49,941 nt of DNA, taken from positions 1 through 49,941 of the forward strand of contig NZ_JAGQBF010000022.1 in the NCBI RefSeq assembly GCF_024345495.1, in the 5' to 3' direction. The position numbers were made by a program, and so were the translations under genes. This document shows, in pieces, positions 1-49,941 of the stretch (the stretch's first letter is position 1; each line of letters begins with the position of its first letter). Source of the DNA: Synechococcus sp. RedBA-s. GTDB taxonomy: Bacteria; Cyanobacteriota; Cyanobacteriia; PCC-6307; Cyanobiaceae. The notes beneath the pieces were generated by a model. That model was given only the letters and a program-made list of their open reading frames with translations, was not told the origin of the DNA and did no database searches.

Positions 1-48
1 CCCTCACCCCCTTCAGCCCGCCCCGTCCCAGGGGGCTCCACGCCGCCG

Positions 49-744
49 ATGGTGGAAGTGGAGGGGCTCTGCCATTGGTATGGCAGCGGCGAGATGCGCC
101 GTCAGGTGCTGCAGCAGGTGAATCTGACGATTCAGCCCGGAGAGGTGGTGCTGCTCACCGGACCCTCGGGCTGCGGCAAGACCACCCTGCTCACCCTGGT
201 GGGGGCCCTGCGCCAGGTGCAGCAGGGCCATGTGCGGGTGCTGGGCCAGGACCTGAACGGCTCCAGCCGACGGCAGCGGCAGCAACTACGGCAGCGCATC
301 GGCATGATTTTTCAGGGCCACAACCTGCTGCGCTGCCTCAGCGCCGAGCAGAACGTGCAGATGGGCTCCGACCTGCTGCCCAACCTCGGCTATCGGGCCC
401 GGAGGGATCAGGCACGCGAGTGGCTGCGGGCTGTGGGCCTGGGCGACCATCTCGACAAGCTGCCCCATGGGCTCTCGGGGGGGCAGAAGCAACGGGTAGC
501 GATCGCCCGGGCCCTGGCGGCCCACCCCCGCCTGCTGCTGGCGGACGAGCCCACCGCCGCCCTCGACAAGCAGAGCGGCCGCGAGGTGGTGGATCTGCTC
601 AAGCGCCTGGCCCGGGAGCAGCACTGCGCCGTGCTGATGGTGACCCACGACCCCCGCATCCTGGATGTGGCCGACCGGCTGGTGCAGATGGAGGACGGCC
701 GCCTGATCGCCGCGCCGGTGCCCGAGCCTGAGCCGGCCCTGTGA
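49..744 (+). CDS. devA: DevA-type ABC transporter ATP-binding protein
   Basis: ATPase subunit of a MacB/LolD/DevA-class exporter. In cyanobacteria DevA works with a DevB membrane-fusion protein and a DevC permease to move lipids or other compounds across the envelope. Visible in the 231 residues are Walker A GPSGCGKTT (about 38-46), Q-loop (IFQGHN), ABC signature LSGGQKQRV (about 142-150), Walker B LLLADEPTAALD and the switch His in VTHDPR. The frame is open to the window edge, so the start could lie upstream; the ATG at 49 gives a family-typical N-terminus. The usual devBC partners would be left of the window and cannot be seen. Other LolD-like ATPases look similar, so the class is sure and the exact name less so. 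Confidence 0.85.
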   Translation: MVEVEGLCHWYGSGEMRRQVLQQVNLTIQPGEVVLLTGPSGCGKTTLLTLVGALRQVQQGHVRVLGQDLNGSSRRQRQQLRQRIGMIFQGHNLLRCLSAEQNVQMGSDLLPNLGYRARRDQAREWLRAVGLGDHLDKLPHGLSGGQKQRVAIARALAAHPRLLLADEPTAALDKQSGREVVDLLKRLAREQHCAVLMVTHDPRILDVADRLVQMEDGRLIAAPVPEPEPAL

Positions 745-764
745 AGGACATCGATCGGGCTTGG

Positions 765-770
765 TAGGCT
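765..770 (+). promoter_or_regulatory. candidate -10 element for the 51-aa basic protein gene
   Basis: TAGGCT fits the cyanobacterial sigma-70 -10 pattern TANNNT and lies 33 bases before the ATG at 803. It sits in TTGGTAGGCTGG, which nearly matches TTGGTAGCTTGG before rpsB (2013-2024). No clear -35 is visible. The call rests on the shared motif and position only. Confidence 0.25.
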
Positions 771-802
771 GGTGAATCACACCAACGGGCCCGAAGAACT
801 AG

Positions 803-958
803 ATGGCGAAACGCAGGAATCTGAAGAAGGAAAAGCAGGAACGCAACCGCTCCTACGCCCGCAAGTTCAAGAAGCGCAAGCTGCGCAACGACGGCCGTGG
901 TGAAGGGGCCGGCAACGGCGTCACCGGCACCGCCAACAACGGCGGCGCCGCCGACTGA
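803..958 (+). CDS. small highly basic protein, 51 aa
   Basis: A short gene with ATG at 803 and TGA at 956-958. The first 30 residues are packed with Lys and Arg (begins MAKRRNLKKEKQERNRSYAR), and the tail is Gly/Asn/Ala-rich and flexible. It has its own candidate -10 (765-770) and a strong rho-independent terminator (1013-1039), so it looks like a monocistronic unit. The basic head suggests nucleic acid or ribosome binding, which is inference from composition. I believe similar small basic proteins occur across picocyanobacteria as hypotheticals, but cannot check. No function is assigned. Confidence 0.75.
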   Translation: MAKRRNLKKEKQERNRSYARKFKKRKLRNDGRGEGAGNGVTGTANNGGAAD

Positions 959-1012
959 GCCAGGCGCTGATGTCGCTCTCCAGGTGCCAGAGCGTGGCGC
1001 CTGACGGGCGTG

Positions 1013-1039
1013 GGGATCCCGAGGGAGGGATCCCTTTTT
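1013..1039 (+). terminator. rho-independent terminator
   Basis: GGGATCCC (1013-1020), a six-base loop GAGGGA, then GGGATCCC (1027-1034) give a perfect 8-bp stem followed by five T (1035-1039). It ends the 51-aa protein transcript. It also argues against starting the next gene at the in-frame GTG at 1010, which would place the hairpin inside the coding sequence. Confidence 0.85.
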
Positions 1040-1075
1040 CATGTTGAAGCCCCATCACCCCCCGGCAGCCGAACC

Positions 1076-2008
1076 ATGGTTCCCAGCGTCGTCATCCCCA
1101 CCTACAACCGCCGACCGATCCTGGAGAAGGCCCTGCTGGCCCTGGAGGATCAGCGGCTGGAGCCGCCCCTGCAGGACTACGAGGTGGTGGTGGTCGATGA
1201 CGGATCCACCGACGGCACCGCCGAGTGGCTGCGGCAGGAGGCGGAGCGCTTCCCCCATGTGCGCCTGGTCGAGCAGGACCACGGCGGACCGGCCGAGGGC
1301 CGCAACCGTGGCGTCGACCATGCCCGCGGTGATGTGATCGTGTTCATCGACAGCGATCTGGTGGTGACCGGCACGTTCCTGCTGGAGCATGCCCGGGCCC
1401 TCGAGGCCCGCTGGCAGCAGAGTGGCAACCGGCTCTGCTTCACCTATGGCGCCGTCATCAACACGGCCAATTTCGAGGATCCAACCAGCGAACCCCACAA
1501 GCTCAGCGATCACTCCTGGGCCTATTTCGCCACCGGCAACGTGGCGATCGATCGTCAGCTGCTGGAGCGCGCCGGCCTGTTCGACACCAGCTTCCGCCTC
1601 TACGGCTGGGAAGACCTGGAGTTGGGGGAGCGCTTGCGTCGCCTGGGGGTGGAGCTGGTGCGCTGCCCGGCTGCGGTGGGCTACCACTGGCACCCTGCCC
1701 TAAGCCTGGAGCAACTGCCCGATCTGGTGCGGATCGAGCAGGAGCGGGCACGCATGGGGCTGGTTTTTTACCGCAAGCACCCCACCCGGCGAGTGCGCTT
1801 CATCATTCAGTTCACCTGGTGGCACCGGCTGCTCTGGGAGCTGCTCACCCTGGGGGGCCTGGTCAATGAGCGCACGCTGCGACCCCTGCTGGCCTGGCTG
1901 ATCCGCCGCGGCAAGAACGCCCTGGCCATGGAGTTGCTGCGCCTGCCGCTCAACCGACTGGGGGTGCGGGCCCTCTACCGCGAGGCCCGCGCCGAGGGCC
2001 TTCGCTGA
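1076..2008 (+). CDS. family 2 glycosyltransferase
   Basis: GT-A fold glycosyltransferase of about 310 aa that should transfer a sugar from a nucleotide-sugar donor, probably for cell-surface polysaccharide. Visible are the N-terminal strand SVVIPTYNRR, the nucleotide-binding VVVDDGSTDGT, the metal-binding DxD-like VFIDSDLVV, and a galactosyltransferase-type C-terminal motif (YGWEDLELGERLRRLG) ending the catalytic domain. A basic, partly hydrophobic C-terminal helical tail may contact the membrane. The ATG at 1076 is preferred over GTG 1010, which lies before the terminator and adds an unconserved-looking leader. Acceptor and donor cannot be told from sequence. Confidence 0.85.
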   Translation: MVPSVVIPTYNRRPILEKALLALEDQRLEPPLQDYEVVVVDDGSTDGTAEWLRQEAERFPHVRLVEQDHGGPAEGRNRGVDHARGDVIVFIDSDLVVTGTFLLEHARALEARWQQSGNRLCFTYGAVINTANFEDPTSEPHKLSDHSWAYFATGNVAIDRQLLERAGLFDTSFRLYGWEDLELGERLRRLGVELVRCPAAVGYHWHPALSLEQLPDLVRIEQERARMGLVFYRKHPTRRVRFIIQFTWWHRLLWELLTLGGLVNERTLRPLLAWLIRRGKNALAMELLRLPLNRLGVRALYREARAEGLR

Positions 2009-2016
2009 CCGTTTGG

Positions 2017-2137
2017 TAGCTTGGCTTGTCCCCTAATACACCGCACACCTGTCCGTTTCGGGTGCTCAGTCGGCACCGGTGATCCCCATAGCGGGTCATC
2101 GCGTCTGATCCCTGGCAGGTGGAGGCGAACCCGAAAC
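2017..2137 (+). promoter_or_regulatory. rpsB promoter and structured leader
   Basis: A candidate -10 (TAGCTT, 2017-2022) precedes a leader of roughly 120 nt. GTTTCGGGT (2055-2063) is perfectly complementary to ACCCGAAAC (2129-2137), so a 9-bp long-range stem could enclose about 65 nt just before the rpsB ATG at 2149. Autoregulation of rpsB-tsf by S2 through the leader is established in E. coli; whether this structure does the same is inference. Confidence 0.4.
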
Positions 2138-2148
2138 CCTTCCTAACC

Positions 2149-2865
2149 ATGGCTGTTGTCACACTCACCGAGATGATGGAGGCTGGCGCCCACTTCGGGC
2201 ACCAGACGCGTCGTTGGAATCCCAAGATGTCGCGCTACATCTATTGCGCGCGCAACGGGGTTCATATCATTGATCTGGTGCAGACCGCCGTCTGCATGAA
2301 CAACGCCTACAAGTGGACACGCAATGCCTCCCGCAGTGGCAAGCGTTTCCTCTTCGTGGGCACCAAGAAGCAGGCCTCCGAGGTGATCGCCATCGAGGCC
2401 AGCCGCTGCGGCGCCGCCTACGTGAACCAGCGCTGGTTGGGCGGCATGCTCACCAACTGGAGCACGATGCGCGCCCGCATCGATCGCCTCAAGGACCTTG
2501 AGCGGATGGAGAGCTCCGGCGCCATCGCCATGCGTCCTAAGAAGGAAGCCGCCGTGCTGCGTCGCGAGCTGGAGCGTCTGCAGAAGTACCTCGGCGGCCT
2601 CAAGTCGATGCGCCGTCTGCCCGATGTGGTGGTGCTGGTGGACCAGCGCCGTGAGAACAACGCGGTGCTCGAGTGCCGCAAGCTCGACATCCCCCTGGTG
2701 TCGATGCTCGACACCAACTGCGACCCTGACCTGGCCGACGTGCCCATCCCCTGCAACGACGACGCCGTGCGCTCGGTGCAGCTGGTGCTGGGCCGCCTGG
2801 CTGATGCGATCAACGAAGGTCGCCACAGCGGTCAGGAGCAACACCCCGAAGACGACGAGGCCTGA
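2149..2865 (+). CDS. rpsB: 30S ribosomal protein S2
   Basis: Small-subunit ribosomal protein S2, 238 aa, the normal bacterial length. The N-terminus [24 protein letters not shown], the block [12 protein letters not shown], the [17 protein letters not shown] segment and [19 protein letters not shown] are all classic S2. In-frame codons extend ten residues upstream, but the ATG at 2149 gives the family N-terminus and follows the structured leader. The C-terminal tail is acidic. Followed by tsf, the near-universal bacterial order. Confidence 0.97.
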
Positions 2866-2940
2866 AGCCTCTCTCTTTCAAAGTTCGGGCCTGGGGCCTG
2901 ACCACTCCCCCTGGGGTTCCGAGCTGTTCGGGGCCCCGGA

Positions 2941-2979
2941 TCCCCTCCTTCCACCCTCCCCTTCCTCCTTTCCCCTCCC
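2941..2979 (+). promoter_or_regulatory. polypyrimidine tract directly before the tsf start codon
   Basis: The 39 bases touching the tsf ATG (2980) are all C or T except one A near 2953. There is no Shine-Dalgarno sequence in the tract. Pyrimidine-rich leaders are known binding sites for ribosomal protein S1 in other bacteria, so SD-independent initiation or coupling to rpsB is possible; that is inference. Confidence 0.4.
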
Positions 2980-3642
2980 ATGGCTGAGATCTCAGCGAAG
3001 CTCGTCAAGGAACTGCGCGAGAAAACCGGCGCCGGCATGATGGATTGCAAAAAGGCGCTGGGCGAATCCGCCGGCGACATGGGCAAGGCCGCCGAGTGGC
3101 TGCGCCAGAAGGGCATCGCCACCGCCGAGAAGAAAGCCGGCCGCACCGCCGCCGAGGGCGCCATCGGCAGCTACATCCACACCGGTGCTCGGGTGGGTGT
3201 GCTGGTGGAGCTGAACTGCGAAACCGATTTCGTCGCCCGCGGCGATGTCTTCCAGGAGCTGTTGCGCAACGTGGCGATGCAGATCGCCGCCTGCCCCAAC
3301 GTCGAGTACGTGAGCACCGAGGAGATTCCTGCCGCCATCGCCGATCGTGAGAAGCAGATCGAGATGGGTCGTGACGACCTGGCCGGCAAACCCGATAAAA
3401 TGAAAGAAAAGATTGTCGAGGGCCGCATCGGCAAGCGGCTCAAGGAACTGGCCCTGCTGGAGCAACCCTTCATCAAGGACAGCTCGATCACCGTGGCCGA
3501 ACTGGTCAAGCAGGTGGCCGGCAAGATCGGCGAGAATATTCAGGTGCGTCGCTTCACCCGCTACACCCTCGGTGAGGGCATCGAGGTCGAGCAGGCCGAC
3601 TTCGCTGCCGAAGTAGCCGCCATGACCGGCAAGGCGGCCTGA
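2980..3642 (+). CDS. tsf: translation elongation factor Ts
   Basis: EF-Ts, the nucleotide exchange factor that recycles EF-Tu-GDP. It is 220 aa, the short form typical of cyanobacteria and plastids compared with about 283 in E. coli. Visible are the N-terminal UBA-like domain ([19 protein letters not shown]) and the core motif NCETDFVAR near residue 80. The C-terminal signature [14 protein letters not shown] is also present. It lies 114 bases after rpsB and is probably cotranscribed. The leader lacks a purine-rich ribosome binding site. Confidence 0.97.
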
Positions 3643-3683
3643 GCGCCCCCGGCGTTCCCCTTCCGTCCCTCCGCCTCAGCCGA

Positions 3684-4994
3684 TTGGAGACCAACGCCAC
3701 CGCGTTGTCCGAAGCCCACGGTCACCTGGAGCGCATTCGCTGCAGTCTGGGGGAGGGCCACAAGGCCCTTTATCACGACCTGGCCCTCTACCTGCAGGTG
3801 TTGCGCGACGGCCTCGGGGACGCCGTTCAGCAGGCCGTCTTTCATGTGGCCACTCAGGTGGTGCCGGAGCGCTATCAGCAGCTGAATGCTCGCCAGCGCC
3901 AGGAGCTGCCCCGGCGCCTGGCCCAGCTGGTGCAGCGCTGTGGCTGCCTGCTGACCCTGGAGCAGCTGCTGGTGCTGGCCCGCCAGGTGCAGGCCGAGCA
4001 GAGGCGCCAGGGACAGCAGGACCAGCGCCGCCTGGCCGAGGCCCTGGCGCAGATGACAGGCGGGTCTGCGGACGAAGACGACGAGGACGAGGACGAGGAG
4101 GAGCGCGAGGAAGCTGAGGGCTCGATCCGGCTCGATCTCACTCTGCCCCTCTCCGCCGAGCTGTTCTCCGCGGGCCTGCCATCCCTGGCGGGCCTCAGCG
4201 GCCTGGTGGGTTCACCACAGGAGTCGACGCTGGAGTCAACCTTGGACTCCAGTCTGGATCCCAGTGAGGATCTACTGGCCGGCGACATGCCCATTAACGG
4301 GGATGGCGACGGCGAAGACCCCGACGATGGCGACCTGGCCGACGACGACGCAGGGGAGGAGGAGCAGCAGGGCGAGGGGGCTGAGAGCGAAGATCCCACC
4401 GACATCCTGCGGGCTCTGCTGGTGATGGCGGTGCCCCCGGAACGCCGCGCTTCGAGTCTCGGGCCAGGACAGCTGTTTGCAGACAACACAAGCGAACCGC
4501 TGCCGGCTGAGTGCGATGACGCCGATGGCCATCAGGGCCTTGTGCCCCAGCAGCCCCTGGAGCTGCTGGAGTGGTGGCAGGCCCTCGACCGTGCCCTGCA
4601 GCGGCGCCTGCGCAACCTCTCCCACGCCATCAACCTGGATCTGATCAAGCTGGGGCTCGCTCGCAGCCTGCTGCCCCTCTCCCTGCTCGACGCCGTACTG
4701 GAGGGGAACCTCGATGCCCTGCCGGCACCAGCCAACCTGCTGCGCATCCAATTGCCCTTCGGCAGCCCCGATACACCGTTGCAAGTGCAGACCCTGGGGG
4801 TGCTGCTGCGCACCAGCGACCTGGAGTACGAGCAACCCCGCCTGCGCACCTGCCGCAAACGGCTGGAGCAGCGCCGCGCCAGCGTGCGCAAAATGGCTCA
4901 GCAGTACCGCCACTGGCAGCGGCGGGCCCTGGCCCTGGAAGCGGAACAGCAGTGGATGCAGGACAGCCAATCCACCCCCGAGGGAATGGCCTGA
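3684..4994 (+). CDS. acidic protein of unknown function, 436 aa
   Basis: I do not recognise a known domain. Residues about 1-125 are helical and Gln/Leu/Arg-rich. Residues about 130-240 form a disordered acidic segment with runs of Asp and Glu and a four-residue repeat (ESTL, ESTL, DSSL, DPSE; see 4221-4268). The C-terminal part (about 290-425) is again helical, with a predicted coiled coil near RKRLEQRRASVRKMAQQYR. No signal peptide or membrane segment is visible. The start is a TTG at 3684, chosen because no ATG or GTG lies close by, so it is uncertain. The 3' end overlaps the probable recG start by 43 bases. Confidence 0.75.
   Translation: METNATALSEAHGHLERIRCSLGEGHKALYHDLALYLQVLRDGLGDAVQQAVFHVATQVVPERYQQLNARQRQELPRRLAQLVQRCGCLLTLEQLLVLARQVQAEQRRQGQQDQRRLAEALAQMTGGSADEDDEDEDEEEREEAEGSIRLDLTLPLSAELFSAGLPSLAGLSGLVGSPQESTLESTLDSSLDPSEDLLAGDMPINGDGDGEDPDDGDLADDDAGEEEQQGEGAESEDPTDILRALLVMAVPPERRASSLGPGQLFADNTSEPLPAECDDADGHQGLVPQQPLELLEWWQALDRALQRRLRNLSHAINLDLIKLGLARSLLPLSLLDAVLEGNLDALPAPANLLRIQLPFGSPDTPLQVQTLGVLLRTSDLEYEQPRLRTCRKRLEQRRASVRKMAQQYRHWQRRALALEAEQQWMQDSQSTPEGMA
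4221..4268 (+). repeat. four degenerate 12-nt tandem repeats inside the acidic protein gene
   Basis: Units at 4221-4232, 4233-4244, 4245-4256 and 4257-4268 follow the pattern GA(G/C/T)-TC-like plus CTG and encode ESTL, ESTL, DSSL and DPSE. Units 2 and 3 also form an inverted repeat, CTGGAGTC (4230-4237) with GACTCCAG (4245-4252). The pattern suggests past slippage expansion of a linker. Confidence 0.6.
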
Positions 4995-7570
4995 ACCCGG
5001 CGGCGGATCCCCCTGCTGCCAATTGCGGGATCGGCCAGACCGGGACCAGCCAGGTCGGAACCAGCCAAGCCGGGATCAATCCAGACCATGGGAGCTGGAT
5101 CACCACCCTGCAGCAGGCGCTACAGCTGGAGGTGGAACGCGGCTTTGAGAATCTGCAGGGGCGACGGGAGAAGTTCAACCTCTTCCTGGAGCGCCAGTGC
5201 CGCCAGCCCCCCGAGGGGCTGATCCTTCGGCAGCCGGAGGCGGCGCCGGCCCTGGCCGCCCTGGCCGAGCTCTTCGCCCGCTACGACGACCTGCCCCTGG
5301 CCCAGCGTCAGTCGTTGCTTCGGCGCTGCCGGGAGCGGCTGCACGACCTGCGCCAGAGCCTGGATCCACCCCGGACGCCTGCCCCCCCACGGCTGAAGCT
5401 GGCACCAGCGGTGGCGGCCACCGCTGGCGCTCGAGCGGCGGCCCGCCGGGGGGCGGGTCCGATCCAGCCCGACACCCCCCTGGGGGAGGTGCCGGGGATC
5501 GGGCCGAAAACCGCCACCCGCCTGGCGGGCCTGGGCTTGCTGCTGGCCCGTGACCTGCTGCGCCACTACCCCCGCGACTACCTCGATTACGCCAATCTCG
5601 TGCGCATTCAGGAGCTGGTGCCGGGCAGCACCGCCACCATCGTGGCCACGGTGCAGCGCTCCCATGCCTTCGCCAGCCCCCGCAACCCCCGGCTGGTGAT
5701 CCTGGAACTTCACCTACGCGACATCAGCGGGCGGCTGCGGTTGAGCAAATTCTTCGCCGGCCAGCGCTTCAGCTCACCGGGCTGGCTCCAAGCCCAGCAA
5801 CGGCAGTTCCCGCCAGGCTGCAGCGTGGCCGCCAGTGGTCTGGTGCGCGAGACCCCCTACGGCCCCACCCTCCACGATCCCCTTCTGGAGGTGGTCGACT
5901 CCCCCAGCACGCCTGTGCGCTCCCGCCAGATCGGACGGCTGGTGCCGGTCTATGCCCTCACCGAAGGGCTTGGAGCCGAACGGCTGCGCCAGGCCATCCA
6001 GACGGTGCTGGCCGCCGCCGCCGCCTGGGGCGATCCCCTGCCAGCGGCCCTGAGGCGGCAGGAGGGACTGCTGGATCGAGCCGCTGCCTGGCGCGGGCTG
6101 CACGATCCCGCCGACCGTGACCAGCTCAGGGCCAGCCGCCACCGGCTGGTCTTCGATGAATTCCTGCTGCTACAGCTGAGCCTGCTGCAACGGCGCGCCC
6201 AGCTCACCCGGCGGCCAGCCCCGCCCCTGCGGCTGCCGCAGGGAGCCGGCAGCCTGATGGCCTCCTTTCTGAAATTGCTGCCCTTCCAGCTCACCGAGGC
6301 CCAGCGGCGGGTGCTGGCCGACATTCAGGCGGATCTGGAGAAGGAGCAGCCCATGGCCCGCCTGCTGCAGGGGGATGTGGGCAGCGGCAAGACCGTGGTG
6401 GCCATCGCCGCCCTGCTGGTGGCCATCGAAGCCGGTTGCCAGGGTGCCCTGATGGCCCCCACGGAGGTGCTGGCCGAACAGCACGCCCGCAAGCTGGGGG
6501 AGTGGCTGAGCCAGCTGCATGTGAGCACCGCCCTGCTCACGGGATCCACCCCGCCGGCGCGGCGGCGCCAGCTGCTCCAGGACCTGGCCAACGGCCAGCT
6601 GCAGCTGCTGGTGGGGACCCATGCCCTGCTGGAGGATCCGGTGGCCTTCGCCCGCCTCGGGCTGGTGGTGGTGGATGAGCAGCACCGCTTCGGCGTGCGC
6701 CAGCGCGACCGGCTGATGGGCAAGGGACTGCAGCCCCACCTGCTGACGATGACCGCCACACCGATTCCGCGCACCCTGGCCCTCTCGGTGCATGGCGACC
6801 TGGAGGTGAGTCAGATCGATGGCCTGCCGCCGGGGCGCACCCCCATCCGCACCCGCCTGCTGCGGGGCGGCCAGCGCCGGGAGGCCTACGAGCTGATCCG
6901 CGCGGAGGTGGCCCAGGGCCAACGGGCCTACGTGGTACTGCCCCTGGTGGAGGAGTCGGAGAAACTGGATCTGCGCTCGGCGGTGGCCGTCCACCGGCAG
7001 TTGCAGGAGGAGATCTTCCCGGACCTGCGCGTGGGCCTCCTGCACGGGAAGATGCCGAGCCCCCGCAAGCAAGAGGCGATCAACGCCTTCGCCAGCGGCC
7101 ATTGCGATGTGCTGGTGTCCACCACCGTGGTGGAGGTGGGGGTCGATGTACCGGAGGCCAGCGTGATGGTGATCGAGCACGCCGAGCGCTTCGGGCTGGC
7201 ACAGCTTCACCAGCTGCGCGGCCGGGTGGGCCGCGGAGCGGCGGCCTCCCATTGCCTGTTGATCAACGATGGCAAGGCCGGACCGGCCCAGCAACGGCTG
7301 GAGCTGCTGGTGCGCTCCAGCGATGGCTTCGAGATCGCTGAGCTGGATCTGCAGCTGCGGGGGCCGGGCCAGGTGCTGGGAACCCGCCAGTCGGGGCTGC
7401 CCGACCTGGCCCTGGCCAGCCTCAGCGACGATGGGGACGTGCTGGAGCAGGCCCGCTCGCTGGCCAGACGGCTGCTTGAGCTCGACCCTGGCCTCGAAGC
7501 CCATCCGGGCCTGCGCCAGGCCCTGGCCGAGCAGCGGCAGCGGCAGGTGGAGGCCAGCAGTTTGAATTGA
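4952..7570 (+). CDS. recG: ATP-dependent DNA helicase RecG
   Basis: RecG remodels stalled replication forks and branch-migrates recombination intermediates. The 872-aa product has a cyanobacterial N-terminal extension with the WITTLQQALQLEVERGF block. It then has the wedge/OB domain (LGEVPGIGPKTATRL, then LRHYPRDYLDY). The helicase domains show Walker A GDVGSGKT, the DEQH box (VVVDEQHRFG), TATPIPRTL, and motif VI QLRGRVGRG. The start is hard: no ATG, GTG or TTG occurs in frame between 4955 and the first conserved block, so GTG 4952 is the nearest credible start. It overlaps the upstream gene by 43 bases. Confidence 0.93.
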   Translation: MDAGQPIHPRGNGLNPAADPPAANCGIGQTGTSQVGTSQAGINPDHGSWITTLQQALQLEVERGFENLQGRREKFNLFLERQCRQPPEGLILRQPEAAPALAALAELFARYDDLPLAQRQSLLRRCRERLHDLRQSLDPPRTPAPPRLKLAPAVAATAGARAAARRGAGPIQPDTPLGEVPGIGPKTATRLAGLGLLLARDLLRHYPRDYLDYANLVRIQELVPGSTATIVATVQRSHAFASPRNPRLVILELHLRDISGRLRLSKFFAGQRFSSPGWLQAQQRQFPPGCSVAASGLVRETPYGPTLHDPLLEVVDSPSTPVRSRQIGRLVPVYALTEGLGAERLRQAIQTVLAAAAAWGDPLPAALRRQEGLLDRAAAWRGLHDPADRDQLRASRHRLVFDEFLLLQLSLLQRRAQLTRRPAPPLRLPQGAGSLMASFLKLLPFQLTEAQRRVLADIQADLEKEQPMARLLQGDVGSGKTVVAIAALLVAIEAGCQGALMAPTEVLAEQHARKLGEWLSQLHVSTALLTGSTPPARRRQLLQDLANGQLQLLVGTHALLEDPVAFARLGLVVVDEQHRFGVRQRDRLMGKGLQPHLLTMTATPIPRTLALSVHGDLEVSQIDGLPPGRTPIRTRLLRGGQRREAYELIRAEVAQGQRAYVVLPLVEESEKLDLRSAVAVHRQLQEEIFPDLRVGLLHGKMPSPRKQEAINAFASGHCDVLVSTTVVEVGVDVPEASVMVIEHAERFGLAQLHQLRGRVGRGAAASHCLLINDGKAGPAQQRLELLVRSSDGFEIAELDLQLRGPGQVLGTRQSGLPDLALASLSDDGDVLEQARSLARRLLELDPGLEAHPGLRQALAEQRQRQVEASSLN
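5036..5080 (+). repeat. three imperfect 15-nt tandem repeats in the recG N-terminus
   Basis: Units 5036-5050, 5051-5065 and 5066-5080 encode QTGTS, QVGTS and QAGIN. They lie between the stop codon of the upstream gene and the first conserved RecG block, in a segment that looks like an unconserved linker. Confidence 0.55.
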
Positions 7571-7592
7571 GCTCTCCCCGCCATCCCCGCGC

Positions 7593-8336
7593 GTGAGCCC
7601 CAGCCCGCTCAGGCCCTGGAGCCCGATCCCGATCCAGGACTCAGCCGAAGCGCTGATTCCCCTACCCGGCCAGCTGATGCGGCTTGAGCCCCACCCCTAT
7701 GCGTCGCTGGGGGCTCCCTACGGCGACGGCTGCAGCCCCTTCCAGCTGCGCAGCGGCGTGGTGGAACGCCTGCTGCGGGCCCAGGGGGAGCTGCAGCGTC
7801 AGCACAGCGACTGGTGCCTGGCGATCTTCGACGGCTGGCGGCCCGTGCGCGTGCAGCAGTTCATGGTGGAGCACACGATCGAGAGCGAATGCCGCCGGCT
7901 GGGGCTGGACCCTCGCCAGAGTGGCCCCGAGCTGGAGGCCGTGATCGCCGACGTGGGCCGCTTCTGGGCGCCTCCCAGCCCGGATCCGGCCACTCCACCA
8001 CCCCACAGCACCGGTGGGGCCGTGGATCTCACCCTGGCCAGCTCAGGCGGCGAGCCGCTGGATCTGGGCGGGGAGATCGATGCCATCGGAGCGGTCTCGG
8101 AGCCCGATCACTACGACCCCACCAGACGCAGCAAACGCCTGGAGGCCAGCCTTGAGCCCCTGCTGGAGCAGGAATGGCACCGGCGCCGCAGCCTGTTGCG
8201 CGAGGTGATGGCGGCAGCCGGCTTTGCTCAGCACCCCCATGAGTGGTGGCACTTCAGCCACGGCGATCAGCTCTGGGCCTGGCGGCAGGGGGCAGAGGCC
8301 GCGATCTACGGCGGCTGGGACCCCGGCACGGGCTGA
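7593..8336 (+). CDS. VanX-like D-alanyl-D-alanine dipeptidase (M15D)
   Basis: Zinc dipeptidase of peptidase family M15D, expected to split D-Ala-D-Ala for recycling of peptidoglycan precursors. In the 247 residues the zinc and catalytic motifs are complete: FDGWRP (the conserved Arg), the SxHxxGxAxD-type PHSTGGAVDLTL (about 136-146), and EWWHFSHGD near residue 215, giving the base Glu and third His. There is no signal peptide, so it is probably cytoplasmic. The GTG start at 7593 is 22 bases after recG. No vanH/vanA ligase genes are nearby, so a metabolic role is more likely than glycopeptide resistance. Its 3' end overlaps the convergent gene by 31 bases. Confidence 0.88.
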   Translation: MSPSPLRPWSPIPIQDSAEALIPLPGQLMRLEPHPYASLGAPYGDGCSPFQLRSGVVERLLRAQGELQRQHSDWCLAIFDGWRPVRVQQFMVEHTIESECRRLGLDPRQSGPELEAVIADVGRFWAPPSPDPATPPPHSTGGAVDLTLASSGGEPLDLGGEIDAIGAVSEPDHYDPTRRSKRLEASLEPLLEQEWHRRRSLLREVMAAAGFAQHPHEWWHFSHGDQLWAWRQGAEAAIYGGWDPGTG

Positions 8337-8680
8337 CGCTGCAACTCCCGCCAGATGCGATCGGCTTCCTCGCGGCTGATCCGGTTCTCGTTGGCGCAGC
8401 GCTTCAAGCTGGCCTCCCCCAGCTCCAGCTGCATTTGGCGCAGACGTTGCAGCACCTGCGGGGGTTGATCCGCGAATTGCCGCAGCTGGTTCTGATAGGC
8501 CTTGAGCAGGCGCTCCGGCTGGCAGGTGTCGCCGTCGGGTTGATAGATCTTGACCGGGGTTTTCGGCGGCGGCGCCATGGTGCGGGCCCCAAGCGGTGGG
8601 CTCCAGGAGCTGATCACCACCAGGGCCAGGCTGGCGCTGCCCAGCAGCTGCCCGCACCAGAACCGAACGGACGCCGCCAT
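8306..8680 (-). CDS. small exported protein of unknown function
   Basis: 124 aa with an N-terminal hydrophobic signal-like segment (about residues 8-30, ending near PPLGA), so probably exported or anchored. The mature part is helical, with a Gln/Arg/Leu-rich stretch and a C-terminal ENRISREEADRIWREL helix. Its ATG (8680) overlaps the sir stop codon as ATGA, so translation should be coupled to sulfite reductase. The pair of Cys residues (TCQPE and RCANE) could form a disulfide. No family recognised. Confidence 0.75.
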   Translation of the reverse strand: MAASVRFWCGQLLGSASLALVVISSWSPPLGARTMAPPPKTPVKIYQPDGDTCQPERLLKAYQNQLRQFADQPPQVLQRLRQMQLELGEASLKRCANENRISREEADRIWRELQRQPVPGSQPP

Positions 8681-10524
8681 CAGCTCTCGGCGGGGAGCAG
8701 CGCCTGAATCCGCTCGGCCCCGAGGCCGGAGACGAACTGACCGAAGCTCTGGCGGCCGCCCTCGTTCTTCCAGAGCAGGAGCAGGGGCTCAAGGGTGGCC
8801 TCCAGATCCGCCAGGGGCATGCGCTCCAGGTAGGGAACCGCCAGCTGAGTGAGGTTGGGGGTGCCGCCCAGCCAGAGCTGGTACTGCTCAACGCCGCTGC
8901 CCACCAGTCCCACCTCGGCCATGTAAGGCCTGGCGCAACCATTGGGGCAGCCGGTCATGCGCAGCAGCAACGGCCGCTCGATGCCGAGGCGCTGCAACTG
9001 GGCCTCAAGGCGCTCGAGCACCGCCGGCAGGATGCGCTCCGATTCGGTGATCGCCAGGCCGCAGGTGGGCAGCGCCGGGCAGGCGATGGCATGGCGCGAC
9101 AGCAACGACGGCGCTTCCGGCGCCTCGTAACCGAGGGCGGCGAGGGCCTCCTTGACGCTGCTGCGTTGGGAGGTGCCGATCGAGCAGAGCAGCAGATCCT
9201 GGTTGGGGGTGAGCCTCGCCTCCAGTTGGTAGGTCTCGACCAGGCGGCGCAGGCCGCGCTTACGCTCACCCTCCAGCCGGCCGCAGAGCAGGGGCAGCCC
9301 CACGAACCAGAGTCCACGGTTCTGGCGGTGCCAACCGAGGTAGTCGTCGAGGCGGGGCTTGGGTTCGGCCCGCAGGGGCTTGATCGGCGCCTCGAGGTAG
9401 TGGCCGAGCTCCTGGCGGAACCACTGGACCCCGCGATCGTGGATCAGATACTTCATGCGGGCGTGGCGCCGCTGCTCCCGGTCGCCGTGGTCGCGCTGGA
9501 GAGCCACGATGGCCTGGACCAGATCGAGCACATGCTCCGCCGCCACGTAGCCGAGGGGATCGGCGGTGCGCGCGAAGGTCTCCTCCTTGTTGTGGGTGCG
9601 GCCCATGCCGCCGCCCACGTAGACGTTGCAACCCCGCAGGCGCCCGGAGGGGTCGGTGAAGGCCACCAGGCCGATGTCCTGGGTGAGCAGATCCACAGAG
9701 TTATCCCCCGGCACCGTCACCGCCACCTTGAACTTGCGGGGTAGGTAGGTACCCCCGTAGAGCGGTTCGTTGGGATCACCGCTGTATCCGGCCCCCTGCG
9801 CCTGGCGCTGGCGGGCGCGCTTCACGGCCGCCGCGGGCTTGAAGCGGTAGCTGTGGTCGCCATCCACCCAGAGATCCAGATACGACCCCTCGGCCGCCAG
9901 CGGAGCGATCAGGTCGGCGATTTCATCGGCCAGACGCCGGGCGGCGGGGTATCCCCCCTTCTCGAACGGTGCGGCCGGCGCCATCACGTTGCGGTTGATG
10001 TCACCACAGGCGGCGAGGGTGGAGCCCATCGAACGCACGATCGTGCCGATCACCTCGCGGATGTCGGCCTTGGCGATGCCATGCATCTGAAAGGCCTGGC
10101 GGGTGGTGAGCCGCAGGGTGCCGTTGCCGAGGCGGTCAGCGAGGTCATCCATCGCCAGATAGAGGGGCACCGGAATGCGACCAGCAGGACTGCGCAGACG
10201 CAGCATCATCTGCCAGTCCTTCTCCTGCCCCTTCTGGCGGTTGTCGCGGTTGTCCTGCTGATAACTGCCATGGAACTTGAGGATCTGAACGGCCCCATCG
10301 GTGAAGAAGGGTTTGTCGTTCTCCAGTTCAGTGGCCAGGGGCTCCTTGAGGTAGTCGCTGGCGGCCTTGAGGCGCTCGAACTTGCTGGGCGGCTTGATCG
10401 CGGCGGCGGCGGCACTGCCGGTGGCGGCCGGAGAGGATCGAGTGGCTGCATCCGCAGCCTCGGAGTCAACCTTGCTGTGGCCAGGACCCGACGACTGGCG
10501 ATGACGTTCGGGGGTGAGGGTCAC
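8680..10524 (-). CDS. sir: ferredoxin-dependent sulfite reductase
   Basis: Reduces sulfite to sulfide with six electrons from ferredoxin, the last reductive step of sulfate assimilation. The C-terminal half carries the sirohaem/[4Fe-4S] ligands: CPALPTCGLAITESER (C-x5-C) and TGCPNGCARPYMAEVG (C-x3-C). The N-terminal half has the KFHGSYQQDNRD and LTTRQAFQMHG blocks typical of Sir. The longest reading starts at 10620 but would run into the divergent glyS start; GTG 10524 gives a 614-aa protein and leaves an intergenic region. An Ala/Ser-rich linker precedes the first conserved block. Confidence 0.95.
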   Translation of the reverse strand: MTLTPERHRQSSGPGHSKVDSEAADAATRSSPAATGSAAAAAIKPPSKFERLKAASDYLKEPLATELENDKPFFTDGAVQILKFHGSYQQDNRDNRQKGQEKDWQMMLRLRSPAGRIPVPLYLAMDDLADRLGNGTLRLTTRQAFQMHGIAKADIREVIGTIVRSMGSTLAACGDINRNVMAPAAPFEKGGYPAARRLADEIADLIAPLAAEGSYLDLWVDGDHSYRFKPAAAVKRARQRQAQGAGYSGDPNEPLYGGTYLPRKFKVAVTVPGDNSVDLLTQDIGLVAFTDPSGRLRGCNVYVGGGMGRTHNKEETFARTADPLGYVAAEHVLDLVQAIVALQRDHGDREQRRHARMKYLIHDRGVQWFRQELGHYLEAPIKPLRAEPKPRLDDYLGWHRQNRGLWFVGLPLLCGRLEGERKRGLRRLVETYQLEARLTPNQDLLLCSIGTSQRSSVKEALAALGYEAPEAPSLLSRHAIACPALPTCGLAITESERILPAVLERLEAQLQRLGIERPLLLRMTGCPNGCARPYMAEVGLVGSGVEQYQLWLGGTPNLTQLAVPYLERMPLADLEATLEPLLLLWKNEGGRQSFGQFVSGLGAERIQALLPAES

Positions 10525-10584
10525 AACAAGGGCACCAGCGTCTCTCGAAGGTAGCGAAGCAGGGTGAGGCTGACGGGCTTTCAA

Positions 10585-10590
10585 TACAGT
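10585..10590 (+). promoter_or_regulatory. candidate -10 element for glyS
   Basis: TACAGT in the sir-glyS divergent region fits TANNNT and lies 17 bases before the glyS GTG at 10607, implying a very short leader. The same hexamer precedes glpX (21822-21827) and rplS (49373-49378). No convincing -35 is visible. Confidence 0.25.
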
Positions 10591-10606
10591 CACAAGCTGC
10601 TGAGCT

Positions 10607-12781
10607 GTGCAAGTGGCCACGTTCCTGCTGGAAATCGGAACCGAAGAACTGCCGGCCGATTTCGCGCGCCTGGCCCTGCCTCAACTGGAGCAGCAGGTGC
10701 ACCACGACCTGGCCGCCCATCGCCTGCCCCACGGCCTGGTGGAGGTCACCAGCACGCCGCGGCGCCTGGTGGTGCGTGTGGCGGATCTTCCCCTGCGCCA
10801 GGAGGACCTGGCCGAGGAGCGCAAAGGCCCCCCGGGGGGCCAGGCCTTTGTGGATGGGCAACCGGGCCCGGCCGCCATCGGTTTCGCCAGCCGCTGCGGC
10901 GTCGATCCAGCCAGCCTGGAGCTGCGGGACACCCCCAAGGGGCCCTTCGTCTTCGCCCGCCTCCTGCAGCGGGGCCGGGCCAGTGAGGAGGTGCTGGCGG
11001 AGCGCATCCCGGCCTGGATCGCCGCCCTGCAGGGGAGGCGTTTCATGCGTTGGGGGGAAGGGGAACTGCGCTTCAGCCGTCCGGTGCGCTGGCTGGTGGC
11101 CCTGCTCGATCAACAGGTGATCCCCCTGGAGCTGGAGGGCAGTGACCCTCTGATCAGCAGCGGCCGGATCAGCCGGGGCCACCGCCTGTCGAAACAGACC
11201 ATCACCCTGGCCGATCCCGGACAGTACAGCGAACTGCTGGCCAGGGCCGGCGTGCTCGTGGACCGGCAGCAGCGGGCCGACTGGATCCGCCAGGAGGTGC
11301 TCGCCGCCGCCAGCGCCGCCCAGGCCCGGCCCGATCTCCCCGAGGAGCTCTTCGAGGAGCTGGTGGATCTGGTGGAGAGCCCCAGCCTGATTGAGGGATC
11401 GGTGGAGCCCCGCTTCCTCGACCTGCCGCCGGAGGTGTTGAGCACGGTGATGCGCAGCCACCAACGCTATGTCCCCCTGCGCCGCCTGGACGCGGCGGAA
11501 GATCCCCTCGCCCTCTCGGCCCAGGCCAGCCTGCTGCCCCGCTTCCTCTGCATCGGCAACGGCCTGCCCGAGGCGGCCGCCTCGGTGCGGCGGGGCAATG
11601 AGCGGGTGCTCAAGGCCCGGCTGGCTGATGCGGAGTTCTTTCTTCAGGCCGATCGTGCCATCAGCTGCGAGCAGCGGCGGGGGCGCCTCGCCAGCGTCAC
11701 CTTTGCCGAAGGGCTCGGCAGCCTGCTGGATCGCAGTGATCGCCTGCGCTGGCTGAGCGATCTGCTGCTGCAGCACCTCTCCCTGGCGCCAGAGCAGCAG
11801 GAGGCAGCCCTACGGGCCGCCCACCTGTGCAAGCACGATCTGGTCTCGCAGATGGTGGGGGAATTCCCCGAACTGCAGGGGGTGATGGGGGCCAAATACG
11901 CCCTGGCAGAAGGGGAATCGAGGGCCGTGGCCCTAGCGGTGCTGGAGCACTACCTGCCGCGGGGAGCCGGGGATCAGCTGCCCAGCTCCGATGCCGGCGC
12001 GGTGGTGGCCCTGGCCGAGCGGCTGGAGCTGCTGCTGAGCATCTACGCCAAAGGGGAGCGGCCCAGCGGTTCCTCCGATCCCTATGCCCTGCGCCGGGCA
12101 GGCAACGGCCTCATCCAGATCCTCTGGGATCGGGGCTGGAGTCTGGATCTGGTCAGTGTGCTGCAGCAGGCCTGTGACCACTGGGCTCAGCTGTTGCCCG
12201 AGTTGAAGCTCAATGCCACCGCTCTGGGCGCTGAACTGATGGAGGCCCTGCGTCAGCGCATGGTGTCACTGCTGGATGACGAGGGCTTCGCGGCCGACCT
12301 GGTCCAGGCCGTGGCCGGCGATGGGGTGGCCGTCGGGCGGCTGCTAAGCAATCCGATCGACGCTCGCCAGCGCCTCGCCCTGCTCGCCCAGCTGCGCAGC
12401 GATGGCCAGCTGGCACCGGTGCAGGCCGTGGTGCAGAGGGCGGCACGGCTAGCCGTCAAAGGAGACCTGGCGGCGGATGTGCTCAGCCCAGCGGGTGTGG
12501 TGGATCCGGCCCTGTTCAGCTCCCCCAGCGAAGGGGGCATGCTGCAGGTGCTGCAGGATCTGGAGCCGGTCCTCTCGATGGCCGATGGCGACAGCCGCTA
12601 CCGCCAGCTGGCCCACAGGCTTGCGGAGGGAGCTGAAGCCCTCGCCGCCTTCTTCGATGGCGCCAGCAGCGTGATGGTGATGTGTGACGACCTGGCGGCT
12701 CGCCGCAATCGGCTGAACCTGCTGGCGGTGTTGCGCAACCAGGCCAGTGTGCTGGCCGACTTCAGCAAACTCAGCAGCTAA
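10607..12781 (+). CDS. glyS: glycyl-tRNA synthetase beta subunit
   Basis: Beta subunit of the alpha2-beta2 bacterial glycyl-tRNA synthetase, needed for tRNA-Gly recognition. The N-terminus TFLLEIGTEELPADF is diagnostic, followed by SRPVRWLVALLD, LPPEVLSTVMRSHQRYVPL, and the HD-domain region (HLCKHDLVSQMVGEFPELQG, then SSDPYALRRAGNG). It is 724 aa from GTG 10607; GTG 10613 is an alternative. The alpha subunit gene glyQ is not in the window. The stop codon TAA lies inside the hairpin at 12777-12799, facing chlP. Confidence 0.96.
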   Translation: MQVATFLLEIGTEELPADFARLALPQLEQQVHHDLAAHRLPHGLVEVTSTPRRLVVRVADLPLRQEDLAEERKGPPGGQAFVDGQPGPAAIGFASRCGVDPASLELRDTPKGPFVFARLLQRGRASEEVLAERIPAWIAALQGRRFMRWGEGELRFSRPVRWLVALLDQQVIPLELEGSDPLISSGRISRGHRLSKQTITLADPGQYSELLARAGVLVDRQQRADWIRQEVLAAASAAQARPDLPEELFEELVDLVESPSLIEGSVEPRFLDLPPEVLSTVMRSHQRYVPLRRLDAAEDPLALSAQASLLPRFLCIGNGLPEAAASVRRGNERVLKARLADAEFFLQADRAISCEQRRGRLASVTFAEGLGSLLDRSDRLRWLSDLLLQHLSLAPEQQEAALRAAHLCKHDLVSQMVGEFPELQGVMGAKYALAEGESRAVALAVLEHYLPRGAGDQLPSSDAGAVVALAERLELLLSIYAKGERPSGSSDPYALRRAGNGLIQILWDRGWSLDLVSVLQQACDHWAQLLPELKLNATALGAELMEALRQRMVSLLDDEGFAADLVQAVAGDGVAVGRLLSNPIDARQRLALLAQLRSDGQLAPVQAVVQRAARLAVKGDLAADVLSPAGVVDPALFSSPSEGGMLQVLQDLEPVLSMADGDSRYRQLAHRLAEGAEALAAFFDGASSVMVMCDDLAARRNRLNLLAVLRNQASVLADFSKLSS

Positions 12782-12799
12782 GGGCACTCAGCCCTTAGC
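12777..12799. terminator. perfect hairpin across the glyS and chlP stop codons
   Basis: GCTAAGGGC (12777-12785), loop ACTCA, GCCCTTAGC (12791-12799) make a perfect 9-bp stem. It spans the last codon and TAA of glyS and the last codons and TGA of chlP. No T-tract follows on either strand, so intrinsic termination may be weak, but the position suits a bidirectional 3'-end structure. Confidence 0.6.
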
Positions 12800-14194
12800 G
12801 GCCAGCGCGGGCTCCCGCTCCTCGCTCGCCTGGGGAGCGACGACCACGGGCTTGGTTGCAGGCTCTGGCCTGACTTTGGCCACGCCCTGCTGCTGCTCCG
12901 AGTCCTGGGCCAGGGCGGCTAGCCAGGCTTCCATCTCCTCGGGGCTGCGCACCACGCTTGGCACAGGCTTGTACGACTGGGGAGCCAGGGCATTGCCGCG
13001 CAGCACGGCACCGAGGGTGAGCAGGGTGAGCTTGATCTGCTGCCAGGGATTCATCATCACCACCCGCTTGTAGAGGTAGCTGTCGAAGGTGAGACGCTGC
13101 ACATCCTTGTCGTCGCACATCTCGACGAAGGCCTCGCGGGCCGCGTCGTTGCGATAGAAGATGTTCTGGAGGATTTCCAGCACCTTGTAGGTGGCACCGT
13201 ACTGCTTGTCCCACTTGCGGATGTAGACCTTGAGGTCGGCTTCCGTGGGGATCTTGGTGCCAGAGGCGTTGGCGACAACGATCTGCTCGGCGCACATGCG
13301 GCCGCTCTTGGCAGCGAAGTAGATCCCTTCCCCTGAACTCTTGGTGACGTAGCCAGCGGCATCCCCCACCAGGGCCATGCGGCCCACGACGCGACGGGGC
13401 CTGGGGTGCTCGGGAATCGGGTGAGCTTCCACCTTGATCACCTCACCGCGCAGCAGTCGAGCACTGGCGCGCTTGCGGATGCCCTTCTGCAGGCTCTTGA
13501 TCAGCGCCTGGTTCTTCTGCATGGTGCCGGTGCCCACCGCCACGTGGTCGTACTTGGGGAACACCCAGGCGTAGAAGTCGGGAGAGACATCGGTGCCGAC
13601 ATACATCTCGGCCAGATCCTCGTAGTAGCTCATCTCCTCCTTGGGCAGGCGGATGCGCTCCTGGAAGGCGATGGCCACGTTGTAATCGCCGGCATCCATG
13701 GCCTTGGCGACGCGACTGTTGGCGCCATCGGCACCCACGATCAGATCCACCTCGAGGCTCTTGATTTCACCGGTGGGACCACCGCCGGAGTAGTCGGCGT
13801 AGTGAAGGGTGTAGGGACCCTGACGGGCGTTGCCGGTGTCGATCGACTGAACCAGGCCATTGATCAAGTTGGCCCCGAACTCGGCGGCACGATCGCGCAG
13901 GAAACCATCAAGGATCTCCCGGCGGCACATGCCGATGTATTCGTTTTCGTTTTCAAGATGGATATCCACCTCACGATTGGAGGGGGAGATCATGCGCATG
14001 TTGCGCACCTTGCGGTCGATGATCGACTCGGGCAGATCGAATTCCTCGACCATGCAGAGGGGAATCGCACCACCACAGGGCTTGGCGTTGTCAAGCTTGC
14101 GCTCAAAGAGCCAGGTCTCTATTCCCGCCTTCGCTAGCACTTCGGCTGCGCAGGAACCGCTCGGGCCGCCACCCACCACTGCGACTCGCAACAT
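12788..14194 (-). CDS. chlP: geranylgeranyl reductase (chlorophyll and tocopherol synthesis)
   Basis: Reduces the geranylgeranyl group to phytyl for chlorophyll and tocopherol. The N-terminal FAD-binding Rossmann motif is VAVVGGGPSGSCAAEVL. The PCGGAIPLCMVEEF block, LIVGADGANSRVAKAM and GDAAGYVTKSSGEGIYFAAKSG are typical of ChlP/Bch P reductases. ATG 14194 puts the Rossmann strand at residues 3-8; longer readings upstream cross the inverted repeat and are rejected. The product is 468 aa, with a charged C-terminal tail. It is convergent with glyS and divergent from the carboxypeptidase gene. Confidence 0.95.
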   Translation of the reverse strand: MLRVAVVGGGPSGSCAAEVLAKAGIETWLFERKLDNAKPCGGAIPLCMVEEFDLPESIIDRKVRNMRMISPSNREVDIHLENENEYIGMCRREILDGFLRDRAAEFGANLINGLVQSIDTGNARQGPYTLHYADYSGGGPTGEIKSLEVDLIVGADGANSRVAKAMDAGDYNVAIAFQERIRLPKEEMSYYEDLAEMYVGTDVSPDFYAWVFPKYDHVAVGTGTMQKNQALIKSLQKGIRKRASARLLRGEVIKVEAHPIPEHPRPRRVVGRMALVGDAAGYVTKSSGEGIYFAAKSGRMCAEQIVVANASGTKIPTEADLKVYIRKWDKQYGATYKVLEILQNIFYRNDAAREAFVEMCDDKDVQRLTFDSYLYKRVVMMNPWQQIKLTLLTLGAVLRGNALAPQSYKPVPSVVRSPEEMEAWLAALAQDSEQQQGVAKVRPEPATKPVVVAPQASEEREPALAAKG

Positions 14195-14220
14195 CTTGAA
14201 ACCTGCTCCGCTGGAATGAT

Positions 14221-14253
14221 CCTTGGGCGCGAAGCTAACACCCACGCCCAAGG
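14221..14253. promoter_or_regulatory. inverted repeat in the chlP upstream region
   Basis: CCTTGGGCG (14221-14229) and CGCCCAAGG (14245-14253) form a perfect 9-bp dyad with a 15-base spacer. It lies 27-59 bases upstream of the chlP ATG and between two divergent genes. It could be a hairpin in the chlP 5' UTR or an operator; sequence alone does not decide. Confidence 0.45.
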
Positions 14254-14313
14254 CAATGCTGATCAAGTCAGGGTCGGCCCCTACGATTGTGTCGAAGTTT
14301 GTTACGAGCTTGC

Positions 14314-15060
14314 GTGCCACCGCGGAGGCCGCCGCGCCTGAAGGGCAACGAACAGCGCGACGATCTGCCGGTGGCACGCCGCTCCCTGCCCCAGGGCGGT
14401 GGCCGCAGGGGCCTGCTCAAACCCGTGGCCACCACAACCGCCGTGCTGCTGCTGTTGACCGCCGGTGGGGTGCTGCTCTTCCTTCAGCCCCTGCGGCGCC
14501 AGCTGGCGCCGCAGGGGCTGCCCGGTCTTGAGGCGCGCACCAGCCCCGACGGCCGCCTGCTGGCTCACTTCCCCTACCCCGAAGCAGCCAGCGGCACCCT
14601 GGTGGCGGTGGCCCCAGGCCTGAAGCTGAAGCCCGAGGCCGCCGAGGCCCTGCTGGCCATGCAGCGCGCCGCCGCCGCCGAGGGAGTGGATCTGCGCCTG
14701 CTCAGCGCCTTTCGATCCATTGAGTTACAGAAAAGAATTTTTTTCGACGTCAAGGCCGAGCGCAACCAGAGTGCCCAGGAGCGGGCCCAGGTGAGCGCAC
14801 CGCCGGGGTTCTCAGAGCACAGCACCGGCTATGCGGTGGATCTCGGTGACGGCACCAGCCCCAAGAGCCACCTGGGTGAAGGATTCGATCGCACCCCCGC
14901 TTTCCGCTGGCTCAAGGCCCATGCCAATCGCTTCCACTACCAGCTGTCGTTTCCCAGGGGCAACAGCCAGGGGGTGAGCTATGAGCCCTGGCACTGGCGT
15001 TACGAGGGGTCTTTGGAGGCCCTGCGCCTGTTCGAACCGGCCCGGCAACTGAGCCGTTGA
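14314..15060 (+). CDS. VanY-like D-alanyl-D-alanine carboxypeptidase (M15B)
   Basis: Zinc carboxypeptidase that trims the terminal D-Ala of peptidoglycan stem peptides. A basic N-terminus is followed by one membrane segment (TTTAVLLLLTAGGVLLFL, about residues 39-56), so the catalytic domain should face the periplasm. The M15 motifs are intact: SAFRS with the conserved Arg, SEHSTGYAVDLGDG with the first His and Asp, and EPWHWRY with the last His. The start is uncertain: TTG 14287, GTG 14314 and GTG 14371 are in frame. A 36-bp palindrome lies in the coding sequence just after the membrane segment. Confidence 0.88.
   Translation: MPPRRPPRLKGNEQRDDLPVARRSLPQGGGRRGLLKPVATTTAVLLLLTAGGVLLFLQPLRRQLAPQGLPGLEARTSPDGRLLAHFPYPEAASGTLVAVAPGLKLKPEAAEALLAMQRAAAAEGVDLRLLSAFRSIELQKRIFFDVKAERNQSAQERAQVSAPPGFSEHSTGYAVDLGDGTSPKSHLGEGFDRTPAFRWLKAHANRFHYQLSFPRGNSQGVSYEPWHWRYEGSLEALRLFEPARQLSR
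14485..14520. repeat. 36-bp perfect palindrome inside the carboxypeptidase gene
   Basis: The half-site CAGCCCCTGCGGCGCCAG is followed directly, with no spacer, by its exact reverse complement. It encodes the short linker after the membrane anchor. Such a palindrome could extrude as a cruciform or fold the mRNA into an 18-bp stem. Confidence 0.9.
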
Positions 15061-15072
15061 CTGAGCCGTTGA
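15049..15072 (+). repeat. 12-bp tandem duplication containing the stop codon
   Basis: CTGAGCCGTTGA occurs at 15049-15060 as the last codons and TGA of the carboxypeptidase gene and again directly after at 15061-15072, in frame. It looks like a recent slippage duplication that left a second in-frame stop. Confidence 0.85.
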
Positions 15073-15083
15073 TCGAACCCTGG

Positions 15084-15113
15084 CTGGGTCGCGGCAGCGG
15101 CCCAGGCTTCCCT
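15084..15113 (+). terminator. probable terminator after the carboxypeptidase gene
   Basis: CTGGGTCGC (15084-15092), loop GGCA, GCGGCCCAG (15097-15105) form a 9-bp stem with one G-U pair, followed by a pyrimidine-rich GCTTCCCTT. The T-tract is weak, so efficiency is uncertain. Confidence 0.45.
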
Positions 15114-15168
15114 TAACCGATGAAAGCAGGGGCCTTTAGGTGGTGTTGCGATAAGGTGATGGATTGTT

Positions 15169-15186
15169 GCAACCGGTCTCGGTTGC
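15169..15186 (+). promoter_or_regulatory. hairpin in the typA leader
   Basis: GCAACCG (15169-15175), tetraloop GTCT, CGGTTGC (15180-15186) form a perfect 7-bp stem ending 29 bases before the typA ATG. It is too far from the start to hide the ribosome site directly; a stability or regulatory role is possible but unproven. Confidence 0.4.
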
Positions 15187-15215
15187 TGCCGACAAGATTA
15201 AGCGAGAGATCCCGT

Positions 15216-17021
15216 ATGAGCGCCAAGCAGTGCGCATCGATCCGCAACATCGCGATCATTGCCCACGTGGACCACGGCAAAACCACCCTGGTGGATGCCC
15301 TGCTTCAACAGTCCGGCATCTATCGCGAAGGCGAAGCCGTTCCCATCTGTGTTATGGACTCCAACGAACTGGAGCGTGAGCGCGGCATCACCATTCTCTC
15401 CAAGAACACGGCGGTCACCTACGCAGGCACCCGCATCAATATCGTTGACACCCCCGGCCACGCCGACTTCGGCGGTGAAGTGGAGCGCGTGCTGGGCATG
15501 GTGGATGGGGCGCTGCTGATCGTCGACGCCAACGAGGGGCCGATGCCCCAGACCCGTTTCGTGCTCAAGAAGGCCCTGGAGCAGGGTTTGCGGCCGATCG
15601 TCTTCGTCAACAAGATCGACCGGGCCCGCGTGGACCCCGAGCAGGCCGTCGACAAGGTGCTGGATCTCTTCCTCGAGCTGGGCGCCGACGACGACCAGTG
15701 CGACTTTCCCTATCTCTTCGGCAGTGGCATGGCCGGCTACGCCAAGCCCGACATGGCCACCGAGAGCGAGAACATGAAGCCGCTCTTCGACGCCATCCTG
15801 CGCCACGTGCCGCCTCCGGTGGGCGACCCCGAGAAGCCCCTGCAGATGCAGGTGACCACGCTCGATTACTCCGATTTCATCGGACGCATCATGATCGGCC
15901 GGGTGCACAACGGCACGATCAAGGCCGGCCAGAGCGCAGCGCTGATCCGCGATGACGGCACCATCAAGCGCGGCCGCATCAGCAAGCTGCTGGGCTTTGA
16001 AGGGCTGGCCCGGGTGGAGATCCCCGAGGCTCGCGCCGGTGACCTGGTGGCCGTGGCCGGTTTCGATGAGGTGAACATCGGCGAGACCATCGCCTGTCCC
16101 GATCACCCCGAAGCCCTGCCGCTGATCCGGGTGGATGAACCCACCCTGCAGATGACCTTCGTGGTCAACGACTCCCCCTTCGCCGGCAAGGAAGGCAAAT
16201 TTGTCACCAGCCGCCAGCTGCGTGATCGCCTGCAGAAGGAGCTCCTCACCAACGTGGCCCTGCGGGTGGAGGACACCGACTCTCCGGACCGCTTCGCCGT
16301 CAGCGGCCGCGGTGAGCTGCACCTCGGCATCCTGATCGAGACCATGCGCCGGGAAGGCTTCGAATTCCAGGTGTCGCAACCCCAGGTGATCTTCCGCACC
16401 ATCGATGGCACCCCCTGCGAACCGGTGGAGACCCTGGTGATGGATGTCCCCGAGGATGCCGTCGGCAGCTGCATCGAGAAGCTGGGCATGCGCAAGGGCG
16501 AGATGCAGAACATGGAAACCGGCAGTGATGGCCGCACGCAGCTCGAGTTCGTGGTGCCGGCCAGGGGCCTGATCGGCTTCCGGGGTGAGTTCGTGCGGGC
16601 CACCCGGGGCGAGGGGATCATGAGCCACTCCTTCTTCGAGTACCGCCCGATGCAGGGGGATTTCGAAGCGCGCCGCAATGGCGTGCTGATTGCCTACGAG
16701 GAGGGCACCGCCACCTTCTATGCCCTCAAGGGCGCCGAAGACCGCGGTCAGTTCTTCATCACCCCCGGCGCCAAGGTGTACAAGGGCATGATCGTCGGCG
16801 AGCACAACCGTCCGCCCGATCTCGAGCTCAACGTCTGCAAGGCCAAGCAGGTGACCAACATCCGCTCGGCCGGTGCTGAGGTGCTCGACACCCTGCAGTC
16901 GCCGATCCAGATGACCCTGGAGCGGGCCCTGGAGTACATCGGTCCCGACGAGATGCTGGAGGTGACGCCGGAATCGATCCGGCTGCGCAAGCTGCCGTCG
17001 AAGAAGCCCGCCAAGCGTTGA
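15216..17021 (+). CDS. typA: ribosome-associated translational GTPase TypA/BipA
   Basis: TypA/BipA binds ribosomes and is needed for growth under stress or cold in many bacteria. The G-domain motifs are clear: AHVDHGKTT (G1), the RERGITI switch, [16 protein letters not shown] (G3) and NKIDR (G4). The EF-G-like domains and the BipA-specific C-terminal region ([30 protein letters not shown]) follow. From ATG 15216 the protein is 601 aa, the family length. An extra 32 codons upstream are in frame but lie over the leader hairpin. The stop overlaps the start of the DUF309 gene. Confidence 0.96.
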
Positions 17022-17383
17022 TCGAGGCCCTTGAGGACGACCCCCGCTTCCGGCAGGCGGTCGTCCTTTTTAATGGCGGCCAGTGGTATGGCTGCCACGA
17101 CGGCCTTGAAGAGCTGTGGCATGAAACCCTGGGCCCGGATCGACCCGTACTCCAGGGGATTCTCCAGATCGCCGTGGCCCACCTCCACCTAGAGAGCGGC
17201 AACCGCAATGGCGCCACGGTGTTGCTGGGAGAAGGGTTGGGCCGTCTGGCCCACAGCGGTCCTGAGGCCCTCGGCCTTGACCTCGACCACCTGCGCCAGG
17301 CCAGCAGTGTCCGGTTGAGTGCGCTCCAGGCCGGCGCTGACCCGGCCGGACTGCCCCTTCCAGAGCTGCGGCCGCAGGCCTGA
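17018..17383 (+). CDS. DUF309 family protein
   Basis: 121 aa with the DUF309 signature: a helix containing FNGGQWYGCHDGLEELWHET followed by LQGILQIAVAHLHLESGNRNGA. Members are small helical proteins, found in cyanobacteria and plants, whose biochemical role is not established. The TTG start at 17018 overlaps the typA TGA, giving translational coupling. The conserved His/Glu pairs look like a possible metal site; that is inference. It lies upstream of the lpt genes and may be cotranscribed with them. Confidence 0.85.
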   Translation: MIEALEDDPRFRQAVVLFNGGQWYGCHDGLEELWHETLGPDRPVLQGILQIAVAHLHLESGNRNGATVLLGEGLGRLAHSGPEALGLDLDHLRQASSVRLSALQAGADPAGLPLPELRPQA

Positions 17384-17467
17384 GCAGTGGCTCTCAGGGG
17401 GGCAACCGGCAACCTGCCCGTAGATTGCCCACTGAAATTGGGTTTCAGATCCACCCTTACCGCTGAG

Positions 17468-18031
17468 ATGCCGAGCACTGTCGAGCTGAACCCCCTCCAG
17501 TCGTCGGGCCCCCTGCGCTGGCGACGTCCAAGGCTGCTGAGAGCAGCCCTCAGCGCCATGGTGCTGGCGTCAGCGGCCAGCGGCCACGCCCAGCCGATCC
17601 GGCCTGGTGAGCAGGTCGGTCCGGCGTTGGAGCAAGCACCAGCAGGGGCACCAGCAGCGGCGGCCCCGGCACCCACCGGCCAGGTCACGATTGAATCCGA
17701 CAGTCAGCAGGCTGACAACGTGACCGGGATCATCACCGCCACCGGCAATGTCCGGATCGTGTACCCCGATCAGCGGGTGGTGGCCACCTCCCGCCAGGCC
17801 CAGTACTTCACCCGCGAGGGGATGATCATCCTCAGCGGTGATGTGGATGTGGTCCAGGAGGACGGCAACCTGCTGAGGGCCGATCGGGTCACCTACCTGG
17901 TGGAGAGGGAGCGGGCCCTGGCCCAGCCCCTGGAGGGCCAGCAGGTGTTCAGCAAACTGCTGATTCAGACCACCCCCCGGGTTCAGCCGCCGGGTGCGCC
18001 CCTGCAGCCCCTCACCGCCCCGCCGCGATGA
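17468..18031 (+). CDS. lptA: LptA/OstA-like periplasmic lipopolysaccharide transport protein
   Basis: Expected to form part of the periplasmic bridge carrying LPS to the outer membrane. The 187-aa product has an N-terminal signal segment (LLRAALSAMVLASAASGHA) and a Pro/Ala-rich linker. It ends in an OstA beta-jellyroll domain with VTIESDSQQADNVTGIITATGNV, VVATSRQAQYF and DGNLLRADRVTYLVER. ATG 17468 is chosen since it places the signal peptide near the N-terminus. The stop overlaps the lptB start (ATGA), which supports the Lpt assignment. Confidence 0.85.
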   Translation: MPSTVELNPLQSSGPLRWRRPRLLRAALSAMVLASAASGHAQPIRPGEQVGPALEQAPAGAPAAAAPAPTGQVTIESDSQQADNVTGIITATGNVRIVYPDQRVVATSRQAQYFTREGMIILSGDVDVVQEDGNLLRADRVTYLVERERALAQPLEGQQVFSKLLIQTTPRVQPPGAPLQPLTAPPR

Positions 18032-18756
18032 GTCTCTCTCTGGAGAGCGTGAGCGTGAGCCTGGGCGGTCGCCCCCTGGTAAAGGAGGTGAGCCTGGAGC
18101 TGGAACCCGGAGAGGTGGTGGGCCTGCTGGGGCCCAACGGGGCTGGCAAGACCACCACCTTCAACCTGGTGACGGGTCTGCTCAGACCCGACAGGGGTCA
18201 GGTGCTGCTGGATGGACGCCGGGTCGAAGGCCTGCCGATGCCCAAGCGGGCACGACTGGGCATCGGCTACCTGCCCCAGGAGGCCAGTGTCTTTCGCCAG
18301 CTCACCGCCCGCGAGAACCTCCAGCTGGCCCTGCAACAGAGCGGCACCCCGCTGCGGGTGCGGCGTCAGCGCCTGGAGCAGCTGATCGAGGAGTTTCATC
18401 TCGGCAGGTTCCAGGACCGGCGGGGCTACCAGCTCTCGGGCGGTGAGCGGCGGCGCTGTGAGGTGGCGCGCGCCCTGGCGGTGGGCCGCGAGGGGCCGCG
18501 CTATCTGCTGCTGGATGAACCCTTCGCCGGCGTTGATCCCCTGGCGGTGGCTGATCTGCAGGCCCTGATCGGCAGCCTGCGCCAGCGGGGCATGGGCTTG
18601 CTGATCACCGACCACAACGTGCGCGAAACCCTGGCGATCACCGATCGGGCCTACATCCTCACCGAAGGCAGCATTCTGGCCTCGGGTCCCTCTTCGGAGG
18701 TGGCCAGTGACCCCCAGGTGCGGCGTCACTATCTGGGAGAGGGATTTCAACTGTGA
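18028..18756 (+). CDS. lptB: LPS export ABC transporter ATPase LptB
   Basis: Cytoplasmic ATPase of the LptB2FG complex that extracts LPS from the inner membrane. 242 aa with Walker A GPNGAGKTT, Q-loop YLPQEASVFRQL, signature LSGGERRRCEVARAL, Walker B YLLLDEPFAGVDP and H-loop TDHNVRETL, all typical of LptB rather than amino-acid importers. Coupled by 4-base overlaps to lptA upstream and the permease downstream. Confidence 0.95.
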   Translation: MSLSLESVSVSLGGRPLVKEVSLELEPGEVVGLLGPNGAGKTTTFNLVTGLLRPDRGQVLLDGRRVEGLPMPKRARLGIGYLPQEASVFRQLTARENLQLALQQSGTPLRVRRQRLEQLIEEFHLGRFQDRRGYQLSGGERRRCEVARALAVGREGPRYLLLDEPFAGVDPLAVADLQALIGSLRQRGMGLLITDHNVRETLAITDRAYILTEGSILASGPSSEVASDPQVRRHYLGEGFQL

Positions 18757-19961
18757 GCGCAACCACCAAGTCACAGGCCAGCCCGGCGGCGGTGCAACGG
18801 CTGCTGAGGCCGTTCACGCTCTCCTGGCAGCGGCTGCCCCTGATGGATCGCTGGCTCACCAACGAGCTCCTCGGTCCTCTGCTGTTCGGCGTTGCCGCCT
18901 TCACGGCGGTGTCGCTCTCGGTGGGGGTGGTTTTCGAGCTGGTGCGGCGGGTGGCCGAATCGGGGCTGCCGATGGTCACCGCCCTGCAGGTGTTGGGCCT
19001 GCGAATGCCCGGCTTCCTGGTGCTCTCCTTTCCGATGGCCACCTTGATGGCCACTCTTCTGGCCTACAGCACCCTCTCCAGCAACAGTGAGCTGATCGCC
19101 CTGCGCAGCGTGGGGGTGAGCACTTGGCGCATGGTGTTGCCGGCCCTGATCGTGGCCGTGCTGATGAGCCTGCTCACCTTCGTGTTCAACGACCTGATCG
19201 TTCCCAGCGCCAATCTGGAGGCCTCCAACACACTGAATCAGGCCCTGGGCAAGGCGATCGCGGCGGAGAAGGGCAGCAACATCATCTATTCGCGCTTCAG
19301 CCGTCGCCCCAGCAAGCTGGATGAAAGCGGCAGCGAACGCTACCTCTCCCAACTCTTCTATTCACGCCAATTCAAGGCTGGGGAAATGGAGGAGGTGACG
19401 GTGCTGGATTTCAGCCGTCCCACCGGCACCCAGATCCTCAAAGCCAAGAAGGGCATCTGGAACGAACAGGCGGGAATGTGGGAATTCCTTGATGGGCAGA
19501 TCGTGCTGGTGGGCGACAGCGAAACCACCACTTCAGCCAAGTTTGATCGCTATCTCTATCCACTCGACCAGGGCCCCCTGAAGCTGGCGGCCCTGCCCAA
19601 GGATGCGGCCAACATGTCGGTGTCGCAGGCCTTGCGGGCAGAAATTCTGCTGAGGGAAGCCGGCGATCAGAAGGAATCCAGGCGGTTGCGGGTGCGCATC
19701 CAGGAAAAATTCGCCTTCCCGGCCATCTGCCTGGTGTTCGGTTTGATCGGCAGCAGCCTCGGGGTCCGGCCCAATGCCCGCACCAGCCGCAGCCAGGGGT
19801 TCGGCATCAGCGTGCTGCTGATCTTCTCCTATTACCTGATGTCGTTCATCTTCAGCTCCCTGGGGGTGAAAGGCACCCTCGGGCCTCTGCTGGCGGCCTG
19901 GTCACCGGTGCTGATCGGCCTGCTGCTGGGCCTGCTGCTGTTGCGCCAGGCCAGCCGCTGA
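18753..19961 (+). CDS. LptF/LptG family permease (YjgP/YjgQ)
   Basis: Membrane component of the LPS exporter. 402 aa with three hydrophobic segments in the N-terminal 130 residues, a central periplasmic beta-rich domain (about 150-300), and three C-terminal segments ([19 protein letters not shown] and onward). This is the LptF/G layout. The GTG start overlaps the lptB TGA. Only one permease gene is present here; cyanobacteria may use a single permease as a homodimer or have another copy elsewhere. Confidence 0.9.
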
Positions 19962-20031
19962 ACCGGTCCCCGTCCAGCCAGGCCTGCAGGCAGACTGGCA
20001 GGCAGATCCGCCCCGCCTAGAGCGCGCTGCA

Positions 20032-20940
20032 GTGAACGACCCGGTTCTCTCCCTCGGCCTGCTGGCCTTCGCCCTGCTGCTGGTGGCTCTGCCCCTGGCC
20101 TTCTGGAGCCTCAGTGGCGGCCACTCCAGCAGCCCCGTGCGCCTGCTGGTGGCCGCCGCCAACTTGAGCCTCACGGCCCAGCTGACATTGCGCTGGTGGG
20201 AGTCGGGCCACTTCCCGATCAGCAACCTCTACGAATCCCTCTGCTTCCTGGCCTGGGCCTGCACCCTCACCCAGCTGCTGGTGGAGCGCTCGTGGCCCAG
20301 TCCGCTGGTGCCCGCGGCGGCCACGCCCATGGGCCTGGGCTGCCTGGCCTTCGCCAGCTTCGCCCTGCCCGATCGGCTCCAGGAGGCCTCACCGCTGGTG
20401 CCGGCCCTTCGCTCCAGCTGGCTGGTGATGCACGTGAGCGTGATCATGGTGAGCTACGCCGCTCTGCTGGTGGGATCGCTGCTCTCGGTGGCGGTGCTAT
20501 TCACCGATCGCGGCCAGGACCTGCAACTGCGCAGCAGCTCCATCGGCAGCGGCGGCTACCGCCAGGCCAAGCTGGCCACTGAGGCGGGCGAACTGCGCCT
20601 GAGCAGTGTCTCGATCGGGGTGAGCGAGCAGCTCGACAGCCTCAGTTACCGCACGATCACCGTGGGCTTCCTGCTGCTCTCGGTGGGCCTGGTGAGCGGA
20701 GCGGTGTGGGCCAATGAAGCCTGGGGCAGCTGGTGGAGCTGGGACCCCAAGGAAACCTGGGCCCTGATCTGCTGGCTGGTCTACGCCGCCTACCTGCACA
20801 GCCGCCTGAGCCGGGGCTGGCAGGGGCGCCGTCCCGCCCTGGTGGCGGCGGCGGGGCTAGTGGTGATCGTGGTCTGCTACATCGGCGTCAACCTGCTGGG
20901 CGTCGGCCTGCACAGCTACGGCTGGTTCCTGGGGGCCTGA
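20032..20940 (+). CDS. ccsA: c-type cytochrome biogenesis protein CcsA (Ycf5)
   Basis: System II haem handling protein that delivers haem for attachment to apocytochromes c such as cytochrome f and c6. 302 aa, strongly hydrophobic with about eight membrane segments. The tryptophan-rich WWD motif is present ([15 protein letters not shown]), with flanking histidines in [17 protein letters not shown] and GLHSYGWF. The name CcsB is used for the same family in some databases. GTG start at 20032. The partner Ccs1/ResB gene is not in the window. Confidence 0.93.
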
Positions 20941-20996
20941 GCCCTTCCAATCCCTCAACCGATCAGCACCAGGGATCGTCTAAACAGGTGACCATC

Positions 20997-21028
20997 AAAA
21001 AAGGAGACCAGGGCAAAACCTGGTCTCC
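20997..21028 (-). terminator. rho-independent terminator of rpe
   Basis: Read on the minus strand, GGAGACCAGG, a six-base loop, and CCTGGTCTCC form a perfect 10-bp stem followed by six T (plus-strand A at 20997-21002). It lies 37 bases past the rpe stop. The same stem could slow plus-strand transcription from ccsA, but no T-tract follows on that side. Confidence 0.92.
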
Positions 21029-21064
21029 AGTCCTGCTGCGCGAACAATCACTCTGAGCCGCCGC

Positions 21065-21748
21065 TCAGGCCAGCACGGCCTCAGGGCGGCGGCTGTGGCG
21101 AATGCCCTCGATTGCGGCACGGTAGTCGGGGGCGTTGAACACGGCCGATCCGGCCACGATGGCATTGGCGCCGGCTTCCACCACCTGCCAGGTGTTGGTG
21201 GCCTTGAGACCCCCATCCACTTCGATCCAGGGATCGAGACCGCGCTCATCGCACATCCGGCGCAGGCGTCGCACCTTCTCCACAGCCGAGGGGATGAAGC
21301 TCTGGCCGCCGAAGCCGGGGTTGACGCTCATGATCAGCACCAGATCGCAGAGCTCGAGGCAGTACTCCAGTGTTTCCAGGGGAGTGCCGGGATTGAGCAC
21401 GGCGCCGGCTTTTTTGCCCAGGTCCTTGATCTGGCCCAGGTTGCGGTGCAGGTGCGGACAGGCTTCCACCTGCACGTAGATGTGGTCGGCGCCGGCCTTG
21501 GCGAAATCGCCCACATAGCGCTCGGGCTCCACGATCATCAGGTGGACATCGAGGGGCTTGCTGGTGACGGGGCGCAGGGCCTCGACGATCAGCGGGCCGA
21601 TGGTGATGTTGGGAACGAAACGGCCATCCATGACGTCGACATGGATCCAGTCGGCTCCAGCCTCGTCTACGGCCCTGACCTCGTCACCGAGGCGGGCAAA
21701 ATCAGCGGAAAGGATCGACGGGGCGATCACCAGAGGCTTCGTGCTCAT
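21065..21748 (-). CDS. rpe: ribulose-phosphate 3-epimerase
   Basis: Interconverts ribulose 5-phosphate and xylulose 5-phosphate in the Calvin cycle and pentose phosphate pathway. TIM-barrel protein of 227 aa with [17 protein letters not shown] at the N-terminus, [43 protein letters not shown] and EVDGGL, covering the metal and phosphate sites. ATG 21748 matches the family start; seven codons upstream are dispensable. It diverges from glpX, another Calvin-cycle gene, and ends at a strong terminator. Confidence 0.97.
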
Positions 21749-21821
21749 GGTTGGGGCCACCGGGGGCAAGGGAGCTCAGCGATTGTAGGAACGCACGGTG
21801 AGGCGGCTCACACGGCGCTGA

Positions 21822-21827
21822 TACAGT
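21822..21827 (+). promoter_or_regulatory. candidate -10 element for glpX
   Basis: TACAGT in the 166-base rpe-glpX divergent region, about 88 bases before the glpX GTG. The rest of the region is pyrimidine-rich towards glpX and shows no clear operator. Confidence 0.25.
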
Positions 21828-21914
21828 GGCGCCCGCTTCTTGTCGGAAAGACCTTGCCGCAGCTGGTCTGCCTGTCTTTCTGCTGACGCCTTCTCTCCCC
21901 CCTGCCGGACCGTC

Positions 21915-22919
21915 GTGGATCGCACCCTCATTCAGGAACTGCTCGAAGTCGTCGAGCAGGCCGCCATCGCCTCCGCCCACCTCACCGGGCTCGGCAAGAA
22001 AGATGAGGCCGATGCCGCCGCCGTCGAGGCGATGCGCACCCGCATGGGCTCCATCGCCATGCAGGGCCGGATTGTGATCGGCGAGGGCGAGCGCGATGAG
22101 GCGCCGATGCTCTACATCGGCGAGGAGGTGGGCAGCGGCACCGGCCCCGGCGTCGATTTCGCCGTGGATCCCTGCGAGGGCACCAACCTCTGCGCCAACG
22201 CCCAGGACGGTTCGATGGCCGTGCTGGCCGCCTCCGACCGCGGCGGCCTCTTCAATGCCCCCGACTTCTACATGAAGAAGCTGGCGGCCCCCCCGGCGGC
22301 CAAGGGCAAGGTGGACATTCGCAAGAGCGCCACTGAGAACATCGCCATCCTCAGCTCCTGCCTGGGCATGCCCGCCAGCGATCTGGTCATCGTGGTGATG
22401 GACCGCGCCCGGCACAAGGACCTGATCGCCGAGATCCGCGCCACCGGCGCCCGGGTGAAGCCCATCAGCGACGGTGACGTGCAGGCCGCGATCGCCTGTG
22501 GCTTCGCCGGCACCGGCACCCACTGCCTGATGGGCATCGGCGCCGCCCCCGAAGGGGTGATCTCCGCGGCAGCCCTGCGCTGCCTCGGCGCCCACTTCCA
22601 GGGCCAGCTGGTGTACGACCCCGCCATCGCCCAGACCAGCGAGTGGGCCGACTACACCAAGGAAGGCAACATCGAGCGGCTCAACTCGATGGGCATCACC
22701 GACATCGACAAGGTCTATGAGGCCGAGGAGCTGGCCTCCGGTGAGAACGTGGTGTTCGCCGGCAGCGGCATCACCCCCGGCCTGCTGTTCAAAGGGGTGG
22801 TGTTCGAGCGCGACTGCACCCGCACCAGCAGCCTGATCATCAGCTCGCTCGACTCGTCGGCCCGCTTCACCGATACGGTGCACATCAAGCCCGGCGCTCT
22901 CAGCGTCGCCCTGCGCTGA
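21915..22919 (+). CDS. glpX: class II fructose-1,6-/sedoheptulose-1,7-bisphosphatase
   Basis: Cyanobacterial GlpX-type dual phosphatase that drives RuBP regeneration in the Calvin cycle. 334 aa with [22 protein letters not shown] near the N-terminus, [17 protein letters not shown], and the metal-binding [24 protein letters not shown] 21915 gives the family start ([13 protein letters not shown]); upstream in-frame codons do not look coding. Ten bases separate it from hemA, so the two are probably cotranscribed. Confidence 0.96.
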
Positions 22920-22929
22920 GCCGCCCCCC

Positions 22930-24240
22930 ATGCACATCGCCGTCGTCGGCCTCAGCCACCGCACGGCTCCGGTCGAGATCCGGGAGCGACTGAGCATCCC
23001 CGAGCAGACCATGGAGGAATCTCTCCAGAATCTGCGCGGGGACTCCCAGATACTCGAGGCCTCCATCCTCAGCACCTGCAACCGGCTCGAGATCTACACC
23101 CTGCTGCGCAGCCCCGAGCAGGGGATCCATGCCGTGGGCAGCTTCCTGAGCCAGCACTCCGGGCTGGATTTCGGTGAGCTCACGCCCCATCTGTTCACCT
23201 ACCACCACGAGGAAGCGGTGGCGCACCTGCTGCGGGTGGCCGCTGGCCTCGACAGCCTCGTGCTGGGGGAGGGCCAGATCCTCTCCCAGGTGAAGAAGAT
23301 GGTGCGGCTGGGCCAGGAACACGGTTCGATCGGACCGATCCTCAACCGTCTGCTCAACCAGGCGGTGAGCACCGGCAAGCGGGTGCGCAGCGAAACCAAC
23401 CTCGGCACCGGAGCGGTCTCGATCAGCTCCGCCGCCGTGGAACTGGCCCAGCTCAAGGTGGGCCAGGCCCGCGGCCTCGACGAACTGGTGCCGCTGGATC
23501 AGGAGCAGGTAGCGGTGGTGGGGGCCGGGCGCATGGCCCGGCTGCTGCTGCAGCACCTCCAGTCCAAGGGCTGTCGCGGCCTGGTGCTGCTCAACCGCAC
23601 AGCCGAGCGAGCCGAGGCCCTCGCCGCCGACTTTCCCGAGTTCCCTGTCCAGTGCCGCCCCCTGAGCGACCTGGACCACTGCCTGAGCACCTGCTCCCTG
23701 GTGTTCACCAGCACCGGAGCGGAGGAGCCGATCATCGACGCCGGGCGGCTCGAAGGCCTCAACCGGCGCTCCTCGCTGATGCTCATCGACATCGGTGTGC
23801 CGCGCAACATCAGCGCCGATGTGGGCCAGCTCGCCGGGGTTGATTCCTTCGACGTCGACGACCTCCAGGAGGTCGTGACCCGCAACCAGGAGGCCCGGCG
23901 CGACATCGCCGCCGAAGCCGAGGGGCTGCTGCAGGAGGAGGCCCGTCAGTTTCTGGAGTGGTGGGATGGACTTGAGGCGGTGCCCACCCTCAACCGCCTG
24001 CGCCAGCAGCTGGAGCAGATCCGCGAGCAGGAATTGCAGAAGGCCCTCAGCCGCATGGGCCCCGACCTCTCGGTGCGGGAGCGCAAGGTGGTGGAGGCCC
24101 TGAGCAAGGGCATCATCAACAAGATCCTGCACAGCCCGGTCACCAACCTGCGGGCGCCCCAGCCCCGCCAGCAGCGCCATCAGGCGATGCAGGTGCTGCA
24201 CCAGCTGTTTGCCCTCGACGCCGAGGACGACGAGGGTTGA
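22930..24240 (+). CDS. hemA: glutamyl-tRNA reductase
   Basis: First committed step of tetrapyrrole synthesis: reduces glutamyl-tRNA to glutamate-1-semialdehyde for chlorophyll, haem and phycobilins. 436 aa. The catalytic Cys is in LSTCNRLEIY (about residue 50), followed by SLVLGEGQILSQVK. The NADPH Rossmann motif is VAVVGAGRMARLLLQHL, and the C-terminal dimerisation helices follow. The location directly after glpX ties pigment supply to carbon metabolism in one transcript. Confidence 0.97.
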   Translation: MHIAVVGLSHRTAPVEIRERLSIPEQTMEESLQNLRGDSQILEASILSTCNRLEIYTLLRSPEQGIHAVGSFLSQHSGLDFGELTPHLFTYHHEEAVAHLLRVAAGLDSLVLGEGQILSQVKKMVRLGQEHGSIGPILNRLLNQAVSTGKRVRSETNLGTGAVSISSAAVELAQLKVGQARGLDELVPLDQEQVAVVGAGRMARLLLQHLQSKGCRGLVLLNRTAERAEALAADFPEFPVQCRPLSDLDHCLSTCSLVFTSTGAEEPIIDAGRLEGLNRRSSLMLIDIGVPRNISADVGQLAGVDSFDVDDLQEVVTRNQEARRDIAAEAEGLLQEEARQFLEWWDGLEAVPTLNRLRQQLEQIREQELQKALSRMGPDLSVRERKVVEALSKGIINKILHSPVTNLRAPQPRQQRHQAMQVLHQLFALDAEDDEG

Positions 24241-24362
24241 TGTCGCTGGGGCTACAGCGGTTATCCACGTTTTTGGTCTCAGCCAAGGGTTGGCGAGCTT
24301 TGCAAGGCCCCCGATCCGGTACGGTGCTCCCACGCTGACGGCAGCAGTCTCGGAGGGCAGTG

Positions 24363-25658
24363 ATGAAGCGGGTTCTGGCGATCATTCTCGGCGGAGGCGC
24401 CGGCACCCGTCTCTATCCCCTCACGAAGATGCGGGCCAAGCCGGCTGTACCGCTCGCCGGCAAGTATCGCCTGATCGATATTCCCATCAGCAACTGCATC
24501 AACTCGGGGATCAACAAGATCTACGTGCTGACACAGTTCAACAGCGCCTCCCTCAACCGCCACCTCACCCAGAGCTACAACCTCTCCGCAGGCTTCGGCC
24601 AGGGGTTCGTCGAAGTGTTGGCCGCCCAGCAGACCCCCGAGAGCCCCAGCTGGTTCGAGGGCACCGCCGATGCCGTGCGCAAATACCAGTGGCTGTTCCA
24701 GGAATGGGACGTGGATCAGTACCTGATCCTCTCCGGTGATCAGCTCTACCGGATGGACTACAGCCGTTTCGTCGATCACCACATCCAGTCGGGCGCTGAC
24801 CTCACGGTGGGAGCCCTGCCGGTGGATGGCGCCCAGGCCGAGGGTTTCGGGCTGATGCGCACCGACCTCGATGGCCGCATCCGTGAGTTCTCCGAAAAAC
24901 CCAAGGGCGCAGCCCTGGAGGCCATGAGGGTGGACACCGCCAAGCTGGGGCTGGCGGAAGCCGAAGCCGCCCGCAGGCCCTACCTGGCTTCGATGGGCAT
25001 CTACGTCTTCAGCCGCAACACCCTCTTCGATCTGCTGGCGCAGAACCCCGGCTCCACTGATTTCGGCCAGGAGATCATTCCCACCGCCCTCGGTCAGGGA
25101 GACAACCTCAGGGCCTACCTGTTCGACGACTACTGGGAGGACATCGGCACGATCGGGGCCTTCTACGAAGCCAACCTGGCCCTGACCGACCAGCCCAGGC
25201 CCGCCTTCTCCTTCTACGACGAGAAGTTCCCGATCTACACCCGGCCCCGCTACCTGCCCCCGAGCAAACTGCTGGAGGCCCAGGTCACCCAGTCGATCAT
25301 CGGCGAAGGATCCCTGCTGCAGAATTGCAGCATTCACCACTGCGTGCTCGGCGTGCGCTCCCGGATCGAAGGGGAGGTGGTGCTGCAGGACACCCTGGTG
25401 ATGGGTGCCGACTTCTTTGAATCCTCCGAGGAGCGGGCCGTGCTGCGCGAACGGGGCGGCATTCCGGTGGGTGTGGGTCGTGGCACCACCGTGCGGCGAG
25501 CGATCCTCGACAAGAACGTGCGCATCGGCAGCAACGTCACGATCGTGAACAAGGACCGGATTGAGGAGGCGGATCGCCCGGAGCTGGGCTTCTACATCCG
25601 CAACGGCATCGTGGTTGTGGAGAAGAACGCCACCATCGCCAACGGCACCGTGATCTGA
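24363..25658 (+). CDS. glgC: glucose-1-phosphate adenylyltransferase
   Basis: Makes ADP-glucose, the rate-limiting step of glycogen synthesis. 431 aa with the nucleotide loop [20 protein letters not shown], the [24 protein letters not shown] block, [11 protein letters not shown], the catalytic Asp region [11 protein letters not shown] and the sugar-phosphate FSEKPKG. The C-terminal left-handed helix domain holds the allosteric 3-phosphoglycerate site of the cyanobacterial enzyme. GTG 24360 is one codon upstream of ATG 24363; ATG is preferred. Confidence 0.97.
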
Positions 25659-25675
25659 GCGCTTGCTGACAGAGA

Positions 25676-25726
25676 GCCCGAGCCAACGGCGTTCGGGCAG
25701 GCGCAAGGCCACACTGAAGCCGAACG
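25676..25726 (+). promoter_or_regulatory. two mutually exclusive stems before gnd
   Basis: GCCCGA (25676-25681) can pair with TCGGGC (25693-25698), while CGTTCGG (25690-25696) can instead pair with CCGAACG (25720-25726). The two stems share bases, so only one can form. The pair lies between the glgC stop and the gnd ATG and could be a terminator/antiterminator or simply chance in GC-rich DNA. Confidence 0.3.
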
Positions 25727-25745
25727 GCCTGCACGCCAACTTCTC

Positions 25746-27164
25746 ATGAGCAAAGCACACTTCGGCCTGATCGGCCTCGGAGTGATGGGCGAGAACCTGG
25801 TCCTCAACGCCGAACGCAACGGTTACTCCAGCGTCGTCTTCAACCGCACCTACGCCAAGACCGAAGACTTCCTCAAGGGGCGGGCCGCCGGGCTGAACAT
25901 CATCGGCGCCCACACCCTTGAGGAGTTCGTCGGCGCCCTGGAGCGGCCCCGCCGCATCCTGATGATGATCAAGGCGGGCTCACCCATCGACGCCATGATC
26001 GCCCAGATCTCGCCGTTGCTGGAGGACGGCGATCTGCTGATCGACGGCGGCAACTCCCTCTACACCGACACCGAGCGGCGGGTGAAGGAGCTGGAGAGCC
26101 GGAGCTTCGGCTACATCGGCATGGGGGTCTCCGGCGGCGCCAAGGGGGCCCTGGAGGGTCCGAGCATGATGCCCGGCGGCACCAAGGCCGCCTACGACGC
26201 CATCGAAGGGCTGGTGCGCAAGATGGCCGCCCAGGTCGACGACGGCCCGTGCGTCACCTACATCGGCCCCGGCGGTGCCGGCCATTTCGTCAAGACCGTC
26301 CACAACGGCATTGAGTACGGGATCGAGCAGATCCTGGTGGAGGCCTACGACCTGATGAAGCGCTGCGCCGGCATGGATGGCCTGGCGATGGCCCAGGTGT
26401 TCGACGGCTGGAACCAGCTCGAGGAGCTCTCCTCCTATCTGGTGGAGATCACCGAGGTCTGCCTGCGCACCCGTGATCCCGAGGATGGCGGTGATCTGGT
26501 GGAGAAGATCCTCGACGTGGCCGGTCAGAAGGGCACCGGTCTGTGGACCGTGGTCAGCGCCCTGGAGATGGGAGTGCCGGTGCCCACCATCTACGCGGCG
26601 CTCAATGGCCGGGTGATGAGCTCCCTGCACACCGAGCGTCTGGCGGCGGCCAGCGTGATCGATGCCCCGGCAGCGGCCGCAGCGGTGTCTCTGGGGGAAC
26701 CCTCCGAGGGCATGCCGGCCCTGCGTGATGCCATCACTCTGGCCTGCATCGCCAGCTACGCCCAGGGCATGGCCCTGATGGTGGAGGCCTCCGCCCTGCA
26801 CGACTACAACCTCAACCTCTCCTCGATCGCCCAGATCTGGAAGGGGGGCTGCATCATTCGCGCCAAGTTGCTGCAGCGCATCCAGAACGCCTACGACACC
26901 AATCCGGATCTGGCCAACCTGATGGTGGACCCCTGGTTCGCCGAGCAGGTGAACACGCGCCTGAGCGGCCTGCGTCAGGTGGTGGCCGGTGCGGCCCTGG
27001 CCGGCATTCCCGTGCCCTGCCTGAGCAGCACCCTCGATTACATCGACAGCTACCGCACGGCGCGCCTACCCCAGAACCTGCTGCAGGCCATGCGCGACTG
27101 TTTCGGCGCCCACACCTACCAGCGGGTGGACCGGGACGGCAGCTTCCACACCGAGTGGCTGTGA
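25746..27164 (+). CDS. gnd: 6-phosphogluconate dehydrogenase, decarboxylating
   Basis: Oxidises 6-phosphogluconate to ribulose 5-phosphate with NADPH production, the main dark source of reductant in cyanobacteria. 472 aa, full length. The NADP motif is IGLGVMGENLVLN, followed by MIKAGSPIDAMI, DGGNSLYTDTERR, and the catalytic MGVSGGAKGALEGPSMMPGG and FVKTVHNGIEYG. The C-terminal FGAHTYQRVDRDGSFHTEW is standard. The stop overlaps the pgl start, pairing consecutive steps of the oxidative pentose phosphate pathway. Confidence 0.97.
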   Translation: MSKAHFGLIGLGVMGENLVLNAERNGYSSVVFNRTYAKTEDFLKGRAAGLNIIGAHTLEEFVGALERPRRILMMIKAGSPIDAMIAQISPLLEDGDLLIDGGNSLYTDTERRVKELESRSFGYIGMGVSGGAKGALEGPSMMPGGTKAAYDAIEGLVRKMAAQVDDGPCVTYIGPGGAGHFVKTVHNGIEYGIEQILVEAYDLMKRCAGMDGLAMAQVFDGWNQLEELSSYLVEITEVCLRTRDPEDGGDLVEKILDVAGQKGTGLWTVVSALEMGVPVPTIYAALNGRVMSSLHTERLAAASVIDAPAAAAAVSLGEPSEGMPALRDAITLACIASYAQGMALMVEASALHDYNLNLSSIAQIWKGGCIIRAKLLQRIQNAYDTNPDLANLMVDPWFAEQVNTRLSGLRQVVAGAALAGIPVPCLSSTLDYIDSYRTARLPQNLLQAMRDCFGAHTYQRVDRDGSFHTEWL

Positions 27165-27895
27165 TGCGCAGCCAGCCACCGGCCACCTACCGGCTCGAAG
27201 TGGCCGCCGATGGCGAGGAACTGGCCCGGCGCACCGCCGAGACCATCGCCGCCTGCATCGATCTGGCCCTGGCCCAGCGCGATCGGGCCCAGATCGCCCT
27301 CGCCGGCGGTGGCACCCCCGCCGCCGCCTACCGGCTGCTGGCGAGGGAGCGGCTGCCCTGGCAACGGGTGGATGTGCTGCTGGGCGATGAACGCTGGGTG
27401 GCTGCCGACGACCCCTCCAGCAACGCCCTGATGCTGCGCCAGACCCTGCTGGCGGAGGGCCCTGGCTCCGAGGCCCATTTCCAGCCGGTGCCCACCGATC
27501 TGGAGAGCCCCGAGGCCAGTGCCGCCGCCTATGCCGCCCTGGTGGCCAGAACCTGCCCCGGGGATCCACCGGTCTTCGATCTGGTGCTGCTGGGGCTCGG
27601 GGAAGACGGCCACACGGCCTCGCTCTTTCCAGGCACTCCCGCCCTGGCGGTGAACGATCGGGAGGCCACGGTGAGCGAAGGCAAGGGGCTACCCCGCGTC
27701 ACCCTCACCGCTCCGGTGCTGAGCGCGGCGCGCCAGGTGCTGTTCCAGGTGAGCGGAGCGGGCAAGCAGCAGGCCCTGCGCCGATTGCTGGATCCCGACG
27801 AATCACCCGAGCGCACCCCGGCCCGGCTGGTGAGCCCCCGTCAGCCGGTACTGATCCTCGCCGATGCCGCCGCTGCGGCAGGCTTGGAGGAGTGA
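27164..27895 (+). CDS. pgl: 6-phosphogluconolactonase
   Basis: Hydrolyses 6-phosphogluconolactone to 6-phosphogluconate, the step just before Gnd. 243 aa with the NagB/Pgl fold motifs IALAGGGTPAAAYRLLA, VDVLLGDERWV and LVLLGLGEDGHTASLFPGTPAL. The ATG at 27164 overlaps the gnd TGA by one base; GTG 27161 and 27155 are also in frame. The stop overlaps the next start (GTGA), extending the coupled chain. Confidence 0.95.
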   Translation: MRSQPPATYRLEVAADGEELARRTAETIAACIDLALAQRDRAQIALAGGGTPAAAYRLLARERLPWQRVDVLLGDERWVAADDPSSNALMLRQTLLAEGPGSEAHFQPVPTDLESPEASAAAYAALVARTCPGDPPVFDLVLLGLGEDGHTASLFPGTPALAVNDREATVSEGKGLPRVTLTAPVLSAARQVLFQVSGAGKQQALRRLLDPDESPERTPARLVSPRQPVLILADAAAAAGLEE

Positions 27896-28464
27896 TCGAA
27901 CTGGCCCTGATGGTGGCACCTCTGCTAGTGGTGAGCGGTGATGGCTTCAGCGGCTGGCTGGCCCTCAACGACACGATCATGGGCGGGAGCAGCAGCGGCG
28001 TCTGCCGCAGCGGACCATCAGGGCTGGTGCTGGAGGCGGAGGTGGTCGAAGCCGGCGGCGGCTTCGTCAGCTGCCGCTCCCCCCTGTTCTCGCCGCCCCT
28101 GGATCTGAGCGCCTACCGGGCGCTGCAGCTCGATCTGCGCGGCGATGGTCGGCGCTACAAGCTGGCGGTGGCCTGCGCCGATGGGGTGGCCGGCCTCACC
28201 GAGCTGATCCCGGGGGGGCTGCGCTGGGTGAGCGAGTTCGCCACCAGCCCTGAGGGCCCCACCACGGTGGAGATCCCCTTCAGCCAGCTGAAACCCTCGC
28301 TGCGAGCCCAGCCCATGACCCTGCCGCTGCTGCGCTTTGATGGCGGCCGGATCACGCGGCTGCAGATCCTGCACTCCAGATTCGGTGACGATGGCCGGCC
28401 CAACCCCGGCTTCCGCGCCGGTGCCCTGCGCCTTGAGGTGGAAGCGATCCGGGCCGTTCCCTGA
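27892..28464 (+). CDS. CIA30 domain protein
   Basis: 190 aa matching the CIA30 (complex I intermediate-associated protein 30) family, a galactose-binding-like beta sandwich: WLALNDTIMGGSSSG near the N-terminus, FVSCRSPLF, DLSAYRALQLDLRGDGRRYKL and IPFSQLKPSLRAQ. In mitochondria CIA30 helps assemble complex I. In cyanobacteria a role in NDH-1 or photosynthetic complex assembly is plausible but not shown. GTG start is coupled to pgl by a GTGA overlap. Confidence 0.85.
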   Translation: MIELALMVAPLLVVSGDGFSGWLALNDTIMGGSSSGVCRSGPSGLVLEAEVVEAGGGFVSCRSPLFSPPLDLSAYRALQLDLRGDGRRYKLAVACADGVAGLTELIPGGLRWVSEFATSPEGPTTVEIPFSQLKPSLRAQPMTLPLLRFDGGRITRLQILHSRFGDDGRPNPGFRAGALRLEVEAIRAVP

Positions 28465-28465
28465 G

Positions 28466-28903
28466 GTGGAGAGCCTCAGCGCAGCCGTTGATGGGCCCGG
28501 CCCCAGCAACCTGCTCAGTCGGGTGGCGGCAGCGGCTGATCTCTGCATGAAGCCGAACCGGCACGCTGTGGTGATCAACTCCGGCGCACCTGAGCTGATC
28601 TCGGCGAGGCCTGAGGCCGAGCCAGGCAAAGATGAATGCACATTGCGGCTGCTCTGCCGCCGGGCCGATGGCGAGCGAACAGAGCTCAACGACATCGAGC
28701 TGGAGTTTTACCGCAGCGGCGAAGATCTGCACCTGATGCTGAGCTGGCCCGAGCAAACAGATCAACCGATGCTCTGGCAGGGCCATCACCCGGTCTGGAT
28801 GGATGGCGACAGCGGCCAGCGCTGCGAGCGCCCGCCCGCCGGTGCGGCGCTGGAGGCCCTGGCCCGGCGGCTGCGGGCCCTGTTCAGCCCTGCTCAGTCC
28901 TGA
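28466..28903 (+). CDS. conserved-looking protein of unknown function, 145 aa
   Basis: Starts at GTG 28466, one base after the CIA30 stop, so it is probably the last gene of the glgC-to-CIA30 block. ATG 28547 is a shorter alternative. The C-terminal two thirds looks like a compact beta-rich domain ([38 protein letters not shown] as a span, with [14 protein letters not shown] after it). No signal peptide, membrane helix or known motif is seen. The last 10 bases overlap the convergent ilvD 3' end. Confidence 0.7.
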
Positions 28904-30564
28904 TCGGTGACGGCCCCCAGGCTGCTGCTGCTCACCAGCCGCGCGTACTTGCCCAGCACTCCCCTGCGGTAGCGGGGCTCGGGTGCCGCCCAGGCCGCCC
29001 GGCGCCGCTCCAGCTCGCCCGCGTCCACATTGAGCTGGATGAGCAGCTGGTGCGCATCCACCGTGATGCTGTCGCCCTCCCGCACCAGGGCGATGGTGCC
29101 GCCCACGGCGGCCTCGGGGGCCACATGGCCCACCACCAGGCCATAGGAACCACCGCTGAAGCGGCCGTCGGTGATCAGCGCCACCGATTCCCCCAGCCCC
29201 TGACCCACGATCGCGGCCGTGGGAGAGAGCATCTCGCGCATGCCGGGCCCGCCCACCGGCCCCTCGTAGCGCACCACCACCACATCACCGGCATGGACCC
29301 CACCGGCGAGGATCGCCTCCAGGGCACTCTCCTCACTCTCGAACACCCGGGCAGGGCCGGTGATCACCGGGGTCTTGACACCACTGATCTTGGCGACGGC
29401 CCCCTCGGTGGCCAGGTTGCCCTTGAGGATCGCCAGGTGACCCTTGGCATAGAGGGGATTGGAGAGGGGCCGGATCACCTCCTGATCGGCCGGGGGCTCG
29501 CTGGGCACGTCGGCCAGCACCTGCTTGAGCGTGAGGCCCTCGATCGTGCGGCAGTCGCCGTGCAGTAGACCCGCATCCAGCAGCAGCTTCATCACCTGAG
29601 GGATGCCACCGGAGCGGTGCAGATCCACCGTCACGAAACGGCCGCTGGGCTTGAGATCGCAGATCACCGGCACCCGCTGACGGATGGTTTCGAAATCATC
29701 GATCGTGAGCGGCACCTCGGCGGTGCTGGCGATCGCCAGCAGGTGCAACACCGAATTGGTGGAGCCCCCCACCGCCATGATCACGCTGATGGCGTTCTCG
29801 ATCGCCTCGCGGGTGATCAGATCACGGGGACAGATGTTGGCCTCGATCGCCCGCACCAGCACTTCGGCGGAGCGGCTGGCGCTCTCGGCCTTCTCGGGAT
29901 CCTCGGCCGCCATGGTGGAGCTGCCCGGCAGGCTCAGGCCCATGGCCTCAAAGGCGGAGCTCATCGTGTTGGCGGTGAACATGCCGCCGCAGCTTCCGGC
30001 TCCAGGGCAGGCGTTCTTCTCGATCGCCAGCAGTTCGTCTTCATTGATGAGGCCGCCGGAGAACTGGCCCACCGCCTCGAAAGCACTGACCACAGTGAGG
30101 TCACAGGGGCCGAGCTTGCCGGGTTTGATCGTGCCGCCATACACGAAGATCGCCGGGATGTTCATGCGCGCCATCGCCAGCATGGCGCCGGGCATGTTCT
30201 TGTCGCAGCCGCCGATGGCCAGCAGGCCATCCATGCTCTGGGCGCTGCAGGCGGTTTCGATCGAATCGGCGATCACCTCGCGGCTCACCAGGGAGTACTT
30301 CATCCCCTCGGTGCCCATCGAGATGCCGTCGCTGACGGTGATCGTGCCGAACATCTGCGGCATGGCCCCCGCCAGGCGGGCGGATTCCTCAGCGCAGCGG
30401 GCCAGATCGTTGAGGCCGATGTTGCAGGGCGTGATCGTGCTGTAGCCGTTGGCGATGCCGATGATCGGCTTGTTGAAATCACCGTCGCCAAAACCGACGG
30501 CCCGCAGCATGGCCCGATTGGGAGAACGCTGAACCCCTGCGGTGATAGCGGCGGAACGGAGCAT
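28894..30564 (-). CDS. ilvD: dihydroxy-acid dehydratase
   Basis: Iron-sulfur enzyme of branched-chain amino acid synthesis that dehydrates 2,3-dihydroxy-isovalerate and its homologue. 556 aa, full length. Cluster cysteines lie in [12 protein letters not shown] and [17 protein letters not shown], with CNIGLNDLA upstream. The C-terminal half has [23 protein letters not shown], the active-site Ser region. ATG 30564 gives the usual N-terminus. It is last in the long minus-strand run. Confidence 0.97.
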
Positions 30565-30614
30565 GAACCCTTCAGTGGCACCGGAAGCAACTTACCGAGG
30601 CGTGCTGCCGCGGC

Positions 30615-30908
30615 TCAGGCTTCGGGGCTGAGGGTTTCCAGCTGGCGGCGCACGTCTTCGATCGCCCGATTCAGTTCGTTCACCTTGTGCTGCAGCTCGC
30701 GCTTGAGCAGGGGCCGCCGCTCGCCGTCGTCGCTGTCGCGGGAGCCCCCCTGCAGGCGCGAAAGGGTGAGGGTGCGGCGCTGACGCTGGGCCAGGCGGCG
30801 GCTCTCGGCCTCTGCCAGCAGCCACCAGGCCAGACCGGCAGCACCGATCACCGCTCCGGCGATGGCACTGGCCAGGATGGGACTGGCGGTGAATCCGCGT
30901 TCGGCCAT
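30615..30908 (-). CDS. small membrane protein with coiled-coil tail
   Basis: 97 aa: one N-terminal membrane segment (about residues 10-31, ILASAIAGAVIGAAGLAWWLL) followed by a basic stretch and a C-terminal heptad-like helix (LLKRELQHKVNELNRAIEDVRRQLETL). No family recognised. It lies between the GMC flavoprotein gene (36 bases upstream) and ilvD (50 bases downstream) on the same strand. Confidence 0.75.
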   Translation of the reverse strand: MAERGFTASPILASAIAGAVIGAAGLAWWLLAEAESRRLAQRQRRTLTLSRLQGGSRDSDDGERRPLLKRELQHKVNELNRAIEDVRRQLETLSPEA

Positions 30909-30944
30909 GGGTGTTCGATCCTCCAGATCCCTGATGGGGGAAGC

Positions 30945-32447
30945 TTAGAACCGCTCCGCCACCCGCAGGGCATTGGCGATCACGGTGAGGCCGGGCGAGA
31001 CGATCGGGCAGCTGGGGAAGACGCTGGCATCGGCGATGGTCAGATTGGCCAGGCCGTGGACACGGCCGTCGCGGTCGACCACGGAGGTGGCTGGATCATC
31101 GCCCATGCGGCAGGTGCCGCAGGCGTGGCCGATCACCGCCAGGGGCGCCTCGCCGCGGGGATAGAAGGGGGCTGGGCGCACTTCGGGGGTGAGCGGATCG
31201 GCATCCACGGCCTTGAGCACCGAGAGCCAGCGGTAAACGAGCCGGTCGTGGGCTTCGAGGTTGTTGGCCAGATATTGGATGCTCAGCCGCTCACCGCGAA
31301 GCTCGATACGGTTCTCGGGGTCGGGCAGCACCGGACTCATGGCCCACCAGCAGATCGAGCGCACCGCCAGCTGCTGCAGGGCGGTGTTGGGCAGCAGCCG
31401 CGTCACCAGGGAGAGCACCGGCGGTGACTCGGCGAACTGGGCGTCCTGCAACACCCCGCCACCGGTTTCGATGTGGCCGAGCGGAAAGCTGACGTTCTGA
31501 TCGCCCCAGAGGTAATCGTTGACGCCGAGGCTGCGGGGGAAGCGGCCGCTGTGGGGTTCGCGGGCCAGCTGCAGGATCGCCGTGAGCTGGGGCTTCATCA
31601 GGTGGCGGCCCACCTGGTTGCTGCCATTGGCCAGGCCGTGGGGGTGGAGTGAGCTGCGGGAGCGCAGCAGCAGGGCCGGAGTGTTCACCGCACCGGCGGC
31701 CAACACCACCTGATCGCCCCGGAACAGCCAGCTCTGACCATCGATCTCGGCTTGCACCCCCTTCACCTCGCGGCCACTGGGATCCACATGCAGCCGGGTG
31801 ACGCGGGCGTTGCTGATCAGGCGGGTGCCGGGATGCTCCAGGGCCGGCTGCACCCCGAACAGTTCCGCGTCACCACTGGGATCCTCCGGCTGCTCCGACC
31901 AGCTCAGCGGCAGGTCGTAGGGATGGCGGCCCTGGCGCTGCAGGCCCTGGCGCAGCGGCTCGAAGATCGGATCCAGCGGCAGCGGCTCATAGGGATAGGG
32001 GCCGCTGCGCGGCGGCTGCTGCGGGTCCGTGCCGGCACGGCCATGGACGCGGTAAAGGGCCTCGGCACGGTCGTACCAGGGGGCGAGCTCGTCGTAGCTG
32101 AGCGGCCAGGCGGGGGCGACACCCTCCTGCAGGGGCAAGCCTTCGAACTCCCGCGGCCACATGCGCTCCAACACCCCGCCCCAGATCTTGGTGTTGCCGC
32201 CCAGGGCGTAAATCGTCTGGGGGGAGAAGGGATCGCCATCGGGGCCGAACCAGTCGTCGCCAGGGTGATAGCGGTCTTTTCGGAACAGATCGACGCTGGC
32301 CACGTTCTGATCGGCCAGGTCCATGACCCCGCCGCGCTCCAGCAGCAGCACCGAGCGCCCCTTGGCAGCCAGCGCTCCGGCCAGGCTGCCTCCGGCGGCG
32401 CCGGAGCCGATCACGATCACATCGTGGTGCTGGTCGTCGAGGATCAT
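30945..32447 (-). CDS. GMC-family FAD-dependent oxidoreductase
   Basis: Flavoprotein of the glucose-methanol-choline oxidoreductase family, expected to oxidise an alcohol, polyol or sugar. 500 aa. FAD motif DVIVIGSGAAGGSLAGAL and GRSVLLLERGG at the N-terminus; GGNTKIWGGVLERMWPREFEG; LAAGAVNTPALLLRS; and the C-terminal GHACGTCRMGDDPATSVVD with DASVFPSCPIVSPGLTVIANAL. The ATG overlaps the ctaE stop (ATGA), so it is translated together with the terminal oxidase and may feed electrons to it through quinone. That link is inferred from gene order. Substrate unknown; no signal peptide or haem c site is visible. Confidence 0.9.
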   Translation of the reverse strand: MILDDQHHDVIVIGSGAAGGSLAGALAAKGRSVLLLERGGVMDLADQNVASVDLFRKDRYHPGDDWFGPDGDPFSPQTIYALGGNTKIWGGVLERMWPREFEGLPLQEGVAPAWPLSYDELAPWYDRAEALYRVHGRAGTDPQQPPRSGPYPYEPLPLDPIFEPLRQGLQRQGRHPYDLPLSWSEQPEDPSGDAELFGVQPALEHPGTRLISNARVTRLHVDPSGREVKGVQAEIDGQSWLFRGDQVVLAAGAVNTPALLLRSRSSLHPHGLANGSNQVGRHLMKPQLTAILQLAREPHSGRFPRSLGVNDYLWGDQNVSFPLGHIETGGGVLQDAQFAESPPVLSLVTRLLPNTALQQLAVRSICWWAMSPVLPDPENRIELRGERLSIQYLANNLEAHDRLVYRWLSVLKAVDADPLTPEVRPAPFYPRGEAPLAVIGHACGTCRMGDDPATSVVDRDGRVHGLANLTIADASVFPSCPIVSPGLTVIANALRVAERF

Positions 32448-33049
32448 GACCAGGCGTAGAGGAGAAGGAAAAGCATCACCCAGATCACATCCACAAAGTG
32501 CCAGAACAGGGAGGTGGCGATCACCCCCTGCTCACCAGCGGCGTAGTTGGCCGGGCGGAAGGAGCGCTGCAGCATCAGCGCCATCAGCAGGATGCCGCTG
32601 AGCACATGCAGGCCGTGGAAGCCGGTGAGCAGGTAGAAGCAACTGCCGAAACTGCCGCTGGTGATCCCGAAAGGCAGCGAACGCCATTCGATCGCCTGGC
32701 CATAGAGGAACACCGCCCCCATTGCCATGCTCAGCAGCCAGAAGGCGCGGAAGCCCCAGAGCTGGCCCCTGGAGAGGCAGCGCTCAGCCAGGGCCACCGT
32801 GCCGCTGCTGGAGACCAGCACCAGCGTGTAGAGCAGGGGGCTGCGCCACTCCAGCCCCTCCACCCCTGGCGGCAGCCACTGCAGGGCCGAGAGCTTCAGC
32901 ACCGCATAGCCCGTGAAGAACGCCAGAAAGATGACGCTCTCAGAGCAGAGAAAGATGATGAAGCCGGTGAGGCTGTGGTTGGCGTGAGCCGCTTGATGAC
33001 CCTGGCCCTGGGGGGTCGGGGGGGCATCGAGTGGAGGGCTGATGGTCAT
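32444..33049 (-). CDS. ctaE: haem-copper oxidase subunit III
   Basis: Subunit III of a cytochrome c oxidase-type terminal oxidase, 201 aa with five membrane segments: GFIIFLCSESVIFLAFFTGYAVL, the LLYTLVLVSSSGTVAL region, GFRAFWLLSMAMGAVFLYGQA, the FHGLHVLSGILLMALML helix and a C-terminal FWHFVDVIWVMLFLLLYAW. Three bases separate it from ctaD, and the stop overlaps the flavoprotein start. It belongs to the alternative-type (ARTO-like) set because of its subunit II. Confidence 0.93.
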   Translation of the reverse strand: MTISPPLDAPPTPQGQGHQAAHANHSLTGFIIFLCSESVIFLAFFTGYAVLKLSALQWLPPGVEGLEWRSPLLYTLVLVSSSGTVALAERCLSRGQLWGFRAFWLLSMAMGAVFLYGQAIEWRSLPFGITSGSFGSCFYLLTGFHGLHVLSGILLMALMLQRSFRPANYAAGEQGVIATSLFWHFVDVIWVMLFLLLYAWS

Positions 33050-33052
33050 GGC

Positions 33053-34744
33053 TCAGGCCTGCAGAAGGGCGCGCTCGATTTCATCCTGGTGCTCCACCAG
33101 CGGCCGGCCGGTGCCATAGCCGTAGGGGCCGCTGATCACCGTGGGCACGTGTTCCTCGAAGTTTTCAGCCGGCGGTGGTGAGGGCAGCAGCCACTCCAGG
33201 CCGATGGCATTCCAGGGATTGGCCGGTGATTTCGGCCCCCGTACCCAGGAGCTCACCAGGTTGAGCAGAAAGGGAATGATCGAGACCCCCAGGAGGAAGG
33301 CACCGAGGCTGGCGATCACATTCCAGAAGGCGAATTCCGGGTCGTAGGACGACACCCGGCGGGGCATGCCCATCAGGCCGAGGGGATGCATCGGGAAGAA
33401 GTTGAGGTTGGTGCCCACAAAGGTGAGCAGGAAATGAAGTTTGCCCAGACCCTCATAATACATGTGTCCGGTGAATTTAGGGAACCAGTGATAGATGGCG
33501 GCGTAGACACCCATGGTGGCCGCACCATAGATCACGTAGTGGAAATGGCCTACCACGAAATAGGTGTTGTTGACGTGGATATCCACAGGCACCGTGGCCA
33601 GCATGATGCCGGTGACGCCTGCGAACACAAAATTGAACAGGCCACCGAGGGCGAACAGCATCGCCGTGTTTAGGCGTAACTTCCCTCCCCACAGCGTCGC
33701 CAGCCAGGCGAACACCTTTATGCCGGTGGGCACCGCGATCAGCATGGTGGTGACCATGAAGACATCGCGCATCCACTGGGGAACGCCGCTGGGGAACATG
33801 TGGTGCACCCAGACGATCAGGCTCAGCCCCACGATCACCAGGGAAGCCCCGGCCACGAAGGGATAGCCGAATAGGGGCTTGCGCGCGTACACCGGAAACA
33901 GCTCGGAGAACACCCCGAACACCGGCAGGATGATCACATACACGGCGGGGTGGGAATAGAACCAGAAGAAGTGCTGATAGAGGACCGGATCACCGCCGCC
34001 CTCAGGCCGGTAAAAGGAGGTGCCCACCGCCAGGTCGAACAGCAGCATCACGGCACCACCGGTGAGGGCAGGGAGGCCGATCAGCTGAATCGTCTGGGCC
34101 GAGAGGGCCGTCCAGCAGAAAATCGGCATGCGGCCCAGGGTCATGCCAGGGGCGCGCATGCGCAGGATTGTTGTCACGAAGTTGACGGCACCCATGATCG
34201 AGGAGATGCCCGAGAGCGCCACCGCCAGGATCCAGAGGGCTTCGCCGTTGATCAGGTGCCCGAGTGGATTCTGCAGGCTCACCGGCGGGTACGACCACCA
34301 GCCGGATGAGGCCGGCCCTCCCGGCACCAGGAAACTGGCCATCAGGATCACCCCAAACACCGGCACCATCCAGAAGGCGGCGGCATTGAGTTTGGGGAAG
34401 GCCATGTCGGGGGCGCCGATCATGCAGGGGATCAGGAGGTTGTTGAGCCCGTTGAGCACCGGAAAGATGAACAGGAAGAGCATGATCGTCCCGTGCATCG
34501 TGTAGAGGCCGTTGTACACGGTGCGATCCACCAGATCCGCCTCCGGTGTGATCAGCTCACCGCGCATGATCATCGCCAGCAGACCGCCCACCAGCAGAAA
34601 CAAGAGGGCAGTGACGATGTACTGGATGCCGATCACCTTGGCGTCGGTGTTGAAGCTGAAGAAGCGCTTCCAGTTGTCCGGGGCACCGGGCACCGGATGG
34701 GGCGCCTTGAGGATGCGTGAGTCAACGCCGGCGGTGGAGGTCAT
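33053..34744 (-). CDS. ctaD: haem-copper oxidase subunit I, A2 type
   Basis: Catalytic subunit that reduces oxygen to water and pumps protons. 563 aa, twelve membrane segments. Haem and CuB ligands are complete: H84 (YTMHGTIM), H265 and Y269 in YSHPAVY, H314-H315 (VWVHHMF), H400 and H402 (VVGHFHYV). The usual D-channel glutamate of HPEVY is Ala, and the preceding YS is the signature of the A2 subfamily. Its first 12 bases equal those of ctaC (ATGACCTCCACC). ATG 34744 is preferred over upstream codons that run into ctaC. Confidence 0.95.
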   Translation of the reverse strand: MTSTAGVDSRILKAPHPVPGAPDNWKRFFSFNTDAKVIGIQYIVTALLFLLVGGLLAMIMRGELITPEADLVDRTVYNGLYTMHGTIMLFLFIFPVLNGLNNLLIPCMIGAPDMAFPKLNAAAFWMVPVFGVILMASFLVPGGPASSGWWSYPPVSLQNPLGHLINGEALWILAVALSGISSIMGAVNFVTTILRMRAPGMTLGRMPIFCWTALSAQTIQLIGLPALTGGAVMLLFDLAVGTSFYRPEGGGDPVLYQHFFWFYSHPAVYVIILPVFGVFSELFPVYARKPLFGYPFVAGASLVIVGLSLIVWVHHMFPSGVPQWMRDVFMVTTMLIAVPTGIKVFAWLATLWGGKLRLNTAMLFALGGLFNFVFAGVTGIMLATVPVDIHVNNTYFVVGHFHYVIYGAATMGVYAAIYHWFPKFTGHMYYEGLGKLHFLLTFVGTNLNFFPMHPLGLMGMPRRVSSYDPEFAFWNVIASLGAFLLGVSIIPFLLNLVSSWVRGPKSPANPWNAIGLEWLLPSPPPAENFEEHVPTVISGPYGYGTGRPLVEHQDEIERALLQA

Positions 34745-34748
34745 GGGA

Positions 34749-35672
34749 TCAGCCGTCGTGGGGAAGGGTGTTGGAGCCGGGCACATTCACCAGCGGCGGC
34801 GGGGCGGGGGCGATGGTGGCGTAGCCGCTGCCGCGCTCGCCGCTGAGCTGCTGGGCGTATTCGCGTGAGGCCTCGCTGAGGCCGGGCTGCAGCGGCAGCC
34901 GGGAGGCGCGCCGCAGCCAGTCCTGGTAGGCCTCCTCGCTCTCCACCACCACATCGGCCTGGTTGGCGGCGAACCAGGTGCCGCTGTATTCCGAGTCGCG
35001 CAGGCGGTAGCGGCCTTCGCGGGTGGGGGTGATGAAGAGGGTGATCGAGCGGCCTGGGATCACCTGCTGCTTGAGCCGAAAGGCCGGCACATAGAAACCG
35101 TGGATCACGTCTTTGCTCTCCAGCTGCAGGCCGAGGCGGCGATCGATGGGCATGTGCAGCTCCGTGGAAGACACCCCGGCCACCGGGTAGCGGAACTCCC
35201 ACGACCACTGGCGGGCGATCACCTGCACCTCACCCCCTGGCACGGAGGCGCCGGCGGCGGAGCTGGCTGGGGCATGGGAGTGGTCCATGGGGCCGATAAG
35301 ACCGATCTCGCGGTTCACCTGGATCGTGTAGGCGGCAATGCCCATCACCAGCACCAGGGGGATCACGGTCCAGATGATCTCCAGGGTGGTGTTGCCCTCG
35401 ATCGGCTCCGCATCGCTGATGTCGTACTTCTCAGCGCGGTTGAACAGCATCACCCAGACCATCACCGAGACCACCCCCACGAACACGAAGGTGGCAACGG
35501 CCGTTTCGAATCCGAAGAGGCCATCCACCAGCGGAGCCGCCGACGAGGCCGACACCGGCAACCAGCGGGGCACCTGGGCCCCCATCCAAAGGCTGAGCAG
35601 GGTGAGCAGCACCAGCCAGAGGGCCAGGCCGATCAGTCGGGGCCAAAAAAAGCGCTGCGGGGTGGAGGTCAT
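34749..35672 (-). CDS. ctaC: oxidase subunit II lacking the CuA site (ARTO type)
   Basis: 307 aa with two N-terminal membrane hairpin segments (about 12-30 and 58-77; a third hydrophobic stretch at 98-114) and a periplasmic cupredoxin domain. Normal subunit II binds CuA with two Cys, two His, a Met and a Glu carbonyl. Here H191 (VIHGFYVP) and E228 remain, but the Cys positions are D226 and S230, the second His is F234, and the Met is N237. Loss of CuA is known for the cyanobacterial alternative respiratory terminal oxidase, thought to take electrons from quinol. ATG 35672 overlaps the DUF2231 gene stop. Confidence 0.93.
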   Translation of the reverse strand: MTSTPQRFFWPRLIGLALWLVLLTLLSLWMGAQVPRWLPVSASSAAPLVDGLFGFETAVATFVFVGVVSVMVWVMLFNRAEKYDISDAEPIEGNTTLEIIWTVIPLVLVMGIAAYTIQVNREIGLIGPMDHSHAPASSAAGASVPGGEVQVIARQWSWEFRYPVAGVSSTELHMPIDRRLGLQLESKDVIHGFYVPAFRLKQQVIPGRSITLFITPTREGRYRLRDSEYSGTWFAANQADVVVESEEAYQDWLRRASRLPLQPGLSEASREYAQQLSGERGSGYATIAPAPPPLVNVPGSNTLPHDG

Positions 35673-36244
35673 GGCAGGGCCTCGCGCAGGCTGGCACCTT
35701 CGCCCAGCAGCTGGCTGGCCGTGACATGCACGCCGAACTCCACCCCCAGCTGGGCGCCGAGGGTGCCGTGCCAGGCCATCAACGCAAACACCAACAGCCC
35801 CACCAGCAGGTAGCTCCACTGCACCTGGCGACCCATCTCGCGGCGCCAGCGGAAGCGCTGAAAGCCACGCCAGACGGTCATCAGCACGATCGCGAAGAGC
35901 AGGGCCACGCCCACGGCCCCATGCCAGAGCATGGTGGCGGTGCTGCCCATGGCGAAGCTGCTGGTGATCCCGGGAAGCGGATCAGCCAGCTGCATCTCCA
36001 CAAAACCCGCCGCCACGGTGAAGAAGCTGATCAGGCAGCAGGCCAGCAGGTTGTACCAACCCACATCGTGCAGACCGGAGCGGGTCACCGGCAGGGCCAG
36101 GAAGCGGAACAGCCGCCTCTCGAAGGGAAAGAGCGCTCCGGCGATATCGAAGGCGATGGCGATCACGAACAGGCCGATCGTGAGATGGACCAGGTTCGGG
36201 TGGATCGGCAGCCGGTAGGGCAGATCATTGGCTCCGAGCTCCAT
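35669..36244 (-). CDS. DUF2231 membrane protein (second of two)
   Basis: 191 aa with four hydrophobic segments and the DUF2231 opening motif, LPIHPNLVHLTIGLFVIAIAFD, where HPxxVH histidines could bind a metal or haem. Later histidines (MLWHGAVGVALLF, LMAWHGTLGA) lie in membrane segments too. Its ATG overlaps the preceding DUF2231 stop, and its stop overlaps the ctaC start (both ATGA). The tight coupling to the oxidase suggests a part in its assembly or electron input; function is not established. Confidence 0.88.
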   Translation of the reverse strand: MELGANDLPYRLPIHPNLVHLTIGLFVIAIAFDIAGALFPFERRLFRFLALPVTRSGLHDVGWYNLLACCLISFFTVAAGFVEMQLADPLPGITSSFAMGSTATMLWHGAVGVALLFAIVLMTVWRGFQRFRWRREMGRQVQWSYLLVGLLVFALMAWHGTLGAQLGVEFGVHVTASQLLGEGASLREALP

Positions 36245-36741
36245 CACACCAGCCCCGCGCGCATCGCCTCCACCACCTTGACGGTGTGGAGGCCATAGAC
36301 CCAGATCAGCTGGTTGCCGAGCAGCACCTGCACCACCACCAGGGCGCTAAGCAGGCTGCCCGCCCCGAGAAAGGCCAGGGGCAGCTGCAGCGGGTCTCGG
36401 CTGCGGATCACGTAGCGCCAGGCGGTGAGCACCGAGAGCACCCCGGCCAGCACCCAGCCGAGGGTGCTGTGCAGGTTGAGGATCTCGCGGGAGGCGCCGT
36501 AGGGATTGGCCAGCCCCGCCTCCACCTGGCCGAAGATGATCGCAATGAAGATCGCCACCGTGGCAAAGAGCAGATTCCAGAAGCTCACCTCATAGAGCGA
36601 GGGCTTGCCCGCTAGGCGACCGATCACGTCGAAGACGAACGCGATCAGGGCCATCGCGATCACGAAATGAACCACGATCGGGTGAATCGTGTCGATCCAG
36701 GGAAGGTTGCGGTCGTTGAGGGGTGGAAGAAGCTCGAGCAT
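36244..36741 (-). CDS. DUF2231 membrane protein (first of two)
   Basis: 165 aa with four membrane segments; opens with a short soluble lead then DTIHPIVVHFVIAMALIAFVFD, the DUF2231 HPxxVHF motif, and has further histidines in NLHSTLGWVLAG and YGLHTVKVVEAM. ATG 36741 is the first plausible start; longer readings are antisense-like low-complexity sequence. It heads the coupled run DUF2231, DUF2231, ctaC, ctaD, ctaE, GMC. Confidence 0.88.
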   Translation of the reverse strand: MLELLPPLNDRNLPWIDTIHPIVVHFVIAMALIAFVFDVIGRLAGKPSLYEVSFWNLLFATVAIFIAIIFGQVEAGLANPYGASREILNLHSTLGWVLAGVLSVLTAWRYVIRSRDPLQLPLAFLGAGSLLSALVVVQVLLGNQLIWVYGLHTVKVVEAMRAGLV

Positions 36742-36832
36742 GGGCGCTCGCCCGTCCTGCCAATGGATCCAGCTTCGGAGGCCCGGTGGAGCTGGGGTGG
36801 CCGCGGTCAGGGAATGAGGTTCTGAGCGGCTT

Positions 36833-36949
36833 TCAGCTGCGGCGATTGACCAGCCAGACGGCCCCCAGCAGGGCCGCCAGCACCAGGCTGATCTCAATCA
36901 GACCGCCGCTCCACATCCACTCCGCATGGGTGAATTCAGCCAACAGCAC
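36833..36949 (-). CDS. possible 38-aa single-span membrane protein
   Basis: A short reading frame from GTG 36949 (or GTG 36976, nine codons longer) to TGA at 36833-36835. It encodes an acidic/aromatic lead (AEFTHAEWMWSG), one membrane helix (GLIEISLVLAALLGAVWLV) and a basic end (NRRS), which fits the positive-inside rule for a C-in protein. It lies between ggt and the oxidase operon in an otherwise empty 267-base gap. Small single-span subunits accompany some bacterial oxidases, so a link is possible. No ATG and no strong ribosome site, hence moderate doubt. Confidence 0.42.
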   Translation of the reverse strand: MLLAEFTHAEWMWSGGLIEISLVLAALLGAVWLVNRRS

Positions 36950-37008
36950 GGCCTTGGGGACAGAAGGCAGGGGCACGACGGGGCATGGGCGCGGGGATGC
37001 CCCCAGTT

Positions 37009-38835
37009 TCACTCGCCCGCCAGGGCCGCCTCCGCCCGCCGCGGGTCCACCGCCCCCAGGGTTCCGCCGCCGGGGAGGGCTTCGAGCGAGTGGGCCGCCC
37101 CCATGGCCGGAGCCAGCCGCCAGCGGTGGCCCATCGCCACCAGCAGCTGGAGGGTGTCGAGGCTGAAGCCCTGCTCTACAGCCAGCTCATCCGGCCAGTG
37201 CTGGCTGTGAATCCGGCTGGCGGCCACCGCCGAGGCCAGGTTGAGACCGTGCTCCAGGCGATTGAGCAACACTTGCAGCACCGTGGTGATGATCCGGCTG
37301 CCGCCGGGGCTGCCGCTGGCCAGCAGCGGTCCGCCGGCGGGGGTGAGCACCAGGGTGGGCGCCATCGAGCTCAGCGGTTGCTTGCCCGCTGCGATCGCAT
37401 TGGCCTTTCCCTGCACCAGGCCGAAGGCGTTGGCGGCCCCCGGAAGGGCCGTGAAATCGTCCATCTCGTTGTTGAGCAGGAAGCCGGCCCCCGGCACGCT
37501 CACACCGTTGCCATAGGGGAAGTTGAGGGTGGTGGTGGTGGCCACCATCGTGCCGTCGCGGTCGATCACCGAGAGGTGGGTGGTGTTGGGGCTTTCGGCG
37601 GCGCGGGCCCCGGGGGGGGCATCGAGTTCCCGCGCCGGCCGGTGGCGCCCGGCCTGGATCGTGCGGCGCAGCTCATCGGCATAGCCCTGGCTCAGCAACC
37701 GCTCCAGGGGCATGGCCACAAAGCGTGGATCGCCCAGCCAGCGGTTGCGGTCGCGGAAGGCCAGGTTCATCGCCTCAGCCATCGGATGCAGGGCGGCGGC
37801 GCTGTTGAGGCCCAGGGCCGCCAGATCAAAGCCCTCCAGGATGTTGAGCAGCTGGATCAGGCTGACACCGCCGGAGCTGGGCGGGGGCATGGCGATCACG
37901 GGATGGCCACGCCAGTCCCCCAGCAGGGGCGGCTGAAGCCGGGCCCGGTAGCCGCTCAGATCGTCAGCGCTGATCAGGCCTCCCCTGCGGCGCATCAGGG
38001 CCACCAGCGCCTCGGCCACCGGCCCCTGGTAGAAGCCCTGCTCGCCCTGGGCGGCGATGCGGCGCAGGGTGGCGGCCAGCTCGGGCTGACGCAGGCGCTC
38101 GCCCGGCCGGTAGGGACGCCCACCGGGGCGCAGGAACAGCCGCGTTGATTCGGGATCAGCCCGCAACAGGGGGGCCGCGGCCTCGAGGGAATCGGCCAGG
38201 GCCTTGCTCACCACCACCCCCTGCTCCGCCAGGCGGATCGAGGGGGCGATCACCCGAGCGAGGCTCAGTCGGCCGTAGTGGCGGTGGGCCAGCAGCAGCC
38301 CCGCCACCGTGCCGGGCACCCCGCTGCTGAGCAGGCTGCGGGTGGCCTTGCGGCGATCCACCGCCCCGGAGGCATCCAGCAGCAGATCGGGCCCGGCCGC
38401 CAGGGGAGCGCTCTCGCGGAAGTTGACCGTGACGGCCCGGCCCTGACCCACCCGCCGCTCCTGGGGCCCCAGCGGCCGCCCCCGACTGAGCCGCTCCGGC
38501 TGCCAGAGCACCAGGAAACCGCCGCCACCGAGGTTCCCCGCCTGGGGATGGCTGACCGCCAGGGCGAAGGAGGTGGCCACCGCCGCATCGACGGCATTGC
38601 CCCCATCCCGCAGCACATCACGGCCGGCCCGGGAGGCCTCCAGCTCCTGGCTGGCCACCATCCCCCCCGCCGACCACTGCGGCTGGAAGCGCTGGCTGGC
38701 CTCCTGGAGCACATTGGCCGCCGCTGAGAGCGGCAGGAGTGTGAACGCGGTGAAGGACGCCAATGCCAGCAGGGGCCCTTCAGCCACCATCAGCCGCCTG
38801 AGCCGCCGGCGCCGGCGGCGTTCAGAGGCCGCCAT
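37009..38835 (-). CDS. ggt: gamma-glutamyltransferase
   Basis: Cleaves or transfers the gamma-glutamyl group of glutathione and related peptides. 608 aa precursor with a basic N-terminus and signal segment (GPLLALASFTAFTLLPLSAAA), so probably periplasmic. Motifs include DVLRDGGNAVDAAVATSFALAV, NLGGGGFLVLW, the substrate Arg in VNFRESAP, and the autocleavage NTTHLSVIDRDG with the nucleophilic Thr near residue 417, then GSPGGSRI. The gene start overlaps the end of the 5-oxoprolinase gene by 14 bases, a pathway pair. Confidence 0.95.
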   Translation of the reverse strand: MAASERRRRRRLRRLMVAEGPLLALASFTAFTLLPLSAAANVLQEASQRFQPQWSAGGMVASQELEASRAGRDVLRDGGNAVDAAVATSFALAVSHPQAGNLGGGGFLVLWQPERLSRGRPLGPQERRVGQGRAVTVNFRESAPLAAGPDLLLDASGAVDRRKATRSLLSSGVPGTVAGLLLAHRHYGRLSLARVIAPSIRLAEQGVVVSKALADSLEAAAPLLRADPESTRLFLRPGGRPYRPGERLRQPELAATLRRIAAQGEQGFYQGPVAEALVALMRRRGGLISADDLSGYRARLQPPLLGDWRGHPVIAMPPPSSGGVSLIQLLNILEGFDLAALGLNSAAALHPMAEAMNLAFRDRNRWLGDPRFVAMPLERLLSQGYADELRRTIQAGRHRPARELDAPPGARAAESPNTTHLSVIDRDGTMVATTTTLNFPYGNGVSVPGAGFLLNNEMDDFTALPGAANAFGLVQGKANAIAAGKQPLSSMAPTLVLTPAGGPLLASGSPGGSRIITTVLQVLLNRLEHGLNLASAVAASRIHSQHWPDELAVEQGFSLDTLQLLVAMGHRWRLAPAMGAAHSLEALPGGGTLGAVDPRRAEAALAGE

Positions 38836-41800
38836 AGCCTCCGCCTCCAGGGGTTTCGATCAGGAGCACATCTCCGGCGGCCAGCTCCAGCTGCGCCGAT
38901 CCGCCCAGTTCAAGTTCGCGGCCATCGCGGTGGATCAGCCGATTGCGGCCCAAGGCGCCCGCGCTACCGCCGGCCAGCCCGAAGGGAGCCACCTGGCGGG
39001 AACTGGAGAGGAGGGAGGCGGTCATCGGCTCCAGGGCGCGGATCCGCCGCACCACCCCATCCCCGCCCCGCCAGCGGCCCGCGCCGCCGCTGCCGCGCCG
39101 TAGAGCAAACTCCTCTAGCCGCACCGGAAAGCGCTGCTCGAGGATTTCGGGGTCGGTGAGGCGGGAGTTGGTCATGTGGCTCTGCACCGCCGAAGCACCG
39201 GCAAAACCCCGGCCATCGAGGCCGCGGCCAGCGCCGCAGCCGCCGCAGATCGTCTCGTAGTACTGATAGTGCTCGTTGCCGAAGCTGAGGTTGTTCATGG
39301 TGCCCTGGGCGGCGGCCATCACCCCGAGGGCGGCGAAGAGGGCATTGGCGATCGCCTGTGACGTTTCCACATTGCCGGCCACCACCGCGGCCGTGGGGCC
39401 GGGGCGCAGCAGGCAGCCCAGTGGCACCACCAGCTCCAGCGGCCGGAAACAGCCGGCATTGAGCGGCACCGACTCCCCCACCAGGCAGCGGAATACGTAG
39501 AGCACCACCGCCCGGGTGATCGCCAGGGGGGCATTGCGGTTGCCGGGGTCCTGGGGGGAGGTGCCGCTGAAATCGATCAGCGCCCGGCGGGAGGCCCGAT
39601 CGATGCTCACCGCCACCTGGATGCGCAGGCCGCCATCGAGGGGAAGGCTGAAGGCGCCCGGCTCGAGCCGATCGATCACCCGCCGCACCGCTTCGGCGCC
39701 GTTGTCCTGCACATGGGCCATGAAGGCGCTCAGCCGTTGGACGCCCTCCCGCCGGCCCAGCTCCAGCAGCAGCTGGGCCCCCAGCTGATTGGCCGCCAGC
39801 TGGGCCTGAAGGTCGGCCAGCAGCTGCTCCGGATTGCGCACGGGATGGGGACCGGCCTCCAGCCGCCGCCTCCAGTCGTCGGCCAGCAGCACGCCATCGC
39901 GCAGCAGGGGCACGTTGTCGAGCAGGAGGCCCTCCTCGGCCAGGCAGCGGCTGAAGGGGGGCATCGAGCCAGGAGTGATGCCGCCCACATCGGCATGGTG
40001 ACCGCGGCAGGCCACGAACCCATCAGGTTGGGGCGCCGGCCCGGAGCTGTCCGTTGGATCCGCTCCCTCGCGGGGCACGAACATCGGGGTGATCAAGGTG
40101 AGGTCGGGGAGGTGGGTGCCGCCGTTGGCGGGGTCGTTGGAGACGATCGCGTCGCCGGGCCTCAGGGCTGGGCGCTCCCCCCGGCGCACCGCCGCCAGCA
40201 GGCCGGCCACGCTGGCCCCCATCGAGCCCAGGTGCACGGGGATGTGGGGGGCGTTGGCCACCAGCTCCCCCGCTTGATCGAAGAGGGCACAGGAGAAATC
40301 GAGACGCTCGCGGATGTTCACCGAGCGGGCGCTCTGCTGCAGGCGCACCCCCATCTGCTCGGCGATGGCGCTGAAGCGGTGGTTGAACAGCTCCAGGCTC
40401 ACCGGATCCACGGTGGTCCCCTGCTGCGCTGATGGCTCAGCTGGCTGCAGCCCAGCTGAGCCATGACTGAGCAGCAGGCAGCCATCGGCCTGACACTCCG
40501 CCCTCCAGCCCGGGGGCAGCCAGATGGTGCCGGTGGCCTCCACCAGCAGCGCTGGGCCGTCAAGCCGCTGGTCCGTCGCCAGCTGCTCGCGGCGGAGCAG
40601 TGGACCGGATCGCCAGGCGCCGTCGCAGTGGAGCGGGATCAGTCGTTGCTCGCCAGCTGCAGCGGCTCCATCCAGCCGGCGTACTACGCCGATCTCAGCG
40701 GCGGCAGCCTCAACCTCGCCGGCATCGGCAGCCGCCACCACCTCCACCAGCAGCCACTCCACCAGGAGCTCGGCGTTGTCGGGGCTGTGGCCGAAGCGAC
40801 GGTGATGGTCTCGCTCGAACTGGCTCCGCAGGGCCCCGGCCTCCTGCAGCTCCAGGGGCAGGCTGAGCTCGCTGGCCGCCAGCCGCACGCCCACACTCAC
40901 CTCGGCGCGGGCCTCGGCGCCCAGGTCCCGCTGACCCCGCTCCAGCAGGGCAGAGGCCTGGCGTTGCAACTGCTCCACCAGCTGCTGATCCAGGGGACGA
41001 CGCACCGGCTCCTCCAGCAACAGGCGCTGGTCGGCCAGGCCGATGCCGTAGGCCGAGAACACCCCCGCCAGGGGGTGGAGCAGCACCCGGGCCATGCCAA
41101 GCCGCTCAGCCAGGGCACAGGCGTGCTGGCCGCCGGCCCCGCCGAAGCAAACGAGGGTGGCGCCACGCAGATCGTGGCCGCGCTGGATCGAGATGCGCCG
41201 GATCGCCTCCGCCATCCGCTCAATGGCAATGGCCAGGGCCCCTTCCGCGAGGGCCTCCGGCGTGGTGGAGGCCCCACTGGCCTGGGACACCTGCTGTGCC
41301 AGCTGCTGGAAGCCCTGCCGCACCACCAGAGGATCGGGGCCCTGATCTCGATCGGGGCCAAAGACCGCCGGAAACGCCTCGGGCTGGAGGCGGCCCAGCA
41401 GCAGGTTGGCGTCGGTGATCGTGAGTGGGCCGCCGCGCCGGTAGCAGGCCGGGCCGGGATCGGCCCCTGCGGAGGCGGGCCCCACCTGCAGCCGCTGGCC
41501 ATCGAAGTGCACAAGCGACCCCCCGCCGGCCGCCACGGTATGGATCGGCAGCATCTCCGCCTGCAGGGTGAGGCCGGCGATCTCGGTGTCGTGGCGGCGC
41601 CCCCAGCCCGGGGCCGGACCGCCGGCCTCCCCATGGAACACATCGGTGGAGGTGCCGCCCATGTCGAAGCCCACGATCGGTGTGCCCCTCCCCCCCGCCA
41701 GGCGCACGGCCGCCACCATGCCGCCGGCCGGCCCGGAGAGGATCGTGTCCTTGGCCTTGAGCAGCTCCGGGGCCACCAGGCCGCCGCTCGACTGCATCAC

Positions 41801-42574
41801 CCGCAGGCGGCAGTGGGGCCCGAGCTCGGCGATCAGCTGATCCAGATAGGCCTTCAGGGCCGGTGCCACGGTGGCCTCCACCACAGCCGTCTGGGCCCGG
41901 GGCACCAGCCGCGGCCGCCGGCCCAGCTGGTGGGAGAGCACCACCTGATCAAACCCGAACGGCGCCAGCCACTGGCCCAACTGACATTCGTGGCGGGGAT
42001 GGCGAGCGCTGTGCAGCAGGGCCACCGCGCAACTACTGAAACCATCGCGGCGGGCCTGGTGCAGAGCCTGCTCCAGCGCCCCGTCGAGCCGCAGCGGCGT
42101 GAGCTCACAGCCATCGGCCGCCAGGCGCCCCTCCACCTCCAGCACCCGCCGGTAGCGCGGGGCCGGCCGCTCCACCTGCAGGGCAAACAGATCAGGCCGG
42201 TGCTGGTCGCCGATCCAGGCGGCATCGGCAAAGCCGCAGCTGATCAACAGCAGGGTGGGGGCACCGCGATCCTCCAGCAGGGCATTGGTGGCCACGGTGG
42301 TGCCGATGCGCACCTCCCGCACCGCGCCGGCGGGAATGGGCTGAGCGGGCCCCAGCCCCAGCAGCTCACGCATGGCCGCCACCGCGGGATCACCAGGCAG
42401 ACCAGCAGGCAAATCACCGGAGCGCCCGGGCTGCTGCGAGAGCACCTTGCGGACCACGAGTTGGCCGCTGGGGGAGCGGCCCACCAGATCGGTGAAGGTG
42501 CCGCCCCGATCGATCCAGAAGCTCCAGCCTGGCTGGGGGCCCGGCTGGGGAGTCTCGCTCTGCGCTGCGCTCAC
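38822..42574 (-). CDS. 5-oxoprolinase (HyuA-HyuB fusion)
   Basis: ATP-dependent 5-oxo-L-proline hydrolase giving glutamate, the enzyme that recycles 5-oxoproline from the gamma-glutamyl cycle. 1250 aa. The HyuA-like half (about 1-690) shows FWIDRGGTFTDLVGR, GTTVATNALLEDRG, SGPAGGMVAAVRLA, and IVGFDMGGTSTDV. The HyuB-like half begins near residue 720 (VDPVSLELFNHRFSAIAEQMG). It contains NDPANGGTHLPDLTLITPMF and ends in a Gly-rich TPGGGGYGG. The fused form is typical of OPLAH; the GGT neighbour favours 5-oxoprolinase over hydantoinase. Confidence 0.9.
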   Translation of the reverse strand: MSAAQSETPQPGPQPGWSFWIDRGGTFTDLVGRSPSGQLVVRKVLSQQPGRSGDLPAGLPGDPAVAAMRELLGLGPAQPIPAGAVREVRIGTTVATNALLEDRGAPTLLLISCGFADAAWIGDQHRPDLFALQVERPAPRYRRVLEVEGRLAADGCELTPLRLDGALEQALHQARRDGFSSCAVALLHSARHPRHECQLGQWLAPFGFDQVVLSHQLGRRPRLVPRAQTAVVEATVAPALKAYLDQLIAELGPHCRLRVMQSSGGLVAPELLKAKDTILSGPAGGMVAAVRLAGGRGTPIVGFDMGGTSTDVFHGEAGGPAPGWGRRHDTEIAGLTLQAEMLPIHTVAAGGGSLVHFDGQRLQVGPASAGADPGPACYRRGGPLTITDANLLLGRLQPEAFPAVFGPDRDQGPDPLVVRQGFQQLAQQVSQASGASTTPEALAEGALAIAIERMAEAIRRISIQRGHDLRGATLVCFGGAGGQHACALAERLGMARVLLHPLAGVFSAYGIGLADQRLLLEEPVRRPLDQQLVEQLQRQASALLERGQRDLGAEARAEVSVGVRLAASELSLPLELQEAGALRSQFERDHHRRFGHSPDNAELLVEWLLVEVVAAADAGEVEAAAAEIGVVRRLDGAAAAGEQRLIPLHCDGAWRSGPLLRREQLATDQRLDGPALLVEATGTIWLPPGWRAECQADGCLLLSHGSAGLQPAEPSAQQGTTVDPVSLELFNHRFSAIAEQMGVRLQQSARSVNIRERLDFSCALFDQAGELVANAPHIPVHLGSMGASVAGLLAAVRRGERPALRPGDAIVSNDPANGGTHLPDLTLITPMFVPREGADPTDSSGPAPQPDGFVACRGHHADVGGITPGSMPPFSRCLAEEGLLLDNVPLLRDGVLLADDWRRRLEAGPHPVRNPEQLLADLQAQLAANQLGAQLLLELGRREGVQRLSAFMAHVQDNGAEAVRRVIDRLEPGAFSLPLDGGLRIQVAVSIDRASRRALIDFSGTSPQDPGNRNAPLAITRAVVLYVFRCLVGESVPLNAGCFRPLELVVPLGCLLRPGPTAAVVAGNVETSQAIANALFAALGVMAAAQGTMNNLSFGNEHYQYYETICGGCGAGRGLDGRGFAGASAVQSHMTNSRLTDPEILEQRFPVRLEEFALRRGSGGAGRWRGGDGVVRRIRALEPMTASLLSSSRQVAPFGLAGGSAGALGRNRLIHRDGRELELGGSAQLELAAGDVLLIETPGGGGYGGL

Positions 42575-42583
42575 CCAGAGGCC

Positions 42584-43075
42584 TCAGCGGTAGTTCTCGA
42601 ACTGCAGTGGCACCTCGGGATCTTCGGCGCGCAGCAGCTGGATCACCTGCTGCAGGTCGTCCTTGTTCTTGCCGGTGATGCGCAGGCTCTCGCCCTGGAT
42701 CGCCACGGTGACCTTCTTGATCTGATCGCGCACGGTCTTGCTGAGCGACTTGGCCAGCTCCTGGCTGAGACCCTTGCGCAGCTTGATCACCTGCTGGAGG
42801 CGGTTGCCGCCCACGGGCTCGGGGGTCTGGAAGTCGAAGATCTTGAGCGAGAGCTGGCGTTTGGTGGCCTTCTGGCGCAGCACGTCGGTCACCGCGTCGA
42901 GGGTCATGTCGCTGGCGGTGGTGATGGTGAGGCTCGCGTCATCCAGCTCGATCTCGGTCTTGGAGTCCTTGAGGTCGTAGCGCTGGCCCACCTCGCGCCG
43001 CACCTGATCGATGGCATTTACCAGCTCCTGCCGGTCGAAATCGGAGACCACGTCGAAGGAGTAGGTGTCGGCCAT
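42584..43075 (-). CDS. yajQ: YajQ family nucleotide-binding protein
   Basis: 163 aa, standard YajQ length. Begins ADTYSFDVVSDFDRQELVNAIDQ and has RYDLKDSKTEIELDD, SLKIFDFQTPEPVGGNRLQQV, KKVTVAIQGESLRITGKNKDDLQ and a C-terminal PLQFENYR. YajQ proteins bind nucleotides, including cyclic di-GMP in Xanthomonas, and can bind nucleic acids; the role in cyanobacteria is not known. ATG 43075 is the family start. It sits 9 bases upstream of the 5-oxoprolinase gene on the same strand and may head that transcript. Confidence 0.95.
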   Translation of the reverse strand: MADTYSFDVVSDFDRQELVNAIDQVRREVGQRYDLKDSKTEIELDDASLTITTASDMTLDAVTDVLRQKATKRQLSLKIFDFQTPEPVGGNRLQQVIKLRKGLSQELAKSLSKTVRDQIKKVTVAIQGESLRITGKNKDDLQQVIQLLRAEDPEVPLQFENYR

Positions 43076-43142
43076 GGGCAGCGGCTGCGCTCGGATCAGG
43101 TCCAATCCTAGAAAAGGGGCACCGCCCCGCTCTGCCCAGCCG

Positions 43143-43574
43143 ATGCCCACCCTGCTGATCGCCGCCGCGCCCGCCCTGGCCTGGTCCCTGCTGCTCTCGG
43201 GGGCGGTGGTGATTCTCAGCCTGGTGCCCCTGGGGGCCGGACGCGCCAACGCCAACTTCACGCCCGAGGATCTGGCGGCGCCGCGGGCGATGTTCGAGCG
43301 GCTGCCGGCCTGGGGGCAGCGGGCCAGCTGGGCGCACCAGAACAGTTTCGAAGCCTTCACCCTGCACGCCCCGGCCTGCCTGCTCTGCCTGCAGGCCGGG
43401 GCCGCCGGCCCGCTGCTGACGGCGGCGGCCCTGCTGCAACCGCTGCTGAGGCTGATTTACATCGGCGCCTACGTGGCCAACCAGCCGCTGCTGCGCTCCC
43501 TCTGCTGGGCGGTGAGCCTGTCCTGCACGGCCGTGCTTTACATGGAGGGCCTCAAGGCCGTGCTGGCGAGCTGA
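43143..43574 (+). CDS. MAPEG family membrane protein
   Basis: 143 aa with four membrane segments and the layout of the membrane-associated eicosanoid/glutathione metabolism family: a first helix, then RANANFTPEDLAAPRAMFERLPAWGQRASWAHQNSFEAFTLHAPA in parts, with the conserved Asn-x-x-Glu (QNSFEAF), and a final YIGAYVANQPLLRSLCW block. Some members use glutathione, which is of interest beside the gamma-glutamyl genes, but the glutathione site cannot be confirmed. ATG 43143; it diverges from yajQ. Confidence 0.85.
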   Translation: MPTLLIAAAPALAWSLLLSGAVVILSLVPLGAGRANANFTPEDLAAPRAMFERLPAWGQRASWAHQNSFEAFTLHAPACLLCLQAGAAGPLLTAAALLQPLLRLIYIGAYVANQPLLRSLCWAVSLSCTAVLYMEGLKAVLAS

Positions 43575-43599
43575 GATTCCGGCAACGGCGGCAGAGCGC

Positions 43600-44508
43600 T
43601 CAGCCCTTCTGCAGCCCGCGCAGGGCCGCCAGCAGGGCCGCTGGGCTCTGGGGATCCACCATCAACACGCTGCCGCCGGGGGCCTTGCCCAGCTCCTCGC
43701 CCATGGCCATCCAGTCTTGGGCCAGCAGCAGGCGCAGGGCCTCGGAACCCGACGGGCTGGCATCGATCAGGCGGGCCAGTTCAGCTGCCGCCCGGCCCCG
43801 AGCCACGGCCAGCATCTCCTGCTGCTTGGCCTGAGCTTCGGCATCGAGCAACAGCGCCTCCTGCTGGGCCTTGGCATCAAGCACCAGGGCCTCGGCGCGG
43901 CCTTTGGCCGCATTCACCTCCGACTCCCGCAGGCCTTCCGAGCGCAGTACGGCCGCCCGCTTCTCCCGCTCGGCCGTCATCTGCTGCTCCATCGCCTGCT
44001 GGACGCCTTGGGAGGGCATGATGTCGCGCAACTCGACGCGGGTCACCTTCACGCCCCAGGGATCGGTGGCCTGGTCGAGCTCCCTCAGGAGCGTCTCGTT
44101 GACGTCCTGACGGGTGGTGAAGGTCTGATCGAGGTCGAGCTTGCCCATCTCAGCGCGGATCTGGGTGAGCACCAGATTCACCATCGCCGCCTGCAGATCA
44201 TCCACGGAGTAATGGGCCTTGGCGTGCTCCAGCAGCTGCCAGTACACCACCGCATCAACGGTGATCGAGACGTTGTCGCGGGTGATGCACTGCTGGGGTG
44301 GGATGTCGAGCACCCGCTCCTTCATCGACTGATTGCTGACCACCCGCTCCAGGCCCGGCAACACGAAGGAGAGACCCGGCTTCAGCTCGCGGTCGTAGCG
44401 GCCCAGGCGCTCCACCAGCAGGGAACGGCCACCGCTGGTGACCTTCACGCCGCTGGCGCCGAGCACGGCCAGCAGCACCAGGGCGGGGATGGAGAGCAGA
44501 CCTTCCAT
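43600..44508 (-). CDS. SPFH/stomatin-like membrane protease-associated protein
   Basis: 302 aa with one N-terminal membrane segment (about 5-22), an SPFH/band-7 domain (VERLGRYDRELKPGLSFVLPGLERV, LDIPPQQCITRDNVSITVDAVVYW, GVKVTRVELRDIMP) and a long Ala/Glu-rich coiled coil (about 180-250). Such paraslipins form cage-like membrane oligomers and usually pair with NfeD, whose gene lies next door but on the opposite strand. Substrate and role are unknown. The tail ends GLQKG. Confidence 0.92.
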   Translation of the reverse strand: MEGLLSIPALVLLAVLGASGVKVTSGGRSLLVERLGRYDRELKPGLSFVLPGLERVVSNQSMKERVLDIPPQQCITRDNVSITVDAVVYWQLLEHAKAHYSVDDLQAAMVNLVLTQIRAEMGKLDLDQTFTTRQDVNETLLRELDQATDPWGVKVTRVELRDIMPSQGVQQAMEQQMTAEREKRAAVLRSEGLRESEVNAAKGRAEALVLDAKAQQEALLLDAEAQAKQQEMLAVARGRAAAELARLIDASPSGSEALRLLLAQDWMAMGEELGKAPGGSVLMVDPQSPAALLAALRGLQKG

Positions 44509-44612
44509 GGCAGCAGGCGCCGCAAGGCACGCAAGGGAACAGCGGCCCAGCCAGAGCCAGGATCACCCTAGGGAGGCCACCGCCGCAGACTGGAAGGAAC
44601 CGCACGGCCTTG

Positions 44613-45062
44613 ATGCATCCCCTGATCTGGCTGGCCGGTGGCGGGGTGTTGCTGCTGCTGGAGCTGCTCTTCCCCAGTGTCGATGGCTTCCTGATCGGCG
44701 GGGTGGCGGCGCTGCTGCTCTCGGCCGTCACCGCCCTGCTGCCCCTGGCGGCGGCCCTGCAGCTGATCCTGTTCTGCCTGCTCTTCCTGGGGGGCTACGG
44801 CGGCCTGCGGCGCTGGTCGCTGCGGGGACGGCCCACACCCGATGCCCTCAGTGAACCCGGCGGCGAGCGGGCCGAGGTGATCCAGGCCTTCGACGAGCGC
44901 GGCCGGGGGCGGGTGCGCTGGCAGGGCCAGAGCTGGGCGGCCGAACTGCTGGAGCCCGGCAACGGGCCGGGGCCCAAGGCCGGGGAGGAGGTGACCGTGC
45001 TGGGACGGGAAGGCACCCGCCTGCAGGTGCTCGCCGCCCTCAGTCGAAGAACATCAGGCTGA
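44613..45062 (+). CDS. NfeD-like membrane protein
   Basis: 149 aa with three to four hydrophobic segments in the first 70 residues and a C-terminal OB-fold (RAEVIQAFDERGRGRVRWQGQSWAAEL, then GEEVTVLGREGTRLQVL), the short NfeD1b type without a protease domain. NfeD proteins partner stomatins; the SPFH gene is divergent across a 104-base region. ATG 44613; a TTG just before is less likely. Its 3' end overlaps the convergent gene by 23 bases. Confidence 0.88.
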   Translation: MHPLIWLAGGGVLLLLELLFPSVDGFLIGGVAALLLSAVTALLPLAAALQLILFCLLFLGGYGGLRRWSLRGRPTPDALSEPGGERAEVIQAFDERGRGRVRWQGQSWAAELLEPGNGPGPKAGEEVTVLGREGTRLQVLAALSRRTSG

Positions 45063-45552
45063 CCACCTTGTTCATGTCCTCGGCGGTGCGGCAGCTGGAA
45101 AGCAGGGTCTCGCTGTCATGGAAGGCGTAGCAGATCAGTTGGTCGCAGCGGCCGATGATCTCCTGGTTGCAGAGGCTGCTGGCCATCGGCAGGGGCAGCT
45201 CATCGTGCTCGGGCTTCTCCACCAGGTGCAGCACCCGCTCCATCAGCTCGCGCGAGTCACTCGACTGCCGCTCCAGGCTCTGGGGCAGCAGCACCGTGAG
45301 CCGGGCCGGATCAACACTGAGCACACCGCGGATCACCGCCGCGTTGACCCCCTGGGAGCCGGAGGTGATCAGATTGTGACCCTCCTGGGCCAGGGAGCGG
45401 GCCACCAGTTCCACCAGGTGGATCGACACGGCCGGCACGTGGCGGCTGCCGAGGATGGCGATGCGACGCTTGCCGCGATCCTGCAGCAGAGCCAGCTCCT
45501 GGGCGAGCGTGTCAATCCGGTCGAGGGCCGGCAGATCAAGGAACCGGGTCAC
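45040..45552 (-). CDS. DprA/Smf-like Rossmann-fold protein
   Basis: 170 aa resembling the Rossmann core of DprA (DNA processing protein A) and LOG proteins: RRIAILGSRHVP, then GHNLITSGSQGVNAAVIRGVL where DprA has its nucleotide-binding SGGA.GiD-like segment, and a C-terminal CDQLICYAFHDSETLLSSC. It lacks the SAM and winged-helix domains of full DprA, so a direct role in transformation is uncertain. Cyanobacterial homologues are often annotated as recombination-mediator protein A by similarity. It is downstream of the DRTGG gene on the same strand. Confidence 0.7.
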   Translation of the reverse strand: MTRFLDLPALDRIDTLAQELALLQDRGKRRIAILGSRHVPAVSIHLVELVARSLAQEGHNLITSGSQGVNAAVIRGVLSVDPARLTVLLPQSLERQSSDSRELMERVLHLVEKPEHDELPLPMASSLCNQEIIGRCDQLICYAFHDSETLLSSCRTAEDMNKVVSLMFFD

Positions 45553-45607
45553 CTCGTGTATGCATCCGATGGGGGGAAACTAGCAGCGCCCTTGCGGGGC
45601 ACTGGCT

Positions 45608-46705
45608 TCAAGCCTTGACCACCAGTCCAAGGCGCTCGAAGAGGCGATCGAAGCGGCAGTGCTCCTCCACCAGGCGGATGGCGTAACTGGCCTTGACCGT
45701 CTCGTGCAGGCGCACGTGGCCGAAGGCACGCTCGATCACCTCCACCGTGGTCAGGGTGTCCTGCTCCACCTTCAGGATCGGCACCTCCAGCTCCTCGGCG
45801 CGGCTGATCAGCTGGGGCAGGGGCTCGCCGGCGCCCGTGAGGATCAGGCACTGGGTGGAGGCCTCCAGGGCCGCCAGCTGGATGTCGGTGCGGTCAGCAC
45901 CGGTGACCACGGCCATGTTGCGGCGACGGCGGAAGAACTCCATGGCGGAGTTCACGTTCATCGCGCCGATCGAGAGGGTTTCCACCAGCAGATCCAACCG
46001 CTCGGCGCAGCAGAGCACCCGGGCTTCAAGGCGGTCCACCAGTTCTTCAACGGTGACGCTGCGCAGCAGCGGGCTGCGGGGCAGGACACCGAACACCGGC
46101 AGTCCCAACTGCTCCAGGGCCGGCACCACGTCCGCCAGCAGGCGGTCCACATCGTCGGGATCAACGGCGTTGAGCACCACCCCGGCCAGCTGGTCCTGCA
46201 GCAGGTTGCGGGCCGCCAGCAGCTGATCGACGCTGCGGCTGTCCTCCCAGAGGTGGACCAGCACCACCGGAGCCTCCAGCCCACGGGCCAGCTGGGGCAG
46301 GCTGAGGCCATAGAGCAGGCCCTCGCTGAGGGTGCCAGTGCCCTCCAGCAGGGTGAGGCCATCGGGGTAGGCCGCCAGCTGCTCCCGCAGGCGGGTGAAG
46401 CCCTCACCGGGCTCCAGGTTGCCGCTCAGCAGCCGCTCCTGGGCCGTGGAGGCCTCCAGCAGATGCAGGGAGGGCAGCAGGTGCTCCTCCGGCAGGCCGA
46501 GGATGTTGCCAACGAAGCGCACGTCATCGTCGAGGCGGCCCTGGGAGGGGCTCTCCCCCTCGCGGGCTGGCCGCACGCTGATGGCCAGGGGCTTGCCGTA
46601 ACGCACGGGAAGACCCTGCTTAGCCAGGGTCCGGGTGAGGCCGAGCACCAGGGCTGACTTGCCGCTGAAGGGATCACAGGATCCGATCAGCAAGGTGCTG
46701 CTCAT
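45608..46705 (-). CDS. P-loop DRTGG/phosphotransacetylase-family protein
   Basis: 365 aa. N-terminal BioD/CobB-like P-loop domain with IGSCDPFSGKSALVLGLTRTL (Walker A-like) and LTLLEGTGTLSEG; C-terminal DRTGG-type regulatory domain (about 215-330) with MNVNSAMEFFRRRRNMAVVTGADRTDIQLAAL. This is the N-terminal half of long-form phosphotransacetylase without the catalytic PTA domain. Such stand-alone proteins are common in cyanobacteria with no settled function; a regulatory nucleotide-binding role is inference. It lies between an EbsA-like and a DprA-like gene on the same strand. Confidence 0.85.
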   Translation of the reverse strand: MSSTLLIGSCDPFSGKSALVLGLTRTLAKQGLPVRYGKPLAISVRPAREGESPSQGRLDDDVRFVGNILGLPEEHLLPSLHLLEASTAQERLLSGNLEPGEGFTRLREQLAAYPDGLTLLEGTGTLSEGLLYGLSLPQLARGLEAPVVLVHLWEDSRSVDQLLAARNLLQDQLAGVVLNAVDPDDVDRLLADVVPALEQLGLPVFGVLPRSPLLRSVTVEELVDRLEARVLCCAERLDLLVETLSIGAMNVNSAMEFFRRRRNMAVVTGADRTDIQLAALEASTQCLILTGAGEPLPQLISRAEELEVPILKVEQDTLTTVEVIERAFGHVRLHETVKASYAIRLVEEHCRFDRLFERLGLVVKA

Positions 46706-46740
46706 GGCATGGCCTCTGGGCTGGGCACTGGGCCGTCAAT

Positions 46741-47256
46741 CTATCCGCCGGGGGAGGCGATGCTCCGGTTGGAAGCCTGGGGAGACTCCCCCAGCAGCAG
46801 CCAGCGCCAGAAGGTCTCGGGCAGATCGCGCCGGGGATCGTTGAAGTCGTGGGGCGCCTGATGCTCCAGCAGATCCATCAACCAGCGCACCAACTCATGG
46901 GTGGGCAGATCGAACGGATAGAGCAGCTCGGCGGCGGCCGGAAAGCGGAGTTCACAGTGGCTGATCTCCTGGGGAGCAAGCCCCGCCTGCCAGGTCAGGC
47001 GGAACGGATGCTCCCCTTCCGGCCGCAGGCGCCGCACCCCCTCGAACTCGCCGATGGCCAGCAGGTCGAGGGCCTGAATCAACCAGGCTTCCCGCAGCAC
47101 CCCGTCGCAGTAGGGGGCATAGAGGGCCACCTGAGCGGGGTCATGGCTGGGGGTGGCACCAAAAAAGGACAACAGGCCCAAGGCAGGCAGTCGGTGATGG
47201 GGAGGCAGCGCAGCTGGGGCTGGCCGGGGGTGGCTGGAACCTGGCCATGGGGCCAT
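46741..47256 (-). CDS. probable EbsA-like conserved cyanobacterial protein
   Basis: 171 aa from ATG 47256, though the conserved part seems to start near LYAPYCDGV (about residue 45), so TTG 47172 or GTG 47130 are real alternatives. The blocks YAPYCDG, FEGVRRL, PFRLTW, SHCELRF, LLYPFDLP, and a C-terminal LPETFWRWLL remind me of EbsA, a small protein needed for type IV pilus assembly and biofilm self-suppression in Synechococcus elongatus. I recall the pattern but cannot align it here, so the name is tentative. No membrane segment. Confidence 0.55.
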   Translation of the reverse strand: MAPWPGSSHPRPAPAALPPHHRLPALGLLSFFGATPSHDPAQVALYAPYCDGVLREAWLIQALDLLAIGEFEGVRRLRPEGEHPFRLTWQAGLAPQEISHCELRFPAAAELLYPFDLPTHELVRWLMDLLEHQAPHDFNDPRRDLPETFWRWLLLGESPQASNRSIASPGG

Positions 47257-47314
47257 GACCTGGGCCAGTCGCGGATGATTCCAACCGAAAGAATGCCCGA
47301 TCCCGGACAGCGCC

Positions 47315-48103
47315 GTGTCAGGTCAACACACACCAACCCCAGCAACGGCGTCCGCTTCGCGGCCAGCCCCGCGGCCAGCCCTGTTGCCCCTGCGGGGAAG
47401 AACCATCGCGGTGACTGGGGCCAGTGGGGCCCTGGGCACAGCCCTGCTGCGCGCCCTGCATGGCCAGGGGGCCCAGCTGATCGCCCTGAGCACCGCCTCT
47501 GAGCCGGTGGCCCTGAGCGACGGGGAGGGCCAGACGATCCCCCTGCGCGGCCTGAGCTGGTGCTGCGGCCAGGAGCAGGCGCTGGAGGCCTGCCTGGGGG
47601 AGGTGGACATTCTCGTGATCAACCACGGGGTGAACGTCTACGGCGATCGCAGCGCGGCGGCGATCGAGCGCAGCCTGGAGGTGAACGCCCTCAGCGCCTG
47701 GCGCCTGCTGGAGCTGTTCCTGCGCCTGCCGGAGCGGCCCGCCGGCAGCCCCTGCCGGGAGGTGTGGGTGAACACCTCGGAGGCGGAGCTGCTGCCGGCC
47801 CTCAGCCCGCTCTATGAGATCAGCAAACGGCTGCTGGGCCAGCTGCTCAGCCTGCGGGCCCTCGACCGCCAGGGCGAGAATCCCTGCCGGATCCGGCGGC
47901 TGGTGCTGGGGCCGTTTCGCTCCGCCCTCAACCCCTACGGCGTGATGGGCGCGGGCTTCGTGGCCGGCCAGGTGATCGCCCAGGCCCGCAGGGGCTTCGG
48001 CTTGATCATCGTCACGCCTAATCCGATCACGCTGGTGCTGGTGCCAGTGCAGATGGGCCTGAGGCACCTCTATGGACGCCTGTTCAGCCGGGCCGCCAGC
48101 TGA
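47315..48103 (+). CDS. short-chain dehydrogenase/reductase
   Basis: 262 aa SDR. Nucleotide motif IAVTGASGALGTALL, the structural NHG (LVINHGVNVYG), catalytic Ser in WVNTSEAE, and YEISK as the YxxxK pair. A C-terminal hydrophobic stretch (GLIIVTPNPITLVLVPVQMGL) suggests membrane contact. It resembles the SDR half of cyanobacterial sterol desaturase/SDR fusion proteins, here stand-alone. GTG start at 47315 in the region shared with the divergent EbsA-like gene. Substrate unknown. It ends 2 bases from the convergent map gene. Confidence 0.88.
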   Translation: MSGQHTPTPATASASRPAPRPALLPLRGRTIAVTGASGALGTALLRALHGQGAQLIALSTASEPVALSDGEGQTIPLRGLSWCCGQEQALEACLGEVDILVINHGVNVYGDRSAAAIERSLEVNALSAWRLLELFLRLPERPAGSPCREVWVNTSEAELLPALSPLYEISKRLLGQLLSLRALDRQGENPCRIRRLVLGPFRSALNPYGVMGAGFVAGQVIAQARRGFGLIIVTPNPITLVLVPVQMGLRHLYGRLFSRAAS

Positions 48104-48105
48104 GC

Positions 48106-48981
48106 TCAGAAGTCACGGTCGGTGAGGATCTCGCAGCCGTCGGAGGTGACCACGATCGTGTGCTCCCACTGGGCGGAGAGCGCTCCATCCACCGTCACCA
48201 CCGTCCAGCGGTCGCGCAGGGTGCGGCACTCCTTGCTGCCGGCATTGAGGATCGGCTCCACCGCCAGGGTCATGCCGGCGCGGAGCTTGAGGTTGGGCAG
48301 GTCGTCGGTGCGGAAGTTGAACACCGACGGCTCCTCGTGCAGGTTGCGACCGACGCCATGGCCGGTGTAGTCCTCCACCACGCTGTAGCCGTGGGCTTCC
48401 ACGTGGTCCTGCACGGCGCCGGCGATGTCGAGCAGGGTGTTGCCGGCCTTGATCTTGCTCAGTCCCTGCATCAGTGATTCCTGGGCCACGCGGCTGAGGC
48501 GGGTGGCGTCTTCGGAGCACTCGCCCACGCAGATGCTGACGCAACTGTCGCCGTGGTAGCCCTCGAAGTAGGCGCCGGTGTCGATCTTGACCAGATCACC
48601 GGCCTTGATCACCTGCTTGGCGCTGGGGATGCCGTGCACCACCTGGTTGTTGATGCTCGAGCAGATGCTGGCCGGAAAGCCGTGATAGCCCTTGAAGCTG
48701 GGGGTGGCGCCCATGGCGCGGATGCGCTCTTCAGCGTGGCGATCGAGATCGGCGGTGCTCAGGCCCGGGGCCGCCATTTCCATGATTTCGCGCAGCACCG
48801 TGGCCACGATGCGGCTGGCCTTGCGCATCACCTCGATCTCACGGGCCGATTTGATCTCCACCCCGCGCCGACCCTTCTGGATGCGCGGACCGGCGCTGGT
48901 GGTGGCCGACTGGGCCTTCGGAGCCGCGCTGGCGGCCGCCCGGCCCGGGGTGCCCGCCAGCAGATCAGCAAAAAGATTCAT
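48106..48981 (-). CDS. map: methionine aminopeptidase, type I
   Basis: Removes the initiator methionine from nascent proteins. 291 aa from ATG 48981. The five metal ligands are visible: the two Asp in [17 protein letters not shown], His in [12 protein letters not shown], Glu in LAVEPIL and Glu in QWEHTIVV. A leading 45-residue Ala/Ser-rich extension precedes the catalytic domain ([16 protein letters not shown]), as in some cyanobacterial and plastid forms. Ten extra codons upstream are possible but unlikely. Confidence 0.96.
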
Positions 48982-49043
48982 GGAACAGGGCCCGGGCAAT
49001 CCAGGCTTCAAGCTATCAACTTTCCTGATCGAGGCTGTCGACC

Positions 49044-49367
49044 ATGCAGCTGCTGGCCCGGCTGCGCCGCTGGCATGCCCTGATCGGGCCGCTGGTGGTG
49101 CTGCCGCTGTTGATCACGGTCTGCAGCGGCATGGGCTACCGCCTGCTGCGCGACTGGGGCGGCCTCAGCCGCGACCAGGTGCATGGGCTAATGGTGCTGC
49201 ACGAGGGCGAGTGGCTCGGGCCCGTGGGTGAAACCATCTATGTGGCCCTCAATGGCCTGGGGCTGCTGTGGATGCTGATCACCGGCACGGGCCTGGCGCT
49301 GCAGGGCTGGAGTCGGCAGCGGCGGCGGCAGGAGCCCAAGCAGGGCGCTGGGGAGGGGGGAACATGA
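49044..49367 (+). CDS. PepSY-associated membrane protein (short form)
   Basis: 107 aa with an N-terminal [27 protein letters not shown] helix and a second helix ([22 protein letters not shown]), the arrangement of PepSY-associated transmembrane proteins, in which the His and the helix ends may bind haem or iron. Only two spans are present, so it is a mini-member. ATG 49044 diverges from map by 62 bases. The C-terminus is basic and Gly-rich. Confidence 0.75.
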
Positions 49368-49372
49368 GCCGT

Positions 49373-49378
49373 TACAGT
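49373..49378 (+). promoter_or_regulatory. candidate -10 element for rplS
   Basis: TACAGT six bases after the PepSY gene stop and about 65 bases before the rplS ATG. Same hexamer as before glyS and glpX. No -35 is evident. Confidence 0.25.
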
Positions 49379-49442
49379 GGTTGTTTGGTCGGGCAATCCC
49401 ATTTCTGGGCTGGTCACGGACAAGACAGACAGCGCCGAACTG

Positions 49443-49925
49443 ATGGCGGAACCGACAGACGACCTCAACATGGAAGAAACGAGCGTGGATGAGACCGGCA
49501 CTGCCGAGACCTCGGCCCCAACGGCTGTGGCGGAGAAGCCCGCTGGGTCCTCGGCTCGCACCGGCAAGCTCAGCGCCCAGGAGCTGATCCGGGCCTTCGA
49601 GGCCGAGCAGCTCAAGAGCGATCTGCCCGAGATCTACGTGGGCGACACCGTGCGCGTGGGCGTGCGCATCAGCGAGGGCAACAAGGAGCGCATCCAGCCC
49701 TACGAGGGTGTGGTGATCGCCAAGCGCCACGGCGGCATGAATGAAACCATCACCGTGCGCCGGATCTTCCAGGGCGTGGGAGTGGAGCGGGTGTTTCTGC
49801 TGCACAGCCCCCAGGTGGCCGCGATCAAGGTGGAGCGTCGCGGTAAAGTAAGGCGTGCAAAGCTCTTCTACCTACGCGACCGTGTGGGGAAAGCTACCCG
49901 CGTGAAGCAACGCTTCGATCGCTGA
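49443..49925 (+). CDS. rplS: 50S ribosomal protein L19
   Basis: Large-subunit protein L19. 160 aa, longer than the usual 115-120 because of an acidic N-terminal extension of about 45 residues (Glu/Asp/Thr/Ala-rich), seen in picocyanobacteria as I recall. The core shows [29 protein letters not shown] in parts, [41 protein letters not shown] and a C-terminal [23 protein letters not shown] 49443 is chosen; a GTG at 49377 would overlap the candidate -10. Confidence 0.95.
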
Positions 49926-49941
49926 AGCTTCACTGCTTATT

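Follow-up and report, generated by a model that had tools for sequence, protein, structure and literature searches.

The gene for a GMC-fold FAD protein, here called GMC-A, forms a conserved unit with the operon of ARTO, and this association is not due to chance. ARTO is a respiratory oxidase that occurs in abundant phototrophs and is still poorly understood. GMC-A was found in 142 of the 142 ARTO genomes in a sample of 300 genomes of one cyanobacterial family, which suggests that work on ARTO as an oxidase of three subunits may have missed part of the system. The residues of GMC-A at the positions usually occupied by the GMC catalytic pair are altered, which makes its role testable. The explanation we favor, with a little less than even confidence, is that GMC-A is an ARTO-dedicated FAD protein that arose from sugar-dehydrogenase–like ancestors and acts as a redox or assembly partner of the oxidase.

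In the window, the whole stretch of 49,941 nucleotides of Synechococcus sp. RedBA-s that was analyzed (contig NZ_JAGQBF010000022.1), six genes on the minus strand follow one another in the order DUF2231-DUF2231-ctaC-ctaD-ctaE-GMC, and Pfam assigns all six of them (two DUF2231, COX2, COX1, COX3, and GMC_oxred_N/C). The chain begins with two membrane protein genes, DUF2231a (36244..36741 with the ATG at 36741, ORF open to 36897) and DUF2231b (35669..36244), which overlap by 1 nt when counted from the ATG and by 4 nt from an upstream GTG. DUF2231b overlaps ctaC (34749..35672; ARTO subunit II, COX2) by 4 nt, after which a 4-nt gap leads to ctaD (33053..34744; subunit I, COX1) and a 3-nt gap to ctaE (32444..33049; subunit III, COX3, from the ORF list and Pfam). 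The ctaD product, 563 aa from the ATG at 34744 in an ORF open to 34786, was identified by a Pfam COX1 score of 516.5 bits and by the haem-copper ligand motifs HPAVY, HHMF, and GHFH. The GMC-A gene (30945..32447, 500 aa), assigned from the ORF list, Pfam, and alignments, scored 33.6 bits for GMC_oxred_N (cut-off 23) and 76.6 bits for GMC_oxred_C (cut-off 24.6). Its ATG (32447-32445) begins within the ctaE stop codon TGA (32446-32444), giving an overlap of 4 nt. A sequence-only reading of this DNA had described both the six-gene chain and the start of the 500-aa GMC gene in the ctaE stop, and both descriptions hold; its term "translationally fused" was loose wording, as the genes overlap by 4 nt and are not fused. 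No signal peptide was seen by eye in GMC-A, so the protein is probably cytoplasmic.

The protein encoded by ctaC contains no cysteine and hence lacks a CuA site, which would make the oxidase one of the quinol type (ARTO or Qox), as the sequence-only reading had proposed. Quinol-type oxidases without CuA are called ARTO or Qox in the literature, according to the available part of PMC6616624, where the Anabaena type-1 ARTO, or Qox, operon is given as alr2729-alr2730-coxB3-coxA3-coxC3. As far as the accessible accounts extend, cyanobacterial type-1 ARTOs (that of Anabaena and ctaC2-D2-E2 of picocyanobacteria) likewise have three subunits with a subunit II without CuA, and the Anabaena ARTO is also preceded by two genes (PMC6616624); on the basis of the gene order in the window, alr2729 and alr2730 are probably DUF2231 genes. 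The window's operon differs from the described ARTO by its sixth gene, GMC-A. The available excerpts of PMC6616624 and PMC10119275 name the oxidase genes and the two upstream genes of Anabaena, and no GMC. A targeted literature search, limited to text outside figures and supplements, found no paper joining a GMC protein or choline dehydrogenase with a cyanobacterial terminal oxidase. The available portions of the ARTO, PCC 7002, and GMC literature mention no GMC gene beside ARTO, although Fig. 7C of PMC10119275, which covers the operon region, could list one, and the accessible part of a paper on pan-genome modules held nothing on ARTO.

GMC-A and the ARTO genes are surrounded in the window by an ssl2009-like gene, ilvD, and ggt. 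The ssl2009-family–like small protein (30615..30908, minus strand; 36 bits, below the cut-off of 58) is encoded 36 nt 3' of GMC-A and is a local neighbor outside the conserved unit. The gamma-glutamyltranspeptidase gene (ggt) next upstream of the ARTO operon is overlapped by a 1250-aa ORF at 37009-42574, which by eye resembles a hydantoinase/5-oxoprolinase fusion; several related loci likewise have ggt 5' of ARTO. Besides the window's ctaD, this genome harbors a second COX1 gene, located on contig C25. Its one other GMC protein, encoded on contig C6, is only distantly similar (46.9 bits, with which the Pfam model agrees). No protein resembling the paralogue GMC-B was seen in this genome.

In the family sample of 300 genomes, GMC-A was called at E 1e-100 and the ARTO ctaC at E 1e-55. 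GMC-A was present in 147 genomes and ARTO-type ctaC in 142, all of them within the 147, so that no ARTO genome without GMC-A was seen among the 142. The two genes form one conserved unit, as the sequence-only reading had suspected. In 137 of the 142 genomes GMC-A lies 2.1-3.2 kb downstream of ctaC on the same strand; two of the remaining genomes show distances of 4.7 and 6.5 kb, and in the other three the genes are split between contigs. Five family genomes have GMC-A and no ctaC match. Three of these (G373, G482, and G536) show ctaD and ctaE beside GMC-A at a contig edge, the ctaC of G505 is split into two pieces, and in G375 the contig is cut inside the gene. ARTO genes are thus visible in 146 of the 147 GMC-A genomes, the contig of the last one being cut, and the GMC gene does not occur as often apart from the oxidase as with it.

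A phylum sample of 292 genomes was searched with GMC and ctaC; 14 of its 32 GMC-A genomes recur in the family sample. Some GMC protein was detected in 50 genomes at E 1e-20, and by our own cut of full length and at least 46% identity 32 of these carry GMC-A, the rest being paralogues and one short match. ARTO-type ctaC, called from a single-piece match of at least 190 bits, was present in 69 genomes; G101, where ctaC matched in two pieces, stands outside the 69 though ARTO is present there. All 32 GMC-A genomes have ARTO. GMC-A follows ctaC on the same strand at 2.1-3.2 kb in 30 of them and at 5.2 kb in G255; the ctaC of G195 is located on a different contig, with ctaD-ctaE directly 5' of GMC-A. 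The oxidase does not generally need GMC-A, because 37 of the 69 phylum ARTO genomes lack it, three of which (G125, G167, and G203) carry the paralogue GMC-C. Both DUF2231 genes were found in 87 of 91 ARTO loci, and contig ends account for three of the four misses; the pair is therefore a nearly constant component of cyanobacterial ARTO loci, while GMC-A was added in some lineages. A ctaD tree was built from 56 rows (30 GMC-A loci, 3 with GMC-C, and 23 without, leaving out the incomplete L205 and L211 and rows under 450 aa), and on it the presence of GMC-A needs four changes, at least three of them forced. G282, which is without GMC-A, is sister to G193, which has it, and has likely lost the gene. 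The mirror-tree correlation (r = 0.88, 58 loci) carries little weight, since it mostly reflects shared species history.

The conserved feature is the gene order rather than the 4-nt overlap of ctaE and GMC-A, a local trait present in 11 of 61 loci. No more than 20 nt separate the two genes in 29 of the 61 loci, and no more than 150 nt in 52, counts in which L185, with two copies of the unit, was entered as a miss. The complete six-gene order is found in five of five loci from genomes of about 1.6-2.0 Mb (g2, g4), each of which also encodes one additional GMC protein elsewhere; their size suggests Prochlorococcus or a close relative. Kilobases lie between ctaE and GMC-A in G480, G504, and G255, yet GMC-A is still downstream. 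In G255, the intervening genes are cydA and cydB on the same strand (L156, 9711-12317), forming a cluster of two quinol oxidases; GMC-A is thus joined to a second quinol oxidase there. On a 2.6-Mb contig of G528 (L182, 8496-9966), the ARTO operon is intact but the adjacent GMC-A gene is divided between two frames, perhaps a loss in progress or a sequencing error. In L185 of G498 (3132-6245 and 14559-19885), the ARTO-GMC unit occurs a second time in a partly eroded state, with DUF2231 pieces, a ctaD remnant, ctaE, and a GMC-A whose match covers residues 1-476.

GMC enzymes employ a histidine and an asparagine or second histidine near the flavin to take the proton and position the alcohol. The available text on pyranose oxidase names a His with a second His or Asn as the catalytic pair (PMC11650716), and that on MftG names an active-site His (PMC11778925). 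In the alignment with FAD-glucose dehydrogenase and fructose dehydrogenase, position 441 of GMC-A faces the His and position 484 faces the Asn; the window's protein has His at 441 and, in place of the usual Asn of these dehydrogenases, Ser at 484. The spacing of 43 residues equals that of H1147 and N1190 in fructose dehydrogenase, for which PDB titles name the variants N1146A, H1147A, and N1190A, and we read H1147 and N1190 as the catalytic residues of that enzyme.

Among 61 full-length GMC-A proteins, many of them closely related, the His/Asn pair is present in none. Position 441 holds Tyr in 21, His in 15 (the window's own protein included), Asn in 12, Phe in 8, Ser in 3, and Gly or Val in the two others, so that the His is missing in 46, and position 484 holds Gly in 34, Ser in 22, and Pro in 5, never Asn or His. 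Both His and Asn are retained in all 14 paralogues (10 of 10 GMC-B and 4 of 4 GMC-C) and in the five outside loci chosen for a first comparison. A wider outside set, comprising 64 of 67 non-cyanobacterial loci after omission of three ORFs under 450 aa, showed His/Asn in 51, His/Phe in 10, His/Thr in 2, and His/Gln in 1. The His of these outside relatives is not independent evidence, because the search pattern HACGTCRM contains it. Some of the 13 relatives without Asn or His in the 484 column reflect alignment shifts and ten share an apparently real Phe, so the absence of Asn alone is no proof of inactivity. Judged from these alignments, GMC-A is set apart among the proteins compared by drift at both positions. 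The ten outside GMC proteins with Phe aligned to the second catalytic residue (L043, L048, L050, L053, L057, L070, L071, L073, L076, and L078) carry the motif GHHACGTCRMG and make up another group with an unusual catalytic site.

Other parts of GMC-A are strongly conserved. The glycines of the FAD motif GxGxxG (Gly14, Gly16, and Gly19) are present in 61 of 61 proteins and Glu37, the acidic residue that follows the second strand, in 60, Cys446 and Asp473 are fixed in all 61, and the motif NNxEAHDRLxYRW is nearly fixed. Within this motif, His400 is found in 61 of 61 GMC-A proteins and is replaced by Ala, Ser, or Gly in the 14 paralogues, as seen by eye. For four close pairs, dN/dS was 0.10-0.14 for GMC-A, 0.12-0.19 for ctaC, 0.08-0.16 for ctaE, and 0.01-0.03 for ctaD. 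Given this ratio and the fixed FAD motifs, the changed residues of GMC-A are not a sign of decay, and the gene is under purifying selection. The motifs also suggest that GMC-A binds FAD. On its domains and residues, we file GMC-A as a GMC homolog that is not a canonical GMC catalyst. An AlphaFold model of GMC-A built with 23 sequences reached a pTM of 0.67 and was poor over residues 283-443 (mean pLDDT 58), so the Foldseek matches confirm the GMC fold only. In a GMC tree, which excludes paralogue copies found later, one branch with support of 100/100 splits the cyanobacterial GMC-A from GMC-B and GMC-C. The root is unsafe because the outside branches are 0.46-3.64 long, and under the root as drawn GMC-A is not one clade. 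A single loss of the His/Asn pair would be the simplest reading of these sequences.

The closest solved relatives of GMC-A, matched over nearly the full length, are the FAD-glucose dehydrogenase of Burkholderia cepacia (6a2u) and the fructose dehydrogenase of Gluconobacter (7w2j). The cysteine-rich stretch of these two enzymes, which we take to be Fe-S ligands, faces a stretch free of cysteine in GMC-A. Neither a gamma subunit nor a cytochrome c subunit was found among the neighbors of GMC-A in the window. The best partial NCBIfam match was to MftG (TIGR03970), at 81.8 bits, far below the equivalog cut-off of 387.45. MftG is a mycobacterial GMC flavoenzyme that, according to the available part of PMC11778925, delivers electrons taken from mycofactocinol into the respiratory chain; it resembles GMC-A in being a GMC flavoprotein tied by its neighborhood to one redox system, and it feeds respiration. 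However, MftG, unlike most GMC-A proteins, retains the active-site His, and its link is to a cofactor pathway rather than an oxidase. Fatty acid photodecarboxylase, a GMC protein with a chemistry other than alcohol oxidation, provides a precedent for re-use of the fold (accessible parts of PMC11664916 and PMC12448124), whereas GMC-A shows no evidence of photochemistry.

Sugar-related genes accompany GMC-A and its paralogues in some genomes. Downstream of GMC-A in L142 come, in this order, a gene for a GH63/MGH1-like glycosidase, GMC-B, and a group of DoxX, glyoxalase, SMP-30/gluconolactonase, cupin, and SDR genes. This cluster spans 10920-19070, and parts of it were observed in L172, L173, L175, and L201. 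Other Cyanobium-type loci show the L142-type cluster wholly or in part, with the glycosidase directly after GMC-A. Three of the four GMC-C loci contain a second, more divergent ARTO, whose ctaE is 0.5-8.3 kb away from GMC-C (on the opposite strand in L172), while L174 has no ARTO; SMP-30, DoxX, and SDR genes again accompany GMC-C; in L172 a glycosidase gene is directly upstream of the GMC-C–associated ARTO. A sugar-to-lactone route near ARTO is plausible, but it belongs to the intact paralogues. No SMP-30 family match was obtained in the window's genome (the control was positive in 8 of 14 genomes) and no glycosidase match in a search run without a control. These sugar genes are also absent from the five small-genome loci, as far as the loci themselves extend.

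With the Asn changed in all GMC-A proteins compared and the His in most, GMC-A is less likely than not to be an alcohol or sugar dehydrogenase of the ordinary kind. In the explanation we favor, GMC-A would derive from an FAD-dependent sugar dehydrogenase ancestry with its FAD-binding motifs retained, and would serve as a peripheral ARTO accessory protein on the cytoplasmic side, in contact with ARTO or its DUF2231 partners and presumably co-transcribed with them. Its FAD may pass electrons between some carrier and plastoquinone or the oxidase, or GMC-A may instead assist ARTO assembly or regulation. Counting against this proposal are the His441 of the window's protein, the 13 of 64 outside relatives without Asn or His at 484, the 37 of 69 ARTO genomes without GMC-A, the four changes that the ctaD tree requires for GMC-A presence, the poor model over residues 283-443, and the broken GMC-A of G528. 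The sequence-only reading had envisaged a dehydrogenase-oxidase unit, a chain running from a substrate to oxygen. In terms of the present data, GMC-A would still be a dehydrogenase, with an altered site, and would reduce plastoquinone for reoxidation by ARTO. The conserved unit stands, but the ordinary dehydrogenase is weakened by the 0 of 61 proteins with Asn or His at 484 and the 46 of 61 without His441, and also by the presence of GMC-A in the window's genome without SMP-30 or glycosidase matches and by the small-genome loci that lack the sugar genes. We nevertheless regard a dehydrogenase as a possible, if doubtful, role. GMC domains and FAD motifs are retained, the nearest solved relatives are FAD-glucose and fructose dehydrogenases, and the 13 of 64 outside GMC proteins that likewise have neither Asn nor His in the 484 column, the 15 proteins with His441, and the fixed His400 all favor it; a new catalytic role could have fallen to His400, or other residues might take over. 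The glycosidase gene directly 3' of GMC-A in Cyanobium-type loci and the gluconolactonase, glycosidase, and SDR genes with which paralogues near ARTO sit in some genomes point in the same direction; the scheme fits better for the intact GMC-B and GMC-C beside gluconolactonase and glycosidase genes.

GMC-A might also be a pure pseudo-enzyme with a structural, assembly, or regulatory role for ARTO, its FAD being structural only or absent. The drift of 441 among seven residues and the Gly, Ser, or Pro at 484, next to a nearly fixed NNxEAHDRLxYRW, would agree with this, but the FAD-binding glycines and the acidic residue are as conserved as in the catalytically intact paralogues, and we hold such a role to be decidedly improbable. 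Finally, the 37 ARTO genomes of the phylum without GMC-A could suggest a passenger kept in the operon by history, with no functional link to the oxidase. ARTO genes in 146 of 147 family GMC-A genomes, none of 142 ARTO genomes without GMC-A, the retention of the gene in small genomes, and its downstream position despite kilobases of separation in G480, G504, and G255 make that very hard to believe. The wider counts of outside relatives slightly lowered our confidence in the ARTO-dedicated partner, made the dehydrogenase somewhat more credible, and took a little from a further reading in which ARTO is a six-component complex.

This last reading, which we consider unlikely, would apply to a large cyanobacterial group including picocyanobacteria and genomes of Prochlorococcus size, with a catalytically repurposed GMC-A as a soluble FAD subunit and the DUF2231 pair, through its conserved membrane histidines, as haem or metal carriers. 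GMC-A would then be a GMC superfamily member dedicated to an oxidase, to our knowledge the only one. If the complex had six components, ARTO would exchange electrons with a partner other than plastoquinol, for example in Fe(III) reduction. The available part of PMC10119275 links ARTO to iron reduction and to low-iron Prochlorococcus, and it cites a report of ARTO-dependent Fe(III) reduction for Synechocystis; a link of GMC-A to this activity is speculation.

The DUF2231 proteins are rich in conserved histidines. DUF2231a shows His at 20, 25, and 91 in 67 of 67 sequences and at 152 in 66, and DUF2231b, with residues numbered from the GTG at 36247, shows His at 16, 21, 109, and 174 in 67 of 67 and at 160 in 65. 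The pair was not found within the 20 kb examined around the GMC-C type ARTO of G060 (L175). The literature naming DUF2231 consisted, in its accessible part, of a database of cysteines in DUF proteins only. AlphaFold predicted four helices for DUF2231a (pLDDT 79.6), and the helix ends and His positions in this model would place the conserved histidines near one side of the membrane. Fold searches gave a best E of 0.2, for a cytochrome bd, with others at 0.5 and up, and structure comparison gave Z of 11.6-15.4 with many four-helix bundles and no clear winner. Designed bundles, haem proteins, and oxidase subunit III occupied the top rows of the fold searches, and DUF2231 is possibly a haem or metal protein, a candidate that we put forward as a lead only.
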